A stretch of DNA of 64,000 nucleotides from Streptomyces antimycoticus (lineage in GTDB: Bacteria > Actinomycetota > Actinomycetes > Streptomycetales > Streptomycetaceae), in the NCBI RefSeq assembly GCF_005405925.1, contig NZ_BJHV01000001.1, positions 2,294,001-2,358,000 of the forward strand, in the 5' to 3' direction. This document shows positions 1 through 64,000 of the stretch, piece by piece. Made by a program: the position numbers and the translations under genes. The notes under the pieces are model-generated. The model was not told where the DNA came from and made no database searches. It saw nothing but the letters and a program-made list of their open reading frames with translations. Position 1 is the stretch's first letter. Every line of letters begins with the position of its first letter.

Positions 1-831
1 GCCGGGCAAGCGCTCGCGCAGTTCGTCGGCGGCGCAGCGCAGCAGGCGCTGGTATTCGGGGTTGCCCATGGCATCGATACGAGCGCGCAGGGCCTCGCCG
101 CCGGGCCGGGTGAACAACTCCTGTAGGAGACGCCCGTACTTGAGGGAGATCACCTGCCAGCCGGCCGCGGCGAACATGCCCTGCAGCTTGTCCGCGGCGA
201 TGCCGGGGATGACTCGGTCGAGAGACTGCCGGTTGAGGTCGACGACCCACACCACTTCGCCCAGACCCGGCACCATCGGATCCTGGAGGGCTTCCCAGAT
301 CGCGCCTTCGTCCAGCTCGGCGTCGCCGAGCAGGGAGTACTGGCGCCCCCTCCCGGCGCCGCCGAAGCGCCCCTCCACGTAGCGCCGGGCGAGAGCGCCC
401 CACAGGGGAGCGGTGGCGCCGATACCGACCGAACCGGTGGAGTAGTCGACCGGGTCGGGGTCCTTGGAACGACTGGGGTAACTCTGCAGACCGCCGAAGG
501 CACGCAGCGTGGTCAGATAGGACTCGTCCAGCTCGCCCAGCAAGTAGTTGATCGCATGCAACACCGGTGAGGCGTGAGGCTTGACCGACACCCGGTCCTC
601 GGCAGTCAGTGCATGAAACCACAGCGCCGTCATGATCGAGGTCATCGAGGCACTGGACGCCTGGTGACCGCCCACCTTCAACCCCGAAGGGTTCGGCCGC
701 ACCCGGTTGGCGTGGTGGATGATCGCGGTGGACAGCCACAGCACCCGCTGTTCGACCGACTCCAGCGCGGCAAGCTCCTCCGCCTGGGCAGGACCGCCGT
801 TGCCGCCGGCCGACCTCAGTTCCGCGACCAT
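1..831 (-). CDS. Pyruvate dehydrogenase E1 / transketolase-like protein, N-terminal part (partial)
   Basis: The frame is open to the left window edge, giving the first 277 residues. It matches the N-terminal thiamine-diphosphate domain of homodimeric (AceE-type) pyruvate dehydrogenase E1: an HANRVRPNPSG stretch near residue 40, GGHQAS near 54, SYP near 117, and the ThDP-binding GDAELDEG motif near 169. The family decarboxylates pyruvate and passes the acetyl group to E2 lipoate. The full protein would be about 800-900 residues, so two thirds lies outside the window. The ATG at 831 is the only good start. The family is clear, but other 2-oxo acids are used by some actinobacterial paralogues, so the substrate is inferred. 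Confidence 0.85.
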   Translation of the reverse strand, partial: MVAELRSAGGNGGPAQAEELAALESVEQRVLWLSTAIIHHANRVRPNPSGLKVGGHQASSASMTSIMTALWFHALTAEDRVSVKPHASPVLHAINYLLGELDESYLTTLRAFGGLQSYPSRSKDPDPVDYSTGSVGIGATAPLWGALARRYVEGRFGGAGRGRQYSLLGDAELDEGAIWEALQDPMVPGLGEVVWVVDLNRQSLDRVIPGIAADKLQGMFAAAGWQVISLKYGRLLQELFTRPGGEALRARIDAMGNPEYQRLLRCAADELRERLPG

Positions 832-1002
832 CACAGACCACCTCCGCATTCGGCACCATGCCTTAGGAATTTCGCGTTATGCTCCGCCAGACGACGGGTA
901 ACTCTGCGACTGCACAAGATGTTTCTTATAGATCGAGCATTCTGCTCGGATTCGGGCCACCTGATCGGCTGGCTCGGGGCGATGGACCGGTTCGCACCGG
1001 CC

Positions 1003-1563
1003 TTAAGACGCGACACCGTCACGCGCCTTGGCTGACGGCAGAGAGTCGACTGCGCGCAGGACATCTGTCAGCCATGCGACCTGCCCGTCGAACTGTGCCA
1101 GCTTCCAAGGCCGTACCCACCGGTATGCCTTGTGCTCCCAGTTGAGAGTGAGCCGGCGTTGACTGGTGCAGGCCAAAAAAGTGTGCACGATCCAGTCCGG
1201 CCCGCCACGAGGGTCGGCCAGACGCAGCGTGGGGCCCGCAGTCAGCTGCTCCAGAGCGCGGACGGGGAGCAGAGTCTCCTCCCAGATCTCCTGGATGGCT
1301 TGCCGTACCGGGTCGCTGTCAGCGTCCAGGTATCCGGTGATGCAGTGCCACAAGCCCGCATCATGCTGGACAGATTCACTGCGCTTGAACAACCCGATGC
1401 GGCCCCGCCACATGAGGATGACAGCGACTACCTGCCGCGGGCCCTGAGACCTGGGGCGACCGGACTCATTCAGGGAGTGGGCCCCTGGTGAAGCCCGGGA
1501 GACCACCCCGCGACCACCGCCTTCGGTACGGACACCCGGGGAGGACCCGACGCGCTTCTTCAT
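1003..1563 (-). CDS. Nudix hydrolase family protein
   Basis: A 186-residue protein with a Nudix fold. The signature region near residues 77-99 keeps the glycine and the EIWEET core, but the canonical REUXEE reads QEIWEE and the upstream Glu is Ser, so metal binding may be altered. Nudix enzymes hydrolyse nucleoside diphosphates linked to another moiety. The start is supported by a GGAGG ribosome site seven bases before the ATG at 1563. The first 40 residues are low in family similarity and basic. It stands alone between two minus-strand genes. Family assignment is firm; the substrate is unknown. Confidence 0.75.
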   Translation of the reverse strand: MKKRVGSSPGVRTEGGGRGVVSRASPGAHSLNESGRPRSQGPRQVVAVILMWRGRIGLFKRSESVQHDAGLWHCITGYLDADSDPVRQAIQEIWEETLLPVRALEQLTAGPTLRLADPRGGPDWIVHTFLACTSQRRLTLNWEHKAYRWVRPWKLAQFDGQVAWLTDVLRAVDSLPSAKARDGVAS

Positions 1564-1724
1564 CTGGTGCCTCCTTCATGTGACGGCCTGGCCGAGGAAA
1601 AGTCCCCTTGCGGGCAGGAGCTCTTCGTGTTCCCGAACACCCGCCGGACGCCCTGCCGTGTGGAAGCACGAGGTTTGGCACTCCCTGACGACGACGTCGC
1701 GTGCCGCCGGTCCGTTCACGTCGT

Positions 1725-3290
1725 TCACCGGATGCGGCTCTCGCTCCCGGCCCATGCCGTGTCCCGCAACACAAACTTCTGGATCTTCCCGGTGGAGGTC
1801 TTCGGCAACTCGGTGAACGTGACCGTCTTCGGCGCTTTGAACCGGGCCAGCCTGCCCCGCACATGCTCGATGATCTCCGCCTCGGTGGCTGTAGCGCCTT
1901 CCCGCAGGCTCACATAGGCGGCAGGGACCTCACCCCAGCGCTCGTCCGGTACCGCGATCACCGCCACCTCCAGTACCGCCGGATGATCCATGATCGCCTG
2001 CTCCACCTCGACCGACGCGATGTTCTCCCCACCCGAGACGATCACGTCCTTCGAGCGGTCACGCAGCTCCACGTACCCGTCGGGGTGCAGGATGCCGATG
2101 TCCCCGGTCCGGAACCATCCGTCCGGCACCGCTGCCAGGGTGGCCTCCGGATCGTCGAGGTAGCCGAGCATGAGGTTGTTGCCGCGCAACGCGATCTGCC
2201 CCGTGGTGACACCGTCCGCGGGGACGTCCGTGCCGTCGTCCGCGATCACCCGCGGCACGCACGAGATCATGTTCCCGACGCCCTGGCGCGCCTTGAGCCG
2301 CGCTTGTGCCGCGGCGTCGCGGTCGTTCCACTCCGGGCGCCAGTCGCACAGCATCGCTGGGCCGTAAGTCTCGGTCAGCCCGTACAGGTGCGTGACCTCG
2401 AACCCCAGCTCCGCCGTCCGCCGCAGGATCGCCGGCGACGGCGGCGCCCCACCGGTGGCGATCCGCACCGTGCGGTCCAGTGGTGCGGCTTCCTGGGCGT
2501 AGGCGATCATCGACAGCACCGTCGGCGCCCCGTTGAGGTGCGTGACGCCCTCCTCCCGGAGCAGTCGCCAGATCTCCGCCGGATTCACCTTCGGCAGGCA
2601 GACGTGCGTCCCAGCCGCCGCGGTCACCGCCCACGGGAACGTCCATCCATTGCAGTGGAACATCGGCAGCGTCCACAGGTGCACGCTCGACGGCGTCAGT
2701 CCGGTGTGCCCCACCATCGCCACGGCCTGGAGGAACGCGCCCCGGTGGTGGTACATCACGCCCTTCGGGCGGCCCGTGGTCCCCGAGGTGTAGTTGATCG
2801 ACAGCAGCGCCCGTTCGTCGGTCGGGGTCAGATGCAGCGGCTCCGCCGCGGCCAGCAGATCCTCGTATTCCCGCCCCGCCCTGATCCGGTGCGGTGGGGC
2901 GTCCAGCCGGGCGAGGGCCTCGTCCACCAAGGCGTCGAACGACGGGTCCTGGATCAGCACGGACGCCTTGGAGTGCTCCAGGATGTAGGCGACCTCGCCC
3001 ACCGACAGCCGGGTGTTCACCGCGACCAGCGGCACCCCCGCCCACGGCACCCCGTAGTGCGCCTCCAGCGACACATGCGTGTTCGGCGCCAGCACCGCCA
3101 CCGGACGCCCCCCGGCCAACGAGGCCAGCCCGCCCGCCAACCGCTGACACCGATCACGCAGCTCCGCATAGGTCCACCGGGACCGCCCATCCACCACCGC
3201 GACCCGATCCCCGTGCGCCGCCGCGGCACGATCCAGATACGACGTCGGGGTCAACGGCTCGAAGGACAAGGAGCCCGGGTCGCGGGTCAT
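1725..3290 (-). CDS. Acyl-CoA synthetase (AMP-binding, fatty-acid ligase type)
   Basis: A 521-residue adenylate-forming ligase: it makes acyl-AMP and then acyl-CoA. The P-loop YTSGTTGRPKG is at residues 167-177, YGLTET near 304, WFRTGD near 390 and the catalytic lysine motif PKTSTGKIQK near 498. Its ATG at 3290 overlaps the TGA of a 23-codon crotonase remnant (ATGA), which in turn overlaps the stop of the monooxygenase copy upstream, so the three are probably co-translated. It is not closely similar to the synthetases at 10378 and 17650, which belong to a different long-chain subgroup. It probably replaced the downstream part of the ancestral operon here. Confidence 0.9.
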   Translation of the reverse strand: MTRDPGSLSFEPLTPTSYLDRAAAAHGDRVAVVDGRSRWTYAELRDRCQRLAGGLASLAGGRPVAVLAPNTHVSLEAHYGVPWAGVPLVAVNTRLSVGEVAYILEHSKASVLIQDPSFDALVDEALARLDAPPHRIRAGREYEDLLAAAEPLHLTPTDERALLSINYTSGTTGRPKGVMYHHRGAFLQAVAMVGHTGLTPSSVHLWTLPMFHCNGWTFPWAVTAAAGTHVCLPKVNPAEIWRLLREEGVTHLNGAPTVLSMIAYAQEAAPLDRTVRIATGGAPPSPAILRRTAELGFEVTHLYGLTETYGPAMLCDWRPEWNDRDAAAQARLKARQGVGNMISCVPRVIADDGTDVPADGVTTGQIALRGNNLMLGYLDDPEATLAAVPDGWFRTGDIGILHPDGYVELRDRSKDVIVSGGENIASVEVEQAIMDHPAVLEVAVIAVPDERWGEVPAAYVSLREGATATEAEIIEHVRGRLARFKAPKTVTFTELPKTSTGKIQKFVLRDTAWAGSESRIR

Positions 3291-3358
3291 CGCACCGCTC
3301 CGCGCGCCGGGACGCCGGTCGTGATCAGGAGGGTGCCGTGGTTGTAGAGGTCGGTCAT
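3287..3358 (-). pseudogene. 23-codon remnant of crotonase 1, acting as a coupling leader
   Basis: The frame starts exactly as the intact crotonase at 15500 (MTDLYNHGT), lacks 36 bases (12 codons) lying between two ACGGCACC repeats, resumes with LLIT and then runs into unrelated sequence ending at the TGA of 3287. Its ATG overlaps the monooxygenase stop and its own TGA overlaps the ATG of the acyl-CoA synthetase, so it bridges the two genes by successive ATGA overlaps. No catalytic part survives. Confidence 0.8.
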
Positions 3359-4602
3359 CGGCTGGTCTCCTTGTGGTGTGTGGGGTTGTGCTGGGAGTGG
3401 AACTGGTGGAGTGCTTCTTGGTGGGCGGGGCGTGCGGCGCGGATGTCGGCGAGTACGTCGGTGGCGGGGCGGATGACGTTGCGGGGGTTTTTGAAGTGGG
3501 GGATGACGTATTTGCCGAAGAGTTCGATCGAGCGCAGGAGCTGGTGGTGGGGGAGGCTGTCGACGCGTAGGACGAGTGCGTCGACGCCCATGTCGGCGTA
3601 TCGCTGTACGTGTTCGATGCAGTGGTCGGGGTCGCCGACCATGAAGCCTTGGGAGCGTTCGAACATGTACTCCTGGTCGTCGAAGTCGATGTCTTTGACG
3701 GCGCCCATGTAGGCGTAGTCCTGTGAGAGCTTGGACAGGCGTTCGTAGGCGTCGGTGGAGAGTTTGGCCATCTCGAAGAGGGGTTTGGCTTCGGTGCGGG
3801 CCTGTGCTGTTGTCTCGGCGCAGTGCATGCCGCCTGAGATGGCGACCATCTTGCGTGGTGTGATCGGGTGGGGGTGGTCGGTGGCGGCGAGTGTTTTGTC
3901 GTAGAGCTTGACCATGTTCTCGACGAGGTCGAATCCGAGGTAGAGGCCGCCCATGATGGCGCCGATGCCCATGGTGGCCGCGGTCTCGACCGAGCTGGGG
4001 CTGCCGGCGGCGGCTGAGATGGGCGGGTAGGGCGTTTGGAGGGGCTTGGGGACCAGGCTGCGGGGTGGGATCTTGTAGTGCTCGCCCACGTAGGAGAACG
4101 GGTCGTCGAGGAAGGCGCGGCGGATGAGTTCGACGCCTTCTCGCCACTGGGACTTGTTCTCGGACGGGTCGACTTCGAAGGCGCGCAGGGCGAGGGTGGT
4201 GTTGCCGCGTCCGGTGCCGAGTTCGACGCGGCCGTTGGAGAGGATGTCCTCGGTCGCGACGCGCTCGGCCACGCGCAGTGCGTGGTTCATCCGTGTCGGC
4301 AGCAGTGTCACGAGGTGGATGAAGCGGATCCGGCTGGTGAGAGCCATCAGGTACGGGTAGAGCACCTCCGGAGCGGAGACCGAGGCCGTCCCGAGGGCGA
4401 CGTGCTGCTCGGAACTGCCGAAGGCATCGAAGCCGACGCGCTCGGCGAGCAGTACCTCCTCGACCAGTTCCCGGTAGCGGTGCTCATGCGTGAGCCCGAC
4501 CGGGGTGTCCCCCTCGGTCATGAGGATGAAGTCCATACCGACCCTTCCGTCGAATGTTATTCGCCGATAACGTAGGGCGTGGCTCACCCCAGGTCAAGGC
4601 CC
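3319..4602 (-). repeat. Inverted repeat copy A (about 1.28 kb, monooxygenase and its promoter)
   Basis: This stretch reads as the reverse complement of 14256-15575, apart from a 36-base deletion after the monooxygenase. The encoded 393-residue proteins are identical, the stretches I compared base by base match, and even the non-coding frames are the same. Outside the limits similarity drops abruptly: upstream to a diverged homologous promoter, downstream to unrelated sequence. Confidence 0.85.
3355..4536 (-). CDS. LLM-class (LuxA-like) flavin-dependent monooxygenase, copy A
   Basis: A 393-residue member of the bacterial-luciferase-like (LLM) superfamily, which uses reduced flavin supplied by a separate reductase to oxygenate its substrate. 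It shows the family TIM-barrel features: an N-terminal EGDTPVG, the SSEQHVALG loop near residue 45, a VTLLP strand, and the ELGTGRGN phosphate-loop region near 105. The ATG at 4536 is preferred over the upstream GTG at 4587, because GAAGGG lies just upstream of the ATG and a promoter box occupies the extension. The protein is identical to the product of 14322-15503. The nearest reductase here is the divergent gene at 5005. Confidence 0.88.
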   Translation of the reverse strand: MDFILMTEGDTPVGLTHEHRYRELVEEVLLAERVGFDAFGSSEQHVALGTASVSAPEVLYPYLMALTSRIRFIHLVTLLPTRMNHALRVAERVATEDILSNGRVELGTGRGNTTLALRAFEVDPSENKSQWREGVELIRRAFLDDPFSYVGEHYKIPPRSLVPKPLQTPYPPISAAAGSPSSVETAATMGIGAIMGGLYLGFDLVENMVKLYDKTLAATDHPHPITPRKMVAISGGMHCAETTAQARTEAKPLFEMAKLSTDAYERLSKLSQDYAYMGAVKDIDFDDQEYMFERSQGFMVGDPDHCIEHVQRYADMGVDALVLRVDSLPHHQLLRSIELFGKYVIPHFKNPRNVIRPATDVLADIRAARPAHQEALHQFHSQHNPTHHKETSR

Positions 4603-4635
4603 GAGGAAGAGCGACAGGCGTTACTTTGCGATAAC
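4556..4635 (-). promoter_or_regulatory. Paired GTTA-N8-TAAC operator boxes upstream of monooxygenase copy A
   Basis: Two 16-base boxes, GTTATTCGCCGATAAC at 4556-4571 and GTTACTTTGCGATAAC at 4620-4635, start 64 bp apart. Each has GTTA and TAAC arms around eight bases. The proximal box ends 20 bp before the monooxygenase ATG. The arrangement matches the pairs at 4742-4823 and 14223-14302. A dimeric repressor, most likely the TetR protein at 12740, would suit such sites; that link is inference. Confidence 0.65.
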
Positions 4636-4741
4636 AACATAGGTCGACCGTGCGCGCGGGAGGGGGCGCAACCAGAGCGACCTCGGCCACGCCGCGACCG
4701 ACGGCCGCACAGGCGGCCGCGGACTGACTTGGCTCCCCTTC

Positions 4742-4823
4742 GTTACTGTGCACTAACGGCTTAGCCTCTCCATGCAGGGACTTGACCGCACCTAAGCCAA
4801 GCCATACGTTATTGCTCAATAAC
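4742..4823 (+). promoter_or_regulatory. Paired GTTA-N8-TAAC operator boxes upstream of the collapsed operon copy
   Basis: GTTACTGTGCACTAAC (4742-4757) and GTTATTGCTCAATAAC (4808-4823) start 66 bp apart. The second is a near-perfect palindrome (GTTATTG-CT-CAATAAC). It sits 19 bp before the ATG at 4842. Together with the pair at 4556-4635 it makes a divergent control region with four boxes in 270 bp. Confidence 0.65.
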
Positions 4824-4841
4824 ATTCGAGGAAGGATCGGT

Positions 4842-5012
4842 ATGGACGTCATCGTCATGGCTGAGGGGGACATCCCGACCGGGCTCGCACGTAAGCACCG
4901 CTACCGAGAGCCGGTCGAGGAGGCGCTACTCGCAGAGCATGTCGACGTTGATGCCTTCGGTAGCTACCACGACCCTGCCGCCCGAGCTGCCCGCGAGGTG
5001 TGGAATGGCTGA
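4842..5012 (+). pseudogene. In-frame fusion of monooxygenase N-terminus to crotonase-2 C-terminus
   Basis: A 56-codon frame. Residues 1-42 are a diverged copy of the monooxygenase start (compare 14322), and the rest (HDPAARAARE...) is the end of crotonase 2 (compare the NDPAARAARE end before 17110). About 2.6 kb of the ancestral operon is missing between them, yet the frame is kept open. It has its own ribosome site (GAAGGA) and the paired boxes, and it overlaps the flavin reductase start by eight bases, so it may now serve only to lead translation into the reductase. Confidence 0.75.
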
Positions 5013-5505
5013 CCAAGTCCAAGGGCTGGACGCGGCTGCCTTCCGTTCGGCGTTGGCCCGCTTCCCTTCCGGCGTGACGATCGTGACGACCCGAAGCGCC
5101 GGGGGCACGCCGCATGGGTTCACCGCGAGTTCCTTCGCGGCGCTGTCGCTTGATCCACCACTTGTTCTCGTTTGTCTGGACCAAGGAGCGGACTGCTTCC
5201 CAGCTTTCATAGCGGCTGAGCAGTTCGTCGTGAACATCGTGACGCCCGCGCATGCGAAGTTGGCCATGAGGTTCGCCACCAAGGGCGAGGACAAGTTCGC
5301 ACACGGGAGCTTCGAGTCCGACGAGGGCGGACACCCGATACTGCCCGACGCCGCAGCGGTCATCCGCTGCGAGCTGGAGCAAGCCGTACCCGGCGGAGAT
5401 CACGTCATTCTCATCGGCCGTGTGCACGACGCACGCATAGGTAGCGGCAAGCCGGTGATGTGGTACCGCGGTGATTTCCTCTACCTCGGGCAGAGCGTTA
5501 CATGA
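5005..5505 (+). CDS. Flavin reductase (HpaC/NTA-reductase family), copy 1
   Basis: A 166-residue FMN-binding reductase that uses NAD(P)H to supply reduced flavin to a partner monooxygenase. Visible family features are FPSGVTIVTT near residue 20, the FTASSFAALSLDPPLVLVCL flavin-binding segment near 39-58, and an internal GGDHVILIGRV strand. The start ATG overlaps the stop of the 56-codon fusion frame, just as the paralogue at 17103 overlaps crotonase 2. It is about 85 percent similar by eye to that paralogue. It is complete and may serve the monooxygenase at 3355, which lacks its own reductase. Confidence 0.88.
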   Translation: MADQVQGLDAAAFRSALARFPSGVTIVTTRSAGGTPHGFTASSFAALSLDPPLVLVCLDQGADCFPAFIAAEQFVVNIVTPAHAKLAMRFATKGEDKFAHGSFESDEGGHPILPDAAAVIRCELEQAVPGGDHVILIGRVHDARIGSGKPVMWYRGDFLYLGQSVT

Positions 5506-5617
5506 ATGACATCGGGCCCGGCTCGTCAGCTCCGGTGGATCGCACGAGTGGTTCATCCACGCGCGGCGCGCGGTGTGGTGGAACCCCCCCGCTCGGGCCG
5601 TGCTGCGGGGCCGTCCG

Positions 5618-5983
5618 GTGAGTGATTCCGTGGAGTTCGACCTCGTGAAGATCGGGAACGTGCTGCACCCGGTGGCCGACATCGACGCCGCCGTGCGCTT
5701 CTACACCGACACCTTCGGCCTGGCCACCAAGTTCGTCGACGGCGACCGCTACGCCGCCCTCGACGCCGGCAGCACCACGTTGGCCCTGACCGGCCCGGCC
5801 GAGGACGTCACCGGTGGGGTGCCCGCGGCGTCGTTCAAGGTCCCCGATGTGACCTCGGCGCTCACCGCCCTCGTACAAGGCGGCGGATCCGTGGTCCGGG
5901 AGCCCGAGCAGGGCCCGCACGAGGTCCGGGCCGTGGCCCGGGACCCATGGGGCAACACCGTAGTGATCTACGGACCGCGGTAG
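5618..5983 (+). CDS. VOC (glyoxalase/bleomycin-resistance fold) family protein
   Basis: A 121-residue single-domain vicinal-oxygen-chelate protein with the usual VADIDAAVRFYTDTFGL opening, a central ALDAGSTTLAL strand, and the C-terminal RDPWGNTVVIYGP typical of the fold. Members are metal-dependent isomerases, dioxygenases or binding/resistance proteins; the role cannot be told. The GTG at 5618 is chosen because the domain begins right after it. Upstream, 5510-5540 repeats the spacer that in the other copies leads into the acyl-CoA synthetase, so this gene sits at the point where the operon copy breaks off. Confidence 0.75.
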   Translation: MSDSVEFDLVKIGNVLHPVADIDAAVRFYTDTFGLATKFVDGDRYAALDAGSTTLALTGPAEDVTGGVPAASFKVPDVTSALTALVQGGGSVVREPEQGPHEVRAVARDPWGNTVVIYGPR

Positions 5984-6177
5984 CGGTCAGTCCGGTAGCG
6001 GGTCGGCCTCCGCCGTGCCCCAGACCGAGACGTCGGATGCCATTGACATTCCTGTTCGTGTCCCTCCCCCGGCCGTCGGCCAGCTCCCAGACCTTTTGCG
6101 CGCCGGAACGACCTGCGCGTCCGAGGCACCAACACTCGCCGACCGAGTCACCCGCCCTCGAAGCCCGGAAGGTTTCC

Positions 6178-6556
6178 GTGCACCCCGTCTCCTCCTCCCC
6201 TCACCCGATCGCCCGCCGGCACCGGACCCATCGCTCGATGCCCCCGACTGCGACACGGTGAAAGTCTCCGCGAAACCACGCGTCGTGCCCGGCGTGCATT
6301 CGTTGCCGCCAACACCGTCCCTCTTGCCGTCGGCATCGCGCTGTCCTTGCTGACCGCCGTTCCCGCAGTTCATGTGTACGGGCACATCACCTTCGGCCTT
6401 GTCTGGGGCGTCCTTCAATGCGGCCTCTTCGTCGCCACCGTGTGGGTGTACGAGACGCGATGCACAGCCTGCGATCCCGTCGAGCGGCCCCGGACCTCCG
6501 GCATGCCCCAGGCCGAGACGTCGGGTGCGTCCACCGTCGATGATTCCTGGCGGTGA
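6178..6556 (+). pseudogene. DUF485 small membrane protein, frame-broken
   Basis: The final 60 or so codons encode a typical DUF485 end: RRARRAFV, a hydrophobic segment ending ALSLLTAVPAVHVYGH, then GLVWGVLQCGLFVATVWVYE. The preceding part (DCDTVKVSAK) and the likely N-terminus (GTG at 6178) lie in the other two frames, so two single-base losses near 6215 and 6270 are needed to join them. DUF485 genes normally sit just before a sodium:solute symporter, as here with a four-base gap, and are thought to assist it. Confidence 0.55.
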
Positions 6557-6560
6557 AGCG

Positions 6561-8218
6561 GTGACCGTGCACATCTTGAGCGCAGCTGTACTCGACCCGA
6601 TCGGTTCCGACGCCAGAGGCCCCGTGATCGTCGCCTTCCTGGTATTCATCGGGCTGTCTCTCCTGTGGCTTTTCACGCTTGCCTCGAGTCAGGAACACGA
6701 GCCGGAAAGGCTCTACATCGCGGACCGGTCACTCTCTCCGGTCTTCAACGGGTTCGCCATGGCGGGCGAGCAGATCACGGTCGTCACCCTGTTGGTGACG
6801 TCCGGGTTTATCGCTCTGTACGGCTACGACGGGTTCAGCATCGCCATCGACCTCATGCTCGCCCTCGGCGTACTGCTGCTCCTTGCGCAAAAAATACGCG
6901 ACAGCGGATTTTACACTCTCGGTGACCTCTTCTCCCTGCGTGCCGCGGGGCGCACGTCGCGGACTGCCGCGGCCCTGGTGACACTTGCGATCACCATTCC
7001 CCTCCTCATGGTCCAACTGCGGGCTACCGGCATCAGCGTGGCCCTCCTGATCGGCCGGTCGACCCATGGAACCCAAGTGGTCTGCACGGTGCTGATGGGG
7101 CTTCTCGTCGGCTTTTTCGCCGTCGTGGCAGATCTGCGAGGCACCAGCTTCATGCAGGTCGTCAAGGTGGTCGTCACCCTGATCACGCTTTCGCTGATCA
7201 CGCTGCTGGCCCTCAGCAGATTCGGGTGGAACCCTGGGTATCTGCTCTCCGCGGCGGCGGAGAAGAGTACGTCGCCGAACGGATATCTGCGCCCCGGGCT
7301 CTGGCCGCGCACCGCGAACCTCGGATCGCTCAACGTGATCGGCGAACACATCGTCGTCATCCTCGGTACGGCCGTGCTGCCGAACCTGATCCTGCGTGTC
7401 AGTGCCTCCCGCACCGGGCGCTCGGCACGACGATCCATGAGCATTGCCTCGGGACTGGGCGCTGCCTTTGTCGTCCTCCTGAGCGCGGCGGGCTTCGCGG
7501 CCGCGGCCGTGGTGGGAGGCGACGTCATTCGAGCGGTTGACGACGTTGGGCAGGGGTCCCCGATTCTGCTGGCATCGGAAGTACTCCCGCACGGCTCAGT
7601 GGCGCGCGTCGCGCTCATCACGGCCATGGCGGCCGTGGCTTTCCTCGCCGCACTCACGACCGTGTCAAGTGTGGCCTTCGCTGCCGCTGTCACCTTCGCG
7701 CGTGATGTGTTCGCTCAGGGCAAGGGCCCGCGCACCCGAACCGGAGAAGCGCGAGTACTGCGCCTGGCCCTCGTCGTCCTGGTCGCCGTGAGCCTGTCGC
7801 TGTCCACAGCCATCAGCCGGTATCCGGTCGAGTCCCTGGTCATCTTCGCTCTCTGCGTTGCGGCCTCGGGTGTATTCCCGGCGCTGATCTACACTTTCTT
7901 CTGGCCCAAGTTCAATCGCCGGGGCTTCTCTGGTCCGTCTATGGGGGACTGCTGCTGTCCCTCGTGCTCACGGTCTCCTCACCCGTCGTCACCGGTACCA
8001 AGAACTCACTATGGCCGGAATTGAGTTTCAACTGGTATCCGTACTACAACGCGGGCATGGTGTCCGTGCCAGCGGCACTCTTCCTCGGGTGGATCGGCAG
8101 CCTCACCTCACCAAAGAGTTCTCAACCGGTTGCCGGTGCGGTGAATACGACGGGAAAGGAAGTCGGACGGAGGAGCACAGCCCGCCCTCGGACAGCGCAC
8201 GGTCGACATGCAAGCTGA
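6561..8218 (+). pseudogene. Sodium:solute symporter (ActP-like), one frameshift
   Basis: A symporter of about 552 residues with 12-13 membrane segments; the core AGEQITVVTLLVTSGFIALYGYDG is characteristic of the acetate/monocarboxylate branch. The GTG at 6561 follows the DUF485 stop. Around 7924 a CGGGGCTT run appears one G short: adding it restores WSVYGGLLL and the natural end at 8218, whereas the present frame stops at 8024 after a nonsensical tail. The last membrane segment is therefore lost, or this is a sequencing indel. It would take up a small carboxylate. Confidence 0.75.
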
Positions 8219-8250
8219 TTCTCGCCACGGTTGTGGTATCCGCAGGCTCG

Positions 8251-8298
8251 ACGATCTCCTGCACCCGGGCGGCTTCCGCGCAGGTTGCAGGAGATCGT
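8251..8298. terminator. Bidirectional hairpin between convergent transporter genes
   Basis: A perfect 13-bp inverted repeat, ACGATCTCCTGCA (8251-8263) and its complement (8286-8298), with a 22-base loop. It lies between the ends of the symporter and the MHS transporter, which converge. There is no T-run, as is usual in this kind of genome. Confidence 0.55.
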
Positions 8299-8314
8299 GG
8301 ACCTGGCCGTCCGC

Positions 8315-9613
8315 TTAGGCGGGTAGCGGCTTCGACGCGGTCTTCGGCAGTCGCACGACGGTGATCACTCCGATGAGCGCTACGGCGAGGATCCAGTAGA
8401 CGGGGCTGGTTCTGCTTCCGGTGCCGGCCACGAGGGCAGCGGCGACGAGTGGCGTGATGCCGCCGATGATCACGCCCAGGTTGTAGCCGATCGCGATGCC
8501 TGAGTAGCGCACGCTTGCCGGAAACAGCTCCGTGGCCAACGGCCACGTAGGTACCTGCGCCCACCCGGTGAAGAACATGAAGACCAGATAGACGGCCCCG
8601 ACGGCCCAGAGGTTGGTTGCCGCGATGAGGAGTGCGAAGACCGGCCAAGCGATGACGGCGAAGATGATGTAGGACGCCAGCAGGATGGGCTTGCGGTCGT
8701 AGCGATCCGTCAACTTGCCCGCCCATGGATAGGTGAAGGTGGCCAGGGCGATGCACAACGCTGAGGTCCAGGCGACGCCTGTGGCGGAGAATCCTTCCTC
8801 CTGCAGGAAGATGGCGAAGTAGGCAACGCCGAAGTAGCCGGTGCCGTTGAACGCGATAGCCAGGCCCGCCACGCGGGCAACCGACAGCGGGTGGCTACGC
8901 AGAGCGGCCAGCATCGGACTGCGTACGATCGCGGCCTTCTCCTTCAGCTCTTGGAATTGAGGCGACTCCTCGACCCGCAGCCGAGCCTGCAGACACACCA
9001 CAGTGAGGACCAACGAGAGGAGGAACGGAATCCGCCAGCCCCACGTTGCCATCTGGTCGGCCGGAACCAGCAGACGGACCAGTCCTACGACGCCAGCGGC
9101 CACGGCGAACCCGAGAGTGGACCCCATGGAGACCGTCGACCCGTAGAAACCCCGCTTGCCGGGCGGCGCCAGCTCGGCGATGTAGGTGGCAGCGCCACCG
9201 ATCTCACCACCGGCAGCGAACCCTTGGGCGAGTCGCACGACGATGATAGCGATCGTCGCGACGACTCCCATCTGTCCGTAGGTGGGCAGCAGACCCATCA
9301 CGCCGCACGCCGCCCCCATCATCACAATCGTCGCGACGAGGGCTGTCCGGCGGCCGCGGCGGTCGCCGAGGCGACTGAAGAACCAGCCACCGAGCGGACG
9401 GATGAGGTAGGACGACGCGAACACCGCGAGCGCGGACAGGGTTGAGGTCGTCGGATTGTCGCTGGGGAAGAACAACGGTCCGATAGTGAGCGTCAGAAAC
9501 CCATAGACACTGAAGTCGTAGTACTCGATCAGTGTCCCGACGCCGCCGGCCAGCGATGCACGCCGGGCGGACCTCAAGCTGATCGTCTTTTCGGAGTGTT
9601 GTGCCGTCGTCAT
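8315..9613 (-). CDS. MFS transporter, metabolite:H+ symporter (MHS) family
   Basis: A 432-residue, 12-segment proton symporter related to ShiA/ProP. It has the GTLIEYYDFSVYGF start, the LGDRRGRR loop between segments 2 and 3, GFAAGGEIGGAATYIAE in segment 4/5, and the second-half DRYDRKP loop. Members import organic acids and small zwitterions. The ATG at 9613 has a GGAGA site upstream. It lies in the same direction as the acyl-CoA synthetase at 10378 and may import the operon's substrate; that link is by neighbourhood only. Confidence 0.88.
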   Translation of the reverse strand: MTTAQHSEKTISLRSARRASLAGGVGTLIEYYDFSVYGFLTLTIGPLFFPSDNPTTSTLSALAVFASSYLIRPLGGWFFSRLGDRRGRRTALVATIVMMGAACGVMGLLPTYGQMGVVATIAIIVVRLAQGFAAGGEIGGAATYIAELAPPGKRGFYGSTVSMGSTLGFAVAAGVVGLVRLLVPADQMATWGWRIPFLLSLVLTVVCLQARLRVEESPQFQELKEKAAIVRSPMLAALRSHPLSVARVAGLAIAFNGTGYFGVAYFAIFLQEEGFSATGVAWTSALCIALATFTYPWAGKLTDRYDRKPILLASYIIFAVIAWPVFALLIAATNLWAVGAVYLVFMFFTGWAQVPTWPLATELFPASVRYSGIAIGYNLGVIIGGITPLVAAALVAGTGSRTSPVYWILAVALIGVITVVRLPKTASKPLPA

Positions 9614-10377
9614 TGACTCTCCTTGTCACACCAGGATGGGAGGTGCGCCGTTCGGCCGCCCTCGCCGCGCGAGGTCGGCGCCGTCACGTTGTTCGGCGCG
9701 ATCAGAGGGTTCAGAAGGTGGGTACTGACTGGGACCCGTCCGTCGGGTCAGGCTCCGAGGCACTATGGCGAGGTCGATAGTTGCCGGTGCCCGGTGCTGC
9801 CTCAGGGGGCTGAAGCCCCCATCTCTCTGGGTTCGAGCGGCGCAGGCGTCAGGGCTACCTCGTCGGTGACTGCTGATTCGACGACTGCGGGATGGCCATC
9901 GGATGAGAGGGCGCATTGATGGAGCGCCATCGATCGCATGCCATACCTCATGCGTCAGCAAGAACTGCGTACACGCACACTCGCTGCACTTCTCATGTGC
10001 TGACTCTGACCCGTCGTGCACAGACGCGCAATGCACTGATACGAGTGGACTAATTCAAATTCCACAAGCATGGATGCAGAAGAGACATGGTCCGGGAGTG
10101 GCGCGCAGGAATGGAATTAGGTCAGCATTGCCGACGACTCAAGCCGCAGGGCGATCCGGGGAACCGAGCTGCTCGGCCCAGGGCGGGAGCCCGAGATGAT
10201 CTGTGGTCGTCGCGCTCGTAGCGCGCTCACCGAGTCTGCGTCGCGGCGCCGCCTTGCGCTGCTCGGATCTGTTGCCGTGTCAGGTCGGGAGCTGCATGAG
10301 TCCACCCATTGCTGTATACGCGTCAGCAGACGTAGGAGCCATGGCCAACCCAACAAGGCTCTTCGCTCATGCGACCG
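9614..10377. other. Gene-free stretch with one hairpin
   Basis: I recognise no gene in these 760 bases. The stretch around 9900-10100 is lower in GC than its surroundings. A perfect short inverted repeat, GGGGGCT-GA-AGCCCCC, is at 9805-9820. It could be a relic of rearrangement between operon copies. Confidence 0.4.
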
Positions 10378-12195
10378 CTACCTTAGGTGGTTCGCGATCA
10401 CTGTGTCGTCATTCCCGCCGTACATTTCATCGATCAACGTGGCGAATGAACTCACTACCGCGTTCCGCTTGACCTTGCCGTTCGCGGTCCGCTCACCGCG
10501 TTCGGCCTCGAGGGGCCGAGGCAGCACACGGAAGTCCTTCAGCTGTTGGGCGCGTGCGAGGTCCGTGTTGACTCGCCCGAGCTCAGCTCGCAGGCGTTCG
10601 GACAGCGCCGTCGTAGTCAGCGCCTTGGCCTGTGCGCTCGGCTCGAGTAGCACGGTGAGGCACTTGCGCGCGTCGCCCACGACGATCGCTTCGCTGATCA
10701 GCGAGCTCTCCGTCAGCCGGGTTTCGATCGGCTGCGGATTGATCGTTTTGCCGCCGCTGGTGATGATCAGGTCCTTCTTTCGGCCGATGAGGCGGATCTC
10801 ACCGTGCGCGGTACGCTCAATCAGGTCGCCGGTACGGAACCGACCGTCCCGCAGAACGGCATCAGTCTCTTCCGGGTTGCGCCAGTATTCGCGGAACAGC
10901 AGTGGTGCGCGGACCAGCATCTCACCATCATGTGCGACCTCGACCTGGAAGCGTGGGTCCGAGAATTCGCGACCGATATATCCCGGGCGAGGAAACTTCT
11001 GGTCGAAATGAGCGACGGGGCAGCCGGCTGTTTCGGTGAGGCCATAGCTTTCGCGTAGATCCAGCCCCCAGATCTGCCACAGCGCAATGACGTTCTCGGG
11101 CGTCGCGGCAGAGGCGGTGAAAGCGACGCGAAGGCGGTCCAATCCGACGCTTGCCCGCAACGGCAGGAAGACGCGGTGGAGCACAGTGGTGTATGCGATC
11201 CGCAGCAATACCGAGGGCTGACCACTGGACCAACGGCGCTCGGCCATTCGGCGACCGACCCACATCGCGCCTTTGTAGGCGTACCGGCGCACCCGGGGCC
11301 AAGCCTGCGTTCGTGCGATCAGATCGCCGGCGACCTTCTCGTAGAAGCGCGGGGGCCACAGCAGTGCCGTCGGTCGCACGGTGCGCAACGCGTCCTCGTA
11401 GTCCTCGATGCGGCAGTACGTCACCACGAGACGTGAGAGCAGCGGAGTGAAGATCAGCAGCAGCGCCGGCGCCACGTGGGCCAGCGGCAGGAAGCCGACG
11501 ATGTCGTGCTCACGGCTGTCGAGTTCCGGATAGAGGCCGACGACGGTCTGGACCGAGTGCTGAAGCGTACGGTGCGAGTGCGTGACGCCTTTCGGAGCCC
11601 CTGTGGAGCCCGACGTGTAGAAGAGAACGGCGGGGTCGTCGAGTGTCGTGGCAGCGACCATCTCGACCAGACGGTCGGATACGACGCTTGGATGCCGCGC
11701 TCCTTCTGTGCGCAGCTCCTCCCACGTTGTCCCGGTGGTTGCCTCAGGTAGCGCCGGCGGGGCGGTGTCCATGCCGACGACGAGCCGCAGCTTCGGTGCG
11801 CGGGCTGCGATCTCCGCCACCTTGTTGAGCTCCGTGGCTGTCTCGCCCATAAAGGCCACTGCCTCGCTGTGCGCCAGGATCTGTTCGATCTCGGCAGGCG
11901 AGTTGGTCGGGTAGACGCCGACCACCACGCCGCCGACACTCTGCACGGCCAGTGCGGCGAAGGCCCATTCCGGGCGTGCGCTGCTCATCACCGCGACGCG
12001 ATCACCGTGCTGCACGCCGTGCTCGACAAGGCCGAGCGCGATCTCGCGTACTCGGTCTCGGTACGTCCGCCACGTGATCGCGTGCACAACCCCATCGCGC
12101 CAGTGGCGCAGCGCAACGATGTTGGGCTCGGAGCGCGCACGATCAAGCAACAGCTGCGGATGCGTCCGGATCGGTTCAAAATTCATCAGATCCAT
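10378..12195 (-). CDS. Long-chain acyl-CoA synthetase (FadD type), second copy
   Basis: A 605-residue ligase, clearly paralogous over its whole length to the product of 17650-19479. It has FYTSGSTGAPKG near residue 192, YGLTETAGCP near 420, and the GKTINPQPIETRL segment before a C-terminal NGKVKR lysine region. The start ATG at 12195 matches the paralogue (MDLMNFEP against MDLTNFEP). The open frame continues upstream only because it runs through the decayed tail of a flavin reductase. The synthetase looks intact and may still activate acids, though it has lost its upstream operon genes and promoter. Confidence 0.88.
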   Translation of the reverse strand: MDLMNFEPIRTHPQLLLDRARSEPNIVALRHWRDGVVHAITWRTYRDRVREIALGLVEHGVQHGDRVAVMSSARPEWAFAALAVQSVGGVVVGVYPTNSPAEIEQILAHSEAVAFMGETATELNKVAEIAARAPKLRLVVGMDTAPPALPEATTGTTWEELRTEGARHPSVVSDRLVEMVAATTLDDPAVLFYTSGSTGAPKGVTHSHRTLQHSVQTVVGLYPELDSREHDIVGFLPLAHVAPALLLIFTPLLSRLVVTYCRIEDYEDALRTVRPTALLWPPRFYEKVAGDLIARTQAWPRVRRYAYKGAMWVGRRMAERRWSSGQPSVLLRIAYTTVLHRVFLPLRASVGLDRLRVAFTASAATPENVIALWQIWGLDLRESYGLTETAGCPVAHFDQKFPRPGYIGREFSDPRFQVEVAHDGEMLVRAPLLFREYWRNPEETDAVLRDGRFRTGDLIERTAHGEIRLIGRKKDLIITSGGKTINPQPIETRLTESSLISEAIVVGDARKCLTVLLEPSAQAKALTTTALSERLRAELGRVNTDLARAQQLKDFRVLPRPLEAERGERTANGKVKRNAVVSSFATLIDEMYGGNDDTVIANHLR

Positions 12196-12249
12196 CACAC
12201 GGCCTCTCCGCGGATCCACGAGAGCTGACGAGCCGGGCCCGATGTCATC

Positions 12250-12300
12250 CATGTAACACCCTGCCAAGGTGGAGGAATCACCGCGATACCACGTCATCGG
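12250..12300 (-). pseudogene. C-terminal scrap of a flavin reductase
   Basis: Read on the minus strand, MTWYRGD and the following bases match the end of the reductase genes at 5005 and 17103, including the spacer ATGACATCGGGCCCGG that leads to the synthetase. The reductase stop codon has become TGG and two bases are missing. Homology ends abruptly near 12300, where a TetR fragment begins on the other strand. Confidence 0.7.
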
Positions 12301-12309
12301 CTCGCAGAG

Positions 12310-12399
12310 TTCAACAACGGCCTTGATCCCGATATCGTCGCGACGACCATCCGCACCGCCGCGATCAACGCGCTGCTCGTCCCCGCGGACGCGAGCTGA
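12310..12399 (+). pseudogene. C-terminal scrap of a second TetR gene
   Basis: Thirty codons ending in TGA at 12397-12399 read FNNGLDPDIVATTIRTAAIN and on to LLVPADAS, almost the same as the last residues of the TetR at 12740-13342 (…LLIPADAI). The rest of the gene is absent and the strand is opposite. It shows that the regulator was duplicated along with the operon and then lost. Confidence 0.75.
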
Positions 12400-12739
12400 C
12401 AAGAAGAGTAGTGGCTCGATCGCCCTCCGCAGCGCGCACCGGATCCTTCGACATCCGGCCGAGTCTGCCCAGGCCTGGACGGTCAAGGACATCACCTCAC
12501 CCACGACACTGCGCGAGCGTTGGCTTGGGGAGATGCTGTTCGCGGTCCTGGACGACTTCTCCCTGCATCGGCACGCGGTCCACCCTGGACCGCCGCCGAC
12601 GACGCGGTGCCAACGCTCGCCGCCGGCGGTGCGCCGGCATCCGGGCCACCCCGAAGCGCCGGGTCACCTCCCGGCCACCAGCCCCGGCCTGGATCAGGTC
12701 AGCGGCTACGAGCCGCGCCCTTGAAGACCGCTCTTCTTG
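12400..12739. other. Gene-free stretch
   Basis: Between the TetR fragment and the intact TetR gene I see no gene I can name. A plus-strand stretch near 12470-12580 has protein-like codon use (DITSPTTLRERWLGEML) but no start, no end and no family I recognise. Confidence 0.35.
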
Positions 12740-13342
12740 TCAGATCGCGTCCGCGGGGATGAGCAGCGCGTTGATCGCGGCGGTGCGGATGGTCGTCGCG
12801 ACGATGTCGGGATCGAGGCCGCTGTTGAACTGGGGTACCGAGTTGATCATCGAGAAGACGGCGTGTGTGAGAACGCGGGTCTGCGCGTCTGACAGGTCGG
12901 GCCGCAGCCGGGTGACCAGTCCGCTCCACTCTTCGGCGTAGAGGCGCATCATGCGTCGCATACGATGGCGTTCGTCCTCGGGGACGTTGTGTTCGTTCTT
13001 CAGGAACACCAGCGTGGACGGAACGTTCTGGAGACTGCGTTTGACGTGGTAATCGATCATCTCCTCGAGTGCCTTGCGTGGATCCGTCACCTCGGCTGCC
13101 GTCTTGCGGGCATGAGCCAGCAGTTCGTCCAGCGGATCCTCGAGCACGGCGATCAGCAACGCCTGCTTGCTCGGGAAGTGCCGGTAGAGCGCGGGGCCGG
13201 TCACACCGGCACGCGCGCCGATCATCTCAGTGGTGACCGCATCGAAGGCACGCTCGTTGAACAACTCTCCGGCAACCTTGATCAGCACCTGCCGACGGGT
13301 GGCGCGGGGAGACGCGGTACGGGGGGTAGGTGAGCTCGACAC
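12740..13342 (-). CDS. TetR-family regulator, likely repressor of the monooxygenase operons
   Basis: A 200-residue TetR protein: the DNA-binding helix-turn-helix is at residues 38-62 (TTEMIGARAGVTGPALYRHFPSK, quoted in part), followed by an all-helical ligand domain ending MINSVPQFN. It lies 14 bp behind the creatininase-like gene and is probably co-transcribed with it, divergently from the complete operon at 14322. The C-terminus of a second copy lies next to the orphan synthetase. Co-occurrence with the operon copies makes it the best candidate to bind the GTTA-N8-TAAC boxes; the ligand is probably an acyl-CoA or the substrate itself. Confidence 0.85.
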   Translation of the reverse strand: MSSSPTPRTASPRATRRQVLIKVAGELFNERAFDAVTTEMIGARAGVTGPALYRHFPSKQALLIAVLEDPLDELLAHARKTAAEVTDPRKALEEMIDYHVKRSLQNVPSTLVFLKNEHNVPEDERHRMRRMMRLYAEEWSGLVTRLRPDLSDAQTRVLTHAVFSMINSVPQFNSGLDPDIVATTIRTAAINALLIPADAI

Positions 13343-13356
13343 ACGTAAAGTCTAGT

Positions 13357-14124
13357 CTAGGTGAGCGGCCGATAACGTGCCCTTGCGTGCTCCGCAAGCA
13401 GGTCGGCCACCGCGGTCAGACAGGCGAAGCCAAGCTCAGACGACATGCCGCGCGGATCACCGAGCACCCCGCTGGGGGCGACTGCCTTGACACCGTCAGT
13501 GAATACGCGGGCCAGCAACGCGTCATCCATGGACCCGGTGAAACCCGCGGCGGCGCGATCGTTCCTCACGGCGTCCGGCCGCACGGCTAGCATGATCGAA
13601 CTTTCGGCGACGTCGGCATGTCCTCCGACGTGGTCGGCGAGGCCGGCGACGCGTTGAGCAGTATCGCGCCACGCGCGGAGGACCGCTGCCGAGTCCGCGA
13701 ACGCGATGACATCCAGGTCGGAGGGGAGCCGCGCGGCCAGCTTCGGCTCGATGTCACCGAGCACCGGGTAGTTGCCGATATGCGCCGAAAAGATCAGCAC
13801 CCGGCGGAAGCCGTGCGCAGCAAGGCTCGCGCAGCAGTCGGCGCAGATCGCCTCGAGTGTCTCGGCCTGCACCGAAAGCGTTCCGGCGAAGCCGAGGTGG
13901 TGCGACGAGCAGCCGATCCGCACCGTCGGTAGCACGAGCGCGTCGCCAAGCCGCTCGGCGACAAGAACACCTAGTCGATCGGCGTGATCACTGTCGACCG
14001 ACATCGGCAGGTGCGCGCCGTGCTGCTCCGTGGCGCCCAGCGGCAAGACCGCCGTACGCATACCGCTCGCGATGGCGCTCGCGATGTCGGGCGAGGTCAA
14101 ACGCTCAATCCGCAACTCGCTCAC
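13357..14124 (-). CDS. Creatininase-family amidohydrolase (creatinine amidohydrolase/MftE type)
   Basis: A 255-residue metal-dependent hydrolase. It has the family's LPLGATEQHGAHLPMSVDSD block near residues 28-47 (metal-binding Glu, His, Asp), SSHHLGFAGTLS near 77, a FSAHIGNY loop near 117 where most members have NGHGGN, and GGHADVAESS near 163. Members open lactams or trim peptide cofactor precursors. It is divergent from the monooxygenase operon across its promoter boxes and precedes the TetR gene, so it is likely part of the same regulon. Its reaction here is unknown; opening a lactone or lactam formed by the monooxygenase is a speculation. Confidence 0.8.
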   Translation of the reverse strand: MSELRIERLTSPDIASAIASGMRTAVLPLGATEQHGAHLPMSVDSDHADRLGVLVAERLGDALVLPTVRIGCSSHHLGFAGTLSVQAETLEAICADCCASLAAHGFRRVLIFSAHIGNYPVLGDIEPKLAARLPSDLDVIAFADSAAVLRAWRDTAQRVAGLADHVGGHADVAESSIMLAVRPDAVRNDRAAAGFTGSMDDALLARVFTDGVKAVAPSGVLGDPRGMSSELGFACLTAVADLLAEHARARYRPLT

Positions 14125-14222
14125 GTGTGGTCACTCCTCCTTCTGCGCCTGCTCGGCCAGTGCCTCGCGGATGCGTCACTACTCGACGGATGGGGAGAGG
14201 CCCGCGGTCCAGGCCCGCGCAC

Positions 14223-14302
14223 GTTAATCAGAACTAACGCCTGTTGCTCTCCCTGGGGCCTTGACCTGGGGTGAGCCACGCCCTACGTTATCGGCGAATA
14301 AC
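14223..14302 (+). promoter_or_regulatory. Paired GTTA-N8-TAAC operator boxes of the complete operon
   Basis: GTTAATCAGAACTAAC (14223-14238) and GTTATCGGCGAATAAC (14287-14302) start 64 bp apart and lie between the divergent creatininase-like gene and the monooxygenase. The proximal box ends 19 bp before the ATG at 14322, where a bound repressor would block initiation. Confidence 0.65.
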
Positions 14303-15575
14303 ATTCGACGGAAGGGTCGGTATGGACTTCATCCTCATGACCGAGGGGGACACCCCGGTCGGGCTCACGCATGAGCACCGCTACCGGGAACTGGTCGAGG
14401 AGGTACTGCTCGCCGAGCGCGTCGGCTTCGATGCCTTCGGCAGTTCCGAGCAGCACGTCGCCCTCGGGACGGCCTCGGTCTCCGCTCCGGAGGTGCTCTA
14501 CCCGTACCTGATGGCTCTCACCAGCCGGATCCGCTTCATCCACCTCGTGACACTGCTGCCGACACGGATGAACCACGCACTGCGCGTGGCCGAGCGCGTC
14601 GCGACCGAGGACATCCTCTCCAACGGCCGCGTCGAACTCGGCACCGGACGCGGCAACACCACCCTCGCCCTGCGCGCCTTCGAAGTCGACCCGTCCGAGA
14701 ACAAGTCCCAGTGGCGAGAAGGCGTCGAACTCATCCGCCGCGCCTTCCTCGACGACCCGTTCTCCTACGTGGGCGAGCACTACAAGATCCCACCCCGCAG
14801 CCTGGTCCCCAAGCCCCTCCAAACGCCCTACCCGCCCATCTCAGCCGCCGCCGGCAGCCCCAGCTCGGTCGAGACCGCGGCCACCATGGGCATCGGCGCC
14901 ATCATGGGCGGCCTCTACCTCGGATTCGACCTCGTCGAGAACATGGTCAAGCTCTACGACAAAACACTCGCCGCCACCGACCACCCCCACCCGATCACAC
15001 CACGCAAGATGGTCGCCATCTCAGGCGGCATGCACTGCGCCGAGACAACAGCACAGGCCCGCACCGAAGCCAAACCCCTCTTCGAGATGGCCAAACTCTC
15101 CACCGACGCCTACGAACGCCTGTCCAAGCTCTCACAGGACTACGCCTACATGGGCGCCGTCAAAGACATCGACTTCGACGACCAGGAGTACATGTTCGAA
15201 CGCTCCCAAGGCTTCATGGTCGGCGACCCCGACCACTGCATCGAACACGTACAGCGATACGCCGACATGGGCGTCGACGCACTCGTCCTACGCGTCGACA
15301 GCCTCCCCCACCACCAGCTCCTGCGCTCGATCGAACTCTTCGGCAAATACGTCATCCCCCACTTCAAAAACCCCCGCAACGTCATCCGCCCCGCCACCGA
15401 CGTACTCGCCGACATCCGCGCCGCACGCCCCGCCCACCAAGAAGCACTCCACCAGTTCCACTCCCAGCACAACCCCACACACCACAAGGAGACCAGCCGA
15501 TGACCGACCTCTACAACCACGGCACCGGCGACATCCTCACCGAACGCCACGACAACGGCACCCTCCTGATCACGA
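14256..15575 (+). repeat. Inverted repeat copy B (about 1.32 kb)
   Basis: The partner of 3319-4602 in opposite orientation, about 9.65 kb away. It includes the proximal operator, the whole monooxygenase and the first 76 bases of crotonase 1, with 36 bases that copy A lacks. Confidence 0.85.
14322..15503 (+). CDS. LLM-class (LuxA-like) flavin-dependent monooxygenase, copy B
   Basis: First gene of the complete operon; its 393 residues are identical to copy A. The family takes reduced FMN from a reductase and inserts one oxygen atom, for example in Baeyer-Villiger reactions of the type II diketocamphane class. ATG 14322 is preferred to GTG 14271 because GAAGGG stands upstream and an operator box lies within the extension. 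The stop overlaps the start of crotonase 1 (ATGA). The partner reductase is the fourth gene of the operon. With crotonases and a CoA ligase downstream, a ring-oxygenation followed by beta-oxidation is a reasonable inference. Confidence 0.88.
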   Translation: MDFILMTEGDTPVGLTHEHRYRELVEEVLLAERVGFDAFGSSEQHVALGTASVSAPEVLYPYLMALTSRIRFIHLVTLLPTRMNHALRVAERVATEDILSNGRVELGTGRGNTTLALRAFEVDPSENKSQWREGVELIRRAFLDDPFSYVGEHYKIPPRSLVPKPLQTPYPPISAAAGSPSSVETAATMGIGAIMGGLYLGFDLVENMVKLYDKTLAATDHPHPITPRKMVAISGGMHCAETTAQARTEAKPLFEMAKLSTDAYERLSKLSQDYAYMGAVKDIDFDDQEYMFERSQGFMVGDPDHCIEHVQRYADMGVDALVLRVDSLPHHQLLRSIELFGKYVIPHFKNPRNVIRPATDVLADIRAARPAHQEALHQFHSQHNPTHHKETSR

Positions 15576-16318
15576 TCAACCGGCCCGACCGGTACAACGC
15601 GCTCACTTTGCCGATGTTCGAGGAGATGAACCAGATCTGGGCCGACGTCGAGCGCGACGATCAGACCCGGGTCGTCGTCATCACCGGGGCCGGCAAAGCC
15701 TTCTGTACCGGGATGGACGTCGCTCAGCCCGATCCCACGCCCGAGGAAGCGCTCGCGATGCTGGAGACCGAACGCAAGCGGGTGGCAACGGTATTGCGCA
15801 TCGAGAAGCCGATCATCTCCGCGATCAACGGCCCCGCGGTCGGCTACGGGCTGTCGACCGCGCTTCTCGCCGACATCAGCATCGCCGCGGACGACGCGGT
15901 GCTGATGGAGGGCCACACCAAGGTCGGCGTGACCGCCGGCGACCACGCCGCACTCATCTGGCCGTTGCTTGTCGGCATGGCCAAGACCAAGTACTACGTG
16001 CTCACCTCCGAGAAGCTGACGGGCGCCGAGGCCGAGCGGATCGGGCTCGTGAGCATGTCCGTTCCCCGCGAGCAGGTGCTGCCCCGCGCCCTCGAGGTCG
16101 CATCCCAGCTGGCCCGCGGTTCCCAGCAGGCGCTCCGTTTCACCAAGCGTGCGCTCAATGCCTGGCTCACCAACGCGGTGCCTCAGCACGAGCTGTCCGC
16201 GGCACTCGAGATCCTCGACTTCGCCGGTGCCGACTACGCCGAAGCACGCCAGGCATTCCGGGAGAAGCGCCCCGTGGACTTCCCCTCCGCTCGCACCGCC
16301 GGCGGACCGGCGAATTAA
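15500..16318 (+). CDS. Enoyl-CoA hydratase/isomerase (crotonase) family protein 1, atypical active site
   Basis: A 272-residue crotonase-fold protein: TINRPDRYNALT at residues 25-36, the oxyanion-hole region AFCTGMDVAQ near 68, and GPAVGYGLSTALLAD near 112. The two glutamates that drive hydration in classical hydratases (in GGGCE and FGQPE) are replaced: the aligned positions read GYGLS and LMEGHTKVG, followed by VTAGDH. It therefore probably does other crotonase chemistry (isomerisation, C-C cleavage or hydrolysis) rather than simple hydration. It is translationally coupled to the monooxygenase by ATGA. A 23-codon remnant of the same gene is at 3287. Confidence 0.87.
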   Translation: MTDLYNHGTGDILTERHDNGTLLITINRPDRYNALTLPMFEEMNQIWADVERDDQTRVVVITGAGKAFCTGMDVAQPDPTPEEALAMLETERKRVATVLRIEKPIISAINGPAVGYGLSTALLADISIAADDAVLMEGHTKVGVTAGDHAALIWPLLVGMAKTKYYVLTSEKLTGAEAERIGLVSMSVPREQVLPRALEVASQLARGSQQALRFTKRALNAWLTNAVPQHELSAALEILDFAGADYAEARQAFREKRPVDFPSARTAGGPAN

Positions 16319-16330
16319 GGGAAGACGAGC

Positions 16331-17110
16331 ATGAGCATTGCCTCGCACAACACAGCGCCCAGCGCTGTGCACGCGTCCGACGAAGTGGACGGCGTGGTTG
16401 TACTCACCCTGAACCACCCGCCGGCGAACGCGCTCAGCAATTCGCTCGTCAGCGAGCTGACAACGACGCTGGAAACCCTTGCCGACGGCCCCGGCACCCC
16501 CGCAGTGGTCTTGACGGGAGCTGGTGAGCGCTTCTTCTGCGCGGGTGGCGACATCAAGGAAGCCATCGGCTTCGGCGCCGATTCGATGGTCGAACGGATG
16601 GCGTCGTTTCACGCGCTGCTCTGCGCACTGGAGGACTTTGCCCGGCCGCTGGTGTGTGCGGTCAACGGCTGGTGCGTCGGTGGTGGCATCGAAATGGCAC
16701 TGTTCGCTGACATGGTGTACGCGTCGACTGAGGCGCGTTTCGTCTTCCCGGAGATCAACCACGGGATGCTGCCGGCCGTGAAGGGGATCACTCGAGTGCG
16801 CGGGGTCCTGGGTGACCGCGCGGCTCGGCGCCTCCTGCTGAGCGGAGAGCCCCTCGACGCGTTCGACGCGGAGACGATGGGCATCGTCGACCAGGTGGTC
16901 GAGCAGGACGACCTGCTCACGATCGCGATGGCGTACGCGCGGGCGGCAGCGGCGAAACCACCTGCCGTGTTCGCGGCGCTGAAACGGGCCCTTCACTCAG
17001 GGACTTCCCGTTGGCCGGTCGAAGAGCAGCTCCGCGTCACGGTTGCCGACGCGCGCACGGTCTTCAACGACCCTGCCGCCCGAGCTGCCCGCGAGGGATA
17101 TCATGGTTGA
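16331..17110 (+). CDS. Enoyl-CoA hydratase (crotonase) family protein 2, canonical active site
   Basis: A 259-residue crotonase: TLNHPPANALS near residue 26, the FCAGGDIKEA oxyanion segment near 74, and both catalytic glutamates present in GGGIEMAL near 122 and FVFPEINHG near 145. It would hydrate or isomerise an enoyl-CoA formed by the operon's synthetase and upstream steps. It lies 12 bp after crotonase 1 and overlaps the flavin reductase start by eight bases. Its last 14 codons survive, fused to the monooxygenase start, at 4842-5012. Confidence 0.9.
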   Translation: MSIASHNTAPSAVHASDEVDGVVVLTLNHPPANALSNSLVSELTTTLETLADGPGTPAVVLTGAGERFFCAGGDIKEAIGFGADSMVERMASFHALLCALEDFARPLVCAVNGWCVGGGIEMALFADMVYASTEARFVFPEINHGMLPAVKGITRVRGVLGDRAARRLLLSGEPLDAFDAETMGIVDQVVEQDDLLTIAMAYARAAAAKPPAVFAALKRALHSGTSRWPVEEQLRVTVADARTVFNDPAARAAREGYHG

Positions 17111-17603
17111 TCAATTTCAAGGGCTGGACCCGGCCGCCTTCCGCTCGACGTTGGCCCGCTTCCCTTCAGGCGTGACGATCGTGACGACGCGAAGCGCGTC
17201 AGGCACGCTCCACGGGTTCACCGCGAGTTCCTTCGCGGCGCTGTCGCTCGATCCGCCGCTCGTCCTGGTGTGCCTGGACCGAGGAGCGAACTGCTCTCCC
17301 GCCTTCATGGCAGCTGAGCGGTTCATCGTCAACATCGTGACACCCGCACACGCCGAGTTGGCGATCAAGTTCGCGACAAAAGGTGAAAACAAGTTCGCGT
17401 ACGGAGCCTTCGAATTCGATGAGAGGGGTCACCCGCTACTGCCCGATGCAGCGGCAGTCATCCGTTGCGAACTGGAGCAAGCCGTACCCGGCGGAGATCA
17501 CGTGATCCTCATCGGCCGTGTACACGACGCGCGGACAGGTAGCGGCAAGCCGGTGACGTGGTACCGAGGTGACTTCCTGCACCTCGGGGAGAGTGCCGCA
17601 TGA
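17103..17603 (+). CDS. Flavin reductase (HpaC/NTA-reductase family), copy 2
   Basis: A 166-residue NAD(P)H:flavin oxidoreductase, the partner expected by the LuxA-like monooxygenase at 14322. It shows FPSGVTIVTT near residue 20, FTASSFAALSLDPPLVLVCL near 39-58 and GGDHVILIGRV near 132. The ATG at 17103 overlaps the crotonase-2 stop. The downstream spacer to the acyl-CoA synthetase (46 bp) is conserved in decayed form at 5506-5532 and at about 12196-12250. Confidence 0.9.
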   Translation: MVDQFQGLDPAAFRSTLARFPSGVTIVTTRSASGTLHGFTASSFAALSLDPPLVLVCLDRGANCSPAFMAAERFIVNIVTPAHAELAIKFATKGENKFAYGAFEFDERGHPLLPDAAAVIRCELEQAVPGGDHVILIGRVHDARTGSGKPVTWYRGDFLHLGESAA

Positions 17604-17649
17604 ATCTCATCGGGCCCGGGCTTGTCGGCTCTGGAAGAGAGGCCGTGTC

Positions 17650-19479
17650 ATGGATCTGACCAATTTCGAGCCAACCCGGACGCTACCGGGGCTGCTGCTC
17701 GATCGCGCGAACAGGGAACCCGACGCCGTCGCGCTGCGTTACTGGCGTGATGGGGTCATGCAGGCGATCACATGGCGGACGTACCGGGATCGCGTGCAAG
17801 ATCTCGCGCTCGGCCTTATCGCACAAGGTGTGCAGCACGGCGATCGCGTCGCGGTGATGAGCAGCGCGCGCCCGGAGTGGGTGTTCGCCGCGCTGGCCGT
17901 GCAGAGTGTCGGCGGCGCCGTGATCGGCGTCTATCCGACCAACTCACCTGCCGAGATCAAGCAACTCCTCGCACACAGCGAGGCCGTCGCCTTCATCGGC
18001 GAGACGACGACGGAGCTCAACAAGGTGGCGGAGGTCGCCGCACACACACCGAAGCTGCGGCTCGTGGTCGGAATCGACACCACTCCGCCGGAGCTACCCG
18101 AGGTGATCAAGAGGACAACGTGGGAGGCGCTGTGCGAAGAAGGAACACAGTACGCCGACGACAGCGCCGATCCGCTGTCCGAGTTGGTCGCCGGCGGATC
18201 CCTCGACGATGCCGCCGTGCTGTTTTACACGTCGGGATCCACGGGAGTTCCCAAAGGCGTCACACACTCGCACCGCACGCTTCAGCACTCGGTTCAGACC
18301 TTCGTCGGCCTCTACCCGCAGATCCTCAGTCACGAGCACGACGTGGTGGGCTTCCTGCCGTTGGCCCACGTGGCGCCGGCGTTGGTGTCGGTGTTCGCGC
18401 CGCTGCTCTCACGGCTGGTGGTCACATACTGCCGCATTGGTGACTACGAAGACGTGTTGCGCTCGGTGCGGCCGACGGCAGTGCTCTGGCCGCCGCGGTT
18501 CTACGAGAAGATCGCCGGCGAACTGATCGCACAGACGGAGGTCTGGCCGCGACTTCGTCGCTACGCCTATGACGCCGCCATGTGGGCCGGCCGCGCGGTA
18601 GCCGAACGCCGCTGGTCCCATCGCCGGCCCTCGGTACTGTTGCGGATCGCATACGCTGCCGCACTTCGTTGGGTGTTCTTGCCACTGCGGGCAACCGTCG
18701 GAATGGATCGCATCCGGGTTGCCTACACCGCATCTGCCGCGATGCCCGAAAGCGTCATCGCGATTTGGCAGATCTGGGGGCTCGATCTCCGCGAGAACTA
18801 CGGTCTCACCGAGACCGCCGGGTGTCCCATAGCTCATTTCAACCAGCCGTTCCCCCGTCCGGGCTTCATCGGCAGGGAATTCCCGGACCCACGGTTCCAG
18901 GTGAAGGTCGCGGACGATGGCGAAATGCTGCTCCGCGCGCCGTTGCTCTTCGACGGATACTGGCGCAACCCGGCGGAGACCGAGGCTGTTTTCCAGGATG
19001 GCTGGTTCCGCACCGGTGACCTGATGGAGCGCACACCCCACGGCGACATCCGGCTCATCGGCCGGAAGAAGGACGTGATCATCACCCGAGGCGGCAAAAC
19101 GATCAATCCTCAGCCCATCGAAACCCGGTTGAAGGAGAGCTCGCTGATCAGCGAAGCGATCGTCGTCGGCGATGCCCGCAAATACCTCACCGTCCTGCTC
19201 GAGCCGAGCACAACCGCAGACGCCCGGTCGGCCGAGGTGCTGGCCGAACACCTGCGAGCGGAGGTCGCTCGGGTCAACGCGGACCTCGCGCGCGTAGAGC
19301 AGTTGAAGGACTTTCGCGTTCTGCCGCGGTCACTGGAAGTCGAACGCGGCGAACGGACCGCGAACGGCAAGATCAAGCGCAATGCCGTCGTGAGCTCGTT
19401 CGCAACGTTGATCGACGACATGTACGGCGCGAACGACGACGCGGCGATCGCGAACCACGTGCGCTCAAGGTCGAACTAG
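17650..19479 (+). CDS. Long-chain acyl-CoA synthetase (FadD type) of the complete operon
   Basis: A 609-residue adenylate-forming ligase with FYTSGSTGVPKG at 192-203, YGLTETAGCP near 424, WFRTGDL near 486 and the GKTINPQPIETRL segment that marks the long-chain/FACL branch, then NGKIKRNAV at the end. It activates an acid to its CoA thioester for the two crotonases upstream. It is the last gene of the operon and starts after a GAGAGG site. It is paralogous to the gene at 10378. Confidence 0.9.
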   Translation: MDLTNFEPTRTLPGLLLDRANREPDAVALRYWRDGVMQAITWRTYRDRVQDLALGLIAQGVQHGDRVAVMSSARPEWVFAALAVQSVGGAVIGVYPTNSPAEIKQLLAHSEAVAFIGETTTELNKVAEVAAHTPKLRLVVGIDTTPPELPEVIKRTTWEALCEEGTQYADDSADPLSELVAGGSLDDAAVLFYTSGSTGVPKGVTHSHRTLQHSVQTFVGLYPQILSHEHDVVGFLPLAHVAPALVSVFAPLLSRLVVTYCRIGDYEDVLRSVRPTAVLWPPRFYEKIAGELIAQTEVWPRLRRYAYDAAMWAGRAVAERRWSHRRPSVLLRIAYAAALRWVFLPLRATVGMDRIRVAYTASAAMPESVIAIWQIWGLDLRENYGLTETAGCPIAHFNQPFPRPGFIGREFPDPRFQVKVADDGEMLLRAPLLFDGYWRNPAETEAVFQDGWFRTGDLMERTPHGDIRLIGRKKDVIITRGGKTINPQPIETRLKESSLISEAIVVGDARKYLTVLLEPSTTADARSAEVLAEHLRAEVARVNADLARVEQLKDFRVLPRSLEVERGERTANGKIKRNAVVSSFATLIDDMYGANDDAAIANHVRSRSN

Positions 19480-19801
19480 GCGGTTGTTCGCGTGAAGACC
19501 GCGTGAACTGAGGTCGGTCCGCAGGCGTGGGAGGAGGGCGTTCAAAGTTGACGTGTGAACGAAGACCTGAACACCCTTCTCGTGCACTCCACGTGTTGGT
19601 CAACGATCACGTCGTCCTGTCCCGTGCCTGCCGTGACCGTCAGCTGTTGTTGTCCGCCCCCCTGTGCCCTGCGGCATGTCGCGGGAAACGGTCAAGCGCT
19701 CTGAGCTGGCAGGGCACACCGAGAACGGCTACTGCGCCGCCGGACCGCAGGCTCCGTCGTGAATGCAACGTCCACCCCAGTGTGCGGCAATAGGTGGAGC
19801 C
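19480..19801. other. Intergenic stretch, no gene seen
   Basis: A stretch of 322 bases between the end of the catabolic operon and the LysR gene. An imperfect GCGGTT/AAGACCGC inverted repeat just after 19479 could be a terminator; the rest would hold the LysR promoter. I see no gene. Confidence 0.4.
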
Positions 19802-20785
19802 ATGCCGATCCCTGACCTGACGCTGCAGCAGCTTCGCGCAGTCCGGGCACTCGCCGCATCCGGCAGTTTCACGAAAGCAGCCGCGGCGGAGCACATCTCT
19901 CAGTCAGTCCTCAGCAGAAGGATCAAGGAAGTCGAGCGTCTCCTGCGAGTGCGGTTGTTCGACCGCACCACTCGGCAACTCGACATCACGGCCGAAGGGC
20001 AGGCTTTTCTGCTCATGACGGGCGCCGTCCTCGACGACATGGACATGCGACTGAGCCGCTTCATGTCATACGTAGCGGCTCAGTCCGGAACCATCGCCGT
20101 AGCCGCGCTTCCGTCGCTCGCGGCGGCTGTGCTGCCGGACATGATGCGCGGCTTCATGCTGGATCACCCCGAGGTGGAGTTCGAGATCATCGACAGGGCT
20201 GCGGATGAAGTTGTCGAACACCTCGAAAGTGGGACTGTCGAACTGGGCTTGACCGCCCATGGTGACCTGCCGGACGGCTTCCGCTTCACACCACTGCTGC
20301 AGGAACAGTTCTACGGCGTCGCGCACCACAGCCATCCTTGGTCGGCGCGGAGCTCCATCTCGTGGTCGGACTTCAACAGTGAGACCGTGGTCGCGACGCG
20401 GCCCGGAACCAGCATCCGAGCGATCACTGATGCCGCGTTCAGCAAGTACTCGATCTCGGTGAGCCACCACTTCAATGCCTGTAGCGCGGCGACGATCCGT
20501 GGGCTGCTACGGGCCGGCGTGGGCGTGGCAGCGTTGCCGGCCTTGGAGTTGCAGGGTTTCGGCCTGGATGATCTCGTGGCGGTACCCGTGGATTCTCCGG
20601 GAGCAACCAGGGTCATCGGCGTGATGTACCACTGCTCTCAGGACCTCTCGCCCGTCGCGGCTCGCTTTTTGGATTTCATGCGCGCCTCCGAGATCGATCC
20701 CCCGCGAGGAGTCTCCCGCGTTCACGGGGGCTACACCGGCGAACCAGACACATCGAGCCACGCGGGGGCGCAGCCCGCAGGATGA
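19802..20785 (+). CDS. LysR-family transcriptional regulator
   Basis: A 327-residue LysR regulator: a winged helix-turn-helix at residues 4-62 (LQQLRAVRALAASGSFTKAA, then SQSVLSRRIKEVERLL) and a two-lobe periplasmic-binding-like effector domain from about 90 onward. ATG 19802 is chosen because the domain starts six residues later. LysR proteins usually regulate an adjacent, often divergent gene; the neighbours here are the end of the catabolic operon (same strand) and an ene-reductase (convergent), so the target is not obvious. The last 30 residues are poorly conserved. Confidence 0.88.
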   Translation: MPIPDLTLQQLRAVRALAASGSFTKAAAAEHISQSVLSRRIKEVERLLRVRLFDRTTRQLDITAEGQAFLLMTGAVLDDMDMRLSRFMSYVAAQSGTIAVAALPSLAAAVLPDMMRGFMLDHPEVEFEIIDRAADEVVEHLESGTVELGLTAHGDLPDGFRFTPLLQEQFYGVAHHSHPWSARSSISWSDFNSETVVATRPGTSIRAITDAAFSKYSISVSHHFNACSAATIRGLLRAGVGVAALPALELQGFGLDDLVAVPVDSPGATRVIGVMYHCSQDLSPVAARFLDFMRASEIDPPRGVSRVHGGYTGEPDTSSHAGAQPAG

Positions 20786-20820
20786 GGTCGGCGATCGTCT
20801 CGGGCAGGATGGTGCTTCCG

Positions 20821-20841
20821 GGTGGCCTTCGGCAGGCCACC
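20821..20841 (+). terminator. Hairpin after the LysR gene
   Basis: A perfect 8-bp stem, GGTGGCCT and AGGCCACC, with a TCGGC loop, 36 bp after the LysR stop and in the convergent gap before the ene-reductase. Confidence 0.5.
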
Positions 20842-21036
20842 GGTCTTGCCGTACCGGCCCAGCCACCGCCGTCCCACGGTCGCGGTCGCCGGGGGCCGGG
20901 GTGACGCTCGGGTGTCGTCTGGGGTGTGTAGGTCGAGGGTGCGGTGGGCCGTGCGTTTTCCTGCACCGCCGGATGTTCGGCGGTGCAGGATGCGTGAGCA
21001 GCTGCGCGTATCCCAGGCGGATCAGAGGTCGGCACC

Positions 21037-22107
21037 CTACGCCAGGTGTGGGTAGTCGGTGTAGCCGCGGTGGTCGCCGCCGTAGAAGGTGGTTGCGTCG
21101 GGCTGGTTGAGCGGGGCTCCGGTCTGCCAGCGCTGTACCAGGTCGGGGTTGGCGATGAAGGCACGCCCGACCGCGACAAGGTCGGCCTGTCCGGTGGTGA
21201 CCAGTTCCTGTGCGGCGGTGACGTCGGTGACGGGGTCCCAGCCGTTGCTGACGATGTGGGAACCGCCGAAGCGCTCCGCGAGATCGGTGAGCAGCGGGGA
21301 AGCGGAATCGCCGATGGTGTGCAGGTAGGCCAGGCCCATCCCGGACAGCGCGTCGACGAGGGTGCGGTACGTGGCCGCGGTGAGGTGGGGGTCGGTCTCC
21401 AGTGCGCCGTGGAGGTTGATGACCGGGGAGATGCGGATGCCGACGCGTTCGCTGCCGATGGCGTCGCTGACGGCCTGCGCCACTTCGATGACGAAGCGGG
21501 CACGGGCCTGGGCCGAATCGCCGTAGTGGTCGGTGCGCTGGTTGGTGGAGGGGGCGAGGAATTGGTGCAGGAGGTAGCCGTTGGCGCTGTGCAGTTCGAT
21601 GCCGTCCAGGCCGGCGTCGGTGGCGGCGCGGGCGGCGCTGGCGAATTCGTCGATGACGGCAGGGATCTCGCCGGTGGTCAAAGCGCGTGGGGTGGGGTGG
21701 GGCTGGGGGCCGGCGGCGGTGAACATCTCGCCCGGTGCGGCGATCGCGCTGGGGGCGACGGTTTCGGCCTGGTGCTTGTTGTCGGGGTGGGAGATGCGCC
21801 CGGCGTGCATGAGCTGGGCCACGATTCGGCCGCCCGCCTGGTGCACGCCGGCGGCGACGGTGCGCCAGGCTTCGACCTGTTCGCTGGTGTGCAGGCCAGG
21901 CGAGTTCATGTAGCCCTGTCCGACCGCGCTGGGCTGCACCCCTTCGGTGACGATCAGTCCGGCGGTGGCCCGCTGGGTGTAGTAGGTCGCCATGAGGCTG
22001 GTGGGGACGCCGTCGGGGGTGGCCCGGTTGCGGGTCATGGGGGCCATGACGATGCGGTTGTTCAGCGTCCACTTGCCCACCGTGACCGGCGCGAAGAGAT
22101 CAGTCAT
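21037..22107 (-). CDS. Old-yellow-enzyme family ene-reductase (NemA-like)
   Basis: A 356-residue FMN-dependent TIM-barrel oxidoreductase. It has the family opening LNNRIVMAPMTRNRA near residue 15, AQLMHAGRISHP near 98, the substrate-binding HSANGYLLHQFLAP near 180, and DLVAVGRAFIANPDLV near 320. It reduces activated C=C bonds with NAD(P)H. The ATG at 22107 follows AGGAG by eight bases. It is followed upstream by a methyltransferase gene (50 bp gap) and an efflux pump on the same strand, a common oxidative/electrophile-stress arrangement. Confidence 0.92.
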   Translation of the reverse strand: MTDLFAPVTVGKWTLNNRIVMAPMTRNRATPDGVPTSLMATYYTQRATAGLIVTEGVQPSAVGQGYMNSPGLHTSEQVEAWRTVAAGVHQAGGRIVAQLMHAGRISHPDNKHQAETVAPSAIAAPGEMFTAAGPQPHPTPRALTTGEIPAVIDEFASAARAATDAGLDGIELHSANGYLLHQFLAPSTNQRTDHYGDSAQARARFVIEVAQAVSDAIGSERVGIRISPVINLHGALETDPHLTAATYRTLVDALSGMGLAYLHTIGDSASPLLTDLAERFGGSHIVSNGWDPVTDVTAAQELVTTGQADLVAVGRAFIANPDLVQRWQTGAPLNQPDATTFYGGDHRGYTDYPHLA

Positions 22108-22157
22108 GAAGTTAACTCCTGAAGCGGGGTTGTGCAGCGTGCGTGGGGTGCGGAAGG

Positions 22158-22808
22158 TCAGTCGACGCGGCGTACGGCAATGACCGTGTCGGTGACGGTC
22201 GCGGTCTGTCCGCCGGGGCCGGTGGCCACCCGTTGCGGGGTGGCCAGGCGCTGGGGTGTCCACCGCGCAGCGTCGAGGGCGAGTTCGTCGTAGATGTCTT
22301 CCGGGCTGGGGAAGCGGGTGTCGGGATCGGTGTTCCAGGCCCAGGGGCGTACCGAGCCGTGGTCGACGATCAGGAGGATCCCGCCGGGAGTGAGCGCGTG
22401 TGCGGCGCGGCGCAGGACGCTGGCACGCGGGAAGGCGTAGGGGGTCTGCAGGTACTGGGCCGAGATGAGGTCGAAAGTGCCGGCGGGGAAGGTCTCCGCC
22501 AGGTCGTGCTGTTCGGTGCGCACGCTGCTCTCGAAGCCGTTCCGGGCGGCGAGCCGGCTGGTGCGCTGCAAGGCGGTGGGGGCGATATCGACCGCGGTGA
22601 CGTGCCATTGGTGGGTGGCGAGCCAGAGGGTGTCTCCGCCCTCGCCGCAGCCCAGGTCGAGGGCGCGGCCGGGTGCGAGGTGCCGGGCCGTCTCAGCGAG
22701 CAGAGGGTTCGCGGTGTCCTTCCAGACGCTCTCCTTGCCGCGATAGAGCTGCTCCCAGAAGCCGGCAGCATCGTCGGCGGCGTGGACTTCGTGTACGGAC
22801 TCGTCCAT
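22158..22808 (-). CDS. SAM-dependent methyltransferase, class I
   Basis: A 216-residue Rossmann methyltransferase: motif I ALDLGCGEGGDTLWLA near residue 50, the acidic loop VTAVDIAPTA near 70, and LISAQYLQTPY near 115. The motifs resemble thiopurine/tellurite-type small-molecule methyltransferases. The substrate is unknown. It lies between the ene-reductase and the efflux pump on the same strand and probably forms one operon with them. Confidence 0.82.
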   Translation of the reverse strand: MDESVHEVHAADDAAGFWEQLYRGKESVWKDTANPLLAETARHLAPGRALDLGCGEGGDTLWLATHQWHVTAVDIAPTALQRTSRLAARNGFESSVRTEQHDLAETFPAGTFDLISAQYLQTPYAFPRASVLRRAAHALTPGGILLIVDHGSVRPWAWNTDPDTRFPSPEDIYDELALDAARWTPQRLATPQRVATGPGGQTATVTDTVIAVRRVD

Positions 22809-22864
22809 CTCGGTGCCTCTCCTTCGGATAACTTCGGGGGATTCGGGTTGGAGGCTGGGTGGGC

Positions 22865-24365
22865 TCAGTGGCTGGGGAGGGGTAGGGCCGCATCGCTGGC
22901 CGTGCTCCTGGGGCTCTTCACCAGGGCGAGTAGTGCGATGAGGGCGGCGGCCAGCAGAGCGGCCGCCACGATGAACGCGATGCGGTAACCGTGGAGGTAT
23001 GCCTCCAACTGCATGGCCTGGGGGGCCTGCCCGGGGCTTTCGCCGCGGGAGGTGAGGTAGCCGGTGACGGCGGAGACGTAGAGGGTGTTGAGCAGGGCGG
23101 GGCCCAGGGCTGCGCCGATCTGCTGGCTGGTGCTCAGGGCGGCGCTGGCGACACCGGCGTCGTGTGGATCAACGCCGGACAGGGCCATGTTGGGGCCGGC
23201 CAGGAAGAACAGGCCGACGCCGACACTGACGAGGATCTGGGTCGGCAGGACTTCGCCCGCGTAGCCGGACGCGGTGTCGAGTCGGGTGAGCCAGATCAGT
23301 CCCACCGTGGCCAGTGTGGTTCCTGCCGCCATCAGGGTCATGGGGCCACGACGGGTGACCAGCGGGGCACCGAGGGTGGTGGTGGCGATGATGCCGGCGC
23401 TGAAGGGCAGGAAGGCGCATCCGGCCTGCAGGGGGGTGTAGCGGAGGTTGACCTGCAGGAAGTAGGTCATGAAGAGGTTCATGCCGAACATGCCGGCACC
23501 GATGAGGAGGTTGGCCAGGAAGACGCCGGCACGGGAGCGGTCGAGGATCACGCGCAGCGGGAGGAGCGGGTGGGCGCTGCGGTGCTCGACCACGACGAAC
23601 ACGGCCAGGAGAACCACGGCGGCGGCCAGGAGCAGCAGTGTTGCCGGGGCGGTCCAGCCCCCGCCGTCGGCGGCCTGGGCGAAGCCGTAGACGAGGGCGA
23701 CGAGTCCACCGGTCACCAGCATGGCTCCGGGACGTCGTAGTGACGGTCACCCGCGGCGCGGCTCTCACGGATGCAGGGGCGGGCGGCGAGGGCCGCGACC
23801 AGGGCGATGGGGATGTTGATGTACATGCACCAGCGCCAGCCCGCGTATTGCGTCAGGACACCGCCCAGCATCAGTCCGACGGCACCGCCCCGCCCTGGAA
23901 CGCGCCGAAGATACCAAAGGCCCTCGCGCGTTCCTTGGGGTCGGTGAAGGCCACGGTGATCAGGGAGAGGGCGGCCGGGGCGAGGAGGGCGGCGAAGGCT
24001 CCCTGCAGGGCGCGGGCTGCGAACAGGATGCCCGGGTCGGGGGCGAGACCGCCGAGCATGGAGGCGGCGGCGAAGCCGAGCAGGCCGATCAGGAGGATCT
24101 TCTTGCGGCCGGCGAAGTCGGCGATGCGGCCACCGAGCAGGAGCAGGCCGCCGAAGGCCAGCGCGTAGGCGGTGATCATCCACTGGCGGCTGGCGTCACT
24201 CATGCCGAGATCGCTCTGGGCCTGGGGCAGAGCGATGTTCACGATGGACACGTCGAGGACGACCATCAGGGTCGCAACGGACGCCACGATGAGCGTCATC
24301 CACCGACGGGGATCCGGCGCGGCGGGGCCGGGCGCCTTGGGGGCGCGGTGGGCGGGGCTGGTCAT
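22865..24365 (-). pseudogene. MFS drug efflux transporter (DHA2 type), two frameshifts
   Basis: Once two one-base losses are corrected (near 23884 and 23731, both in G/C-rich runs) this is a transporter of about 500 residues with 14 segments: VLDVSIVNIALP in segment 1, GRIADFAGRKK after segment 2, and ALQGAFAALLAPAAL in segment 4. As given, the N-terminal third stops after GAFQGG and the middle part stops after HYDVP. The corrected length is an exact number of codons. It is divergent from an XRE-cupin regulator, its probable controller. Confidence 0.8.
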
Positions 24366-24492
24366 TGAAGTCTCTCCTGAGCCGGAACCGAAGATGGGGC
24401 GACGAGGCGGCGTGCGCCGTTGCATGGCCAGGAGGCTGGAACACGACGTGCCGAAGGTGCAAACTCTCATGCTCTTTTGGCAAGGTGGGTGC

Positions 24493-25062
24493 ATGACGCA
24501 TATCGATCGGGTCCTGACGGCGATCGGACCGAGGCTGCGGGCGCTGCGCCTGCAGCGCGGTATCACGCTGGCCGCCCTCTCTCAGACCACAGGGATCTCC
24601 GAAAGCACGCTCTCCCGGCTCGAGAGCGGCGGCCGCAAAGCGAACCTGGAGCTCCTGCTCCCCCTGGCCCACGTCTACCGGGTCCCCCTGGACGAGCTGG
24701 TCGGGGCGCCCGAGACGGGCGATCCGCGCGTGCACCTGCGGCCCGTAACCCACGACGGCATGACCTACGTGCCACTGAGCCGCCGGCCCGGCGGGCTGCA
24801 CGCCCACAAACTCGTCATCAGTCCCAGCAGTGGCGAGCCTGAGCTGAACATCCACGAAGGCTACGAGTGGATCTACGTGCTGGACGGCCGACTGCGCCTG
24901 CTCCTCGGTGAGCGCTCCCTGCTCCTCACGCCAGGTGAAGTGGCGGAATTCGACACCCATGTGCCGCACTGGCTCGGCGCCGACGACGATCAGCCGGTGG
25001 AGCTGTTGGTCATCTTCGGCAAGCAGGGCGAGCGGGCCCACCTCAGGGCTCGCCCCGCCTGA
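24493..25062 (+). CDS. XRE-family regulator with cupin domain
   Basis: A 189-residue regulator: a helix-turn-helix at residues 10-65 (ITLAALSQTTGISESTLSRL) and a C-terminal cupin barrel at about 100-180 (HEGYEWIYVLDGRLRLLLGE, then EFDTHVPHWL). Such proteins sense a small molecule or metal in the cupin pocket. It is divergent from the efflux pump and the reductase-methyltransferase set, which it most likely controls. ATG 24493 is chosen because the domain begins at once. Confidence 0.88.
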   Translation: MTHIDRVLTAIGPRLRALRLQRGITLAALSQTTGISESTLSRLESGGRKANLELLLPLAHVYRVPLDELVGAPETGDPRVHLRPVTHDGMTYVPLSRRPGGLHAHKLVISPSSGEPELNIHEGYEWIYVLDGRLRLLLGERSLLLTPGEVAEFDTHVPHWLGADDDQPVELLVIFGKQGERAHLRARPA

Positions 25063-25190
25063 CCGCATCGCGGTCACTCCGTACCGGGCAGCAGGGAGTC
25101 GAGGCCGTGCCGCCGTTCGCCCAGCACATGCCCGATGGCCTGCGCCTCGATTGCGGCGCTGAAGTCCTCAGGCGGGGCGAGCCGGCTCAG

Positions 25191-25566
25191 CTCGGGCACC
25201 GGGTCGGTGCTTCCACAGTCTGGGAGATCTTGACCGCTGCCGGCGTAGGCCCTGCGCCTGGCAGAGCCGGCCGACATGGCGTGAGTTCCTCATGATGCAG
25301 GCCGACACCATCATCGCCTGCGACTTCCTGCACATCGATCTGGTGGATCTCCGCCGGGCTACACGCTGGTCTTCCTCGATCACGGCACGCGCCGCGATGT
25401 CTACGCCCGGCACTACAACGGCCATCGCCCCCATCAAGCCCGAGGGCAACTGCCGCCTGACACCAAGGACCTGGTCACGCCGCAGGACGATCCGAGCACC
25501 CCGCGACGACTACCGCGGACTCGCGTCCTTGGCGGCCTGATCAACGAGTACAGATATACGGCCTGA
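25191..25566 (+). pseudogene. Decayed integrase-core transposase
   Basis: Pieces in shifting frames match the transposases at 37173 and 41851: LGH..GASTVWEILTAAGVGPAPGRAG, then IIACDFLHIDLV with the first catalytic Asp, then a jump to HYNGHRPHQARGQLPP and the ending RTRVLGGLINEYRYTA before TGA 25566. The second Asp and the catalytic Glu are deleted. It is inactive. Confidence 0.75.
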
Positions 25567-25719
25567 CCAGCCGCGATGAGTTTCTGAACGGCACACGATG
25601 TCCGAGAGCGGGAACCCTCCGACGCGCAAGGCACGTGGCTGACGCCGGAGTACCGTGCGTGGACCTCCGGCTCTGGGAGCTCTGTCGTCCGCGGCCCGGT
25701 CTTGTACTTGGCCAAGGGG

Positions 25720-27140
25720 TCATGCCGGCCCGAAAACTTTGCCAGGGTTGAGAATCCCGGCCGGGTCGAGAGCACGCTTCACCGCGCGATGCATCTCCAG
25801 GACGGCCGGGCCGAGTTCACGGGTGAGGCCGGGCCGCTTGAGCAGTCCCACACCGTGCTCACCAGTCACCGTTCCACCCAATTCAAGGGCGTCCGCGATG
25901 ATGTCGTCGAACGCCGCGCGGGCCCGGACCTGAGCCGCCGCGTCACCGTGTTCCGTCACGAGCAGCGGATGCAAGTTGCCGTCGCCGACGTGCGCGATGT
26001 TAGCGATGGTGATCCGGTGCCTCTCCGCGGTCCGGTCGATGCGGGCCAGCATCTCCGCCACCGCGCCGATGGGCACACAGACGTCCTCCGTGAGTACCGG
26101 CCCCAGCCGCTCGAGCGCGGGGAAGGCCAGCCGGCGGGCCGCGAAGAGCATCTCGGCCTCTTCCTCTGTCTCCGATCGGTCCGCCCAAGTAGAGCCAGCC
26201 CCGCGGAAGCAGTCGACCATCCGGCGGGCGCCCTCCTCGGCGGCGCGGCCATCATCGTCGAAACGGGCCAGGAGGACCACGTCCGCCTCGGCGGAGAGCC
26301 CCATGTTCTTCCAGGCATCGACCGCGCGCAGACAGTGCCGGTCGACGAGTTCCAGCGCGGCCGGCCGCAGCCCGGCGGCAGCCGTCGCACGCACCGCGTC
26401 ACCGGCCTGCCCGACGCTGTCGAAGTAGCCGACGACGGTCACGCCGACCGGAGGCAGGCGTCGCAGCCGGACCGTGATCTCGGTGACGACACCAAGAGTG
26501 CCCTCGGCACCCACCATGAGGCCCACAAGGTCGTAGCCGGCGACCCCCTTCGACGTACGGCGCCCGAGCCGGACCACCGCGCCCGTGCCGGTCACGACCT
26601 CCAAACCGAGGACATAGTCGCGAGTGACGCCGTACTTGACGCAGCACACTCCGCCAGCGTTCGTCGCGACATTTCCTCCCATGGTCGACCAGGGAGAACT
26701 AGCGGGGTCAGGCGGGTACCACAGGCCGAGCGCCGCTACATGGGCGCGCAGGTCGTCGTTGACCACACCGGGCTGCACGACGGCGAGGCGCTCCAGCTCG
26801 TCGACCTCCAGCACCCGATCCATGCCGTCCAGCGCGAGGATCACGCCGCCTTCGACGGCATTGGCGCCCCCGACAATCCAGTTCCGGCGCCGCGTGCAAC
26901 CAACGGGACTCCTTGCTCCAGGCACGCACGAACCACGGTCCGGACCTCGTCGGTGCTCTTGGCGCGCACGACGGCCACCGCTCGGCCAACAGGCGCCCAC
27001 ACCGCCTGGTCGTGGGAGAGACCGGCGACGATGTCCGGATCAGTCACTACCCGGCCAGCGGGCAGCCGTCGCCTGAGTACTTCGGCGATACCCACGGCAG
27101 GGGGCGTCGTGCTGACGAAGTCCCGCTCAGCCACCCGCAC
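25720..27140 (-). pseudogene. FAD-linked oxidase (glycolate/D-lactate oxidase GlcD type), one frameshift
   Basis: Correction of a G-run near 26865 (one G short after TGLSG) gives a complete 473-residue flavoprotein of the VAO fold: VVRAKSTDEVRTVVRAC and the FAD loop PLVARGAGTGLSGGANAVEGG near residue 80-100, MGGNVATNAGG near 140, YDLVGLMVGAEGTLGV near 180, and the C-terminal GEHGVGLLKR near 425. The family oxidises 2-hydroxy acids. Without the correction the N-terminal FAD-binding part is separated from the rest. The gene downstream on the same strand is debris, so the oxidase may act alone. Confidence 0.8.
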
Positions 27141-27357
27141 ACCTCCAGAGAAGTTGACTCACATATGAATGCAACACAGATGGCACCACGCCGCCGGGCA
27201 GCCGGTTCATGGACGATATGCGCGAAAGACCGATGGAAGTCCTGGGGCGCCTCTTGCTCCGTTCCGCTCCTCCCCCTGGGTGGCGCGCTTCCCGGCGCGA
27301 CCGGCTCGGGCTCGAAACGCGTACCGGTCGGGTGTGGCGAGTCGTGCAAGGCACTCG

Positions 27358-27390
27358 GGGCGGCGGCACTGGCCAGGAGCGCCGCCGCCC
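27358..27390 (-). terminator. Hairpin terminator after the esterase
   Basis: A perfect 10-bp stem (GGGCGGCGGC, 27358-27367, with its complement at 27381-27390) around a 13-base loop, 35 bp beyond the esterase stop on the minus strand. It probably ends the amidohydrolase-esterase transcript. Confidence 0.6.
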
Positions 27391-27425
27391 AGCGCTGCGG
27401 TCAGGCAGAGCCGCGGCGTCCAGGC

Positions 27426-28279
27426 TTACTGGGCACGGCAGGTCCTGAGGTAGCTGAGGAACGATGCCTGCAGCCCCGTCACGTGCGTTTCGTGCATGAG
27501 TGCGCTGGTGACGGATCCGCTGCGTGAGGTGAGGCGGTGAAGGAACGTGGCCGCGTTCTTCGCGAGACTCTGGTAGACCGCCACGTCTCCGAGGATCTCC
27601 CGGTCGTTGAAGGTCACGTGAAGCTTGGTAGCAGGCAGGGTGTCACCCATCGCTTGAAGACGAGCGAAGACCTGACTGTCTGCGTTGACAATGCCGGGGC
27701 TGCCCGCGCCGATGCTCTCGAAGAAGGTGCTATTGGTGAGCCAGGCGTAGAGACTGAAGAGTCCGCCGTAGGAATAGCCGAAGAGGCCGTGACCGCTCGG
27801 GGCTGTGCCGTAGTCGCGTTCGATCCGCGGGTGCAAGTCGTCGGTAAGGAAGTTCAGGAACATATCCCCGCGGCTGTCGCTCAATGCAGCGAGGTAGGCG
27901 TCGGCTTGCTCGCGAGTCGTCGTGCCCGCTTCGACGCCCATCTCCACCGCATCGATGTACTCCTTCGCGATGGGTTCGCCGGGGGCACGAGGTCGCGGTT
28001 GCGCAACCGCTCCCAGTGTTCTGCTTCCTCGCCTGCGTAACCCACGCTGACTTGGACGTAGGGCTGAATCGACTGCATGGGGTCCAGTTGCGTGACGATG
28101 AGTGGGGCGGTCATGCCCACCGCCCAGTTGCCGTCGAGCACGTACACGACAGGCGCTTGCGCCGCGGCAGGGTCGTAGCGAGGTGGCGTGGTGACCCAGA
28201 CGCCGTAGTCGTGCCCACCGCTGGAGCGCATCTCGAAGTAGTCGGTGTGGGCGAGGCAGCCCTGCCACATGGCGCTCAT
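27426..28279 (-). pseudogene. Alpha/beta-hydrolase esterase (IroE/Fes-like), one frameshift
   Basis: With one C restored in the CCCCCGG run near 27988 the protein is 284 residues: VVYVLDGNWAVG near the start, the serine nucleophile elbow GYSYGG near residue 166, and a late His (HETHV). It belongs to the putative-esterase group that hydrolyses siderophore or simple esters. Its ATG overlaps the stop of the amidohydrolase (ATGA), so the two are translated together. Confidence 0.75.
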
Positions 28280-29502
28280 CTGAGGTCCTTTACGATTTGG
28301 CCAGCCTGGATTACGAGGACGGCGTTGGTGGGGTCGGAGAACAGTTCCGGGTCTTCGAGCGGGTTGCCGTTCCAAAGAACGAGGTCTGCCTGCGCGCCGG
28401 GAGTGATGACACCCACCTGGCCGGACAGGCCGAGGATCTCGGCGTTGGTCTGGGTCGCCGCCACGAGAGCTTCCATCGGCGTCTCGAGGGCTGCGCGCAG
28501 GCTGAGTTCTTTGCCGCGACGGTCCTGGGCCGGACCGATGAGATCGGAACCCAGCCCGATCCGTACTCCGGCGTGCTTGGCCACAGCGAGCGCCTTCGTC
28601 ATCTGCTCGCGTGTGCCCTTGACTCGGTCGCGGGTCGACTCGGCGAGTCCGGCTCCGGCGGTGTCGTGCAGCAGTTGCTCGACGACAGCGAACGTGGGCA
28701 CGAGGGCTACCTCGCGAGCGGCCATCAGGGTCGCTGTGGATTCGTCGAGGCTAGTGCCGTGCTCGACACAGCGCACCCCGGCCTCGACCGCATTTCGTAT
28801 GCCCTCGTTGTTGTGGGCGTGAACTGTCACATAGGTGTTCCGTGCCGCAGCTTCTTGAACTGCAACAGCGATCTCTTCGACGGTGAACTGGGTGTCGGTC
28901 AGTCGATCATGTGCGCCCACCACGCCGCCGGTCACGCAGAGCTTCAGGAAGGAGGCTCCGCGACGGAAGGCTTCGCGGACGTTGTGTCGCAGCTCGTCCG
29001 CGTTGCCCGCCATCATGGAGAGGGCGCACAGGCCCGGGATGTGGTGGCTGCTCCACAGCTCGGTGGGTTCCCATTCGGCTCCGTAGTAGCCGTGCCCGCC
29101 GATCTGGCACTGAACAGGTCCGCACGACAGCACGCGCGGCCCTCTGACCTTGCCCTTCGCGATCGCGGTGACGACACCGCCGTCGATCCCGCCGGTGTCG
29201 CGAACGGTGGTGAAGCCGGCGTCGAGCGTCGCGCCGGCCGTGGCGAAGATGTCCGCCGCGATCTCGGCGGCGCTTATCCGAAACGAGAAGTGCGGCTGGA
29301 TCGGGCTCGACAGGCCCAGGTGGACGTGAGCGTCGATCAGGCCGGGCGTCATCGTCAATCCCTCGGCATCGAGACGCTCGCCGTGCGCGCTGGCGGCACC
29401 GAGTTGGGTGATACGGCCGTTCTCGATAGTGATGTCGAGGTTGCTGGGATCGCGCCCCGATCCGTCGATGACCGCCGCGCCGACTACATGAGCAGGTCCC
29501 AT
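28276..29502 (-). CDS. Metal-dependent amidohydrolase (imidazolonepropionase-like)
   Basis: A 408-residue TIM-barrel amidohydrolase: the metal-binding PGLIDAHVHLGL near residue 55, FLKLCVTGGV near 170 with the position of the carboxylated lysine, VHAHNNEG near 208, EHGTSLDE near 230, and the final-Asp region GLGSDLIGP near 308. The subgroup includes Xaa-Pro dipeptidases, pesticide and mycotoxin hydrolases. It is divergent from a TetR gene, with an esterase downstream; the pairing suggests hydrolysis of an ester/amide compound under TetR control. Confidence 0.88.
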   Translation of the reverse strand: MGPAHVVGAAVIDGSGRDPSNLDITIENGRITQLGAASAHGERLDAEGLTMTPGLIDAHVHLGLSSPIQPHFSFRISAAEIAADIFATAGATLDAGFTTVRDTGGIDGGVVTAIAKGKVRGPRVLSCGPVQCQIGGHGYYGAEWEPTELWSSHHIPGLCALSMMAGNADELRHNVREAFRRGASFLKLCVTGGVVGAHDRLTDTQFTVEEIAVAVQEAAARNTYVTVHAHNNEGIRNAVEAGVRCVEHGTSLDESTATLMAAREVALVPTFAVVEQLLHDTAGAGLAESTRDRVKGTREQMTKALAVAKHAGVRIGLGSDLIGPAQDRRGKELSLRAALETPMEALVAATQTNAEILGLSGQVGVITPGAQADLVLWNGNPLEDPELFSDPTNAVLVIQAGQIVKDLR

Positions 29503-29588
29503 AGTCGATCCTCCGCTGTTGCGAGCTGACTGCGACCATGTGCGAAGCAACACGGAACCGCCAATCTTTCTTTTCCAATGGATAAACT

Positions 29589-30191
29589 GTGGGAGTGATC
29601 CTGTCAACCTCGGAACGCAAGGGCAGCGCGCGCGAGCGACTCCTGGCACGGCTTCTCGACGCCTTCGGCGAGGCCCTTCCCCCGCCGGAGATGTCGCTCC
29701 GTGAGATCGCCGCCCGGATCGAGACCAGCCACGCCCTGTTGCGATACCACTTCGGGTCACTCTCGGGCGTCTTGGCCGCCATGCTCAAGGCGCAGCGATC
29801 CCGTGACAACGAGGTACTTTTGGAGGCCGCTCAGCAGGGCACCTTCGACGATTTCGTTGTGGCGATCTGGCGTACTTACACCCGGCCGGAGCAGCTGTCG
29901 CGTGCCCGCGGCTTCTTCTACGTCGTCGGCCTGGCCGCGTACGGCCCCGAGGACTTCCGTGGGTTCGTAGAGTCGATCGGCGACCTGACCGTGATGCTGT
30001 CCTCACTCGCGGAACGCGAAGGGCTCGACACGAAGGAAGCGCGGGATGTGGCCACCGTCACCATTGCCGCGATTCGCGGCCTCCTCTTGCAGGAAGTCCT
30101 GACTCCCGGAACCCGCTCGGAGGACGCGGTCACCTTGATCCTGCGCATGAGAGAGGGCCGATCCGTTCCACGATCAGGTCCGGAGCGTTAA
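29589..30191 (+). CDS. TetR-family regulator of the amidohydrolase operon
   Basis: A 200-residue TetR-like regulator with the DNA-binding helices at residues 16-58 (MSLREIAARIETSHALLRYH). It begins at one of two GTGs (29589 or 29595) and is divergent from the amidohydrolase with an 86-bp shared control region that contains a repeated CCAAT. Local repression of the amidohydrolase-esterase pair is inferred from the arrangement. Confidence 0.82.
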   Translation: MGVILSTSERKGSARERLLARLLDAFGEALPPPEMSLREIAARIETSHALLRYHFGSLSGVLAAMLKAQRSRDNEVLLEAAQQGTFDDFVVAIWRTYTRPEQLSRARGFFYVVGLAAYGPEDFRGFVESIGDLTVMLSSLAEREGLDTKEARDVATVTIAAIRGLLLQEVLTPGTRSEDAVTLILRMREGRSVPRSGPER

Positions 30192-30757
30192 GCAGGCCCC
30201 TCGGCCCTTGCCGCCGCCTCACCTGATCCCTCGGACCCTGTCTGCGGACGCGCTGACAAGCAGCCTCGACCATCGATTGCCCGACCTTTCCACGCGCCAA
30301 CCGAATGTTCGGTCTGCGCGAAGGAAGGGCTGCTCGTCATAGCGGCAGGGGGCAGTATGTGCGACGAGGACCGTGCTTCGCGACTGCTCGGAATTGACAT
30401 GCCGGACGTGGGTAAGGCCAGCGCAACCTACGACGGGGATGTCCTCACGGCGACCGCCGAGGAGCGCGGCGACCGCCGAGGAGCGCGCGACCCCGTTCTC
30501 GAACCATCCGGGGTCGCCGCGGGATACGACCTCACCAGCCAGTCCTTCCCCGCCTCTGCCAGGCTCATGGTGGGTTCTGACAGCTGAGCATCGGCGCACA
30601 AGGGCGACAACTGTTGGGCACGACGGCAGAAAGTGGCGACAGCAGTCGCCGGAACATGGCCTTTGACCTGCGTAATGTGCGGACAACGGGCGGAGCGGCG
30701 ACCCTCCGCGCCGCCAGCGGAACCGTCTGGTCCGGCAACGAGAAGGTGGGTTGGAAC
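30192..30757. other. Gene-free stretch with a 19-bp tandem repeat
   Basis: I see no gene in these 566 bases. At 30449-30486 the 19-base unit GGCGACCGCCGAGGAGCGC occurs twice head to tail. Several short frames exist on both strands but none has family resemblance. Confidence 0.4.
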
Positions 30758-32068
30758 GTGGCTGAGAGCACAGACGCTGTCGTCGTCGGGGCCGGGGTAA
30801 TCGGATCCTCTATCGCCCTCGAACTGGTGCGGAGCGGTCTGCGGGTCGTCGTGGTCGACAAGTTCGGGGGCGCAGGCAACGGCTCCACCAGCGCCTCGAG
30901 CGCCGTCGTCCGCTTCACCTATCCCACGATCGCGGGCGTCAGCGCTGCTTGGGAGTCCCGTCACTGCTGGGAAGCATGGCGCGACCATCTCCAAGCACCC
31001 GCCAGCGAACCCCTCGCAGCGTTCAACCGCTGTGGCGTCACCATGCTGGACGTGGACTTCGCACCCTGCGGCATGTTCACGCGACACTTCGACAAGGTCG
31101 GTGTCCCGTACGAAAAATGGGGTGCACGAGAGCTGTCCAAGCGGTTGCCCGCCGTGGACACCGGCCGGTACTTCCCGCCCCGACCCGTGGATGACGACGA
31201 GTTCTTCGCCGACGCGTCCGCTCGGCTCGGTGCTCTCCACACACCCGACGGGGGCTTTGTCGACGACCCGCAACTCGCCGCGCACAACCTTGCTACGGCG
31301 GCCCAGCGGCACGGAGCCGCCTTCCGGTGGAAGACCCCCGTCACCGCGGTGATGCGGCGCGGGGGACGCGTGCGCGGGGTGCGCCTCAAGGATGGAACCG
31401 AACTGTCCGCCGGGGTGGTCGTCAACGCGGCCGGCCCATGGTCGGGACAGCTGAACCGGCTCGCCGAAGTGGGCGGAGACTTCACCGTCGGTCTGCGGCC
31501 GCTGCGCCAGGAGGTGCACCACGTAGCGGCACCCGCCGGCTACCACGACGCCGGCGGCGACGGGCACGCACCGGTGCTGGCCGATATGGACCTCGGCACG
31601 TATATACGGCCCGAGGGCAGGGAGTTCCTGCTCGTCGGCGGCACGGAACCCGAGTGCGACCCGTTGGAATGGCTCGACGATCCGGACGACGGGAGTCCCA
31701 CTCCGACCGTGTCGCAGTTCAGGACGCAGGTGACGCGGGCGGCTCGCCGACTGCCCGGCCTGCGCGTTCCCAACAAGCCTCGTGGTGTGGCAGGTGTATA
31801 CGACGTGACCGACGACTGGACCCCCGTATACGACCGAACCGAACTTGCCGGCTTCTACGTGGCCATAGGCACCAGCGGCAATCAGTTCAAGAACGCCCCT
31901 CTGGTAGGCCGCCTCATGACCACCCTGATCCACGGTGTCGAAGGCGGGCACGACCACGACCGGAGTGCGCTCACGCACACCTGCGAACACACCGACCAAA
32001 CCATCGACCTCGGTGCGTTCTCACGCCGACGTCGGCCGGCCCCATCCACGGGCACAGTCCTCGGCTGA
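30758..32068 (+). CDS. FAD-dependent oxidoreductase (D-amino-acid/sarcosine oxidase family)
   Basis: A 436-residue DAO-family flavoenzyme: the dinucleotide-binding VVVGAGVIGSSIALELV at residues 7-23, GSTSASSAVVRF near 45, VNAAGPWSG near 230, and a C-terminal FYVAIGTSGNQFKNAP segment that contacts FAD. It oxidises a secondary or primary amine, or an alpha-hydroxy acid; the substrate is unknown. GTG 30758 is chosen because the FAD motif follows at once. The end (RRRRPAPSTG) is disordered. A small ACT-domain gene follows 360 bp downstream. Confidence 0.87.
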   Translation: MAESTDAVVVGAGVIGSSIALELVRSGLRVVVVDKFGGAGNGSTSASSAVVRFTYPTIAGVSAAWESRHCWEAWRDHLQAPASEPLAAFNRCGVTMLDVDFAPCGMFTRHFDKVGVPYEKWGARELSKRLPAVDTGRYFPPRPVDDDEFFADASARLGALHTPDGGFVDDPQLAAHNLATAAQRHGAAFRWKTPVTAVMRRGGRVRGVRLKDGTELSAGVVVNAAGPWSGQLNRLAEVGGDFTVGLRPLRQEVHHVAAPAGYHDAGGDGHAPVLADMDLGTYIRPEGREFLLVGGTEPECDPLEWLDDPDDGSPTPTVSQFRTQVTRAARRLPGLRVPNKPRGVAGVYDVTDDWTPVYDRTELAGFYVAIGTSGNQFKNAPLVGRLMTTLIHGVEGGHDHDRSALTHTCEHTDQTIDLGAFSRRRRPAPSTGTVLG

Positions 32069-32429
32069 CACCGGCCGCTGAGCCGGGTTCCCCGTCGAGG
32101 ACGGATGGCTCGCACCCGGCGGTCGACCACCTGTGCAAACCTGGCGAGCCGGAGCTGGGCAACCCCACGCACTGTGCGAAGCGCACATCAGCGTCACCAG
32201 CGACGTCTTCGACGAGCTAGCGGATCCTGCTCGCCGTTGCCGCCCCGAAAGCGTCAACAGCACTTCTCTTCTCTGCTGGAGTCACCGACCGGTGTGGTGG
32301 GGGTGTCACCTGCTCCCCCGGTCGCGGTCCGGGCCGCCGGGGGCCGGTCAGGCGCGCTCGCGGCCATCCGGCAGCGCATCAGCCGCCTGACGGGCGAGAA
32401 AGCACACCCAGCTGAAGGAGCCCACCTGC
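32069..32429 (+). other. Leader region before the ACT gene, with an inverted repeat
   Basis: No gene is seen. GTCAGGCG (32347-32354) and its complement CGCCTGAC (32384-32391) could form an 8-bp stem with a 29-base loop, 38 bp before the ATG of the ACT-domain gene. It does not match a riboswitch that I know. A GAAGGAG ribosome site lies near 32417. Confidence 0.35.
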
Positions 32430-32690
32430 ATGGACCACTACATCGTCTCGGCCGACCTGGTGCCGGGTAACCGGTCAACGTTGCTGCGCATCATGGCGAC
32501 TTTGCACAGCCGCAACGCCGACATCCACGAGGTGAGCTTCCGGCGCAGGCCCGCATGCACGTCCGTCTTCAGCGCCGTAGTATGCGCAGATCCCGAGCGC
32601 CTTGACCATCTCGTTGCGGCACTGGGCAGGCTCGTGCACGTCACGGGGGTGACGGCACGGAGAACGCCGCAGGTTCTGCGGCAACCGTAG
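32430..32690 (+). CDS. Small ACT-domain protein
   Basis: An 86-residue protein with the beta-alpha-beta pattern of an ACT domain: VSADLVPGNRSTLLRIMATLHSRNADIHEVSF (quoted in part below 20) followed by LDHLVAALGRLVHVTGV. ACT domains bind amino acids and regulate enzymes such as acetolactate synthase, whose small subunit it resembles in the first 70 residues. It stands alone as a single domain with no synthase next to it. A good GAAGGAG site supports the start. Confidence 0.7.
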   Translation: MDHYIVSADLVPGNRSTLLRIMATLHSRNADIHEVSFRRRPACTSVFSAVVCADPERLDHLVAALGRLVHVTGVTARRTPQVLRQP

Positions 32691-32716
32691 CAACGTTGCC
32701 CAGCTGCTGCCCGTGC

Positions 32717-34030
32717 TCAGAACACCACGTCCGGCGCATTCATCGATGTCGGCAAGCAGGGGTGCAAATCTGCCATCTTCAGGCCGAGATGCGCGGCCAG
32801 TCGGTCATCGCCGACGTCCAGTTGCAGTCCAGTGAGCTGCTCAACGCGATGCAGCCGTTTGTAGAGTGTGGAGCGGTGGATATGTAGGGCGGTGGCGACA
32901 TGCTGGGCATCGCCGGCGTGATCGAGATACACCCGCAGGGTTTCAACCAGCTCACGGCGCACGGGGTTTGAAAGCAGGGAGCGCAGCCCCGGGTGGATGC
33001 CCTCGGCAAGCTCGTCGGGGGTGAGCTTGCCCAATAGCGCGTACACGCCCAGCTGTGTATGAGCCACCACTTGACCCAGGGTGCCCGTGATGCGGGCGAC
33101 CTCGGCAGCGCGGCGGGCTTCCTCGTAGGAAGAGTGGGCCTCCGTGAGGCGTGGGCGTGGCCCGCCTACGCCTACCCAGCACAGGGCGGCCCGTCCCAGG
33201 CCGAGTTCTGCGACCAGCTTTTCGCGCAGCACCTCGGCAAGCTCGGCGACATTGCGCTCGATGACCTGGGAACGTGCCCCAGGCCAGATCGTCAGCAGAA
33301 GCGCGTGATCCGGACGCGTCAGGGCCAATCCGCGCGAGGGGGGAAGCCGTCGTCGACAGCGGTCGACGGCGAGCTCCAGGGCCAGACGGCGTTCTTCAGC
33401 CAGAGGCTCGCCCTCTTCGCGCGCCACCATGGCTACCAGGACGGTGACCGGGCCGGCCACGGCGTGTTCCTCCTCGACGAGCGCGGCACCCGCCTCCGTC
33501 CGGAGTGCCTGGTCCGGGGCGATCAGGTCGCGGAGTAGCTCCCTGGCGTGGCTGCGAGTCACTTCGACGCCAAGGTAGCCGCGGTGCAGGACCAGGGCGG
33601 CTTGCGCAGCCGCCTCGCGCAGCAACTCGACGGCCCGCTCACCGATAGGGCCATCGGAGCCGATCAGCCATACGTAGCCGAGCAGGGCATCGTCGTAGCG
33701 GATCGGCATGCCGACCCGTTCCATCGTGATGCCGATCTGGGGGCACGGCGGAAGAGTGAAGACATCGGAAGCCTGGGCAGCGCCCTGCTCGCAGACGTGC
33801 GCGACCAGCGCGGTCGACACACCACGATGCATGACCGATTCGATCCTGGCGTCGTCCACGTCGCCAGTGTGCGCGTTGTACGCGAGGAGCTTGAGTCGCG
33901 TGTCGTCGATGGCGATCGACCGACCAAGGCGGGCACCGAACGCGTCGACAAGTCGCTGCAGCTCCGAAACCATCTCGGCACTGTATAGGGGGCATGGGCT
34001 TTCCACAGATCGACATACGGCGCCGGCCAT
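32717..34030 (-). CDS. PucR/CdaR-type transcriptional regulator
   Basis: A 437-residue regulator with a GAF-like N-terminal sensor region (about 20-150), a central GGDEF-like segment (RPDHALLLTIWPGARSQ, then SYEEARRAAEVA), and the C-terminal PucR helix-turn-helix (LRVYLDHAGDAQHVATALHI, RSTLYKRLHRVEQLTGL). Such proteins activate purine, sugar-acid or amino-acid catabolic genes. ATG 33973 (MVSELQRL) is an equally good start. It converges on the ACT-domain gene and may control the DAO-type oxidase nearby; this is by position only. Confidence 0.87.
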   Translation of the reverse strand: MAGAVCRSVESPCPLYSAEMVSELQRLVDAFGARLGRSIAIDDTRLKLLAYNAHTGDVDDARIESVMHRGVSTALVAHVCEQGAAQASDVFTLPPCPQIGITMERVGMPIRYDDALLGYVWLIGSDGPIGERAVELLREAAAQAALVLHRGYLGVEVTRSHARELLRDLIAPDQALRTEAGAALVEEEHAVAGPVTVLVAMVAREEGEPLAEERRLALELAVDRCRRRLPPSRGLALTRPDHALLLTIWPGARSQVIERNVAELAEVLREKLVAELGLGRAALCWVGVGGPRPRLTEAHSSYEEARRAAEVARITGTLGQVVAHTQLGVYALLGKLTPDELAEGIHPGLRSLLSNPVRRELVETLRVYLDHAGDAQHVATALHIHRSTLYKRLHRVEQLTGLQLDVGDDRLAAHLGLKMADLHPCLPTSMNAPDVVF

Positions 34031-34213
34031 CCATCAGGGACGCGACATACGAAGCGGGGCATCAGGACCGCGTGCTCCTAAAGTCTTGAACGACAGCTCG
34101 CCGATCGGTGGAGGCGGGCCCTCCTGAGCTCTGAGTGTCACCCAGGGCTGCTGCACTCGCAGCCATGCCCAGTACTCCCGCTCCTTACCGGAGGCCACTG
34201 CGCTCAGAGATCA

Positions 34214-34515
34214 TCATTCGGTCAGTCTGTGGTGGCAGATCAGGGTGCAGGCGATGCTCGTGAAGGCCAGAAGGTGATCGGCCATGCGCTCATAGCGGCG
34301 GTGGAGGCGACGACATCCGAACGACGCCGATGGCAGCTGCTGCCACGTACAGCCCGACGTCGCCACGAACACGATCGCGGCCAGCACCTCGCGATCCCCG
34401 TGCCGACGCCGACCACCGCCCTGTGGTCGCGAAGGCACCTCCGGCACCACCCGCTGGAGCAGCTCCCACAACTCATCCGGAACCAGCCGCTCAACGATGG
34501 TCCCCACGACCCACA
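34214..34515 (-). pseudogene. IS5-family transposase, internal deletion
   Basis: The N-terminal part (VERLVPDELWELLQRVVPEV, GCTWQQLPSASFG) is joined directly to the C-terminal end (HRRYERMADHLLAFTSIACT). The DDE catalytic middle is missing. Inactive remnant; the start is a GTG near 34515. Confidence 0.7.
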
Positions 34516-34542
34516 GCCTACCGAGCCAATTGAGATGACCTC

Positions 34543-34791
34543 TTAGATGTGCTGACCGGACAGGTTGGTGACGCGGCTGGCTGGGGTGTGGCCGAACGCT
34601 GCCTGGCGTTCGCTTTCTGAGGTGTAGGGCTGCTGGTAGGCCCATTCGTCCAGCAGGGTGCGGTGGAAGCGTTCGACTTTGCCGTTTGTCTGTGGTCGCC
34701 AGGGGCGGGTCCAGCGGGGGCTGATGCCCAGGTCGCGGCAGGTCTGCTGCCAGGTGTTCCTGCTGTAGGCCCAGGCGTTGTCGGTCAGCAC
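34543..34791 (-). pseudogene. IS481-type transposase, C-terminal fragment
   Basis: LTDNAWAYSRNTWQQTCRDL with the second catalytic Asp, then RPQTNGKVERFHRTLLDEWAY with the catalytic Glu, then a shortened tail GHTPASRVTNLSGQHI. The first half of the gene is absent; sequence homology fades near 34850, just where the TetR gene begins. Confidence 0.72.
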
Positions 34792-34872
34792 CCTGAAGGG
34801 TGTCGATATCCCGATCAGGCTGCTGAGCTGGGCCGTTCCTGTCGATGGTGAGGCCGTCGGGGTGGATTCCTC

Positions 34873-35625
34873 TCAGCGATCCAGATCCGACCGCAGCGCT
34901 GCGAGGTGGTCGAGGGCTTCTTGGCCGAATTCGTTCTCTACGGAGTGGACGACGTCGCGCGCACGGTCACGCAATGCAGAGCTGGCGATCACGATGTCGT
35001 CTGACGTTGTGTACGCGCGAAGATGCTCGACCGCGGCATACAGCGCGTCACGCAATGGCGCTACGTCGCGGGCGATCTGCGCGAGCAGGCTGCCTCCCTG
35101 GTAAGCGGCGATCAGCATGTGTGCGAGTCGCGCCGGATCCGACGACGCGTCGAGTCGTCCGTCATATTGCATCCGCCCGAGTCCCGCTCGGAAGATGTCC
35201 CGCCATTCGGCGAAGACGCGGGTGAGGTCGTCGCGGACATCCAGATCTGTCTTGACGATCTCGCTCGCGAGGGATCCGAGGCTGCAGCCGTTCTCGAACG
35301 GGCGACCGGAGACGACGAAGAAGTCCGCCCACTCCTGGTACGCCTCGACCGTGTCGAAGCCGGCGAACCGTTCGCTTCGGTGGAAGCCGAGCACGCTCTG
35401 GGCCTGCCAGTCGATGACGGCGCGCAGCAGGCTCTCCTTGTTCGGGAAGTAGTGGCTCAGCTGCGAGCCGCTGACCCCCGCTGCTCTTCGCACCAGCTCG
35501 TTGTTCGTCGCGTGGACCCCCCGCGTGTAGATCAAGTCCGCGGCGTGCTCGAGGATGCGGCCTCGCGCCGCCAGCCCCCTGCCCGTGAGCCCGCGAAGGC
35601 CACGCGATCCATCGTTCATCTGCAT
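34873..35625 (-). CDS. TetR-family regulator of the AhpD-nitroreductase genes
   Basis: A 250-residue TetR/AcrR protein: helices at about residues 18-63 (RILEHAADLIYTRGVHATNN, VSGSQLSHYFPNKESL) and a C-terminal ligand domain of the TetR_C type seen in thiol/nemA-type repressors. It is divergent from the AhpD-like gene, and three TGGGCY-type palindromes lie between them, the nearest 22 bp from its own start, suggesting autoregulation. The inducer could be an electrophile or quinone. Confidence 0.87.
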   Translation of the reverse strand: MQMNDGSRGLRGLTGRGLAARGRILEHAADLIYTRGVHATNNELVRRAAGVSGSQLSHYFPNKESLLRAVIDWQAQSVLGFHRSERFAGFDTVEAYQEWADFFVVSGRPFENGCSLGSLASEIVKTDLDVRDDLTRVFAEWRDIFRAGLGRMQYDGRLDASSDPARLAHMLIAAYQGGSLLAQIARDVAPLRDALYAAVEHLRAYTTSDDIVIASSALRDRARDVVHSVENEFGQEALDHLAALRSDLDR

Positions 35626-35646
35626 GTCACTACCCTATCCACAGAT

Positions 35647-35730
35647 TGGGTTGAGTGGCCCAATCCGAGTCCGATTGGGCTTGACAGCCCATTCCGCGTC
35701 GTGTTCACTGCAAGTGGGCCAAGCAGCCCA
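35647..35730. promoter_or_regulatory. Three TGGGCY palindromes between TetR and the AhpD-like gene
   Basis: TGGGTTGAGTGGCCCA (35647-35662), TGGGCTTGACAGCCCA (35676-35691; perfect 6-bp arms, 4-base spacer) and TGGGCCAAGCAGCCCA (35715-35730). Their starts are 29 and 39 bp apart, and they fill the 133-bp divergent gap. They are the natural operator for the TetR at 34873. Confidence 0.65.
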
Positions 35731-35758
35731 GACTGATACCGACCGGAGGACGACCACC

Positions 35759-36292
35759 ATGTCTCGTCTCAGCACGCCCGAGCTCACCGACATCGACGCC
35801 AAGACGCAGGGCACGCTCGACGCCATCGCCAAGCAGTTCGGCTTCGCTCCGGGCATGTTCACCACGCTCGCCGCCAACCCGGCCGTCCTCGAGATCGTGA
35901 TGGGCCTGCAGGGCAGCATCGCCAAGCTCCTCGACGCGAAGACCCGCCACACGATCGCGCTGGCCACGTCCCACTCCAACGACTGCGACTATTGCTCGGC
36001 GCTGCACGGATACATCTCCGCGAACCTCGGAGGCATGTCCACCGAGGAGATCGAGCTGGCCCGCACCGGCGGCTCCACCGATCCCAAGCGTGCCGCCGTC
36101 GCCCGCTTCTCCCAGCAGGTGATCGAGACCCGCGGTCAGGTAGGCGACGAGGACATCGCCGCGGTCCGCGAGGCCGGGTACACGGACCCCGAGATCCAGG
36201 CGATCGTCACCGTCGTGGTCGTCACGCTGCTCACGAACTACCTCAACAACGTCAACGACACCGTCGTCGACATCCCCGGTGCGGGCGCGTAA
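35759..36292 (+). CDS. AhpD-like carboxymuconolactone-decarboxylase-fold protein
   Basis: A 177-residue all-helical AhpD/CMD-fold protein with the redox pair and its histidine, SNDCDYCSALHGY, at about residues 77-89. Such proteins act as peroxidase-linked disulfide reductases or peroxide/quinone detoxifying enzymes. The start has a GGAGG site seven bases upstream. It is the first gene under the three-box operator, with the nitroreductase 137 bp downstream. Confidence 0.88.
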   Translation: MSRLSTPELTDIDAKTQGTLDAIAKQFGFAPGMFTTLAANPAVLEIVMGLQGSIAKLLDAKTRHTIALATSHSNDCDYCSALHGYISANLGGMSTEEIELARTGGSTDPKRAAVARFSQQVIETRGQVGDEDIAAVREAGYTDPEIQAIVTVVVVTLLTNYLNNVNDTVVDIPGAGA

Positions 36293-36336
36293 CCAGCGAC
36301 GTCGAAACCGCGTCGACTGGCACGGAGGTCGCCCCG

Positions 36337-36363
36337 ATGAAAGCGATGTTCACCACGTACTGA
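36337..36363 (+). other. Eight-codon frame with a good ribosome site
   Basis: ATG-AAA-GCG-ATG-TTC-ACC-ACG-TAC-TGA with GGAGG eleven bases upstream, between the AhpD-like gene and the nitroreductase. The peptide MKAMFTTY looks like the first residues of a zinc-type alcohol dehydrogenase/quinone reductase, so it could be the scar of a deleted third gene. Whether it is translated is unknown. Confidence 0.3.
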
Positions 36364-36429
36364 CGTGACTCCAACGCCCAGAAACCGCCTCCTGACCCGA
36401 TCTCTTCGACAACGAAACGAAAACCAGGC

Positions 36430-37080
36430 ATGGATCTCAATAACCTGATCACCAAGCACCTCACCCGCTACTTCGACCCGAACAAGAAGATCCCGGAGGA
36501 GACCTTCCAGCTCCTGCTGCGCTACCTACGCACCTCGCCGACGACGCTCAACATCCAGCCGAACCACTTCCATGTGCTGGAGACGCAGGCCGGCAAGGAC
36601 AAGCTTGCGAACGCTCTCGTCGGCCGCTTCGCGGACAACGAGGAGAAGGTGCGGAACGCGTCGCACGCGATCGTGTTCACGACCCGCAAGACGATTCCCG
36701 ACGAGCACTTGCAGGAGATCTTCGCGAAGGAGCGCGCGGACAGTCGCTTCGCGGACCCGGAGATCCAGAAGGGATGGGAGGCTGGAGCGTCCAACTTCGT
36801 GGAGATCCAGTCGGAGAACTATGGCGGCGACGTGCTCCACTGGCTGGAGAAGAACACCTACCTCGTGGTCGGCGCGACCATGATGGCCGCCGCTTCTCTC
36901 GGAGTCGACGCCACCCCGATGGAAGGGTTCGACCGCGCGGCGATCGACGAAGCGTTCGGCCTCACCGACACCGACTTCACCACGACGCTGCTCATGGTGC
37001 TCGGGTACCCGGACGAGACACGCGTCTCTCGCCAGCCGATCTCGCGCTTCGACGCCGAAAAGATCTTCACCCACATGTGA
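36430..37080 (+). CDS. Nitroreductase-family NAD(P)H oxidoreductase (NfsB-like)
   Basis: A 216-residue FMN enzyme: the FMN-contacting RYFDPNKKIPEETFQLLLRY near residue 13, SPTTLNIQPNHFHVL near 36, and the C-terminal LMVLGYPDET near 188. Members reduce nitroaromatics, quinones and similar electrophiles. With the AhpD-like protein and TetR it makes a compact electrophile-response unit, closed by a strong hairpin at 37082. Confidence 0.9.
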   Translation: MDLNNLITKHLTRYFDPNKKIPEETFQLLLRYLRTSPTTLNIQPNHFHVLETQAGKDKLANALVGRFADNEEKVRNASHAIVFTTRKTIPDEHLQEIFAKERADSRFADPEIQKGWEAGASNFVEIQSENYGGDVLHWLEKNTYLVVGATMMAAASLGVDATPMEGFDRAAIDEAFGLTDTDFTTTLLMVLGYPDETRVSRQPISRFDAEKIFTHM

Positions 37081-37081
37081 C

Positions 37082-37120
37082 GAACTGAGCGGGTGCGCGA
37101 TCGGCGCGCCCGCTCGGTTC
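37082..37120 (+). terminator. Terminator after the nitroreductase
   Basis: GAAC.GAGCGGG.GCGC pairs with GCGC.CCCGCTC.GTTC across a short GATCG loop, a long GC-rich stem two bases after the stop codon. Confidence 0.7.
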
Positions 37121-37172
37121 TGGGGGAAAGGATCCGCCCGGAGGAGCTGGCCGAAGAGACGGGCTCGCCTAG

Positions 37173-38090
37173 CTGGCTGCGCTGTCGGGGCTGATACCCC
37201 GCCACCGGTGGCGTGAAGTCTTCCCGGTCACGCCCGGCACTCTGCTGGCCTGGCATCGCAGGTTCATCGCGGCGAAATGGGACGACAGCGTGCGACGCGC
37301 TCGGACTCGGGCGACCACCGACCAGGGTGGCGCTCAGGGAGCTGATTCTGCGGCTCGCCCGGGAAACGCAGGGTGGGGCCACAGACGGATCCAGGGCGAG
37401 TTAATCGGCCTCGGGCATCCGATCGCCGCATCCACCGTATGGGAGATCCTGAACGCTGCGGGTATCGATCCGGCCCCACGCCGCGCCGGCCCAACCTGGC
37501 GCGAGTTCCTCACGAACCAAGCCGAGGGCATCATCGCTGCAGATGTCTTTCATCTTGACACCGTGGTCGGACGCAGACTCTACGCGCTGGCCTTCCTCGA
37601 ACACGGCACCCGGCGCCTCCACATCTCAGGCCTCACGGCACATCCCTCCCGGGACTGGGCCGTGCAGCAGGCCCGGAACGTAGCCGCCGACTTGGACACA
37701 CGTATGGAAGCCCTGCGGTTCCTGCCCCGTGACCGTGATGGCAAGTACGGCCAGTCCTTCGACGCCGTCTTCGAGGCCGACGGCATAGACGTGATCAAGA
37801 GCGCGCCACGAGCGCCGAGGATGAACGCCCACCGTGAACGGGTTATCGGCAGCATCCGGCGCGAGGCCATCGACCACATCCTGATCACGAACGAGTCCCA
37901 CGCCCGACATGTCCTTGCCGCCTACCAACGGCACTACAACACACACCGTCCTCATCGAAGCCGAGGCCAGCTACCTCCTGACACCCACCGACAGCCCACC
38001 ACCCCGCACGACCGCGACGCACGCAGACTCCTGCGTACACGCGTCCTCGGCGGCGTCATCAACGAGTACCGCTATGCCGCCACTGTTTGA
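37173..38090 (+). pseudogene. Integrase-core transposase, near complete, frame-broken N-terminus
   Basis: The catalytic half is intact: IIAADVFHLDTV with the first Asp, LPRDRDGKYG with the second, and NAHRERVIGSIRRE with the Glu, ending [13 protein letters not shown]. The N-terminal helix-turn-helix part (LSGLIPRHRWREVFPVTPGT, then RELILRLARETQG and WGHRRIQGEL) is spread over different frames, so at least one base change breaks it. Same family as 25191 and 41851. No terminal inverted repeats are evident; it abuts the efflux gene at 38111. Confidence 0.75.
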
Positions 38091-38110
38091 GAACAGCAAC
38101 GAGGAGGACC

Positions 38111-39636
38111 ATGAGCGGCGAAGAAGGTCATCCGCGACGGTGGGCGATCCTGGTGGCGCTGTGTGCCGCACTCCTCGTGATCGTCATCGACAACACGGTT
38201 CTGCATGTCGCGGTGCCCGCCATCGGAGGACGCCTTCGAGGCGTCGACGGGCCGGCTCCAGGCGGTGATCGACGCCTATGTCGTGGTCTTCGCCGGACTC
38301 CTCATCACGGCGGGGGTGGTCTCCGACCGGTACGGCAGGCGGCGCACCGTGGTCGCGGGGCTGCTGGTGTTCGGCGTGGCGTCGGCGCTGGCCGCGGCGG
38401 CCCCCTCGGTGGAGTGGCTGATCGCGATGCGGGCCCTGATGGGCGTGGGCGCGGCGCTGGTGATGCCCGCGACGCTCGCGGTGCTCGTCGCGGTGTTCCC
38501 CGAGAAGGAGCGTCCGCGGGCCTTCGCGGTGTGGAGCGCGGTCGCGTCCGTGGGCATGGCCGCCGGGCCCCTGCTCGGGGGTGCGCTGGTCGACGTGTGG
38601 AGCTGGGCCGGGGTCTTCCTGATCAACGTCCCCGTGGTGACGGTGGCCCTGGTGGGCATCGTCCGGCTGGTGCCCGAGACGCGGGCCGGGGACGGCCGGG
38701 GGCTGGATCTGCTCGGCACCGTCCTGGTGACGGCGGGGATGACCGGCCTGGTGTGGGCGCTGATCGAGGCCCCGGCGTACGGGTACACCTCCCCCGCGGT
38801 GCTGGGCGGGGCGCTGGTGGCGGTGGTGGCACTCGTGGCCTTCGGCGTACGGCAGACCCGCTCCGCGGTGCCGATGGTCGATCTGCGGCTGTACCGGGAC
38901 CGGAGGTTCTCCGGGGCGAGTTTCGCGGTGGCGGTGATGACGGTCGCGACGGGCAGCACGCTCTTCATCCTGAGCCAGTATCTGCAACTGGTACTGGGCT
39001 ACAGCGCGTTCGAGACCGGGCTCGCGGCCATACCGCTGGCGGCGGGGGGTCGTCGCGGGCTCCACGGTGGGCGGCCGGGCACCGGCCAGGTTCGGGCCGC
39101 GGGCCTGCATCGTGGCGGGATTCGCCGTCACCGCGGCTGGTTTCGCGGTGCTGGCCTCGCTGTCCGAGGGCAGCGGCTACGTGGCGGTGTCCGCCGGGCT
39201 GGCGCCGGCCGGTGTGGGCTCCGGCGTCGCGGGGCCGTCGGCCACCAGCACCGTGCTGGGCGCGGTGCCGCCGGAGCGGGCCGGTATGGGCTCCGCGCTC
39301 AACGACACCCATCAGCAGCTCGGCATCGCGCTGGGGGTGGCCGGTCTGGGCAGTCTGCTCGCCACCGCCTACCGGGGCGACCTGCCGGACGGACTGCCCG
39401 ATCACGCGGTGTCCTCGCTTGGGGCGACGCTGTCGTACGCGAAGGACCATGCGGGCGGAAGTGCCCTGGCCGAGTCGGCCCGTTCGGCCTTCACCGACGC
39501 CCAGTCCCTCACCATGACCATCGGGGTGGCGGCCGCCCTGGCCGGTACGGCCGTGGCGTTCTTCGCCCTGCCGGGCCGCGCCGCCCGGTCCGCGGCTCCC
39601 GAGCCGGAGGCCAAGGAGGCGGGACAGCCAGGCTGA
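38111..39636 (+). pseudogene. MFS efflux transporter (DHA2/QacA type), two frameshifts
   Basis: Removing one base near 38225 and one G from the run near 39050 yields 507 residues with 14 segments: [16 protein letters not shown] in segment 1, [13 protein letters not shown] after segment 2, and [13 protein letters not shown] in segment 4. GAGGAGG precedes ATG 38111. As given it is split into three frames. It may be the self-protection or export pump of the lanthipeptide cluster whose synthetase remnant follows. Confidence 0.78.
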
Positions 39637-39695
39637 GCGGGGGTACGGCGTCCGGGCGCGCGGCGTCCGGACGCCACCTCGTGGGCGCCCACCGA

Positions 39696-40525
39696 TCAGG
39701 TGTGCTCCGGCAGCGGCGGGTGCAGCAGCAGGGCCGAGGGCACCTGATCGGGGTGGGCGAACCGCAGCAACTGGTGTCCCGCGCCCGCCAGGCCGGTCAT
39801 CAGACCGGGGGTCTCGCTCCTGGTCGGCGGGCCGCACACCCAGTCCCCCGCCGCGGCGGCGTCGAGCTTCTCCCCGAGCGAGCGCATCAGACGGCCGGCC
39901 CGGATCCGTCCGGTTCGCTCAGCGAGCAGGACGAGTTCGAGGTTGCCGAGGTCGCCGTGGCACATGCTGTCGCTGCCCCGACCGGTGAGCCGGTGGGCGT
40001 CGGTGTCCGCCTCGTGGCCGGGACCGTCGGGGCGCAGCGCCACCATGGCGTCGGCGGCCAGCTCCCCCTCCCGGCCGTCCGTACCCCGGGCCTGCCGATC
40101 AGGTCGAGCCGGGACATGCCGATGCCCGCGGCCCCGTGACACCACAGCGACCGGAACGGCGAGGGCGCCTCGCCGCGGAAGTCGGGCCAGTTGCCCTCCC
40201 CGGCGTCGAACACCTCGGTGTCATACGCCAGTCCGCCGGCCACCGCCTCGGCGCAGCCCTCGTCGGGGGCCACGGAGGCCAGCCGGGCCAGGGCGGTCAC
40301 GATCCCCGCCGTGCCATGGGCGAAACCGGTGAGCGGGCGGGCGCTGTCGATCCGGTGGTGCGGCCACGCCAGGCCCCGGCCGGTGCCGCCGGGAACGGCG
40401 CCGGTGACCAGGTGCCGGGCGGCGCGGCACGCGAGGGCCGTCGCCCGTCCGTCGCGGTCGAGCGCGGCGTCGACCAGGGCGAGCAGCTGAACCGCCCCGG
40501 GTTCGGTAGAGATCTCACAAGCGGT
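39696..40525 (-). pseudogene. LanM-type lanthipeptide synthetase, C-terminal cyclase remnant
   Basis: About 275 codons of a LanC-like cyclase domain: GFAHGTAGIVTALARL, the zinc-ligand [10 protein letters not shown], then (in another frame after about 40085) the second zinc-ligand motif [18 protein letters not shown] and [16 protein letters not shown]. LanM enzymes dehydrate and cyclise a precursor peptide. The N-terminal dehydratase is gone: at about 40525 the gene is cut by an IS3 fragment. I see no precursor peptide nearby. Confidence 0.75.
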
Positions 40526-40810
40526 CCCGGTGCTCGTCGATGAAGGCTACGAGCGTGTGTGTGGCCGGTCGGGCTCGGCCGCGAAGAAACTCGCCGCGGC
40601 CTACCGGATCTCGTTGGCCCGCTTGAGTTCGGCGTTCTCCTTCTTCAACGCCTTGAGCTGGGCGGACTCCTCCGTCGTCGTCCCCGGACGCGTCCCCGCG
40701 TCGATCTCGTGCTGCTTCACCCAGTTCCGGAGCGTCTCGCGGGAGCCGATGCCGAGCTGGTCGGCCACCGCCTGCAGGGCGGCCGTCTCGTTCGGGTGGT
40801 CGTCGCGCAC
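40526..40810 (-). mobile_element. IS3-family OrfA and start of OrfB, remnant
   Basis: Read on the minus strand: VRDDHPNETAALQAVADQLG, SRETLRNWVKQHEID, the leucine-zipper-like QLKALKKENAELKRANEI, then in the shifted frame THTLVAFIDEHRDR of OrfB. Both ends are lost; it joins the LanM remnant on one side and the PQQ-repeat protein on the other. Confidence 0.75.
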
Positions 40811-41797
40811 ACGGCCACCGGTAAGACCCGATGGACACACCGGGGCCAGGTGGCCCACCTTACGCGCTCCGCAACCGTCGTCTTCGTCATCGGCGACGAC
40901 CGACTGAAGGTCCTGGACGCGCACGGCGGCCGGACCCTGTGGTCCGTACCCGTCGGGCACCCCGTCATTGGCTCCGAGGGCATGGGCCTCGCCGTCGCGG
41001 GCGACGCCGTGGTCACCGCTGTCGCGCAGTACACCGCCGACGCCTCCAGCCATGCGGTGGTCGCGGCGCGGGGAGCGGCCGACGGCAAGCAGCGGTGGAG
41101 CACCGCGCTTCCCACCCTGCTGGCGCAGGGCACCGTCTCGACGCTCACCCTGGCGGCCTCCGCGAAGGTGGTCCTCGTGACCGCGTACGCGACCTCGGGG
41201 CAGGCGCCGTCGGCGAGCGCACCGCATGGGAGCGTATTCGCGCTCGCGGCAGACACCGGCAAGGAACTGTGGCGCACCCGTCTGAACGTCGCTAGCGCCT
41301 TCGGCGGCCATGCCGTGGCCGGCGACACCGTCGTGGTCGGCTGGGCCGACGTCAACGCGTACTTCTACGCCTTCGACGCAGCGACCGGCAAGCAGCGCTG
41401 GCGCGCCCCACTCGTCGAGGACGGCACGCGCTCCCTCGGCGTCGGCGCGGACACCGTCTACTTCTGCGGCGCGCACCGCGCGGAGCCGGGCGGCAGCAAC
41501 ACCGACCAGGCCGTGTACGCCCTCGAGCTGGCCACTGGCAAACAGCGGTGGAGGGCGCACGAGCAGGTGTACGGCGAAGCGTGGGGCCCGGTTGGTGGCG
41601 GCCTGGTGCTGGTCACCGATGCGTCCCACGGAGGCGTCTGGGCGCTCGACAGCCGCACCGGCAAGACGGTCTGGTCCATCGCCGACATGCCCAAACCCAC
41701 AGTGCTCGCCGCCAATAGCACCACCGCGTTCCTGGTGGCCGGGGGCGACGACAACGGCAAGAACCAGACGGTTCACGCCTTGCGTATCGCCGACTGA
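40811..41797 (+). pseudogene. PQQ-like beta-propeller repeat protein, 5' end lost
   Basis: About 328 codons of repeated blades with the W-docking motifs ATGKTRW, DGKQRW, TGKELWRT, TGKQRWR (twice) and TGKTVWS. Such proteins are often secreted or the sensor part of a serine/threonine kinase. The first blades and the start are missing where the IS3 remnant joins near 40810, so it is probably not expressed. Confidence 0.7.
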
Positions 41798-41821
41798 GCC
41801 TGTGCCGCTCGAAAAGTCATC

Positions 41822-42756
41822 TGTGGGGCTCGAATAATCATTGCTCCTGGTCAAGAGGCATACCTGTACTCGTTGACCACGCCGCCGAGGACGCGGGTGC
41901 GCAGGACTTTGCGGCTGGCCGGCTCCAGGACTGGAGGTGGTTGTTCCTGGGCTTGGGGAGGTAGTTGACATCGGGCCCGGTGGGGGCGGTGTGCGTTGTA
42001 GTGCAGCGGGCCTGCTGGGTGGCCCAGCCCGCGGTCGGGTGTGCGGTGATGCCGGCCATGTGCAGGCGCCGGGTGTGGTGCTCGAGGAAGATCAGGGCGT
42101 ACAGGCGTTGCAGGCCGATGGTGTCGATGTGGAGGACGTCGCAGGCGATCAGGCGGGTGGCCTGTGCGGAGAGGAACGCGCGCCAGGTTGGGCCAGTGCG
42201 GCGTGGTGCGGGATCGATTCCTGCGGCGCGGAGGATCTGCCAGACGGCCGAGGCGGCGTTCGGGTGTCCGAGCCGGGCCAGTTCGCCCTGGATCCGGCGA
42301 TGGCCCCATCGGCTGTTCTCCCTGGCGAGGCGCAGCACGAGCTTCTTGACGGCGGTCTGTGTGGGCGGCCGTCCGGGACCGCGGCGTCGTCGGGAGTAGT
42401 CCCATCGACGGGCGATGAGCTTGCGGTGCCAGGCCAACAGCGTGCTCGGTGTGATGGGGAAGACCCTGGCCCACTGGTATCGGGGGATCAGCGAGGACAG
42501 GGACGCGAACCACAGGCGGTCGGCGGGTTCGTACCGTACTCGACCTTGTATCTGGCGTCGTAACACGGCGTTTTCGTGACGCAGGACGAGAAGCTCAGCC
42601 TCCTTCGAGGTGTCCCGCCGCACAAGCACCGACCGGACGGAGAGAAGACGTCGAGTCACCTGGTACAGAAGCGACACGATCATCCACACATGGCTGCAGC
42701 TCTCTGCGCGCCAGTGGTGGCGTTTGACCAGCAGCGATGAATAACCGAGCCCCACA
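41822..42756 (-). mobile_element. 935-bp insertion sequence with 31-bp imperfect inverted ends
   Basis: The right end TGTGGGGCTCGAATAATCAT (41822 onward, 31 bp) and the left end 42726-42756 are inverted copies matching at about 25 of 31 positions. The left end interrupts a DUF2267 gene. A further, partial copy of the end (TGTGCCGCTCGAAAAGTCAT) stands directly outside at 41801-41820. No target duplication is visible, which fits an adjacent deletion. Confidence 0.7.
41851..42683 (-). pseudogene. Integrase-core transposase of the 935-bp IS, internally deleted
   Basis: From ATG 42683 the frame reads ELLVLRHENAVLRRQIQGR, RWGHRRIQGELARLGHP, IDPAPRRTGPTWRAFL and CDVLHIDTIGLQRLYALIFL with the first catalytic Asp. 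After GWATQQAR the second Asp and the Glu are missing, and the end (HYNAHRPHRAR … RVLGGVVNEYRYAS) is in another frame. It cannot be active by itself but could be moved by a related element. Confidence 0.78.
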
Positions 42757-42819
42757 CGCTTCCTGCCCCGAGAGCTGCGTATGGTCGGCCACCGTCTGGA
42801 AGAACTCTCTTTCGTCCAT
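42757..42819 (-). pseudogene. N-terminal fragment of a DUF2267 gene cut by the IS
   Basis: MDEREFFQTVADHTQLSGQE from ATG 42819 is a typical DUF2267 beginning and has GGAGG-like bases upstream. The IS end follows after about 21 codons and the rest is not found beyond the IS. A complete DUF2267 gene is at 45572. Confidence 0.6.
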
Positions 42820-42916
42820 GCGGGCCTCCTTGCCGGAGTCGAGGACGTCACCCTCCGCCTTGCCCCGCGGCCACCCGCCACGCGCGGTACCACAAGCCCC
42901 GCCGAGCGGGCCCCGC

Positions 42917-44731
42917 TCACACGCTCAGGCCGTACGGCATCATGCAGACGACGACATCGGTGCGCGCCCTGAGGACCGTGGCCAGCAGCAGGCCGCGCTG
43001 GTTCTGGAGCATCTTGTAGCGCCGGTGCCGGGGCTCGACCTCGGGGATGAGAACGGCGATCTCCCGGCCGCCCCCGGCCTCGCGCCGCACATACGCGACC
43101 ATCGGCTGCACCAGGGAGCGGTGCGGGCTGTCGATGATCTCCAGGCGCACCCCGGGATTCCAGCGCTCCCAGGTGTCCTGCAGCGCCCGCGCCTTCTCGG
43201 GCTCGGCCTGGACGCTGACCGCCACGACCTCGTCGCCCAGGGCGAGCGCCGCCGTCAGCGCGCGCTGCGCGAGCCTGCTGACCTCGCCGAGCGGGACGAT
43301 GACCAGGCTCATGGTGCGCACCGGTGGCGGTGGGATCCGTCCGAGCCCGAGTTCCTCGCCGGCCGTCGCGTAATAGCGCTGGACGCGGGTGAACAGCAGC
43401 ATCAGCAGCGGCACCGCGACGAGGACCACCCAGGCCCCTTCGAGGAACTTGGTGGTCAGCAGGACCAGACCGGCCCCAGTGGTCAGTACGGCCCCCAGAC
43501 CGTTGATCATCGCCCGGCGCAGCCACCCTTCCGGCTGCTCGGTCGCCCAGTGCCGTACCAGCCCGACCTGGCTGATGGTGAAGCCGGTGAACACCCCGAT
43601 GGCGAACAGCGGGATCAACCGATGGGTCTCGCCCCCCACCGCGTTGAGCAGCAGGGCCGACAGCAGCGCCAGCGCTACCACGCCGTACCGGTACACCGGC
43701 CGCTCCGCGCGCAGCCCGAACAGGTGGGGCAGCCGGTCGTCCCGCGCCAGCAGGCTCATCAGGACCGGGAGGCCGCCGAAGCTGGTGTTGGCGGCGAGCG
43801 CGAGAACAAGGGTGATGATGAGGTTGGTCGCGTAGTACTCCCATCCGGTTCCGTACGACCCGGCGGCGAGCTGGGCGAGGACCGTCACACCGTCGCGCGG
43901 CGCCACATGGTCGCGGCGGATCAGATACGCCATCCCGAGCAGCATCATTCCGAGGAGCATGCCGAGCATCAGCTCGGTGTGCTGGGCCCGCTTGATGCGC
44001 GGCTCGCGGAACATCGGCACGCCGTTGGCGATGGCCTCCACTCCGGTCAGGGCGGAGCAGCCCGAGGAGAACGCTTTCAGGATCAGCAGAACGCCCAGCG
44101 CCTCGGTGGTCCGGACGGGATGGGCGGCGCCGACGACGGCGGCGGGGTGCGAGCGCAGGATCCCCATGACGACGATGCCGAGCATGCTGATGATGAACAG
44201 CACCGTCGGCAACATCAGCGCCCGGGCGCTCTCGGCCACTCCCCAGAGGTTCACGGCCGTGAGCAGGGCGAGCAGCACCAGGCAGACGGCGAGCAGATGC
44301 GAGGAGAGGATCGGGAAGGCGGAGGCGAGGCTGGCGGCGCCGGCGGCCAGGCTGACGGCGACGGTGAGGACGTAGTCGATGGTCAGGCTCGCCGCGGCGA
44401 GCAGGCTCACCCGTTGCCCGAGGCTCTTCTTCGCCACCGCGTAGGCGCCGCCGCCGTCCGGATGGACGGCGATCACCTGGCGGTAGGAGATCACCAGCAC
44501 GGTGAGCAGGATGGTGATGACGACAGTGATGGGCAGCGTGGCGGTCAGGGCCCCGGTGCCGGCGGCGACCAGGACGACCACGATGGCCTCGGGGCCGTAC
44601 GCGACCGAGCTCAGCGCGTCCAGGGAGAGCGCGGCCAGTCCCTCGATGCTGGTGAGATGGTGCTTGTCGCCCTCCCCGTGGCGCAAAGGTACCCGTGGCC
44701 GCAACGCGCGGTGTGCCAGTCCGAACGCCAT
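42917..44731 (-). CDS. APC-superfamily permease
   Basis: A 604-residue membrane protein with 12 hydrophobic segments followed by a cytoplasmic tail of about 150 residues with a nucleotide-binding-like fold. It shows the APC signatures LSLDALSSVAYGPEAI near residue 33, DGGGAYAVAKKSLG near 84 and SGCSALTGVEAIANG near 210. It probably imports an amino acid, amine or potassium-like cation in the KUP/APC sense; the exact substrate is unknown. ATG 44731 follows GAGG. It lies beside the stress island and is similar to genes often found with universal-stress proteins. Confidence 0.85.
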   Translation of the reverse strand: MAFGLAHRALRPRVPLRHGEGDKHHLTSIEGLAALSLDALSSVAYGPEAIVVVLVAAGTGALTATLPITVVITILLTVLVISYRQVIAVHPDGGGAYAVAKKSLGQRVSLLAAASLTIDYVLTVAVSLAAGAASLASAFPILSSHLLAVCLVLLALLTAVNLWGVAESARALMLPTVLFIISMLGIVVMGILRSHPAAVVGAAHPVRTTEALGVLLILKAFSSGCSALTGVEAIANGVPMFREPRIKRAQHTELMLGMLLGMMLLGMAYLIRRDHVAPRDGVTVLAQLAAGSYGTGWEYYATNLIITLVLALAANTSFGGLPVLMSLLARDDRLPHLFGLRAERPVYRYGVVALALLSALLLNAVGGETHRLIPLFAIGVFTGFTISQVGLVRHWATEQPEGWLRRAMINGLGAVLTTGAGLVLLTTKFLEGAWVVLVAVPLLMLLFTRVQRYYATAGEELGLGRIPPPPVRTMSLVIVPLGEVSRLAQRALTAALALGDEVVAVSVQAEPEKARALQDTWERWNPGVRLEIIDSPHRSLVQPMVAYVRREAGGGREIAVLIPEVEPRHRRYKMLQNQRGLLLATVLRARTDVVVCMMPYGLSV

Positions 44732-45074
44732 GGGGAACCTCGGGGCGGGGTTGTCGGGGGGCCGTTCTGCGACAGTGTGCCCTGCCGTGGCGCCCGGCCG
44801 CCTGAGGCATGCCCGAGCAGCCGCCACGTGTCCGCCGCCTCCGTGGCTCCGCTGACCTGACCGAGTACTCCTCACGGCGCTCCCCGAGTGTCGCCGCGGC
44901 GGTGGGAGCCGCGCCCATAGCATGACCTGGCGCGGTCACCGACCTGTCGGCAGCAGGCCGGGCCGTTCGATTGGTTCCTGGGGGCCCATGCGGTCGCGCA
45001 TCCGGCGAGCGAGGGTGGCGCTGACGAGGCGCGCCGGGTTACGCCCAGCGCCGGACGACTGGAGGTTGGTGACC

Positions 45075-45524
45075 ATGACGGTGATGTCCGTGCCCAGGTT
45101 CGAGCGGTTCTTCCGGGTGGCGGCGGGACTTGATGTCGACAAGAACGACCTCAAGCGCTACAGCGACTTCGTGGACGCCAAAGTCTACGATCTGCTGCTC
45201 ATCGCCGAGGCGGTCGCGAAGGCCAATGCCCGGGACGTGATCGTGCCGTGGGATCTGCCGATCACCAAGGGGCTACAGGAGAGCATCCACCGCTTCCGGG
45301 ACCTCGACCACGAGATCGAGTTGAAGCCCATCCTCGATCAGCTCGTCAGGCACCCGCCGCTGGACCGCGCACCCGACGACGCGACGGAGGCGAGGTTGCC
45401 GGAAATCGTCGGCGGGCTCAGTCTGGCGCTCGCCAAAGCATTCAAGATCATCTACCCGGACCTGAAGAACCCGCAGACCAAGCACTGGGAGACGGTCTGG
45501 CCGCTCTTCAATCTCCTGCTGTGA
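45075..45524 (+). CDS. DUF1931 histone-fold protein
   Basis: A 149-residue protein of the DUF1931 family, known from Aquifex and Thermus structures to fold as two fused histone-fold halves. The two halves are visible: FERFFRVAAGLDVDKNDLKR with an acidic-helix continuation, and GGLSLALAKAFKIIYPDLKN. It may bind DNA or act as a small architectural or stress protein; no function is established. GGAGG lies ten bases before ATG 45075. It converges on the DUF2267 gene that ends the chaperone operon. Confidence 0.8.
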   Translation: MTVMSVPRFERFFRVAAGLDVDKNDLKRYSDFVDAKVYDLLLIAEAVAKANARDVIVPWDLPITKGLQESIHRFRDLDHEIELKPILDQLVRHPPLDRAPDDATEARLPEIVGGLSLALAKAFKIIYPDLKNPQTKHWETVWPLFNLLL

Positions 45525-45571
45525 CGCCGGGGTTGTGAATGCCGGGAGCGATGCGGTAGCCGCCGGACCGG

Positions 45572-46006
45572 CTAGGAGGGCATGACCGCGGACATCGAGG
45601 CGGGCATACGGGCCTTGAGGTCCTTCCACTCGCCCTCGCTGATGTGGCTCTCGAGGACATGCAGGACCGTGCGCACCAGTTGCTCGGTGTCGCCCTCGAT
45701 CGCGTACGGAAAGTCGTGCCGGACCCGCCGGAAGAATTCCTCGCTGTTCAGTTTCACGGGCGTCTCCGCGGGCTTCCACCCGTCGTAGTAGACGCCGCGC
45801 AGCAAGGTCGGAAGCTGCGCTCCGAAGTGCACGGCCTCTTCGACCGACAGCCGGTCCCGCAGGTGGTGCAGGACCGCGCGCAGGGCGGCGTACGACTGCT
45901 TCCGGCGCTCCTTGGGCCACCCATAGGCGTGCTCGATCTCCTTCAGGACGTGGTTGGCCTTGTCGACCATGGTGTCGAACGAGGAAAAGCCTGCCGCAAC
46001 CATCAT
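45572..46006 (-). CDS. DUF2267 protein
   Basis: A 144-residue helical DUF2267 protein: SYAALRAVLHHLRDRLSVEE near residue 38, AQLPTLLRGVYYDGW near 63 and EEFFRRVRHDF near 88. The family is common beside stress genes in actinobacteria and has no assigned activity. It is the last gene of the minus-strand chaperone unit, after a strong hairpin, so it may be expressed less. The stop lies within a small TAGCCG/CGGCTA hairpin (45557-45574) shared with the convergent DUF1931 gene. Confidence 0.8.
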   Translation of the reverse strand: MMVAAGFSSFDTMVDKANHVLKEIEHAYGWPKERRKQSYAALRAVLHHLRDRLSVEEAVHFGAQLPTLLRGVYYDGWKPAETPVKLNSEEFFRRVRHDFPYAIEGDTEQLVRTVLHVLESHISEGEWKDLKARMPASMSAVMPS

Positions 46007-46021
46007 GTAGTCCTTCCGATG

Positions 46022-46058
46022 CCCGCGGCGGCACCCGGCGGAGCGGGGCCGCCGCGGG
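46022..46058 (-). terminator. Hairpin between hsp20 and DUF2267
   Basis: A perfect 11-bp stem, CCCGCGGCGGC and its complement, with a 15-base loop. It stands 22 bp after the hsp20 stop and 16 bp before the DUF2267 start; it could end or attenuate the operon or protect the 3' end of the mRNA. Confidence 0.6.
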
Positions 46059-46080
46059 AGAGAGCCGGATCCCGGCGGTC

Positions 46081-46578
46081 TCAGCCGCCCTGGCGTTCGC
46101 TGCTCTCGGTTATCTCGATGTGACGGGGCTTGGCCGTCGCCGCCTTGGGGACGGTGATCGTGAGCACGCCGCCGGACATGCTCGCCGCGACGTCTTCGGT
46201 GTTCACTTCGCTCGGAAGCAGCAACCGGTACTCGAAGCGACCGGTACGGCGACTGCTGTGCCGCATGATGCCTTTGCGCTCCCGTTCCTTGATCTCCCCC
46301 GTGACGGCCAGCTCCTGACCATTGACCTCGATGTCGACGTCCTTGCGGTCCACGCCGGGGAGCTCGAGCTCTATGTGATAAGCGTCGTCGGCTTCGGTCA
46401 CATCGGCGGACGGCGTCCACGCCGTTATGGCGGGAGCCGTGCTTCCGAACGTGGATTCGAGCAGACCGCCCATCTGGTTGATGAGGTCGTCGAATTCCAG
46501 AAGCGGATTGCGCGCCCAGGCCCTGGGACGCTCCACCGTTCCCTGGCCTCGCTGCTGTCGGCGAACCGGCATGTTCAT
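46081..46578 (-). CDS. Small heat-shock protein, Hsp20/alpha-crystallin family
   Basis: A 165-residue holdase: a variable N-terminal arm with a basic start (VRRQQRGQGTV), the alpha-crystallin domain from about 52 (PSADVTEADDAYHIELELPG) to 150, and the GVLTITVPKA end motif. It binds unfolding proteins and hands them to DnaK and ClpB, both encoded upstream in the same operon. Its start is 22 bp after the flavoprotein stop. Confidence 0.93.
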   Translation of the reverse strand: MNMPVRRQQRGQGTVERPRAWARNPLLEFDDLINQMGGLLESTFGSTAPAITAWTPSADVTEADDAYHIELELPGVDRKDVDIEVNGQELAVTGEIKERERKGIMRHSSRRTGRFEYRLLLPSEVNTEDVAASMSGGVLTITVPKAATAKPRHIEITESSERQGG

Positions 46579-46600
46579 CGTCCGTCACCTCCGGTGTCGG

Positions 46601-48400
46601 TTAGTTGGCAGGGGATGTGTTGCGACCACCGCCCGGCTCGGCGAACCGACCGGACGGAGCTTCTGGGTCATCGGGGTGGCGCGCGACGTCGACGGTGGTG
46701 TGGCCGAGGTGCTCATGGACCTGGTGGACGGCCATCGCCCCTTCGCCGGCGGCGGAGGCCACCCGCTTGACGGAGCCACTGCGCACGTCGCCCGCGGCGA
46801 AGACCCCGGGCAGGCTGGTCTCCAGCCCCAGACAGGTACGGCCCTGGCCCTCCCAGACCGTGCCACTCGCGCGGGCCTGCGCCGAGGCGCCGGTGAGCAC
46901 GAAGCCCCGGTCGTCCAGGGCGACCACGTCGCCGAGCCACGCCGTACGGGGCCGGGTCCCGATGAAGACGAACATCGCGCGCACGACCAGATTGCGGCGC
47001 TCCCCCGTGCGGTTGTTCTCCACCACGATGGCCCGCAGGACATCGTCGCCCTCCACCACCCCGCGCACCTCGCTGTTCAGCAGCACATTCACCCGTGGAT
47101 GACGTTCGATCTGGTCGACGAGGTAACGGGACATCTTGGCGCCGAGGTCCGGGCCCCGGATCAGCAGATGCACGCGCGGGACGCGCTGTGCGAGGAAGAG
47201 GACGGCCTGGCCCGCGGAGTTACCGCCGCCGACCACCGCGACCGGATCCGCGCTGCACTGCTGCGCCTCGTACACGGTCGCCGCATAGTAGACGCTCGTC
47301 CGCTCCACCCGTTCGATGCCGGGCACTTCGAGCCTGCGGTACCAGGCGCCCGTTGCCAGCACGACGGTGTGGGCCACCACATCGCCGCGCTCGGCGAAGG
47401 TGATGCGGTAGGCACCCTCCTCGGGCTTGAGCGAGGTGGCCTCCGCGGGAACCCAGACCCGGGCCTCGAACTTGCGCGCCTGGAGCTCGCCTCGTGCGGC
47501 GAGGTCGGAACCGGAGATCCCGGTCGGAAAGCCGAAGTAGTTCTCGATGAGGGACGTGGTGCCGGCCTGGCCGCCCGTGGCGATCGCGTCCATGAGGTCG
47601 GTGGTCAGTCCTTCAGAGGCGCTGTAGACGGCGGCCGCGAGCCCGGCGGGTCCGGAGCCGACGATGATCAGATCGCTGCGCGTCTCCTCGGTGAACGGAG
47701 GGGAGAGACCGATGAGCCGCGCCAGTTCTGCGTTGCTGGGGTTGCGCAGCACCCGCTGATCGCGCCAGATGACGATCGGTGTCTCCTCCGGGGGGATGGA
47801 GAAGCGGCGCAGCAGTGCCTCGGCCTCCTGGTCGGCCTCCAGGTCGATCCAGCGGTGCGGCAGCCGGTTGCGGGCCGCGAACTCGCGCAGCCGCCGGGTG
47901 TCGGGTGAGTAGCGCGAGCCGAGGATCCGGAAGCCCGCGCCGGCGCCGACGAGCAGCGCGCGGCGGCCCAGGTAAGCGCGGAGGATGAGGTCGCCGAGGA
48001 TCGGATCGCGGTCGACCAGCACCCGCAGCCGGTCGATCGGGAGGGACAGCACCTCCCCGGGCTCACGGACCCGGGCGGTGTAGAAAGCCACCTGTCCCTG
48101 GAGCAGCCCCAGCTCGCCGAGGAAGCGCCCCGGCCCGTGCACCCTCAAGACCCGCTCGTCGGGGGTGCCGTGGGCCTCTACGACCTCGATGGAGCCGCTG
48201 AGGATGACCAGGAACTCCGCACACCCCTCCCCCTCCCGGACCAGCACCTGGCCCGGCTCGACCCGGAACTGCTCCCCGTGTTCAGCGAGGAACGCGATCT
48301 GGGCTTGCGACAGCCGGGGGTAGGCGCCGTACAGATCCGGGGTCTCGAACGACACCGCCTCGTCGGGAGCGGCCTCGGGGGGCCGGTCGTCGCCTGCCAT
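46601..48400 (-). CDS. cNMP-binding domain / thioredoxin-reductase-like flavoprotein
   Basis: A 599-residue, three-part protein: a cyclic-nucleotide-binding (CRP-type) sensor at about 30-150 (RVEPGQVLVREGEG, GRFLGELGLLQGQVAFYTAR), a thioredoxin-fold linker at about 170-270 (RRFSIPPEETPIVIWRD), and a TrxB-like FAD/NAD half from about 280 (IIVGSGPAGLAAAVYSASEG; VAVVGGGNSAGQAVLFLA). The TrxB redox CxxC is absent: that stretch reads YYAATVYEAQQC. Electrons may pass to another site or partner. Its ATG overlaps the stop of the UBP zinc-finger gene, and in some actinobacteria the two are found together. Confidence 0.88.
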   Translation of the reverse strand: MAGDDRPPEAAPDEAVSFETPDLYGAYPRLSQAQIAFLAEHGEQFRVEPGQVLVREGEGCAEFLVILSGSIEVVEAHGTPDERVLRVHGPGRFLGELGLLQGQVAFYTARVREPGEVLSLPIDRLRVLVDRDPILGDLILRAYLGRRALLVGAGAGFRILGSRYSPDTRRLREFAARNRLPHRWIDLEADQEAEALLRRFSIPPEETPIVIWRDQRVLRNPSNAELARLIGLSPPFTEETRSDLIIVGSGPAGLAAAVYSASEGLTTDLMDAIATGGQAGTTSLIENYFGFPTGISGSDLAARGELQARKFEARVWVPAEATSLKPEEGAYRITFAERGDVVAHTVVLATGAWYRRLEVPGIERVERTSVYYAATVYEAQQCSADPVAVVGGGNSAGQAVLFLAQRVPRVHLLIRGPDLGAKMSRYLVDQIERHPRVNVLLNSEVRGVVEGDDVLRAIVVENNRTGERRNLVVRAMFVFIGTRPRTAWLGDVVALDDRGFVLTGASAQARASGTVWEGQGRTCLGLETSLPGVFAAGDVRSGSVKRVASAAGEGAMAVHQVHEHLGHTTVDVARHPDDPEAPSGRFAEPGGGRNTSPAN

Positions 48401-48663
48401 CAGGCCGGCGCCTCGTGGGCGTAGCACCAGCGCCAGTTCTCGCCCGGCTCCATGGGTTCCACGATGGGGTGCTGCTCGGCGTAGGCGTGGGCGCGCGCGT
48501 GCTTGAGCGGCGAGGAGTCGCAGCATCCCACGTGCCCGCAGGTCAGACAGAGCCGCAGATGCACCCAGGGGGACCCCAGACGCAGGCACTCCTCACACCC
48601 CTCGGGGCTGCGCGGGGAGACCGGGCGCACCATCGACAGGTGCGGATCGGGCTCGATGGCCAT
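48400..48663 (-). CDS. UBP-type zinc-finger protein
   Basis: An 87-residue single zinc-finger domain of the ubiquitin-protease type: CEECLRLGSPWVHLRLCLTC, GHVGCCDSSPLKHARAH and HPIVEPMEPGENWRWCYAHE give the conserved Cys/His ligands. In eukaryotes it binds the ubiquitin C-terminus; the bacterial role is unknown. Stop and start overlap with the flavoprotein by ATGA, so the two probably work as partners. ATG 48663 is chosen; an upstream ATG at 48717 overlaps the thioredoxin gene. Confidence 0.85.
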   Translation of the reverse strand: MAIEPDPHLSMVRPVSPRSPEGCEECLRLGSPWVHLRLCLTCGHVGCCDSSPLKHARAHAYAEQHPIVEPMEPGENWRWCYAHEAPA

Positions 48664-48668
48664 GGACG

Positions 48669-49133
48669 TCACCCTCTCTTGCTGTCCCGCCGGCCCGCCG
48701 TCACCTGCTCGACCCACGAACGCAGGGTGCCCGCCGGGGCGGCACCCGCACGGCGGGCGACCGGCTCCCCCTTGTCCAGGATGAGCAGGGTCGGCACGGC
48801 CTGCACCTCGAACCGCTGGGCGAGGTGCGGATTGCGGTCGATGTCGACCTTGACGAGTTTGACCTTGCCCGCCAGCTCCGTGGCGACCTGCTCAAGTGCG
48901 GGGCTGACCATCCGGCAGGGCCCGCACCAAGTCGCCCACAGAAGCACGACGACGAGGGGCGTCGCCTTCTCGGCGACCTCGGCGAACTCGTTCTCGTCCG
49001 CGTCCACGATCCACGGCAGCGGCGACTTGCAGTTGCCGCACCGAGGGGCGCCCTCGGCCGCCGCGGGGATCTTGTTCGCGCGTCCGCAGGTGGGGCACTT
49101 GATGGTCCGGGCTTTGATCGTTGGGCTTGGCAT
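48669..49133 (-). CDS. Thioredoxin with N-terminal zinc ribbon (Trx2 type)
   Basis: A 154-residue protein: a zinc-binding ribbon with CPTC near residue 13 and CGNC near 32, then a thioredoxin domain with the active site WATWCGPCRMV near 67-77 and the cis-proline AVPTLLI near 113. The Trx2 type is tied to oxidative stress and chaperone activity. It is encoded six bases after clpB and five before the UBP gene, within the chaperone operon. Confidence 0.93.
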   Translation of the reverse strand: MPSPTIKARTIKCPTCGRANKIPAAAEGAPRCGNCKSPLPWIVDADENEFAEVAEKATPLVVVLLWATWCGPCRMVSPALEQVATELAGKVKLVKVDIDRNPHLAQRFEVQAVPTLLILDKGEPVARRAGAAPAGTLRSWVEQVTAGRRDSKRG

Positions 49134-49139
49134 GGCCGG

Positions 49140-51793
<2,654 letters not shown>

Positions 51794-51803
<10 letters not shown>

Positions 51804-52162
51804 GACGGTTCTTCACTCCTCGCGCCACTGCGGCGCAGTGCGGCTTCGAGCCGGTCGATGCGGTCGAGCAGATCGAGCACCAGACCGATGGAGGCGTAGT
51901 TGAGGCAGAGCCCGGTGTGCAGGCGCTCGACGCGGCCCAGCGCCGCCGGGGCGCCCGGGGCGAATACCAGCCGCCCCGCGTGGTCGCGCTCGGCGTCGAC
52001 CAGGCCGAGGGCCACGAAGCGCCGGATCAGTTCGGGGTGCAGCCCGGTGCGACGGGCCACGGACTCAAGCGAGAGCCTGCGGGCGGGCACCAGGTCGTAG
52101 TGGACGGACGGGACGGGCGCGTACCGGGTGGCCGTGACGGTCCCTCGTGCGTGGGTGCTCAT
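51794..52162 (-). CDS. CbpM-like chaperone modulator (MerR-like HTH)
   Basis: A 122-residue protein with a MerR-like helix-turn-helix ([20 protein letters not shown] at about 31-50) and a C-terminal helix [20 protein letters not shown] as in CbpM, which inhibits CbpA. In housekeeping Streptomyces dnaK operons this position is taken by the repressor HspR; here the helix-turn-helix is of the CbpM kind, so it may modulate the co-chaperone rather than DNA. It overlaps both neighbours. HspR function cannot be fully excluded. Confidence 0.75.
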
Positions 52163-53129
52163 CGCTCCCTCCTGGGGTCGAAGGAGGAGGTGCGGCCCAG
52201 CTCCTCGAACAGCTCCCGCTCCCGGTCGGTGAGTTCGGGCGGCACCATGACGCGGATCTCGGCGTAGAAGTCGCCGTTCGGCCCGCGGGGGTTGGGCATG
52301 CCCTCACCGCGCAGCCGCAGCCGGCGGCCGCTGGAGGACCCGGGCGGAACCGTCACCTTGGCGGTACCGCCAGGCGTGGGCACAGGGACGGTCGCGCCGA
52401 GCGCGGCCTCCCACGGCGCCACCGGAAGGTGGACGTGGACGTTCCGGCCATCCAGCCGGAACCGCGGATGCGGCAGGATCCGCACCCGTAGATACAGATC
52501 CCCGGCCGGTGCGTCACCAGTGCCCCGGCCGCCCTGCCCGGCCAGCCGGATGCGCTGCCCGTCGACGACGCCCGGCGGGACGTTCACCTCAAAGCCGCGC
52601 TGCTGCCCCGAGGCCCCGGCCAGGGTGACGGTGCGGCGGCCGCCGCGATACGCGTCCTCGACGGTGAGCGGCAGCTCCGCCTCCTGGTCGGCCCCGGCGA
52701 TGTCCACCCGGCCTCCGCCCCGGCCCCCGTACCGCCGCCGAAGAACGCGCCGAACAGGTCCTCGAAGTCCACTCCGCCGCCCCCGGCATCCTCGCCGAAG
52801 CCACGGACGAACCGGACCCGGTCCCCGTCCCCGGAGGTCGTCCAGCCGCGGAATCCGCCGCCTCCGCCGCCGACACCGGCGCCGACCCGCTCCTCCCAGT
52901 CCTCGGGGATCTTGCGGAAATCCTCACCGAACCGGTCGTAGCGGGCACGGGTCTTCGGATCGGAGAGCACACTGTAGGCGTCGTTGAGCTCCTTGAACCG
53001 CTCCTCCGCGTTCGGATCCTTGTTCACATCCGGGTGGTACTTGCGGGCCCGGGTGCGGAACGCCTGCTGGATCTCGTCCTGACTCGCACCCCGTGAGACC
53101 CCGAGCACCTCGTAGTAGTCCCGTGCCAT
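52159..53129 (-). pseudogene. DnaJ-class co-chaperone (CbpA type), one frameshift
   Basis: With one G restored in the GGCGGCGG run near 52738 the protein is 323 residues: a J-domain with the HPD motif (KYHPDVNKD near 30-38), a Gly/Phe-rich stretch to about 130, and two C-terminal substrate-binding domains ([29 protein letters not shown]). It has no zinc finger, as in CbpA. As given it breaks after the G-rich part. All other genes of this operon are intact, so a sequencing indel is likely. Confidence 0.8.
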
Positions 53130-53136
53130 GGCCCGC

Positions 53137-53778
53137 TCACTCCCGCTTCGCCACGGCCACGGCCACCGGCCTCAGCTGGTTGCCCGGGTCCCCGTAGCCG
53201 GGGCGCAGGACCTGGACCACAGTGCCCGGCTCCGCCTCGGCGTCCTCGACCACGCCCACCACCTCGTGCCGGGCCGGGTCGAACGGCACCCCCGTCTCGC
53301 CCCGCCGCTCGTAGCCCAGCTGGGCCAGGGCATTCACGGCCTGGTCGCGGATGGCCTTCACGCCCTCCACGATCGAGCCCGGATCGGCCTCGGCATGGGA
53401 GAGAGCGAGTTCGAGATTGTCGATGACGGGCAGCAGCGCCGCCGCCGTACTGGCCCGCTCCGCAGCCCGCTCCCGCTCCACCTCCCTGGCATGACGCTTG
53501 CGCAGATTCTCCAGATCGGCCAGAGCACGCCGCCAGCGGTCCTCCAGCTCCGCCAACGCGGCAGCCTGCTCGACGGAGGCCTCGACGGATTCGGCGACGG
53601 CGGGGCCGCCGGCCGCGTCCGGGCCGGGCCCCTCCCCGACCGCCCCGCGCGCCTCCACGGCGCCCGGCGCGGGCAGGCCCTGCCCCCGCTCCTGCCCCTG
53701 CTCCTGCCCCTGCTCCTGCTCCTGCTCCGTCACGGCGCCTTCCGGCGCCGGTTCGGGCTGCTGCGGTTGAGTGGACAT
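53137..53778 (-). CDS. grpE: Nucleotide exchange factor GrpE
   Basis: A 213-residue GrpE: an N-terminal disordered part with a low-complexity Glu/Gln/Gly run ([17 protein letters not shown]), a long coiled coil at about 60-120 ([20 protein letters not shown]) and the C-terminal beta domain ([15 protein letters not shown]). It releases ADP from DnaK. It lies 46 bp after dnaK and seven before cbpA. Confidence 0.94.
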
Positions 53779-53824
53779 CGCGGCCTCTCCGTCAGCCTTC
53801 CTCTGGGCCTACCGGTCGTACCGG

Positions 53825-55789
53825 TCAGCCCTTGTCGAACTCGGCGTCGATGACGTCCTCATCACCTCCGCCACCCCCGGCCCCGGCGTCCTGCACGCCG
53901 CCCGCCCCAGCCCCACCCGCCGCGCCCGCACCCGCACCCGCGCCCGCACCGGCACCCGCACCGGCACCGGCACCGGCACCGGCACCGGCCCCGGCCGTCT
54001 CATGCGCGGCCAGACCCGCATAGACCTGCTGGAGCTCGGAGACCAACGGCCTGGTCCGGTCGACACCAGCCCCGTTCCTGACCGCCTCACGGGCATCATT
54101 CACCAGCATCTCGGCACGCGACCGCTCATGCGAAGGCACCGCATCACCCAGCTCGGAAAGGCGCTTCTCGACCTGGTAAGCAACGGCATCCAGCTCATTA
54201 CGCGCGTCCACAGCCTCACGCAGCGCCTGGTCCTCGCCACGGTTGCGCTCAGCCTCCTGGACCATGCGCTCGACCTCACCACGGTCCAGATTGCCGGTCT
54301 CGCTGATCTGAACGGACTGCTCCTTGCCGGTGTCCTGATCCCGCGCCGTCACATTCAAAATCCCATTGGCATCGATATCGAAGGTCACCTCCACCTGCGG
54401 CTCGCCCCGCGGCGCCGGACGGATACCCGTCAGCTGGAAACGCCCGAGCACCCGGTTGTCAGCAGCCCGCTCACGCTCACCCTGCAGGATCACGATGTCC
54501 ACGGCCTGCTGATTGTCCTCAGCCGTGGAGAACGTCTCCGTACGCCGCACCGGAATGGTGGTGTTCCGGTCAATGATCTTCGTCATGACGCCGCCGCGGG
54601 TCTCGACACCCAGCGACAGCGGGGTGACATCCAGCAGCAGAACATCCTTGACCTCGCCCTTGAGCACCCCGGCCTGGATCGCGGCACCCAAGGCCACGAC
54701 CTCGTCGGGATTGACACTCATATTGGGCTCCTTGCCACCGGTCAGCCGCCGCACCAGAGCCTGCACCGCCGGGATCCGGGTCGACCCGCCGACCAGGATC
54801 ACCTCGTCGATATCGTTCTCCCCGGCCTTCGCATCACCCATGGCCTGCCGCACCGGGCCCAGACAGCGCTCCACCAGATCAGCGGTGAGATGCTCGAAAG
54901 TCGACCGCATCACCGTCTCGGTCAAATGCTTGGGACCAGCGGCATCCGCCGTGATGAACGGCAGACTCACCTGAGTCTGAGTCACCGAACTCAGCTCCGT
55001 CTTGGCCTTCTCCGCCGCCTCGAACAACCGCTGCAACGCCTGCGGATCCTGACGCAGATCGATGCCGTTCTCCTGATGGAACTTATCCGCGAGATGATCC
55101 ACCAGCCGGCGGTCGAAATCGTCGCCGCCCAGATGGCTGTCACCCGCAGTGGAACGGACCTCCACCACCCCGTCCCCGACATCCAGGATCGACACATCGA
55201 AAGTGCCGCCGCCGAGATCGAAAACCAGAACGGTCTCATGACCCTTCTTGTCCAGACCATAAGCGAGAGCGGCCGCGGTCGGCTCGTTGATGATCCGCAA
55301 CACCTTCAGACCGGCGATCTCACCCGCGTCCTTGGTAGCGCTGCGCTGAGCGTCATTGAAGTACGCGGGCACCGTGATAACCGCCTCGGTCACCCGCTCA
55401 CCGAGCTGCTTCCCGGCATCATCAGCCAGCTTGCGCAGCACCTGGGCACTGATCTCCTCCGGCGAATACAACTTCCCCCGCACGCTGAAACGGGCCAGAC
55501 CCTGCTCATCCGGGACCACGTCGTAGGCCACCGCCCTGGCCTCACCGGACACCTCGTCGTAATGCCGGCCAATGAACCGCTTGGCCGAATAGATCGTGCC
55601 CTTGGGATTGAGAATCGCCTGGCGCCGGGCCAACTGCCCCACCAGCCGTTCACCAGTGTCCGTGAAGGCCACCACCGACGGCGTGGTCCGGCTCCCCTCG
55701 GAGTTCGGAACCACCGACGACTCACCGCCCTCCCACACGGCAATCACCGAATTAGTGGTGCCCAGGTCGATACCGACTGCCTTGGCCAT
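53825..55789 (-). CDS. dnaK: Chaperone DnaK (Hsp70)
   Basis: A 654-residue Hsp70: [17 protein letters not shown] at the start, [17 protein letters not shown] near 180, [16 protein letters not shown] near 325, a substrate-binding domain with [17 protein letters not shown] near 375, and a helical lid. The C-terminal tail is unusual: more than twenty Gly-Ala residues in alternation, from hexanucleotide GCCGGT/GCCGGG repeats at about 53925-54003, before the normal acidic end. ATG 55789 follows AAGGAG. It heads a ten-gene unit. It is probably a second DnaK beside the housekeeping one. Confidence 0.95.
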
Positions 55790-56101
55790 GGCAACTCCTT
55801 CCAGGACGACCGCCGGCCGCACTCAGCGCCCGGTCGGCCGCGGAGCGCGATCGGTGAGCAAGCTCTCGTTCAAGGGTGACAAATCGGACGCATGAACGCC
55901 CAAGCCTGTGGGGTCTAATTTCGGCGCCCCAGACCGCCACCGAGGACAGGTACGAGCGGGCGCGACCGGGCGACCCGCACCCGGGCAGACCCGCTCGCCG
56001 CTTCCCGGGCCGACCCGGGCAAGGATGGCCGCCCCGCGCGGCCAGGATGCGCCCCGGCCTCGTGGGCCTGGGCACCAGGACAGCGGCGCCCGGCCGCCGG
56101 G
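55790..56101 (-). other. dnaK leader and promoter region
   Basis: A 312-base stretch between the alcohol dehydrogenase and dnaK. I looked for HAIR (CTTGAGT-N7-ACTCAAG) and CIRCE operators and found neither; only a direct CTTGA/CTTG pair at about 55857-55877 on the minus strand. GC-rich inverted sequence around 56080-56100 may end the dehydrogenase transcript. Confidence 0.4.
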
Positions 56102-57271
56102 TCAGCCGGAACCGTCCGGGTGCAGGATGACCTTGGTCCAGCCCTCGTCCCGGCGGTCGAAGTGGTCATAGCCGTCGGGGGCCTGGTCCAGCGGAAGCTC
56201 ATGGGAGACCACCCAACTGGGCTTGGCCTTGCCCCCGGCGATCAGGTCGCGCAGACGGCGGTTGTACCTCTTCACCGGTGCCTGGCCGGTGCCGATCTTC
56301 TGGCCCTTGAACCACAGCTTGCCCCAGTCGATGGGCACCTTGCCCTTGGCCTCGAAGTCGCCGATCTGGAGCTGGGCTTCCCTGCCGCCCGGATCCTCGG
56401 GGACGAACACGCCCACCACGCCGATGCAGCCGGTGAAGCGGACGTTCTCGATCAGGCCGTTCACCGTGCGGGAGGCGTCTTCGTGGCCCGATGGGTCATG
56501 GGCCTGGTAGCCGACGCACTCGCAGCCGTTGTCGGCGCCGAGCCCCAAAGTGGCTTCCTTGATGACCTCGCCCGGGTCCTGCTCGCGCATGTCGATCGGC
56601 ATGGCGCCGATCTCCTCGGCCTTGCGCAGCCGATCGGTGTGGAAGTCGCACACCCACACCCGTCCAGCACCCTTGATCACCGCCGAGTAGGCCGCCATCA
56701 GCCCCACGGGACCCGCACCGTAGATGACGGTCTGGTCCCCGGGCTTGACGCCCGCCATCTCGGTGGCGTGGTAGCCGGTGGGGAAGATGTCGGCCAGCAT
56801 CACGTAGTCCGTCTGGCGCTCTTCGGCGTCCTCACCCAGCCGCAGCGCGTTGAAGTCCGCGTACGGCACGCGCAGGAACTCGGCCTGGCCGCCCTGGTAC
56901 GGCCCCATGTCCGCGAAGCCGTAAGCGGCTCCGGCGGCCGAGGGCTCGGGCTGCATGGTCAGGCAGTAGTTGGTCAGGCCGCGCTCGCACTGTTTGCAGA
57001 AACCGCAGGCGATGTTGAACGGCAGCACCACATACATGCCGACCTTGAGCTTTCTGACCGCCGAGCCGACCTCGACGACCTGCCCCAGGTTCTCGTGCCC
57101 GAAGATGCGGCCCTTCTCGAACGACGTACGCCCTTCGTACATGTGCAGATCGGAGCCACAGATATTGGTGGTGGTGATTTTGACGATCGCGTCGCAGGGG
57201 TGCTCGATCCTCGGGTCGGGCTTCTCCTCGACCGTGACGTTCCGCGGTCCTTCGTATACAGCTGCTTTCAT
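56102..57271 (-). CDS. Zinc-dependent alcohol dehydrogenase, formaldehyde-dehydrogenase-like
   Basis: A 389-residue medium-chain dehydrogenase: catalytic zinc ligands in NICGSDLHMYEGR near residue 38 and FGHENLGQV near 60, structural zinc cysteines in ACGFCKQCERGLTNYC near 90-105, and the NAD fold VIYGAGPVGLMAAYSA near 180. The long inserts and GYQAHD segment match the glutathione-independent formaldehyde dehydrogenase branch. It would oxidise formaldehyde or similar aldehydes. It lies just upstream of dnaK on the same strand. Confidence 0.9.
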   Translation of the reverse strand: MKAAVYEGPRNVTVEEKPDPRIEHPCDAIVKITTTNICGSDLHMYEGRTSFEKGRIFGHENLGQVVEVGSAVRKLKVGMYVVLPFNIACGFCKQCERGLTNYCLTMQPEPSAAGAAYGFADMGPYQGGQAEFLRVPYADFNALRLGEDAEERQTDYVMLADIFPTGYHATEMAGVKPGDQTVIYGAGPVGLMAAYSAVIKGAGRVWVCDFHTDRLRKAEEIGAMPIDMREQDPGEVIKEATLGLGADNGCECVGYQAHDPSGHEDASRTVNGLIENVRFTGCIGVVGVFVPEDPGGREAQLQIGDFEAKGKVPIDWGKLWFKGQKIGTGQAPVKRYNRRLRDLIAGGKAKPSWVVSHELPLDQAPDGYDHFDRRDEGWTKVILHPDGSG

Positions 57272-57502
57272 GATCACTCCTCGTCTCACCACCACACGCA
57301 TGCGCCCACTGCCGTCACCCGGCCCGAGACCGCGAGTGATGGTGGATGGATGGTGGCGCGGCCGTCATGTCCTGCGGCCCCGCTGCGAGGGCGGCACGTG
57401 CCGCCTGCTGTGGGAGACGAGTCACCCTGTCCTCCACGGTCTCATCCGGGCACTCCGAACGCGACCGCGGCCGACGGGGTGGGGCGGCGCCCTCGGCCCC
57501 GG

Positions 57503-59890
57503 TCAGTCGTCGGAGAGACCCTGCTCGGCCCAGATGGTCTTGCCATGGACCTCCAGGCGAGTGCCCCAGCGCTGGGCGAGTTGGGCCACCAGGAAGAGGC
57601 CGCGGCCGCCCTCGTCGAGCGCGCGGGCCCGGCGCAGATGCGGTGCCGTGCTGCTGAAGTCGGAGACCTCGCAGATGAGCGCGCGGTCGCGGATCAGGCG
57701 CAGCCGGATGGGCGGGCGGCCGTAGCGGATCGCGTTGGTGACCAGTTCGCTGACGACCAGCTCGGTGGTGAAGACCCGCTTCTCCAGTCCCCACTCCATC
57801 AGTCGGGCGGTGACCTCCCGCCGGATCCGGGGGACGACGGCGGGTTCCGGGGGGATCTCCCAGGTGGCGACCCGGTCGGGGCCGAGCGCCCGGGCGCGGG
57901 CGAGGAGCAGGGCGACATCGTCGTCGGGGCGGGCCGGGAGCAGAGTCCGCAGGACGGTGTCGCCGAGGGCGTCCAGGGACGGGCCCGGCTGGGCCAGGGC
58001 CTCGCACAGCGCCTCCAGTCCCTCGTCGATCGCTCGGTCGCTGCCCTCGACCAGACCGTCGGTGTAGAGGGCGAGGAGGCTGCCCTCGGACAGTTCGGTC
58101 TCGACCGCCTCGAAGGGCAGGGTGCCGAGGCCGAGGGGCGGGCCGTTGGGGACGTCGAGGATGTCGGCGCTGCCGTCCGGGGTGACCACGGCGGGCGGGG
58201 GGTGGCCGGCGCTGGCGAGCGTGCAATGGCGGGAGACCGGGTCGTAGACCGCGTACAGGCAGGTGGCGCCGGTGGCCTCGGGGGGTTCGGAATCGTCCTC
58301 GGCCGCCATCCGGGTCACGAGATCGTCGAGGTGGGTGAGCAGCTCGCCCGGCGGCAGATCGATATCGGCCAGGGTGCGTATGGCGCTGCGCAGCCGCCCC
58401 ATGGTGGCGGACGCCTCGACGCCACGGCCCACGGTATCGCCGACCACCAGGGCGGCGCGGGCGCCGGAGAGCGGGATCACGTCGAACCAGTCGCCGCCAA
58501 CGCCGGCCCAGGTTTCCGAGGGCAGATAGCGCGAGGTGACCTCCATCGCGGCCAGGTCGGGCAGGCGCCGCGGCAGCAGATTGCGCTGCAGAGCCCTGGC
58601 CGTCATGCGCTCGCGCTTGTAGCGGCGTGCGTTGTCCACGCATACGGCCGCCCGGGCCGTGATTTCCTCGGCCAGCAGCAGGTCGTCCTCGTCGAAGGGC
58701 ACCGGCGTCCGGTGGCGCGCGAAGAACACCACGCCAAGGGTGACACCGCGGGTGCGCATCGGCACCACCAGCTCCGAGTGGATTCCGTACTCCCGGATCC
58801 GGGCGGCCCGTACCGGGTCGAGGGCGTCCCACCGGACCATGAGCTCGTCGCTCACCTGGTAGAGGATGGCCCGGCCCTCGGCCAGGCATTCGGCCGACGG
58901 TGAGGACTCCGGGTGGGTATCCAGTTCGCCCACGCCGACCACGGCCTCCGGGGTTCCGGGGAGGACGGAGCGATGGGCTGCGCGGCGCATGGTGATGGGA
59001 CCGGACAGCGGGTCCGAGGGGGGTTCCTCACCCTGGTCGAGAAAGGTGAGCAGGTCGACGCCGACGAAATCGGCGACCCGGGGGACGGCCACGTCGGCAA
59101 GTTCATGGGCGACATGCGCGAGGTCCAGGGTGGACCCGATGCGCTTCCCCGCCTCGTTCAGCAGCAGCAACCGTTCCTGGGCCTGGTGCGCGCGGGTCGT
59201 GTCGTACGCGGCGAAGCACACGCCGTACACGCGGCCCGTCCGGTCCTTGAGCGGCGCGAGCGAGATCGTCCAGGCGTGCTCACGGCTCTCCCCCGGCACC
59301 CGCAGATAAGCCTCCAGGACCTGCCGTTCGCCGCTTTCCAGCACGCGGCGCATGCCCTCCTCCGTCTTCTCGCTCTCCGGGTGCGGCAGGAGCTCGACCA
59401 GGCGCATACCGCGCATCCGATCCTCGGTGGCGGCCGCCGCCGCCTCCATTTCGGCGTTCGCCCGCACCAGCCGCAGGTCCGTGTCGAAGACCGCGAGCAC
59501 GCACGGGGCCTGGGTGAACGCCCCCACAGCCGCGTCGGCCTCGGGCGAACGCGGTTCCCGCGCGACGGCGGACACCAGGAGCCACCCGGTGGCACCGCCG
59601 TCCGCCACCACGCGGTGCGCCAGCGCCTCCGCCTCCACCCGATGGCCGTCACGGTGGCACAGCCCCGCCCATCCGCTCCACTTCGACCGGCCGGCCAGGC
59701 AGCGCCCGACCGCCTCGGCGGCGGTCTCCCCGGCCCACAGCTCGGTCACCGCTCGCCCCACGATCTCCTCGGGCCGGTAGCCGAGCAGCCGCTGGGCGCC
59801 CTCGCTCCACCCGGTCACGACGCAATGCGAATCCATCGTGGCCGTGGCCAGGTACACCATGTCGAGAGGCTCGTTCACCACGGAGGACAT
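57503..59890 (-). CDS. PAS-PAS-GAF-PP2C-HATPase sensor phosphatase
   Basis: A 795-residue cytoplasmic signalling protein. Domains in order: PAS at about 10-110 (SEGAQRLLGYRPEEIVGRAV), a second PAS at 125-240, GAF at 255-420, SpoIIE-type PP2C phosphatase at 435-650 (GVGGDWFDVIPL, VVGDTVGRGVEA, LYTDGLVEG), and an anti-sigma-like HATPase at 665-790 (LVVSELVTNAIRYG). Such proteins dephosphorylate an anti-sigma antagonist and, by the kinase end, can also phosphorylate it. It is followed by no antagonist gene here. It neighbours another PP2C gene four bases upstream and the stress island. Confidence 0.9.
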   Translation of the reverse strand: MSSVVNEPLDMVYLATATMDSHCVVTGWSEGAQRLLGYRPEEIVGRAVTELWAGETAAEAVGRCLAGRSKWSGWAGLCHRDGHRVEAEALAHRVVADGGATGWLLVSAVAREPRSPEADAAVGAFTQAPCVLAVFDTDLRLVRANAEMEAAAAATEDRMRGMRLVELLPHPESEKTEEGMRRVLESGERQVLEAYLRVPGESREHAWTISLAPLKDRTGRVYGVCFAAYDTTRAHQAQERLLLLNEAGKRIGSTLDLAHVAHELADVAVPRVADFVGVDLLTFLDQGEEPPSDPLSGPITMRRAAHRSVLPGTPEAVVGVGELDTHPESSPSAECLAEGRAILYQVSDELMVRWDALDPVRAARIREYGIHSELVVPMRTRGVTLGVVFFARHRTPVPFDEDDLLLAEEITARAAVCVDNARRYKRERMTARALQRNLLPRRLPDLAAMEVTSRYLPSETWAGVGGDWFDVIPLSGARAALVVGDTVGRGVEASATMGRLRSAIRTLADIDLPPGELLTHLDDLVTRMAAEDDSEPPEATGATCLYAVYDPVSRHCTLASAGHPPPAVVTPDGSADILDVPNGPPLGLGTLPFEAVETELSEGSLLALYTDGLVEGSDRAIDEGLEALCEALAQPGPSLDALGDTVLRTLLPARPDDDVALLLARARALGPDRVATWEIPPEPAVVPRIRREVTARLMEWGLEKRVFTTELVVSELVTNAIRYGRPPIRLRLIRDRALICEVSDFSSTAPHLRRARALDEGGRGLFLVAQLAQRWGTRLEVHGKTIWAEQGLSDD

Positions 59891-59894
59891 CGTC

Positions 59895-61097
59895 TTACGG
59901 TCCCGGCGGCCACCATTCGATCATCAGAATCGTGGCGTCGTCGCTGAGTTCGCTGCACCGACGGTCGACGATGGCATGAATAAGCAGGCGGAGCACCTCC
60001 GTGGCGTTCTGCCCGGCGGCCGTCGACCGGATGATGTGGTCGGTGAAGCGGTCCAGGCCGAATTGTTCGCCTCCCTCATCGCGCGATTCCACGACACCGT
60101 CGGTGTACAGCAGAATCCGGTCACCTCGTTCCAGGGATGCCTCGTGCATCTGCCGGGGACCAGCGGCCAGGCCGGCGGGCAGCCCCAGCGGAAGCTCGGA
60201 AGGCCGCTCCAGTGCCTCCTCCAGCAGCCGGTGGCGGCGGATGAGCAAGGGGGACGGATGGCCGCAGTTTGACCAGCGCAGCACCCCCGTGGGCATGTGC
60301 AACTGAGTGAAGATGCCGGTGCAGAACTGATCCGGGAGCCAGGTCGACAGCGCCGAGTCCACGGCGCCGACGAGCGAGGCCAGGTCGGCGCCCGTACGCC
60401 GGGCGTTGCGTGACCCCGCCATTGCCACGGAGGTGGCGAGGCCGGACGCCAGATCGTGGCCCATGGCGTCGAGGATCGTGGCATGCAGCACGTCCTCGGT
60501 GAACGAATGGTCGAAGGCATCGCCGCCCAGCTCGTACGCGGGCTCCAGGACCGCGGTGGAGACCACCCGGCCAGTGCCGATCGAACGTGGCGGCAAAAAG
60601 GCCCGCACCATCTCCGTGGACAGCTGCATGGGCCGGGTCCGGGTTCGCTGCGCGAACGTGTCGATGTAGGTGCGCTTGGAGGTGATCGCCAAGCCGAGGA
60701 TCGAGGCCAGCGCCCGCGAGCGCCACAGCCGCAGCCCGTCCAGGGACTCCATCCGCAGTCGCAGGACTCCCAGCCGCTCGGCCCCGTTGGCCAGCGGCAG
60801 CCATACGACCAGCCCGCCCGAGCCATCCTCCTCCACCCGCAGGGCGTCCGTGCGGTACGCCCATCCGGCGAGGGAGGCGTCCACCGGGAGTTCCATCTCG
60901 TCCTCGGCCAGCGGCAACAGCAGCCTCTGCTGGAGATCGATCAGATGGACGACGGCACGGCCCAGGCCCATGGCCCCGGCATAGCGGTTCAGGACCTCCG
61001 GGAACTCCGCAGGGGAAGCTTGCTGGACGGCGCTGACCAGCTCCTCGAGCAGCTGTTCGGCGGCCCCGGCCGAGGTCGACACATCCGCGTCCACCAT
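59895..61097 (-). CDS. GAF-like / PP2C-type SpoIIE phosphatase
   Basis: A 400-residue phosphatase: an N-terminal sensor region (AAEQLLEELVSAVQQASPAE, then a GAF-like part to about 150) and a SpoIIE PP2C domain from about 180 (YELGGDAFDHSF, ILDAMGHDLASGLA, LLYTDGVVESRDEGG). Metal-binding Asp residues are present in these motifs. It ends four bases before the next phosphatase starts, so the two are one operon, presumably acting in the same partner-switching sigma-factor pathway. The frame remains open upstream into a membrane-protein part (see 61098), but ATG 61097 fits the domain start. Confidence 0.85.
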   Translation of the reverse strand: MVDADVSTSAGAAEQLLEELVSAVQQASPAEFPEVLNRYAGAMGLGRAVVHLIDLQQRLLLPLAEDEMELPVDASLAGWAYRTDALRVEEDGSGGLVVWLPLANGAERLGVLRLRMESLDGLRLWRSRALASILGLAITSKRTYIDTFAQRTRTRPMQLSTEMVRAFLPPRSIGTGRVVSTAVLEPAYELGGDAFDHSFTEDVLHATILDAMGHDLASGLATSVAMAGSRNARRTGADLASLVGAVDSALSTWLPDQFCTGIFTQLHMPTGVLRWSNCGHPSPLLIRRHRLLEEALERPSELPLGLPAGLAAGPRQMHEASLERGDRILLYTDGVVESRDEGGEQFGLDRFTDHIIRSTAAGQNATEVLRLLIHAIVDRRCSELSDDATILMIEWWPPGP

Positions 61098-61590
61098 ACG
61101 AGCAACTGTACGGCGGGCTCTCTTCCGGCGTCGTCCGCGGCCACCGTCCCGGCCTCCCCGCGGGGCCGGCCCAGCCCTCCTCCGTCGGTCGGCCTCGCGA
61201 CGCTGGCGTTCCCGTTTGCCGTAGGCCGCGCGGCGGACCGCTTCGTCGCTCTCGAATTCGGATCCGAGAGCTCCGCCCACGATGGCCGCCGCGCTCGCCA
61301 GCGACGCCAGACGCGCGTAGTCGCCCAGTCCGACCGAGCGGCCCACCTGCTTGGCCAGCACTCCGCCGTCAACGAGGAACAAGGACACCGCGAAGTCCAC
61401 GACGTAGAGCCCGACGAGACCGCACAGGACGCCCAGGGACAGGGGCAGGGTCAGGACCGTGGAGAGGTTGTACAGCGCCGCCTTCTCCCTGTCCTGGGGG
61501 GGAGGGAGAATCGGGCCGCTCCCACAGACGCCGGTGGACGATGAGCCAGGTCACCATGGCCGCCACCGAGAAGAGGTGCTCTCGCGTAGC
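61098..61590 (-). pseudogene. Membrane-protein fragment upstream of the phosphatase
   Basis: In the same frame as the phosphatase the sequence LGVLCGLVGLYVVDFAVSLF, VGLGDYARLASLASAAAIVG and a basic end (KRERQRREADRRRRAG) read as real protein: one or two membrane segments and a cytoplasmic tail. Further up (VTWLIVHRRLWERPD) it is in another frame across a seven-C run near 61497. The 5' part is lost at the transposase remnant. It may be a separate gene that lost its stop, or a membrane anchor of the phosphatase. Confidence 0.45.
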
Positions 61591-61623
61591 CGGTGGTCCA
61601 CACGTGATGATGATCGATCGTGC

Positions 61624-61800
61624 GGCCGCGACTGGCCTACCTCGGCGTGACGAATGCCTTCGCGCTGCTGCGTCTGCTGCCGTTGGCCGCCCAGCGGCGT
61701 CTGAGACGTTCGGCACGCGGTTGTACGTACTCGTGGTGATCGGGCACAGCAGCCGCCGTATGAAGTTCTCGGCAAGGACACCGTTCCGCGGGCTTCGCGA
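61624..61800 (+). pseudogene. Short remnant of an integrase-type transposase
   Basis: RLAYLGVTNAFALLRLLP is the typical beginning of a common actinobacterial transposase, and TRLYVLVVIGHSSRRMK in another frame matches its catalytic-core region. Everything between is deleted. Inactive. Confidence 0.6.
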
Positions 61801-61836
61801 GCGGGGAGAGCGGACACGGCCTGGGTGCGGACATCC

Positions 61837-63660
61837 TCATGCCAGCGACAACAGCCGACGCAGAGCGTACGGGCTGCCCCCGCTGCGCTTGTGCAGGGCC
61901 AGCGTCGCCTCGGCGTCGACGTCGGCGTCGACGTGAGTGGCCACCAGGGCGGCGACCGCCTGCTCGGAGAGGCCGCCCAGCCGCAGGGTCAACGTCCGGG
62001 CGCTGCCCAGCAGATGGTCCAGCGCCGTCTGCGGTGTGCTCTCGGACGCCGGGCGCGGGTCGGCGCTGGTCACCAGGACGCCCAGCGGCACCTCGGGCAG
62101 CCGGCATGTGAGCAGGTGCAGCAGGTTCAGGGAGGAGTAGTCGGCCGACTGCAGATCGTCCAGCACCAGCAGGAACGGCTTCTGCCGGGCCAGCGCCACG
62201 AGGATGGCGCACACGGCGTCCTCGACAAGGAAGGGCGCCTGCAGCGGCGGTTGCACGTCCTCCACCGCGCCTGACGGCACGTCGGACAGGAGGCCGCCGA
62301 GCAGACGGCTGTACCGTGCGCTGACCATACGGAAGGCCTCGGGGCGTGTGTGGGAGAGCTGCCGCAGTATCCGGGCCCACACCCCGTACGCCGGACCGTC
62401 CTTCCCGCGGCAGGAGACGCCGATCACTTCGTGCCCGGCTTCCCGCGCCCCACGCGTGACTTCCATCGTCAACTCGGTCTTGCCGATCCCGGGTTGACCC
62501 GTCACCGCGGCCAGACCGCCCTCGCCGGAGAGGGCCGCGTCCGCCCAGGCGCCGAGCACGGCCAGCTCATAGGTGCGGCCGACGAATGGCAACGATGTCA
62601 GGGGGTGGGGAACCCCCGCACTGTTCGGAACCCCCGCACTGTTCGGAACCCCGGCACTGTGCGGGACGCCGGTAGTGTGCGGAACCGCAGCCACGGCACC
62701 CGGCTCCGCCCGCTCATCGGAGAGGGCCGACCGGGCCGACCGCGTGCCGCACGTCACCACGTCCTCGTGGCCGCCACCCGTAGGGTGTTCGGCCTGCCGT
62801 GAGGCCGCCGCGTCAGCCCGGTCCTCGCCCGCGGTCACCTCCACACGCGTGGCGGCACGGTCGCCGAACGGCAGCTCCTGCCGCAGTATGGCGGCGTGGA
62901 TCCGCTGGAGCTCGGCGCCGGCGTCCACACCAAGCTCCTCCGCCAGGTGCGCACGCGTCCGCTCGAACAGCCGCAGCGCGTCGGCCTGCCGGCCCAGCCG
63001 GTACAGACCGGTCATCAGATACGCGATCAGGCATTCGCGCGTCGGGTACCGCTGGGCCTCCGGATGAAGCCGCGCCACGACGGCGTCGTTCTCCCCGAGC
63101 GCGAGGGACGTCTCGGCGTGCAACTCCACGGCGGTCAACCGCGCCTGCTCCAGCCGGGCGCTCTCCTCGGCCATCGGCGCGTAGTCGACGAGCTCCAGGT
63201 AGGGGACGCCCCGCCATAACGCCAGGGCGGCCCCGAGCCGGTCCTGCGCCACCCGGTAGTCCTGGACCGCTATGTCGCGCCGTGCCTGGATCACCAAGCG
63301 CTCGAACCGGTGGGCGTCGACCTCGTCCGGGTCGAGGGCGAGGACGTAGCCGGGCGCCTGGTGGCGCACCAGCATCGACGGGCCTCCCGGCCTCGCGCCG
63401 AAGCTGAGCGCACGGCGCAGATGACAGATGTACGTGTGCAGGGCGGCCGTTGGGCGCCGGGGCGGACGGCCACCCCACAACTCCTCGATGAGCTGGGGGA
63501 CGGGGACGACCTGGTTCAACCGCACCACCAGGAGTCCCAGCAGCGCCCGATGGCGCGGAGCGCCTAACGACAGTTCCCGCGTCCCGTGTAAGGCGACCAT
63601 CGTCCCGAAGACCCGCATACTCAAGCCCTGAGCGGAACGCGCACGTCGCTGATCACTCAT
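61837..63660 (-). CDS. SARP/AfsR-type regulator with AAA ATPase domain
   Basis: A 607-residue regulator: an OmpR-like winged helix at about 15-100 (LSLGAPRHRALLGLLVVRLN, ALHTYICHLRRAL), the bacterial transcriptional activation domain at about 110-255 (RFERLVIQARRDIAV, YRLGRQADALRLFERTR), a linker with a six-residue GVP repeat near 325-350, and an AAA/NB-ARC-like ATPase from about 360 (GQPGIGKTEL; FLLVLDDLQSADYSS). SARPs activate secondary-metabolite clusters. It is shorter than AfsR, which has extra TPRs. ATG 63660 has GGGAGAG upstream. No biosynthetic cluster lies within the window. Confidence 0.87.
   Translation of the reverse strand: MSDQRRARSAQGLSMRVFGTMVALHGTRELSLGAPRHRALLGLLVVRLNQVVPVPQLIEELWGGRPPRRPTAALHTYICHLRRALSFGARPGGPSMLVRHQAPGYVLALDPDEVDAHRFERLVIQARRDIAVQDYRVAQDRLGAALALWRGVPYLELVDYAPMAEESARLEQARLTAVELHAETSLALGENDAVVARLHPEAQRYPTRECLIAYLMTGLYRLGRQADALRLFERTRAHLAEELGVDAGAELQRIHAAILRQELPFGDRAATRVEVTAGEDRADAAASRQAEHPTGGGHEDVVTCGTRSARSALSDERAEPGAVAAVPHTTGVPHSAGVPNSAGVPNSAGVPHPLTSLPFVGRTYELAVLGAWADAALSGEGGLAAVTGQPGIGKTELTMEVTRGAREAGHEVIGVSCRGKDGPAYGVWARILRQLSHTRPEAFRMVSARYSRLLGGLLSDVPSGAVEDVQPPLQAPFLVEDAVCAILVALARQKPFLLVLDDLQSADYSSLNLLHLLTCRLPEVPLGVLVTSADPRPASESTPQTALDHLLGSARTLTLRLGGLSEQAVAALVATHVDADVDAEATLALHKRSGGSPYALRRLLSLA
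62609..62686 (-). repeat. 18-bp repeats in the SARP linker
   Basis: About four copies of an 18-bp unit (GGAACCCCCGCACTGTTC and variants on the plus strand) encode the peptide repeat SAGVPN/TTGVPH between the activation domain and the ATPase domain. The unit is in frame, so copy number could vary without breaking the protein. Confidence 0.7.
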
Positions 63661-63845
63661 AACTCTCCCGCCGTGCTTTGTCGTTACGGTGGTTTGTTAC
63701 CCTTCCCGCCAGGTCCTTATCCGCTCGCCCCACGTCCTTGGCCGGCATGGTGGCGATCAGCGTTCGGGGTCCGACGGACCGTCAGACCGGCAAGATATGG
63801 TCGAACTTGTCTTGTTCTGCCTCGGTTTGGATAGCTCCGTATGTC

Positions 63846-64000
63846 CCCTGCCCATGGGCCCATATCCACACGCGCGTCATTGCCCGGCTACGGGGGTTCC
63901 TGACCGGCTGGAGCGCCACCGCGTTCGGCAGCGGTATGGTGCTGCCCCTCATCGTGGCCTACCTGCGGGAGACGCTCGGCGTATCCACCTCGGGCGTCTC
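63846..64000 (+). CDS. Start of an MFS-like transporter (partial)
   Basis: The last 130 bases read RVIARLRGFLTGWSATAFGS, GMVLPLIVAYLRETLGVS in one frame, resembling the first membrane segment of an MFS transporter. The start codon is not clear: an ATG at 63841 is in another frame and would need a base change near 63873. It is divergent from the SARP gene. Only the beginning is in the window. Confidence 0.45.

What the first reader, a model, noticed from the sequence alone, without database searches (positions are those of the whole stretch)
46081..55789. Ten-gene stress operon joining a full disaggregase set with redox and signal proteins
DnaK, GrpE, CbpA, CbpM, ClpB, a Trx2-type thioredoxin, a UBP zinc finger, a cNMP-binding flavoprotein, Hsp20 and DUF2267 follow one another with overlaps or gaps under 80 bp. 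Housekeeping Streptomyces dnaK operons have four genes with HspR. Here a CbpM-like protein takes the fourth place, and holdase and redox genes are added. It recalls the transmissible heat-resistance loci of Gram-negative bacteria (Hsp20, Clp, Trx) but with different genes, and debris of mobile elements lies on both sides.
Basis: partly seen in the sequence, partly recalled or inferred. Interest (0 to 1): 0.7.

Follow-up and report, generated by a model that had tools for sequence, protein, structure and literature searches.

The report
Spreadable protein-rescue operon of actinobacteria
A Streptomyces carries, besides its normal heat-shock genes, a spare set of genes for pulling clumped proteins apart; close relatives of this set sit on plasmids of several other actinobacteria and appear to have moved between genera.

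Summary
The operon is real: dnaK-grpE-cbpA-cbpM-clpB-trx2-zfUBP-cNMP/flavoprotein-hsp20-DUF2267, gaps at most 74 bp. cbpA has a 1-base shift in a G run. It is accessory: the genome also has the ordinary HspR operon and a decaying second copy of this locus. 54 of 295 same-genus genomes have it by cbpM; 63 of 74 named loci with full flanks keep the eight-gene order.

The transmissible reading holds for relatives: 21 actinobacterial plasmids carry cbpM, and between Rhodococcus, Nocardia and Gordonia plasmids dnaK is 95-97% identical, above 434 between-genus housekeeping pairs (max 91.9%). The window's copy is a chromosomal resident.

Corrections: the flavoprotein lacks the TrxR CxxC (16 of 16 aligned); CbpM lacks its key Glu; none of four right-hand ORFs tested is mobile.

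New: in one clade the dnaK-clpB core is largely homogenised between copies, yet its third codon positions differ 5-9 times more than its neighbour trx between species (median 0.75 elsewhere). Function is inferred. An actinobacterial counterpart of, not a member of, the tLST.

The parts
53825..55789 (-). dnaK (accessory Hsp70)
   Evidence: PF00012 808 bits (without the start codon); TIGR02350 over cut-off
53137..53778 (-). grpE
   Evidence: PF01025
52159..53129 (-). cbpA-type J protein, interrupted by a 1-base shift near 52728 (J part and C-terminal part in different frames)
   Evidence: PF00226 and PF01556 on separate pieces; intact in second copy; difference located
51794..52162 (-). cbpM-like J-protein modulator (MerR_2 fold)
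   Evidence: PF13591; only PDB match is CbpM 3ucs
49140..51803 (-). clpB disaggregase
   Evidence: TIGR03346 1329 bits, cut-off 1232; ClpG and ClpK models far under cut-off
48669..49133 (-). Trx2-type thioredoxin (WCGPC; N-terminal CxxC pairs)
   Evidence: PF00085; TIGR01068 over cut-off, TrxC model under it; PF21352 below cut-off; motifs read
48400..48663 (-). zf-UBP zinc finger protein
   Evidence: PF02148; PDB 2ida E=4e-30
46601..48400 (-). cNMP-binding-domain + Grx-like stretch + TrxR-like FAD/NAD(P)H flavoprotein without CxxC
   Evidence: PF00027, PF07992; CxxC absent in 16 of 16 aligned; the Grx-like stretch is my reading
46081..46578 (-). Hsp20 small heat-shock protein
   Evidence: PF00011
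45572..46006 (-). DUF2267 protein
   Evidence: PF10025; PDB 2ysk
44922..45524 (+). DUF1931 protein, recurrent neighbour (directly after the flavoprotein on the Rhodococcus DK176 and Nocardia plasmids)
   Evidence: PF09123; in 39 of 80 named loci
56102..57271 (-). FdhA-like zinc alcohol/formaldehyde dehydrogenase upstream of dnaK in copy 1 only
57503..59890 (-). PAS-GAF-SpoIIE-HATPase_c_2 regulator, upstream in both copies
59895..61100 (-). second SpoIIE-domain phosphatase
49190..55850 (.). tract nearly identical to the second copy at G000:C1 3.357-3.364 Mb (putative gene-conversion tract; edges approximate)

Best explanation
An accessory, stress-type protein-quality-control operon of actinobacteria that gives the cell a second, complete disaggregation machine besides the HspR-controlled housekeeping one. 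Proposed working: Hsp20 holds unfolding proteins; CbpA delivers them to DnaK/GrpE, which hands aggregates to ClpB for threading and refolding; the CbpM-like protein restrains CbpA's J-domain until clients compete; Trx2 keeps client cysteines reduced during oxidative stress; the flavoprotein and zf-UBP protein are auxiliary, with unknown partners. The set is carried as one block, is present in a minority of strains, and in relatives moves between genera on large plasmids, so it is an actinobacterial counterpart of the Gram-negative stress-tolerance island. Shown: gene content, conserved order, patchy distribution, plasmid carriage, inter-genus identity beyond the housekeeping control. Inferred: one transcript, stress induction here, the protein mechanism, the phenotype.
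For: Families. Conserved order. Present in 54 of 295 same-genus genomes by cbpM and 73 of 392 by accessory dnaK, own genome included, while HspR is in 23 of 23 tested. Outside the HspR regulon as far as motifs tell: the best HAIR match upstream of the accessory dnaK has 4-6 mismatches in 39 of 39 loci scanned, against 0-2 in 21 of 21 housekeeping dnaK regions scanned the same way. Plasmids: 21 with cbpM, 16 with one place covering at least 80% of the query. Between-genus plasmid dnaK identity 95.1-97.2% against a maximum of 91.9% for 434 housekeeping pairs. In print: R. opacus R7 on o-xylene raised a region with DnaK, CbpA, GrpE and a thioredoxin cluster 2.3-3.7 fold, and a ClpB (PMC7434839, one passage); that this is the same operon is my inference.
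Against: No expression or survival data for this locus. By the 3ucs alignment (numbering offset inferred) the essential CbpM Glu62 is Gly84 here and is not Glu in any of the 26 CbpM-like rows of A1. The CbpM-contact residues of the J-domain are mostly kept, but the genome's housekeeping DnaJ keeps nearly the same ones, differing at Val36 (Ala) among those checked, so they say little. cbpA in the window is frameshifted. 13 of 21 plasmids are typed non-mobilizable. No sigma-70-type promoter match.
Confidence: 0.67

Rival explanations
1. A clade-level duplicate of a chaperone operon, vertically inherited, with no special mobile life: extra dosage of DnaK/ClpB and nothing more.
For: In the window's clade the neighbours are shared and the DnaK protein tree keeps the clade together; two copies in five genomes.
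Against: Accessory DnaK is 57% identical to the housekeeping one (tblastn), comes with CbpA/CbpM rather than DnaJ/HspR, is found across genera in the same core order and on plasmids with inter-genus identity above the housekeeping control.
Confidence: 0.2
2. The fourth gene is an HspR-like autorepressor, so the operon is a heat-shock operon with a diverged repressor.
For: Same position as hspR; MerR_2 fold; HspR model 28.4 bits, nearly as high as the CbpM model (30.8), both far under their cut-offs; 22% identical to the own HspR.
Against: The only PDB match is CbpM; the Tyr and Arg named as marks of MerR-type DNA binding (PMC4063869 passage) are, by my mapping, Phe and Leu here; HAIR is absent upstream, though a diverged repressor could have another operator.
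Confidence: 0.13
3. A detoxification module for solvents or formaldehyde in which the chaperones are secondary and the dehydrogenase and flavoprotein are the point.
For: FdhA-like dehydrogenase upstream in copy 1 (310.8 bits, cut-off 637); induction on o-xylene in Rhodococcus.
Against: An ADH-like gene lies in only 16 of 80 named loci and not in the second copy.
Confidence: 0.08

Closest known systems
tLST / LHR / tLPQC islands of beta- and gamma-Proteobacteria (core dna-hsp20-clpG)
   Same: Accessory second set of quality-control genes with an Hsp100 disaggregase, Hsp20 and thioredoxin, in relatives on plasmids and near IS elements; one Streptomyces plasmid locus also has a PsiE-family gene, and one conjugative Arthrobacter plasmid has ftsH on both sides and a trypsin-like peptidase near the core.
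   Different: Uses canonical ClpB with its own DnaK/GrpE/CbpA instead of the autonomous ClpG; zf-UBP, cNMP-flavoprotein, DUF2267 and DUF1931 are not among the tLST genes named in the parts I read.
Actinobacterial dnaK-grpE-dnaJ-hspR operon
   Same: dnaK, grpE, a J protein and a MerR-fold gene in the same first four places.
   Different: J protein without zinc finger, CbpM-like instead of HspR, clpB and redox genes appended, no HAIR element.
Enterobacterial cbpA-cbpM pair
   Same: Adjacent CbpA-type J protein and CbpM-fold protein.
   Different: Glu62 of CbpM replaced by Gly; set inside a full chaperone operon.
Rhodococcus opacus R7 DnaK-CbpA-GrpE-thioredoxin region (PMC7434839)
   Same: Same gene names, raised together on o-xylene (passage).
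   Different: Mentioned there only as a region; identity with this operon is inferred.

Membership tests
tLST | ClpG/ClpK-type autonomous disaggregase | tested here: not met
   ClpB equivalog over cut-off; ClpG 794 and ClpK 787 bits against cut-offs of 1900
tLST | small Hsp20 with the Clp ATPase | tested here: met
   hsp20 at 46081-46578, but found downstream in only 39 of 80 named loci
tLST | carried on mobile DNA and transferred between species | tested here: inconclusive
   met for relatives; not shown for the window copy
tLST | raises heat or oxidant survival | not testable with these tools
   needs deletion strains
CbpM | CbpM fold and adjacency to a CbpA-type J protein | tested here: met
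   3ucs match E=2e-4; cbpA-cbpM overlap of 4 bp
CbpM | Glu62 that contacts His33 of the J-domain | tested here: not met
   Gly84 at that column; no Glu in 26 of 26 CbpM-like rows (role); curated CbpM model 30.8 of 138 bits
CbpM | J-domain partner with the contact residues Tyr25, Arg26, Ala29, His33, Val36, Phe46 | tested here: inconclusive
   five of six kept, Tyr25 is Phe (anchored on HPD), but the housekeeping DnaJ keeps nearly the same set
HspR | HspR equivalog score and HAIR operator | tested here: not met
   28.4 of 105 bits; HAIR 5 mismatches at the window, 4-6 in 39 loci, control 0-2 in 21 of 21
Thioredoxin reductase | redox-active CxxC in the NADPH domain | tested here: not met
   AATV in place of CxxC; motif absent in 16 of 16 aligned; TIGR01292 204 of 343 bits
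ClpB | ClpB equivalog score over full length | tested here: met
   TIGR03346 over cut-off, residues 6-865

The most novel reading that the evidence does not exclude
Actinobacteria have their own transmissible stress-tolerance locus, assembled independently of the tLST around the complete DnaK-ClpB machine; and in the S. violaceusniger-like clade its duplicated core is kept nearly identical within a genome by gene conversion while third codon positions of its dnaK differ 3.5 to 11.5 times more between species than those of housekeeping dnaK, through import of outside alleles or conversion-linked mutation.
Probability: 0.5. Interest if true: 0.75.

Novelty: new variant of a known kind. Interest (0 to 1): 0.58.

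Why it matters
Transferable stress tolerance is described for Gram-negatives (PMC8290217; the word Actinobacteria does not occur in its main text). A plasmid-borne block with a whole Hsp70-Hsp100 system in actinobacteria would be a second, independent case, and would show that disaggregation machinery itself is a traded accessory trait. The paired copies also give a natural bacterial test of how gene conversion acts on Hsp70 genes; the listing shows that question treated for animal and fungal Hsp70.

Tried and rejected
Rejected: only dnaK locus of the genome (seven HSP70 matches, read as four dnaK genes plus two short matches). Simple two-allele sorting by gene conversion as the cause of the high divergence: best-of-three windows give 77.8% for dnaK against 95.7-98.7% for the six non-core genes. 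A near-identical donor in the genus: the best non-self dnaK was 89% among 392 genomes (for many genomes only one candidate was scored). Vertical inheritance across the genus was only weakly tested: Mantel rho 0.32 for DnaK and 0.31 for ClpB, 1 and 2 of 2000 permutations as high; accessory dnaK exceeds housekeeping identity in 11 of 210 pairs, so within-genus transfer is possible, not proven. HAIR/CIRCE and sigma-70 scans gave nothing. Papers: I saw no description of this operon as a unit, but only in listings, several of them capped: 2 of 2; 15 of 54; 11 of 11; 0; 12 of 43; 12 of 107; 10 of 3519; on gene conversion (15 of 18). PMC9608346 (passages) mentions only a dnaJ-grpE-dnaK operon and a separate clpB. 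No structure was predicted.

Not followed: expression data, the two-copy strains Y2F8-2 and NBS 14/10, species identity of the window, the 286 cbpM places that were not kept.
Full report
WHAT IS THERE. The minus-strand run dnaK (55789-53825), grpE, cbpA, cbpM, clpB, trx2, zfUBP, cNMP/TrxR-like flavoprotein, hsp20 (to 46081) and DUF2267 (46006-45572) is as described. Spacings are +46, +7, -4, -10, +6, +5, -1, +22 and +74 bp. The J protein is of CbpA type (J and C-terminal domain, no zinc finger). In the window it is cut by a 1-base difference in a G run near 52728; the second genomic copy and 10 of 10 other clade copies tested are open. I cannot tell slippage from a sequencing error.

ACCESSORY, NOT HOUSEKEEPING. 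One search lists seven HSP70 matches, which I read as four dnaK genes and two short matches: this dnaK, its paralogue at 3.357 Mb, the housekeeping operon at 5.604 Mb (dnaK, grpE, dnaJ and HspR, L011) and a lone dnaK at 9.388 Mb (L010). HspR was found once in each of 23 genomes tested, 22 of them carriers of this locus. By my count of the listed rows, cbpM is present at E < 1e-30 in 54 of 295 same-genus genomes (the other 159 genomes with a match, E about 1e-5 to 1e-3, were dropped as cross-hits to MerR-type genes such as HspR). Accessory-type dnaK (77% or more over about 1.7 kb) is in 73 of 392. Both counts include the own genome. In a phylum sample 8 of 396 genomes match at E <= 1e-8, the own one included; of the 7 others, 5 have dnaK, grpE, cbpA, cbpM and clpB in order and 2 do not.

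CONSERVED ORDER. Of 80 named loci (the best of 366, so near relatives are favoured), 74 have enough flank. 63 of these 74 read dnaK-grpE-cbpA-cbpM-clpB-trx-zfUBP-flavoprotein, alone (29), with hsp20 (23), or with hsp20 and DUF2267 as in the window (11). DUF1931, next to the operon in the window, lies in 39 of the 80.

PLASMIDS AND TRANSFER. Plasmid records with cbpM number 21: Rhodococcus 15, Streptomyces 2, Nocardia 2, Gordonia 1, Arthrobacter 1; 13 typed non-mobilizable, 7 mobilizable, 1 conjugative. Seven were read: two Streptomyces, two Rhodococcus, one each of Nocardia, Arthrobacter and Gordonia (the gene tables are incomplete by design). A 'general stress protein' gene precedes dnaK in the Rhodococcus, Nocardia, Gordonia and S. 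angustmyceticus loci. Four of the seven have a trypsin-like peptidase gene nearby (Rhodococcus DK176, Nocardia, Gordonia, Arthrobacter). The conjugative Arthrobacter plasmid has ftsH on both sides of the stretch; the NBC_01001 plasmid has a PsiE-family gene. The set is not always whole: no trx or flavoprotein is listed after clpB on the Gordonia and Arthrobacter plasmids, and zfUBP was not found in NBC_01001. Over dnaK-clpB the plasmid copies of Rhodococcus, Nocardia and Gordonia are 94.3-96.4% identical between genera. I take this as inter-genus transfer. Limits: I did not compare the hosts' own housekeeping genes, and the copy in genome G343 of that family is 90.5-91.9% identical to the plasmid dnaK genes, within the control range. 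The S. angustmyceticus plasmid copy is 98.3% identical to a copy on contig 1 of G137, but the two may be near relatives. For the window copy there is no sign of recent movement: its neighbours (SpoIIE/PP2C pair, ADH, DUF1931, permease) are shared with sister species. To the left lie weak HTH matches below cut-off (41841-42740) and an integrase fragment (34543-34791); the four ORFs tested to the right up to 63660 are not mobile genes.

HOW IT PROBABLY WORKS. ClpB is a canonical ClpB (1329 bits, cut-off 1232; ClpG and ClpK models far below theirs), which by established knowledge works with a DnaK system, and the operon supplies one. The CbpM-like protein finds only CbpM in the PDB (3ucs, E=2e-4). 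Of the six J-domain residues that PMC4063869 (passages) names for CbpM binding, five are kept and Tyr25 is Phe; but the own housekeeping DnaJ has nearly the same set, with Ala for Val36, so this is weak. The CbpM Glu62 reported there as essential is, by the 3ucs alignment with an inferred numbering offset, Gly84 here and not Glu in any of 26 rows. By the same mapping the Tyr and Arg given as DNA contacts of MerR regulators are Phe and Leu. Upstream of dnaK the best HAIR match has 4-6 mismatches in 39 of 39 loci with a dnaK start (of 42 loci tried), whereas the same scan finds HAIR with 0-2 mismatches in 21 of 21 housekeeping dnaK regions. I therefore favour a J-domain modulator over an HspR-like repressor. 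The flavoprotein keeps its FAD and NAD(P)H motifs but has AATV where TrxR has CxxC; the motif is missing in all 16 aligned sequences, the window included (a 17th row was dropped for a stop codon). The usual Arg of the cNMP phosphate cassette is not apparent (my reading, motif recalled). It is therefore unlikely to be the reductase of Trx2. Induction of a DnaK-CbpA-GrpE-thioredoxin region in R. opacus R7 on o-xylene is in print (PMC7434839, one passage); that it is this operon is inferred.

TWO COPIES AND CONCERTED EVOLUTION. The paralogue (L008) keeps only a scrap of trx, lacks hsp20, and has a shifted, truncated flavoprotein and a 140-bp tandem duplication across the cbpM/clpB junction. The dnaK-clpB core is 98.5-99.6% identical between the two, the larger flank pieces 76-81%, zfUBP 90%. 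Five clade genomes have two copies; five others of the clade showed one (G180, G150, G757, G742, G745), some of them drafts in which copies may be collapsed. Within-genome identity (G000, G165, G096, G055): dnaK 99.9, 99.3, 98.5, 94.9; clpB 99.6, 99.9, mostly deleted in G096 copy 2, 100; in G769 clpB 98.9, dnaK not measured because both copies are split in frame. Between genomes: dnaK 84-92, clpB 89-94.5. Homogenisation is patchy: cbpM is only 86.8% in G096 and 94.0% in G000, cbpA 93.3% in G165, and there the copies do not always pair in the gene trees. In the SpoIIE and PP2C trees the copy-1 genes of G000, G165, G096 and G180 group together with support 1.000; in the dnaK tree the two copies of each of G000, G165, G096 and G055 pair with support 1.000. 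Exceptions: the copy-1 flanks of G055 and of one copy of G769 are nearer to copy 2 (88-94%) than to other copy-1 genes (77-83%; PP2C, SpoIIE, DUF2267, flavoprotein where measured), so there the flanks have a different history.

UNEXPLAINED. Among copy-1 genes of G000, G165, G096 and G180 third-position identity is 62-75% in dnaK, 69-82% in grpE, 76-86% in cbpA, 76-89% in cbpM and 80-86% in clpB, but 94-96% in SpoIIE, 92-95% in PP2C, 94-97% in trx, 88-93% in the flavoprotein, 93-97% in hsp20 and 91-97% in DUF2267, and 91-98% in housekeeping dnaK of the same genomes. Expressed as third-position differences, accessory dnaK has 3.5-11.5 times those of housekeeping dnaK, 5.2-8.9 times those of trx and 2.7-3.7 times those of the flavoprotein (6 pairs each). 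Among 14 carriers outside the clade the medians are 1.6, 0.75 and 0.67 (91, 91 and 66 pairs; ranges 0.49-2.36, 0.27-4.97, 0.22-3.18). So a mild excess over housekeeping dnaK is general, but the consistent excess over the operon's own neighbours belongs to the clade. Sorting of two old alleles would bring the best of any three genomes to flank level; it does not (77.8 against 95.7-98.7). Third positions of this dnaK are also poorer in G+C in the four two-copy genomes measured (0.78-0.86 against 0.93 in G180 and G150).

COMPARED WITH THE KNOWN. It works like the tLST (review PMC8290217; passages and Introduction seen) but fails its defining gene, ClpG, so I do not file it there. It is not an HspR operon. 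Calling the fourth gene CbpM rests on fold and position; the key Glu test is not met.

VERDICT. New variant of a known kind, interest 0.58.

Noticed in passing
window 3332-4626 and 14232-15526: Perfect 1295-nt inverted repeat, each arm holding a luciferase-like monooxygenase gene.
   Followed up: no
window 10372-12208 and 17637-19473: Second pair of inverted arms, 1837 nt, 80% complementary, in the same stretch.
   Followed up: no
G000:C1 3357126-3366472 (L008 10127-19472): Decaying second copy of the locus; copy 1 lacks an open cbpA while copy 2 lacks trx, hsp20 and an intact flavoprotein, so damage is complementary.
   Followed up: yes
L237 10535-12456 and L238 10565-12468: In G769 both accessory dnaK copies appear split in frame, at different places.
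   Followed up: no
L243 (Arthrobacter plasmid NZ_CP084557.1, 139925-162137): Conjugative plasmid stretch with ftsH at both ends, IS21, the dnaK-clpB core, a trypsin-like peptidase and a general stress protein: tLST-like make-up.
   Followed up: partly
L161 and L231; L166 and L168: Two other Streptomyces (NBS 14/10, Y2F8-2) each have two cbpM loci.
   Followed up: no
window 53825-55789 and clade orthologues: Very high third-position divergence and low GC3 of the accessory dnaK within one clade, not shared by its neighbours.
   Followed up: partly
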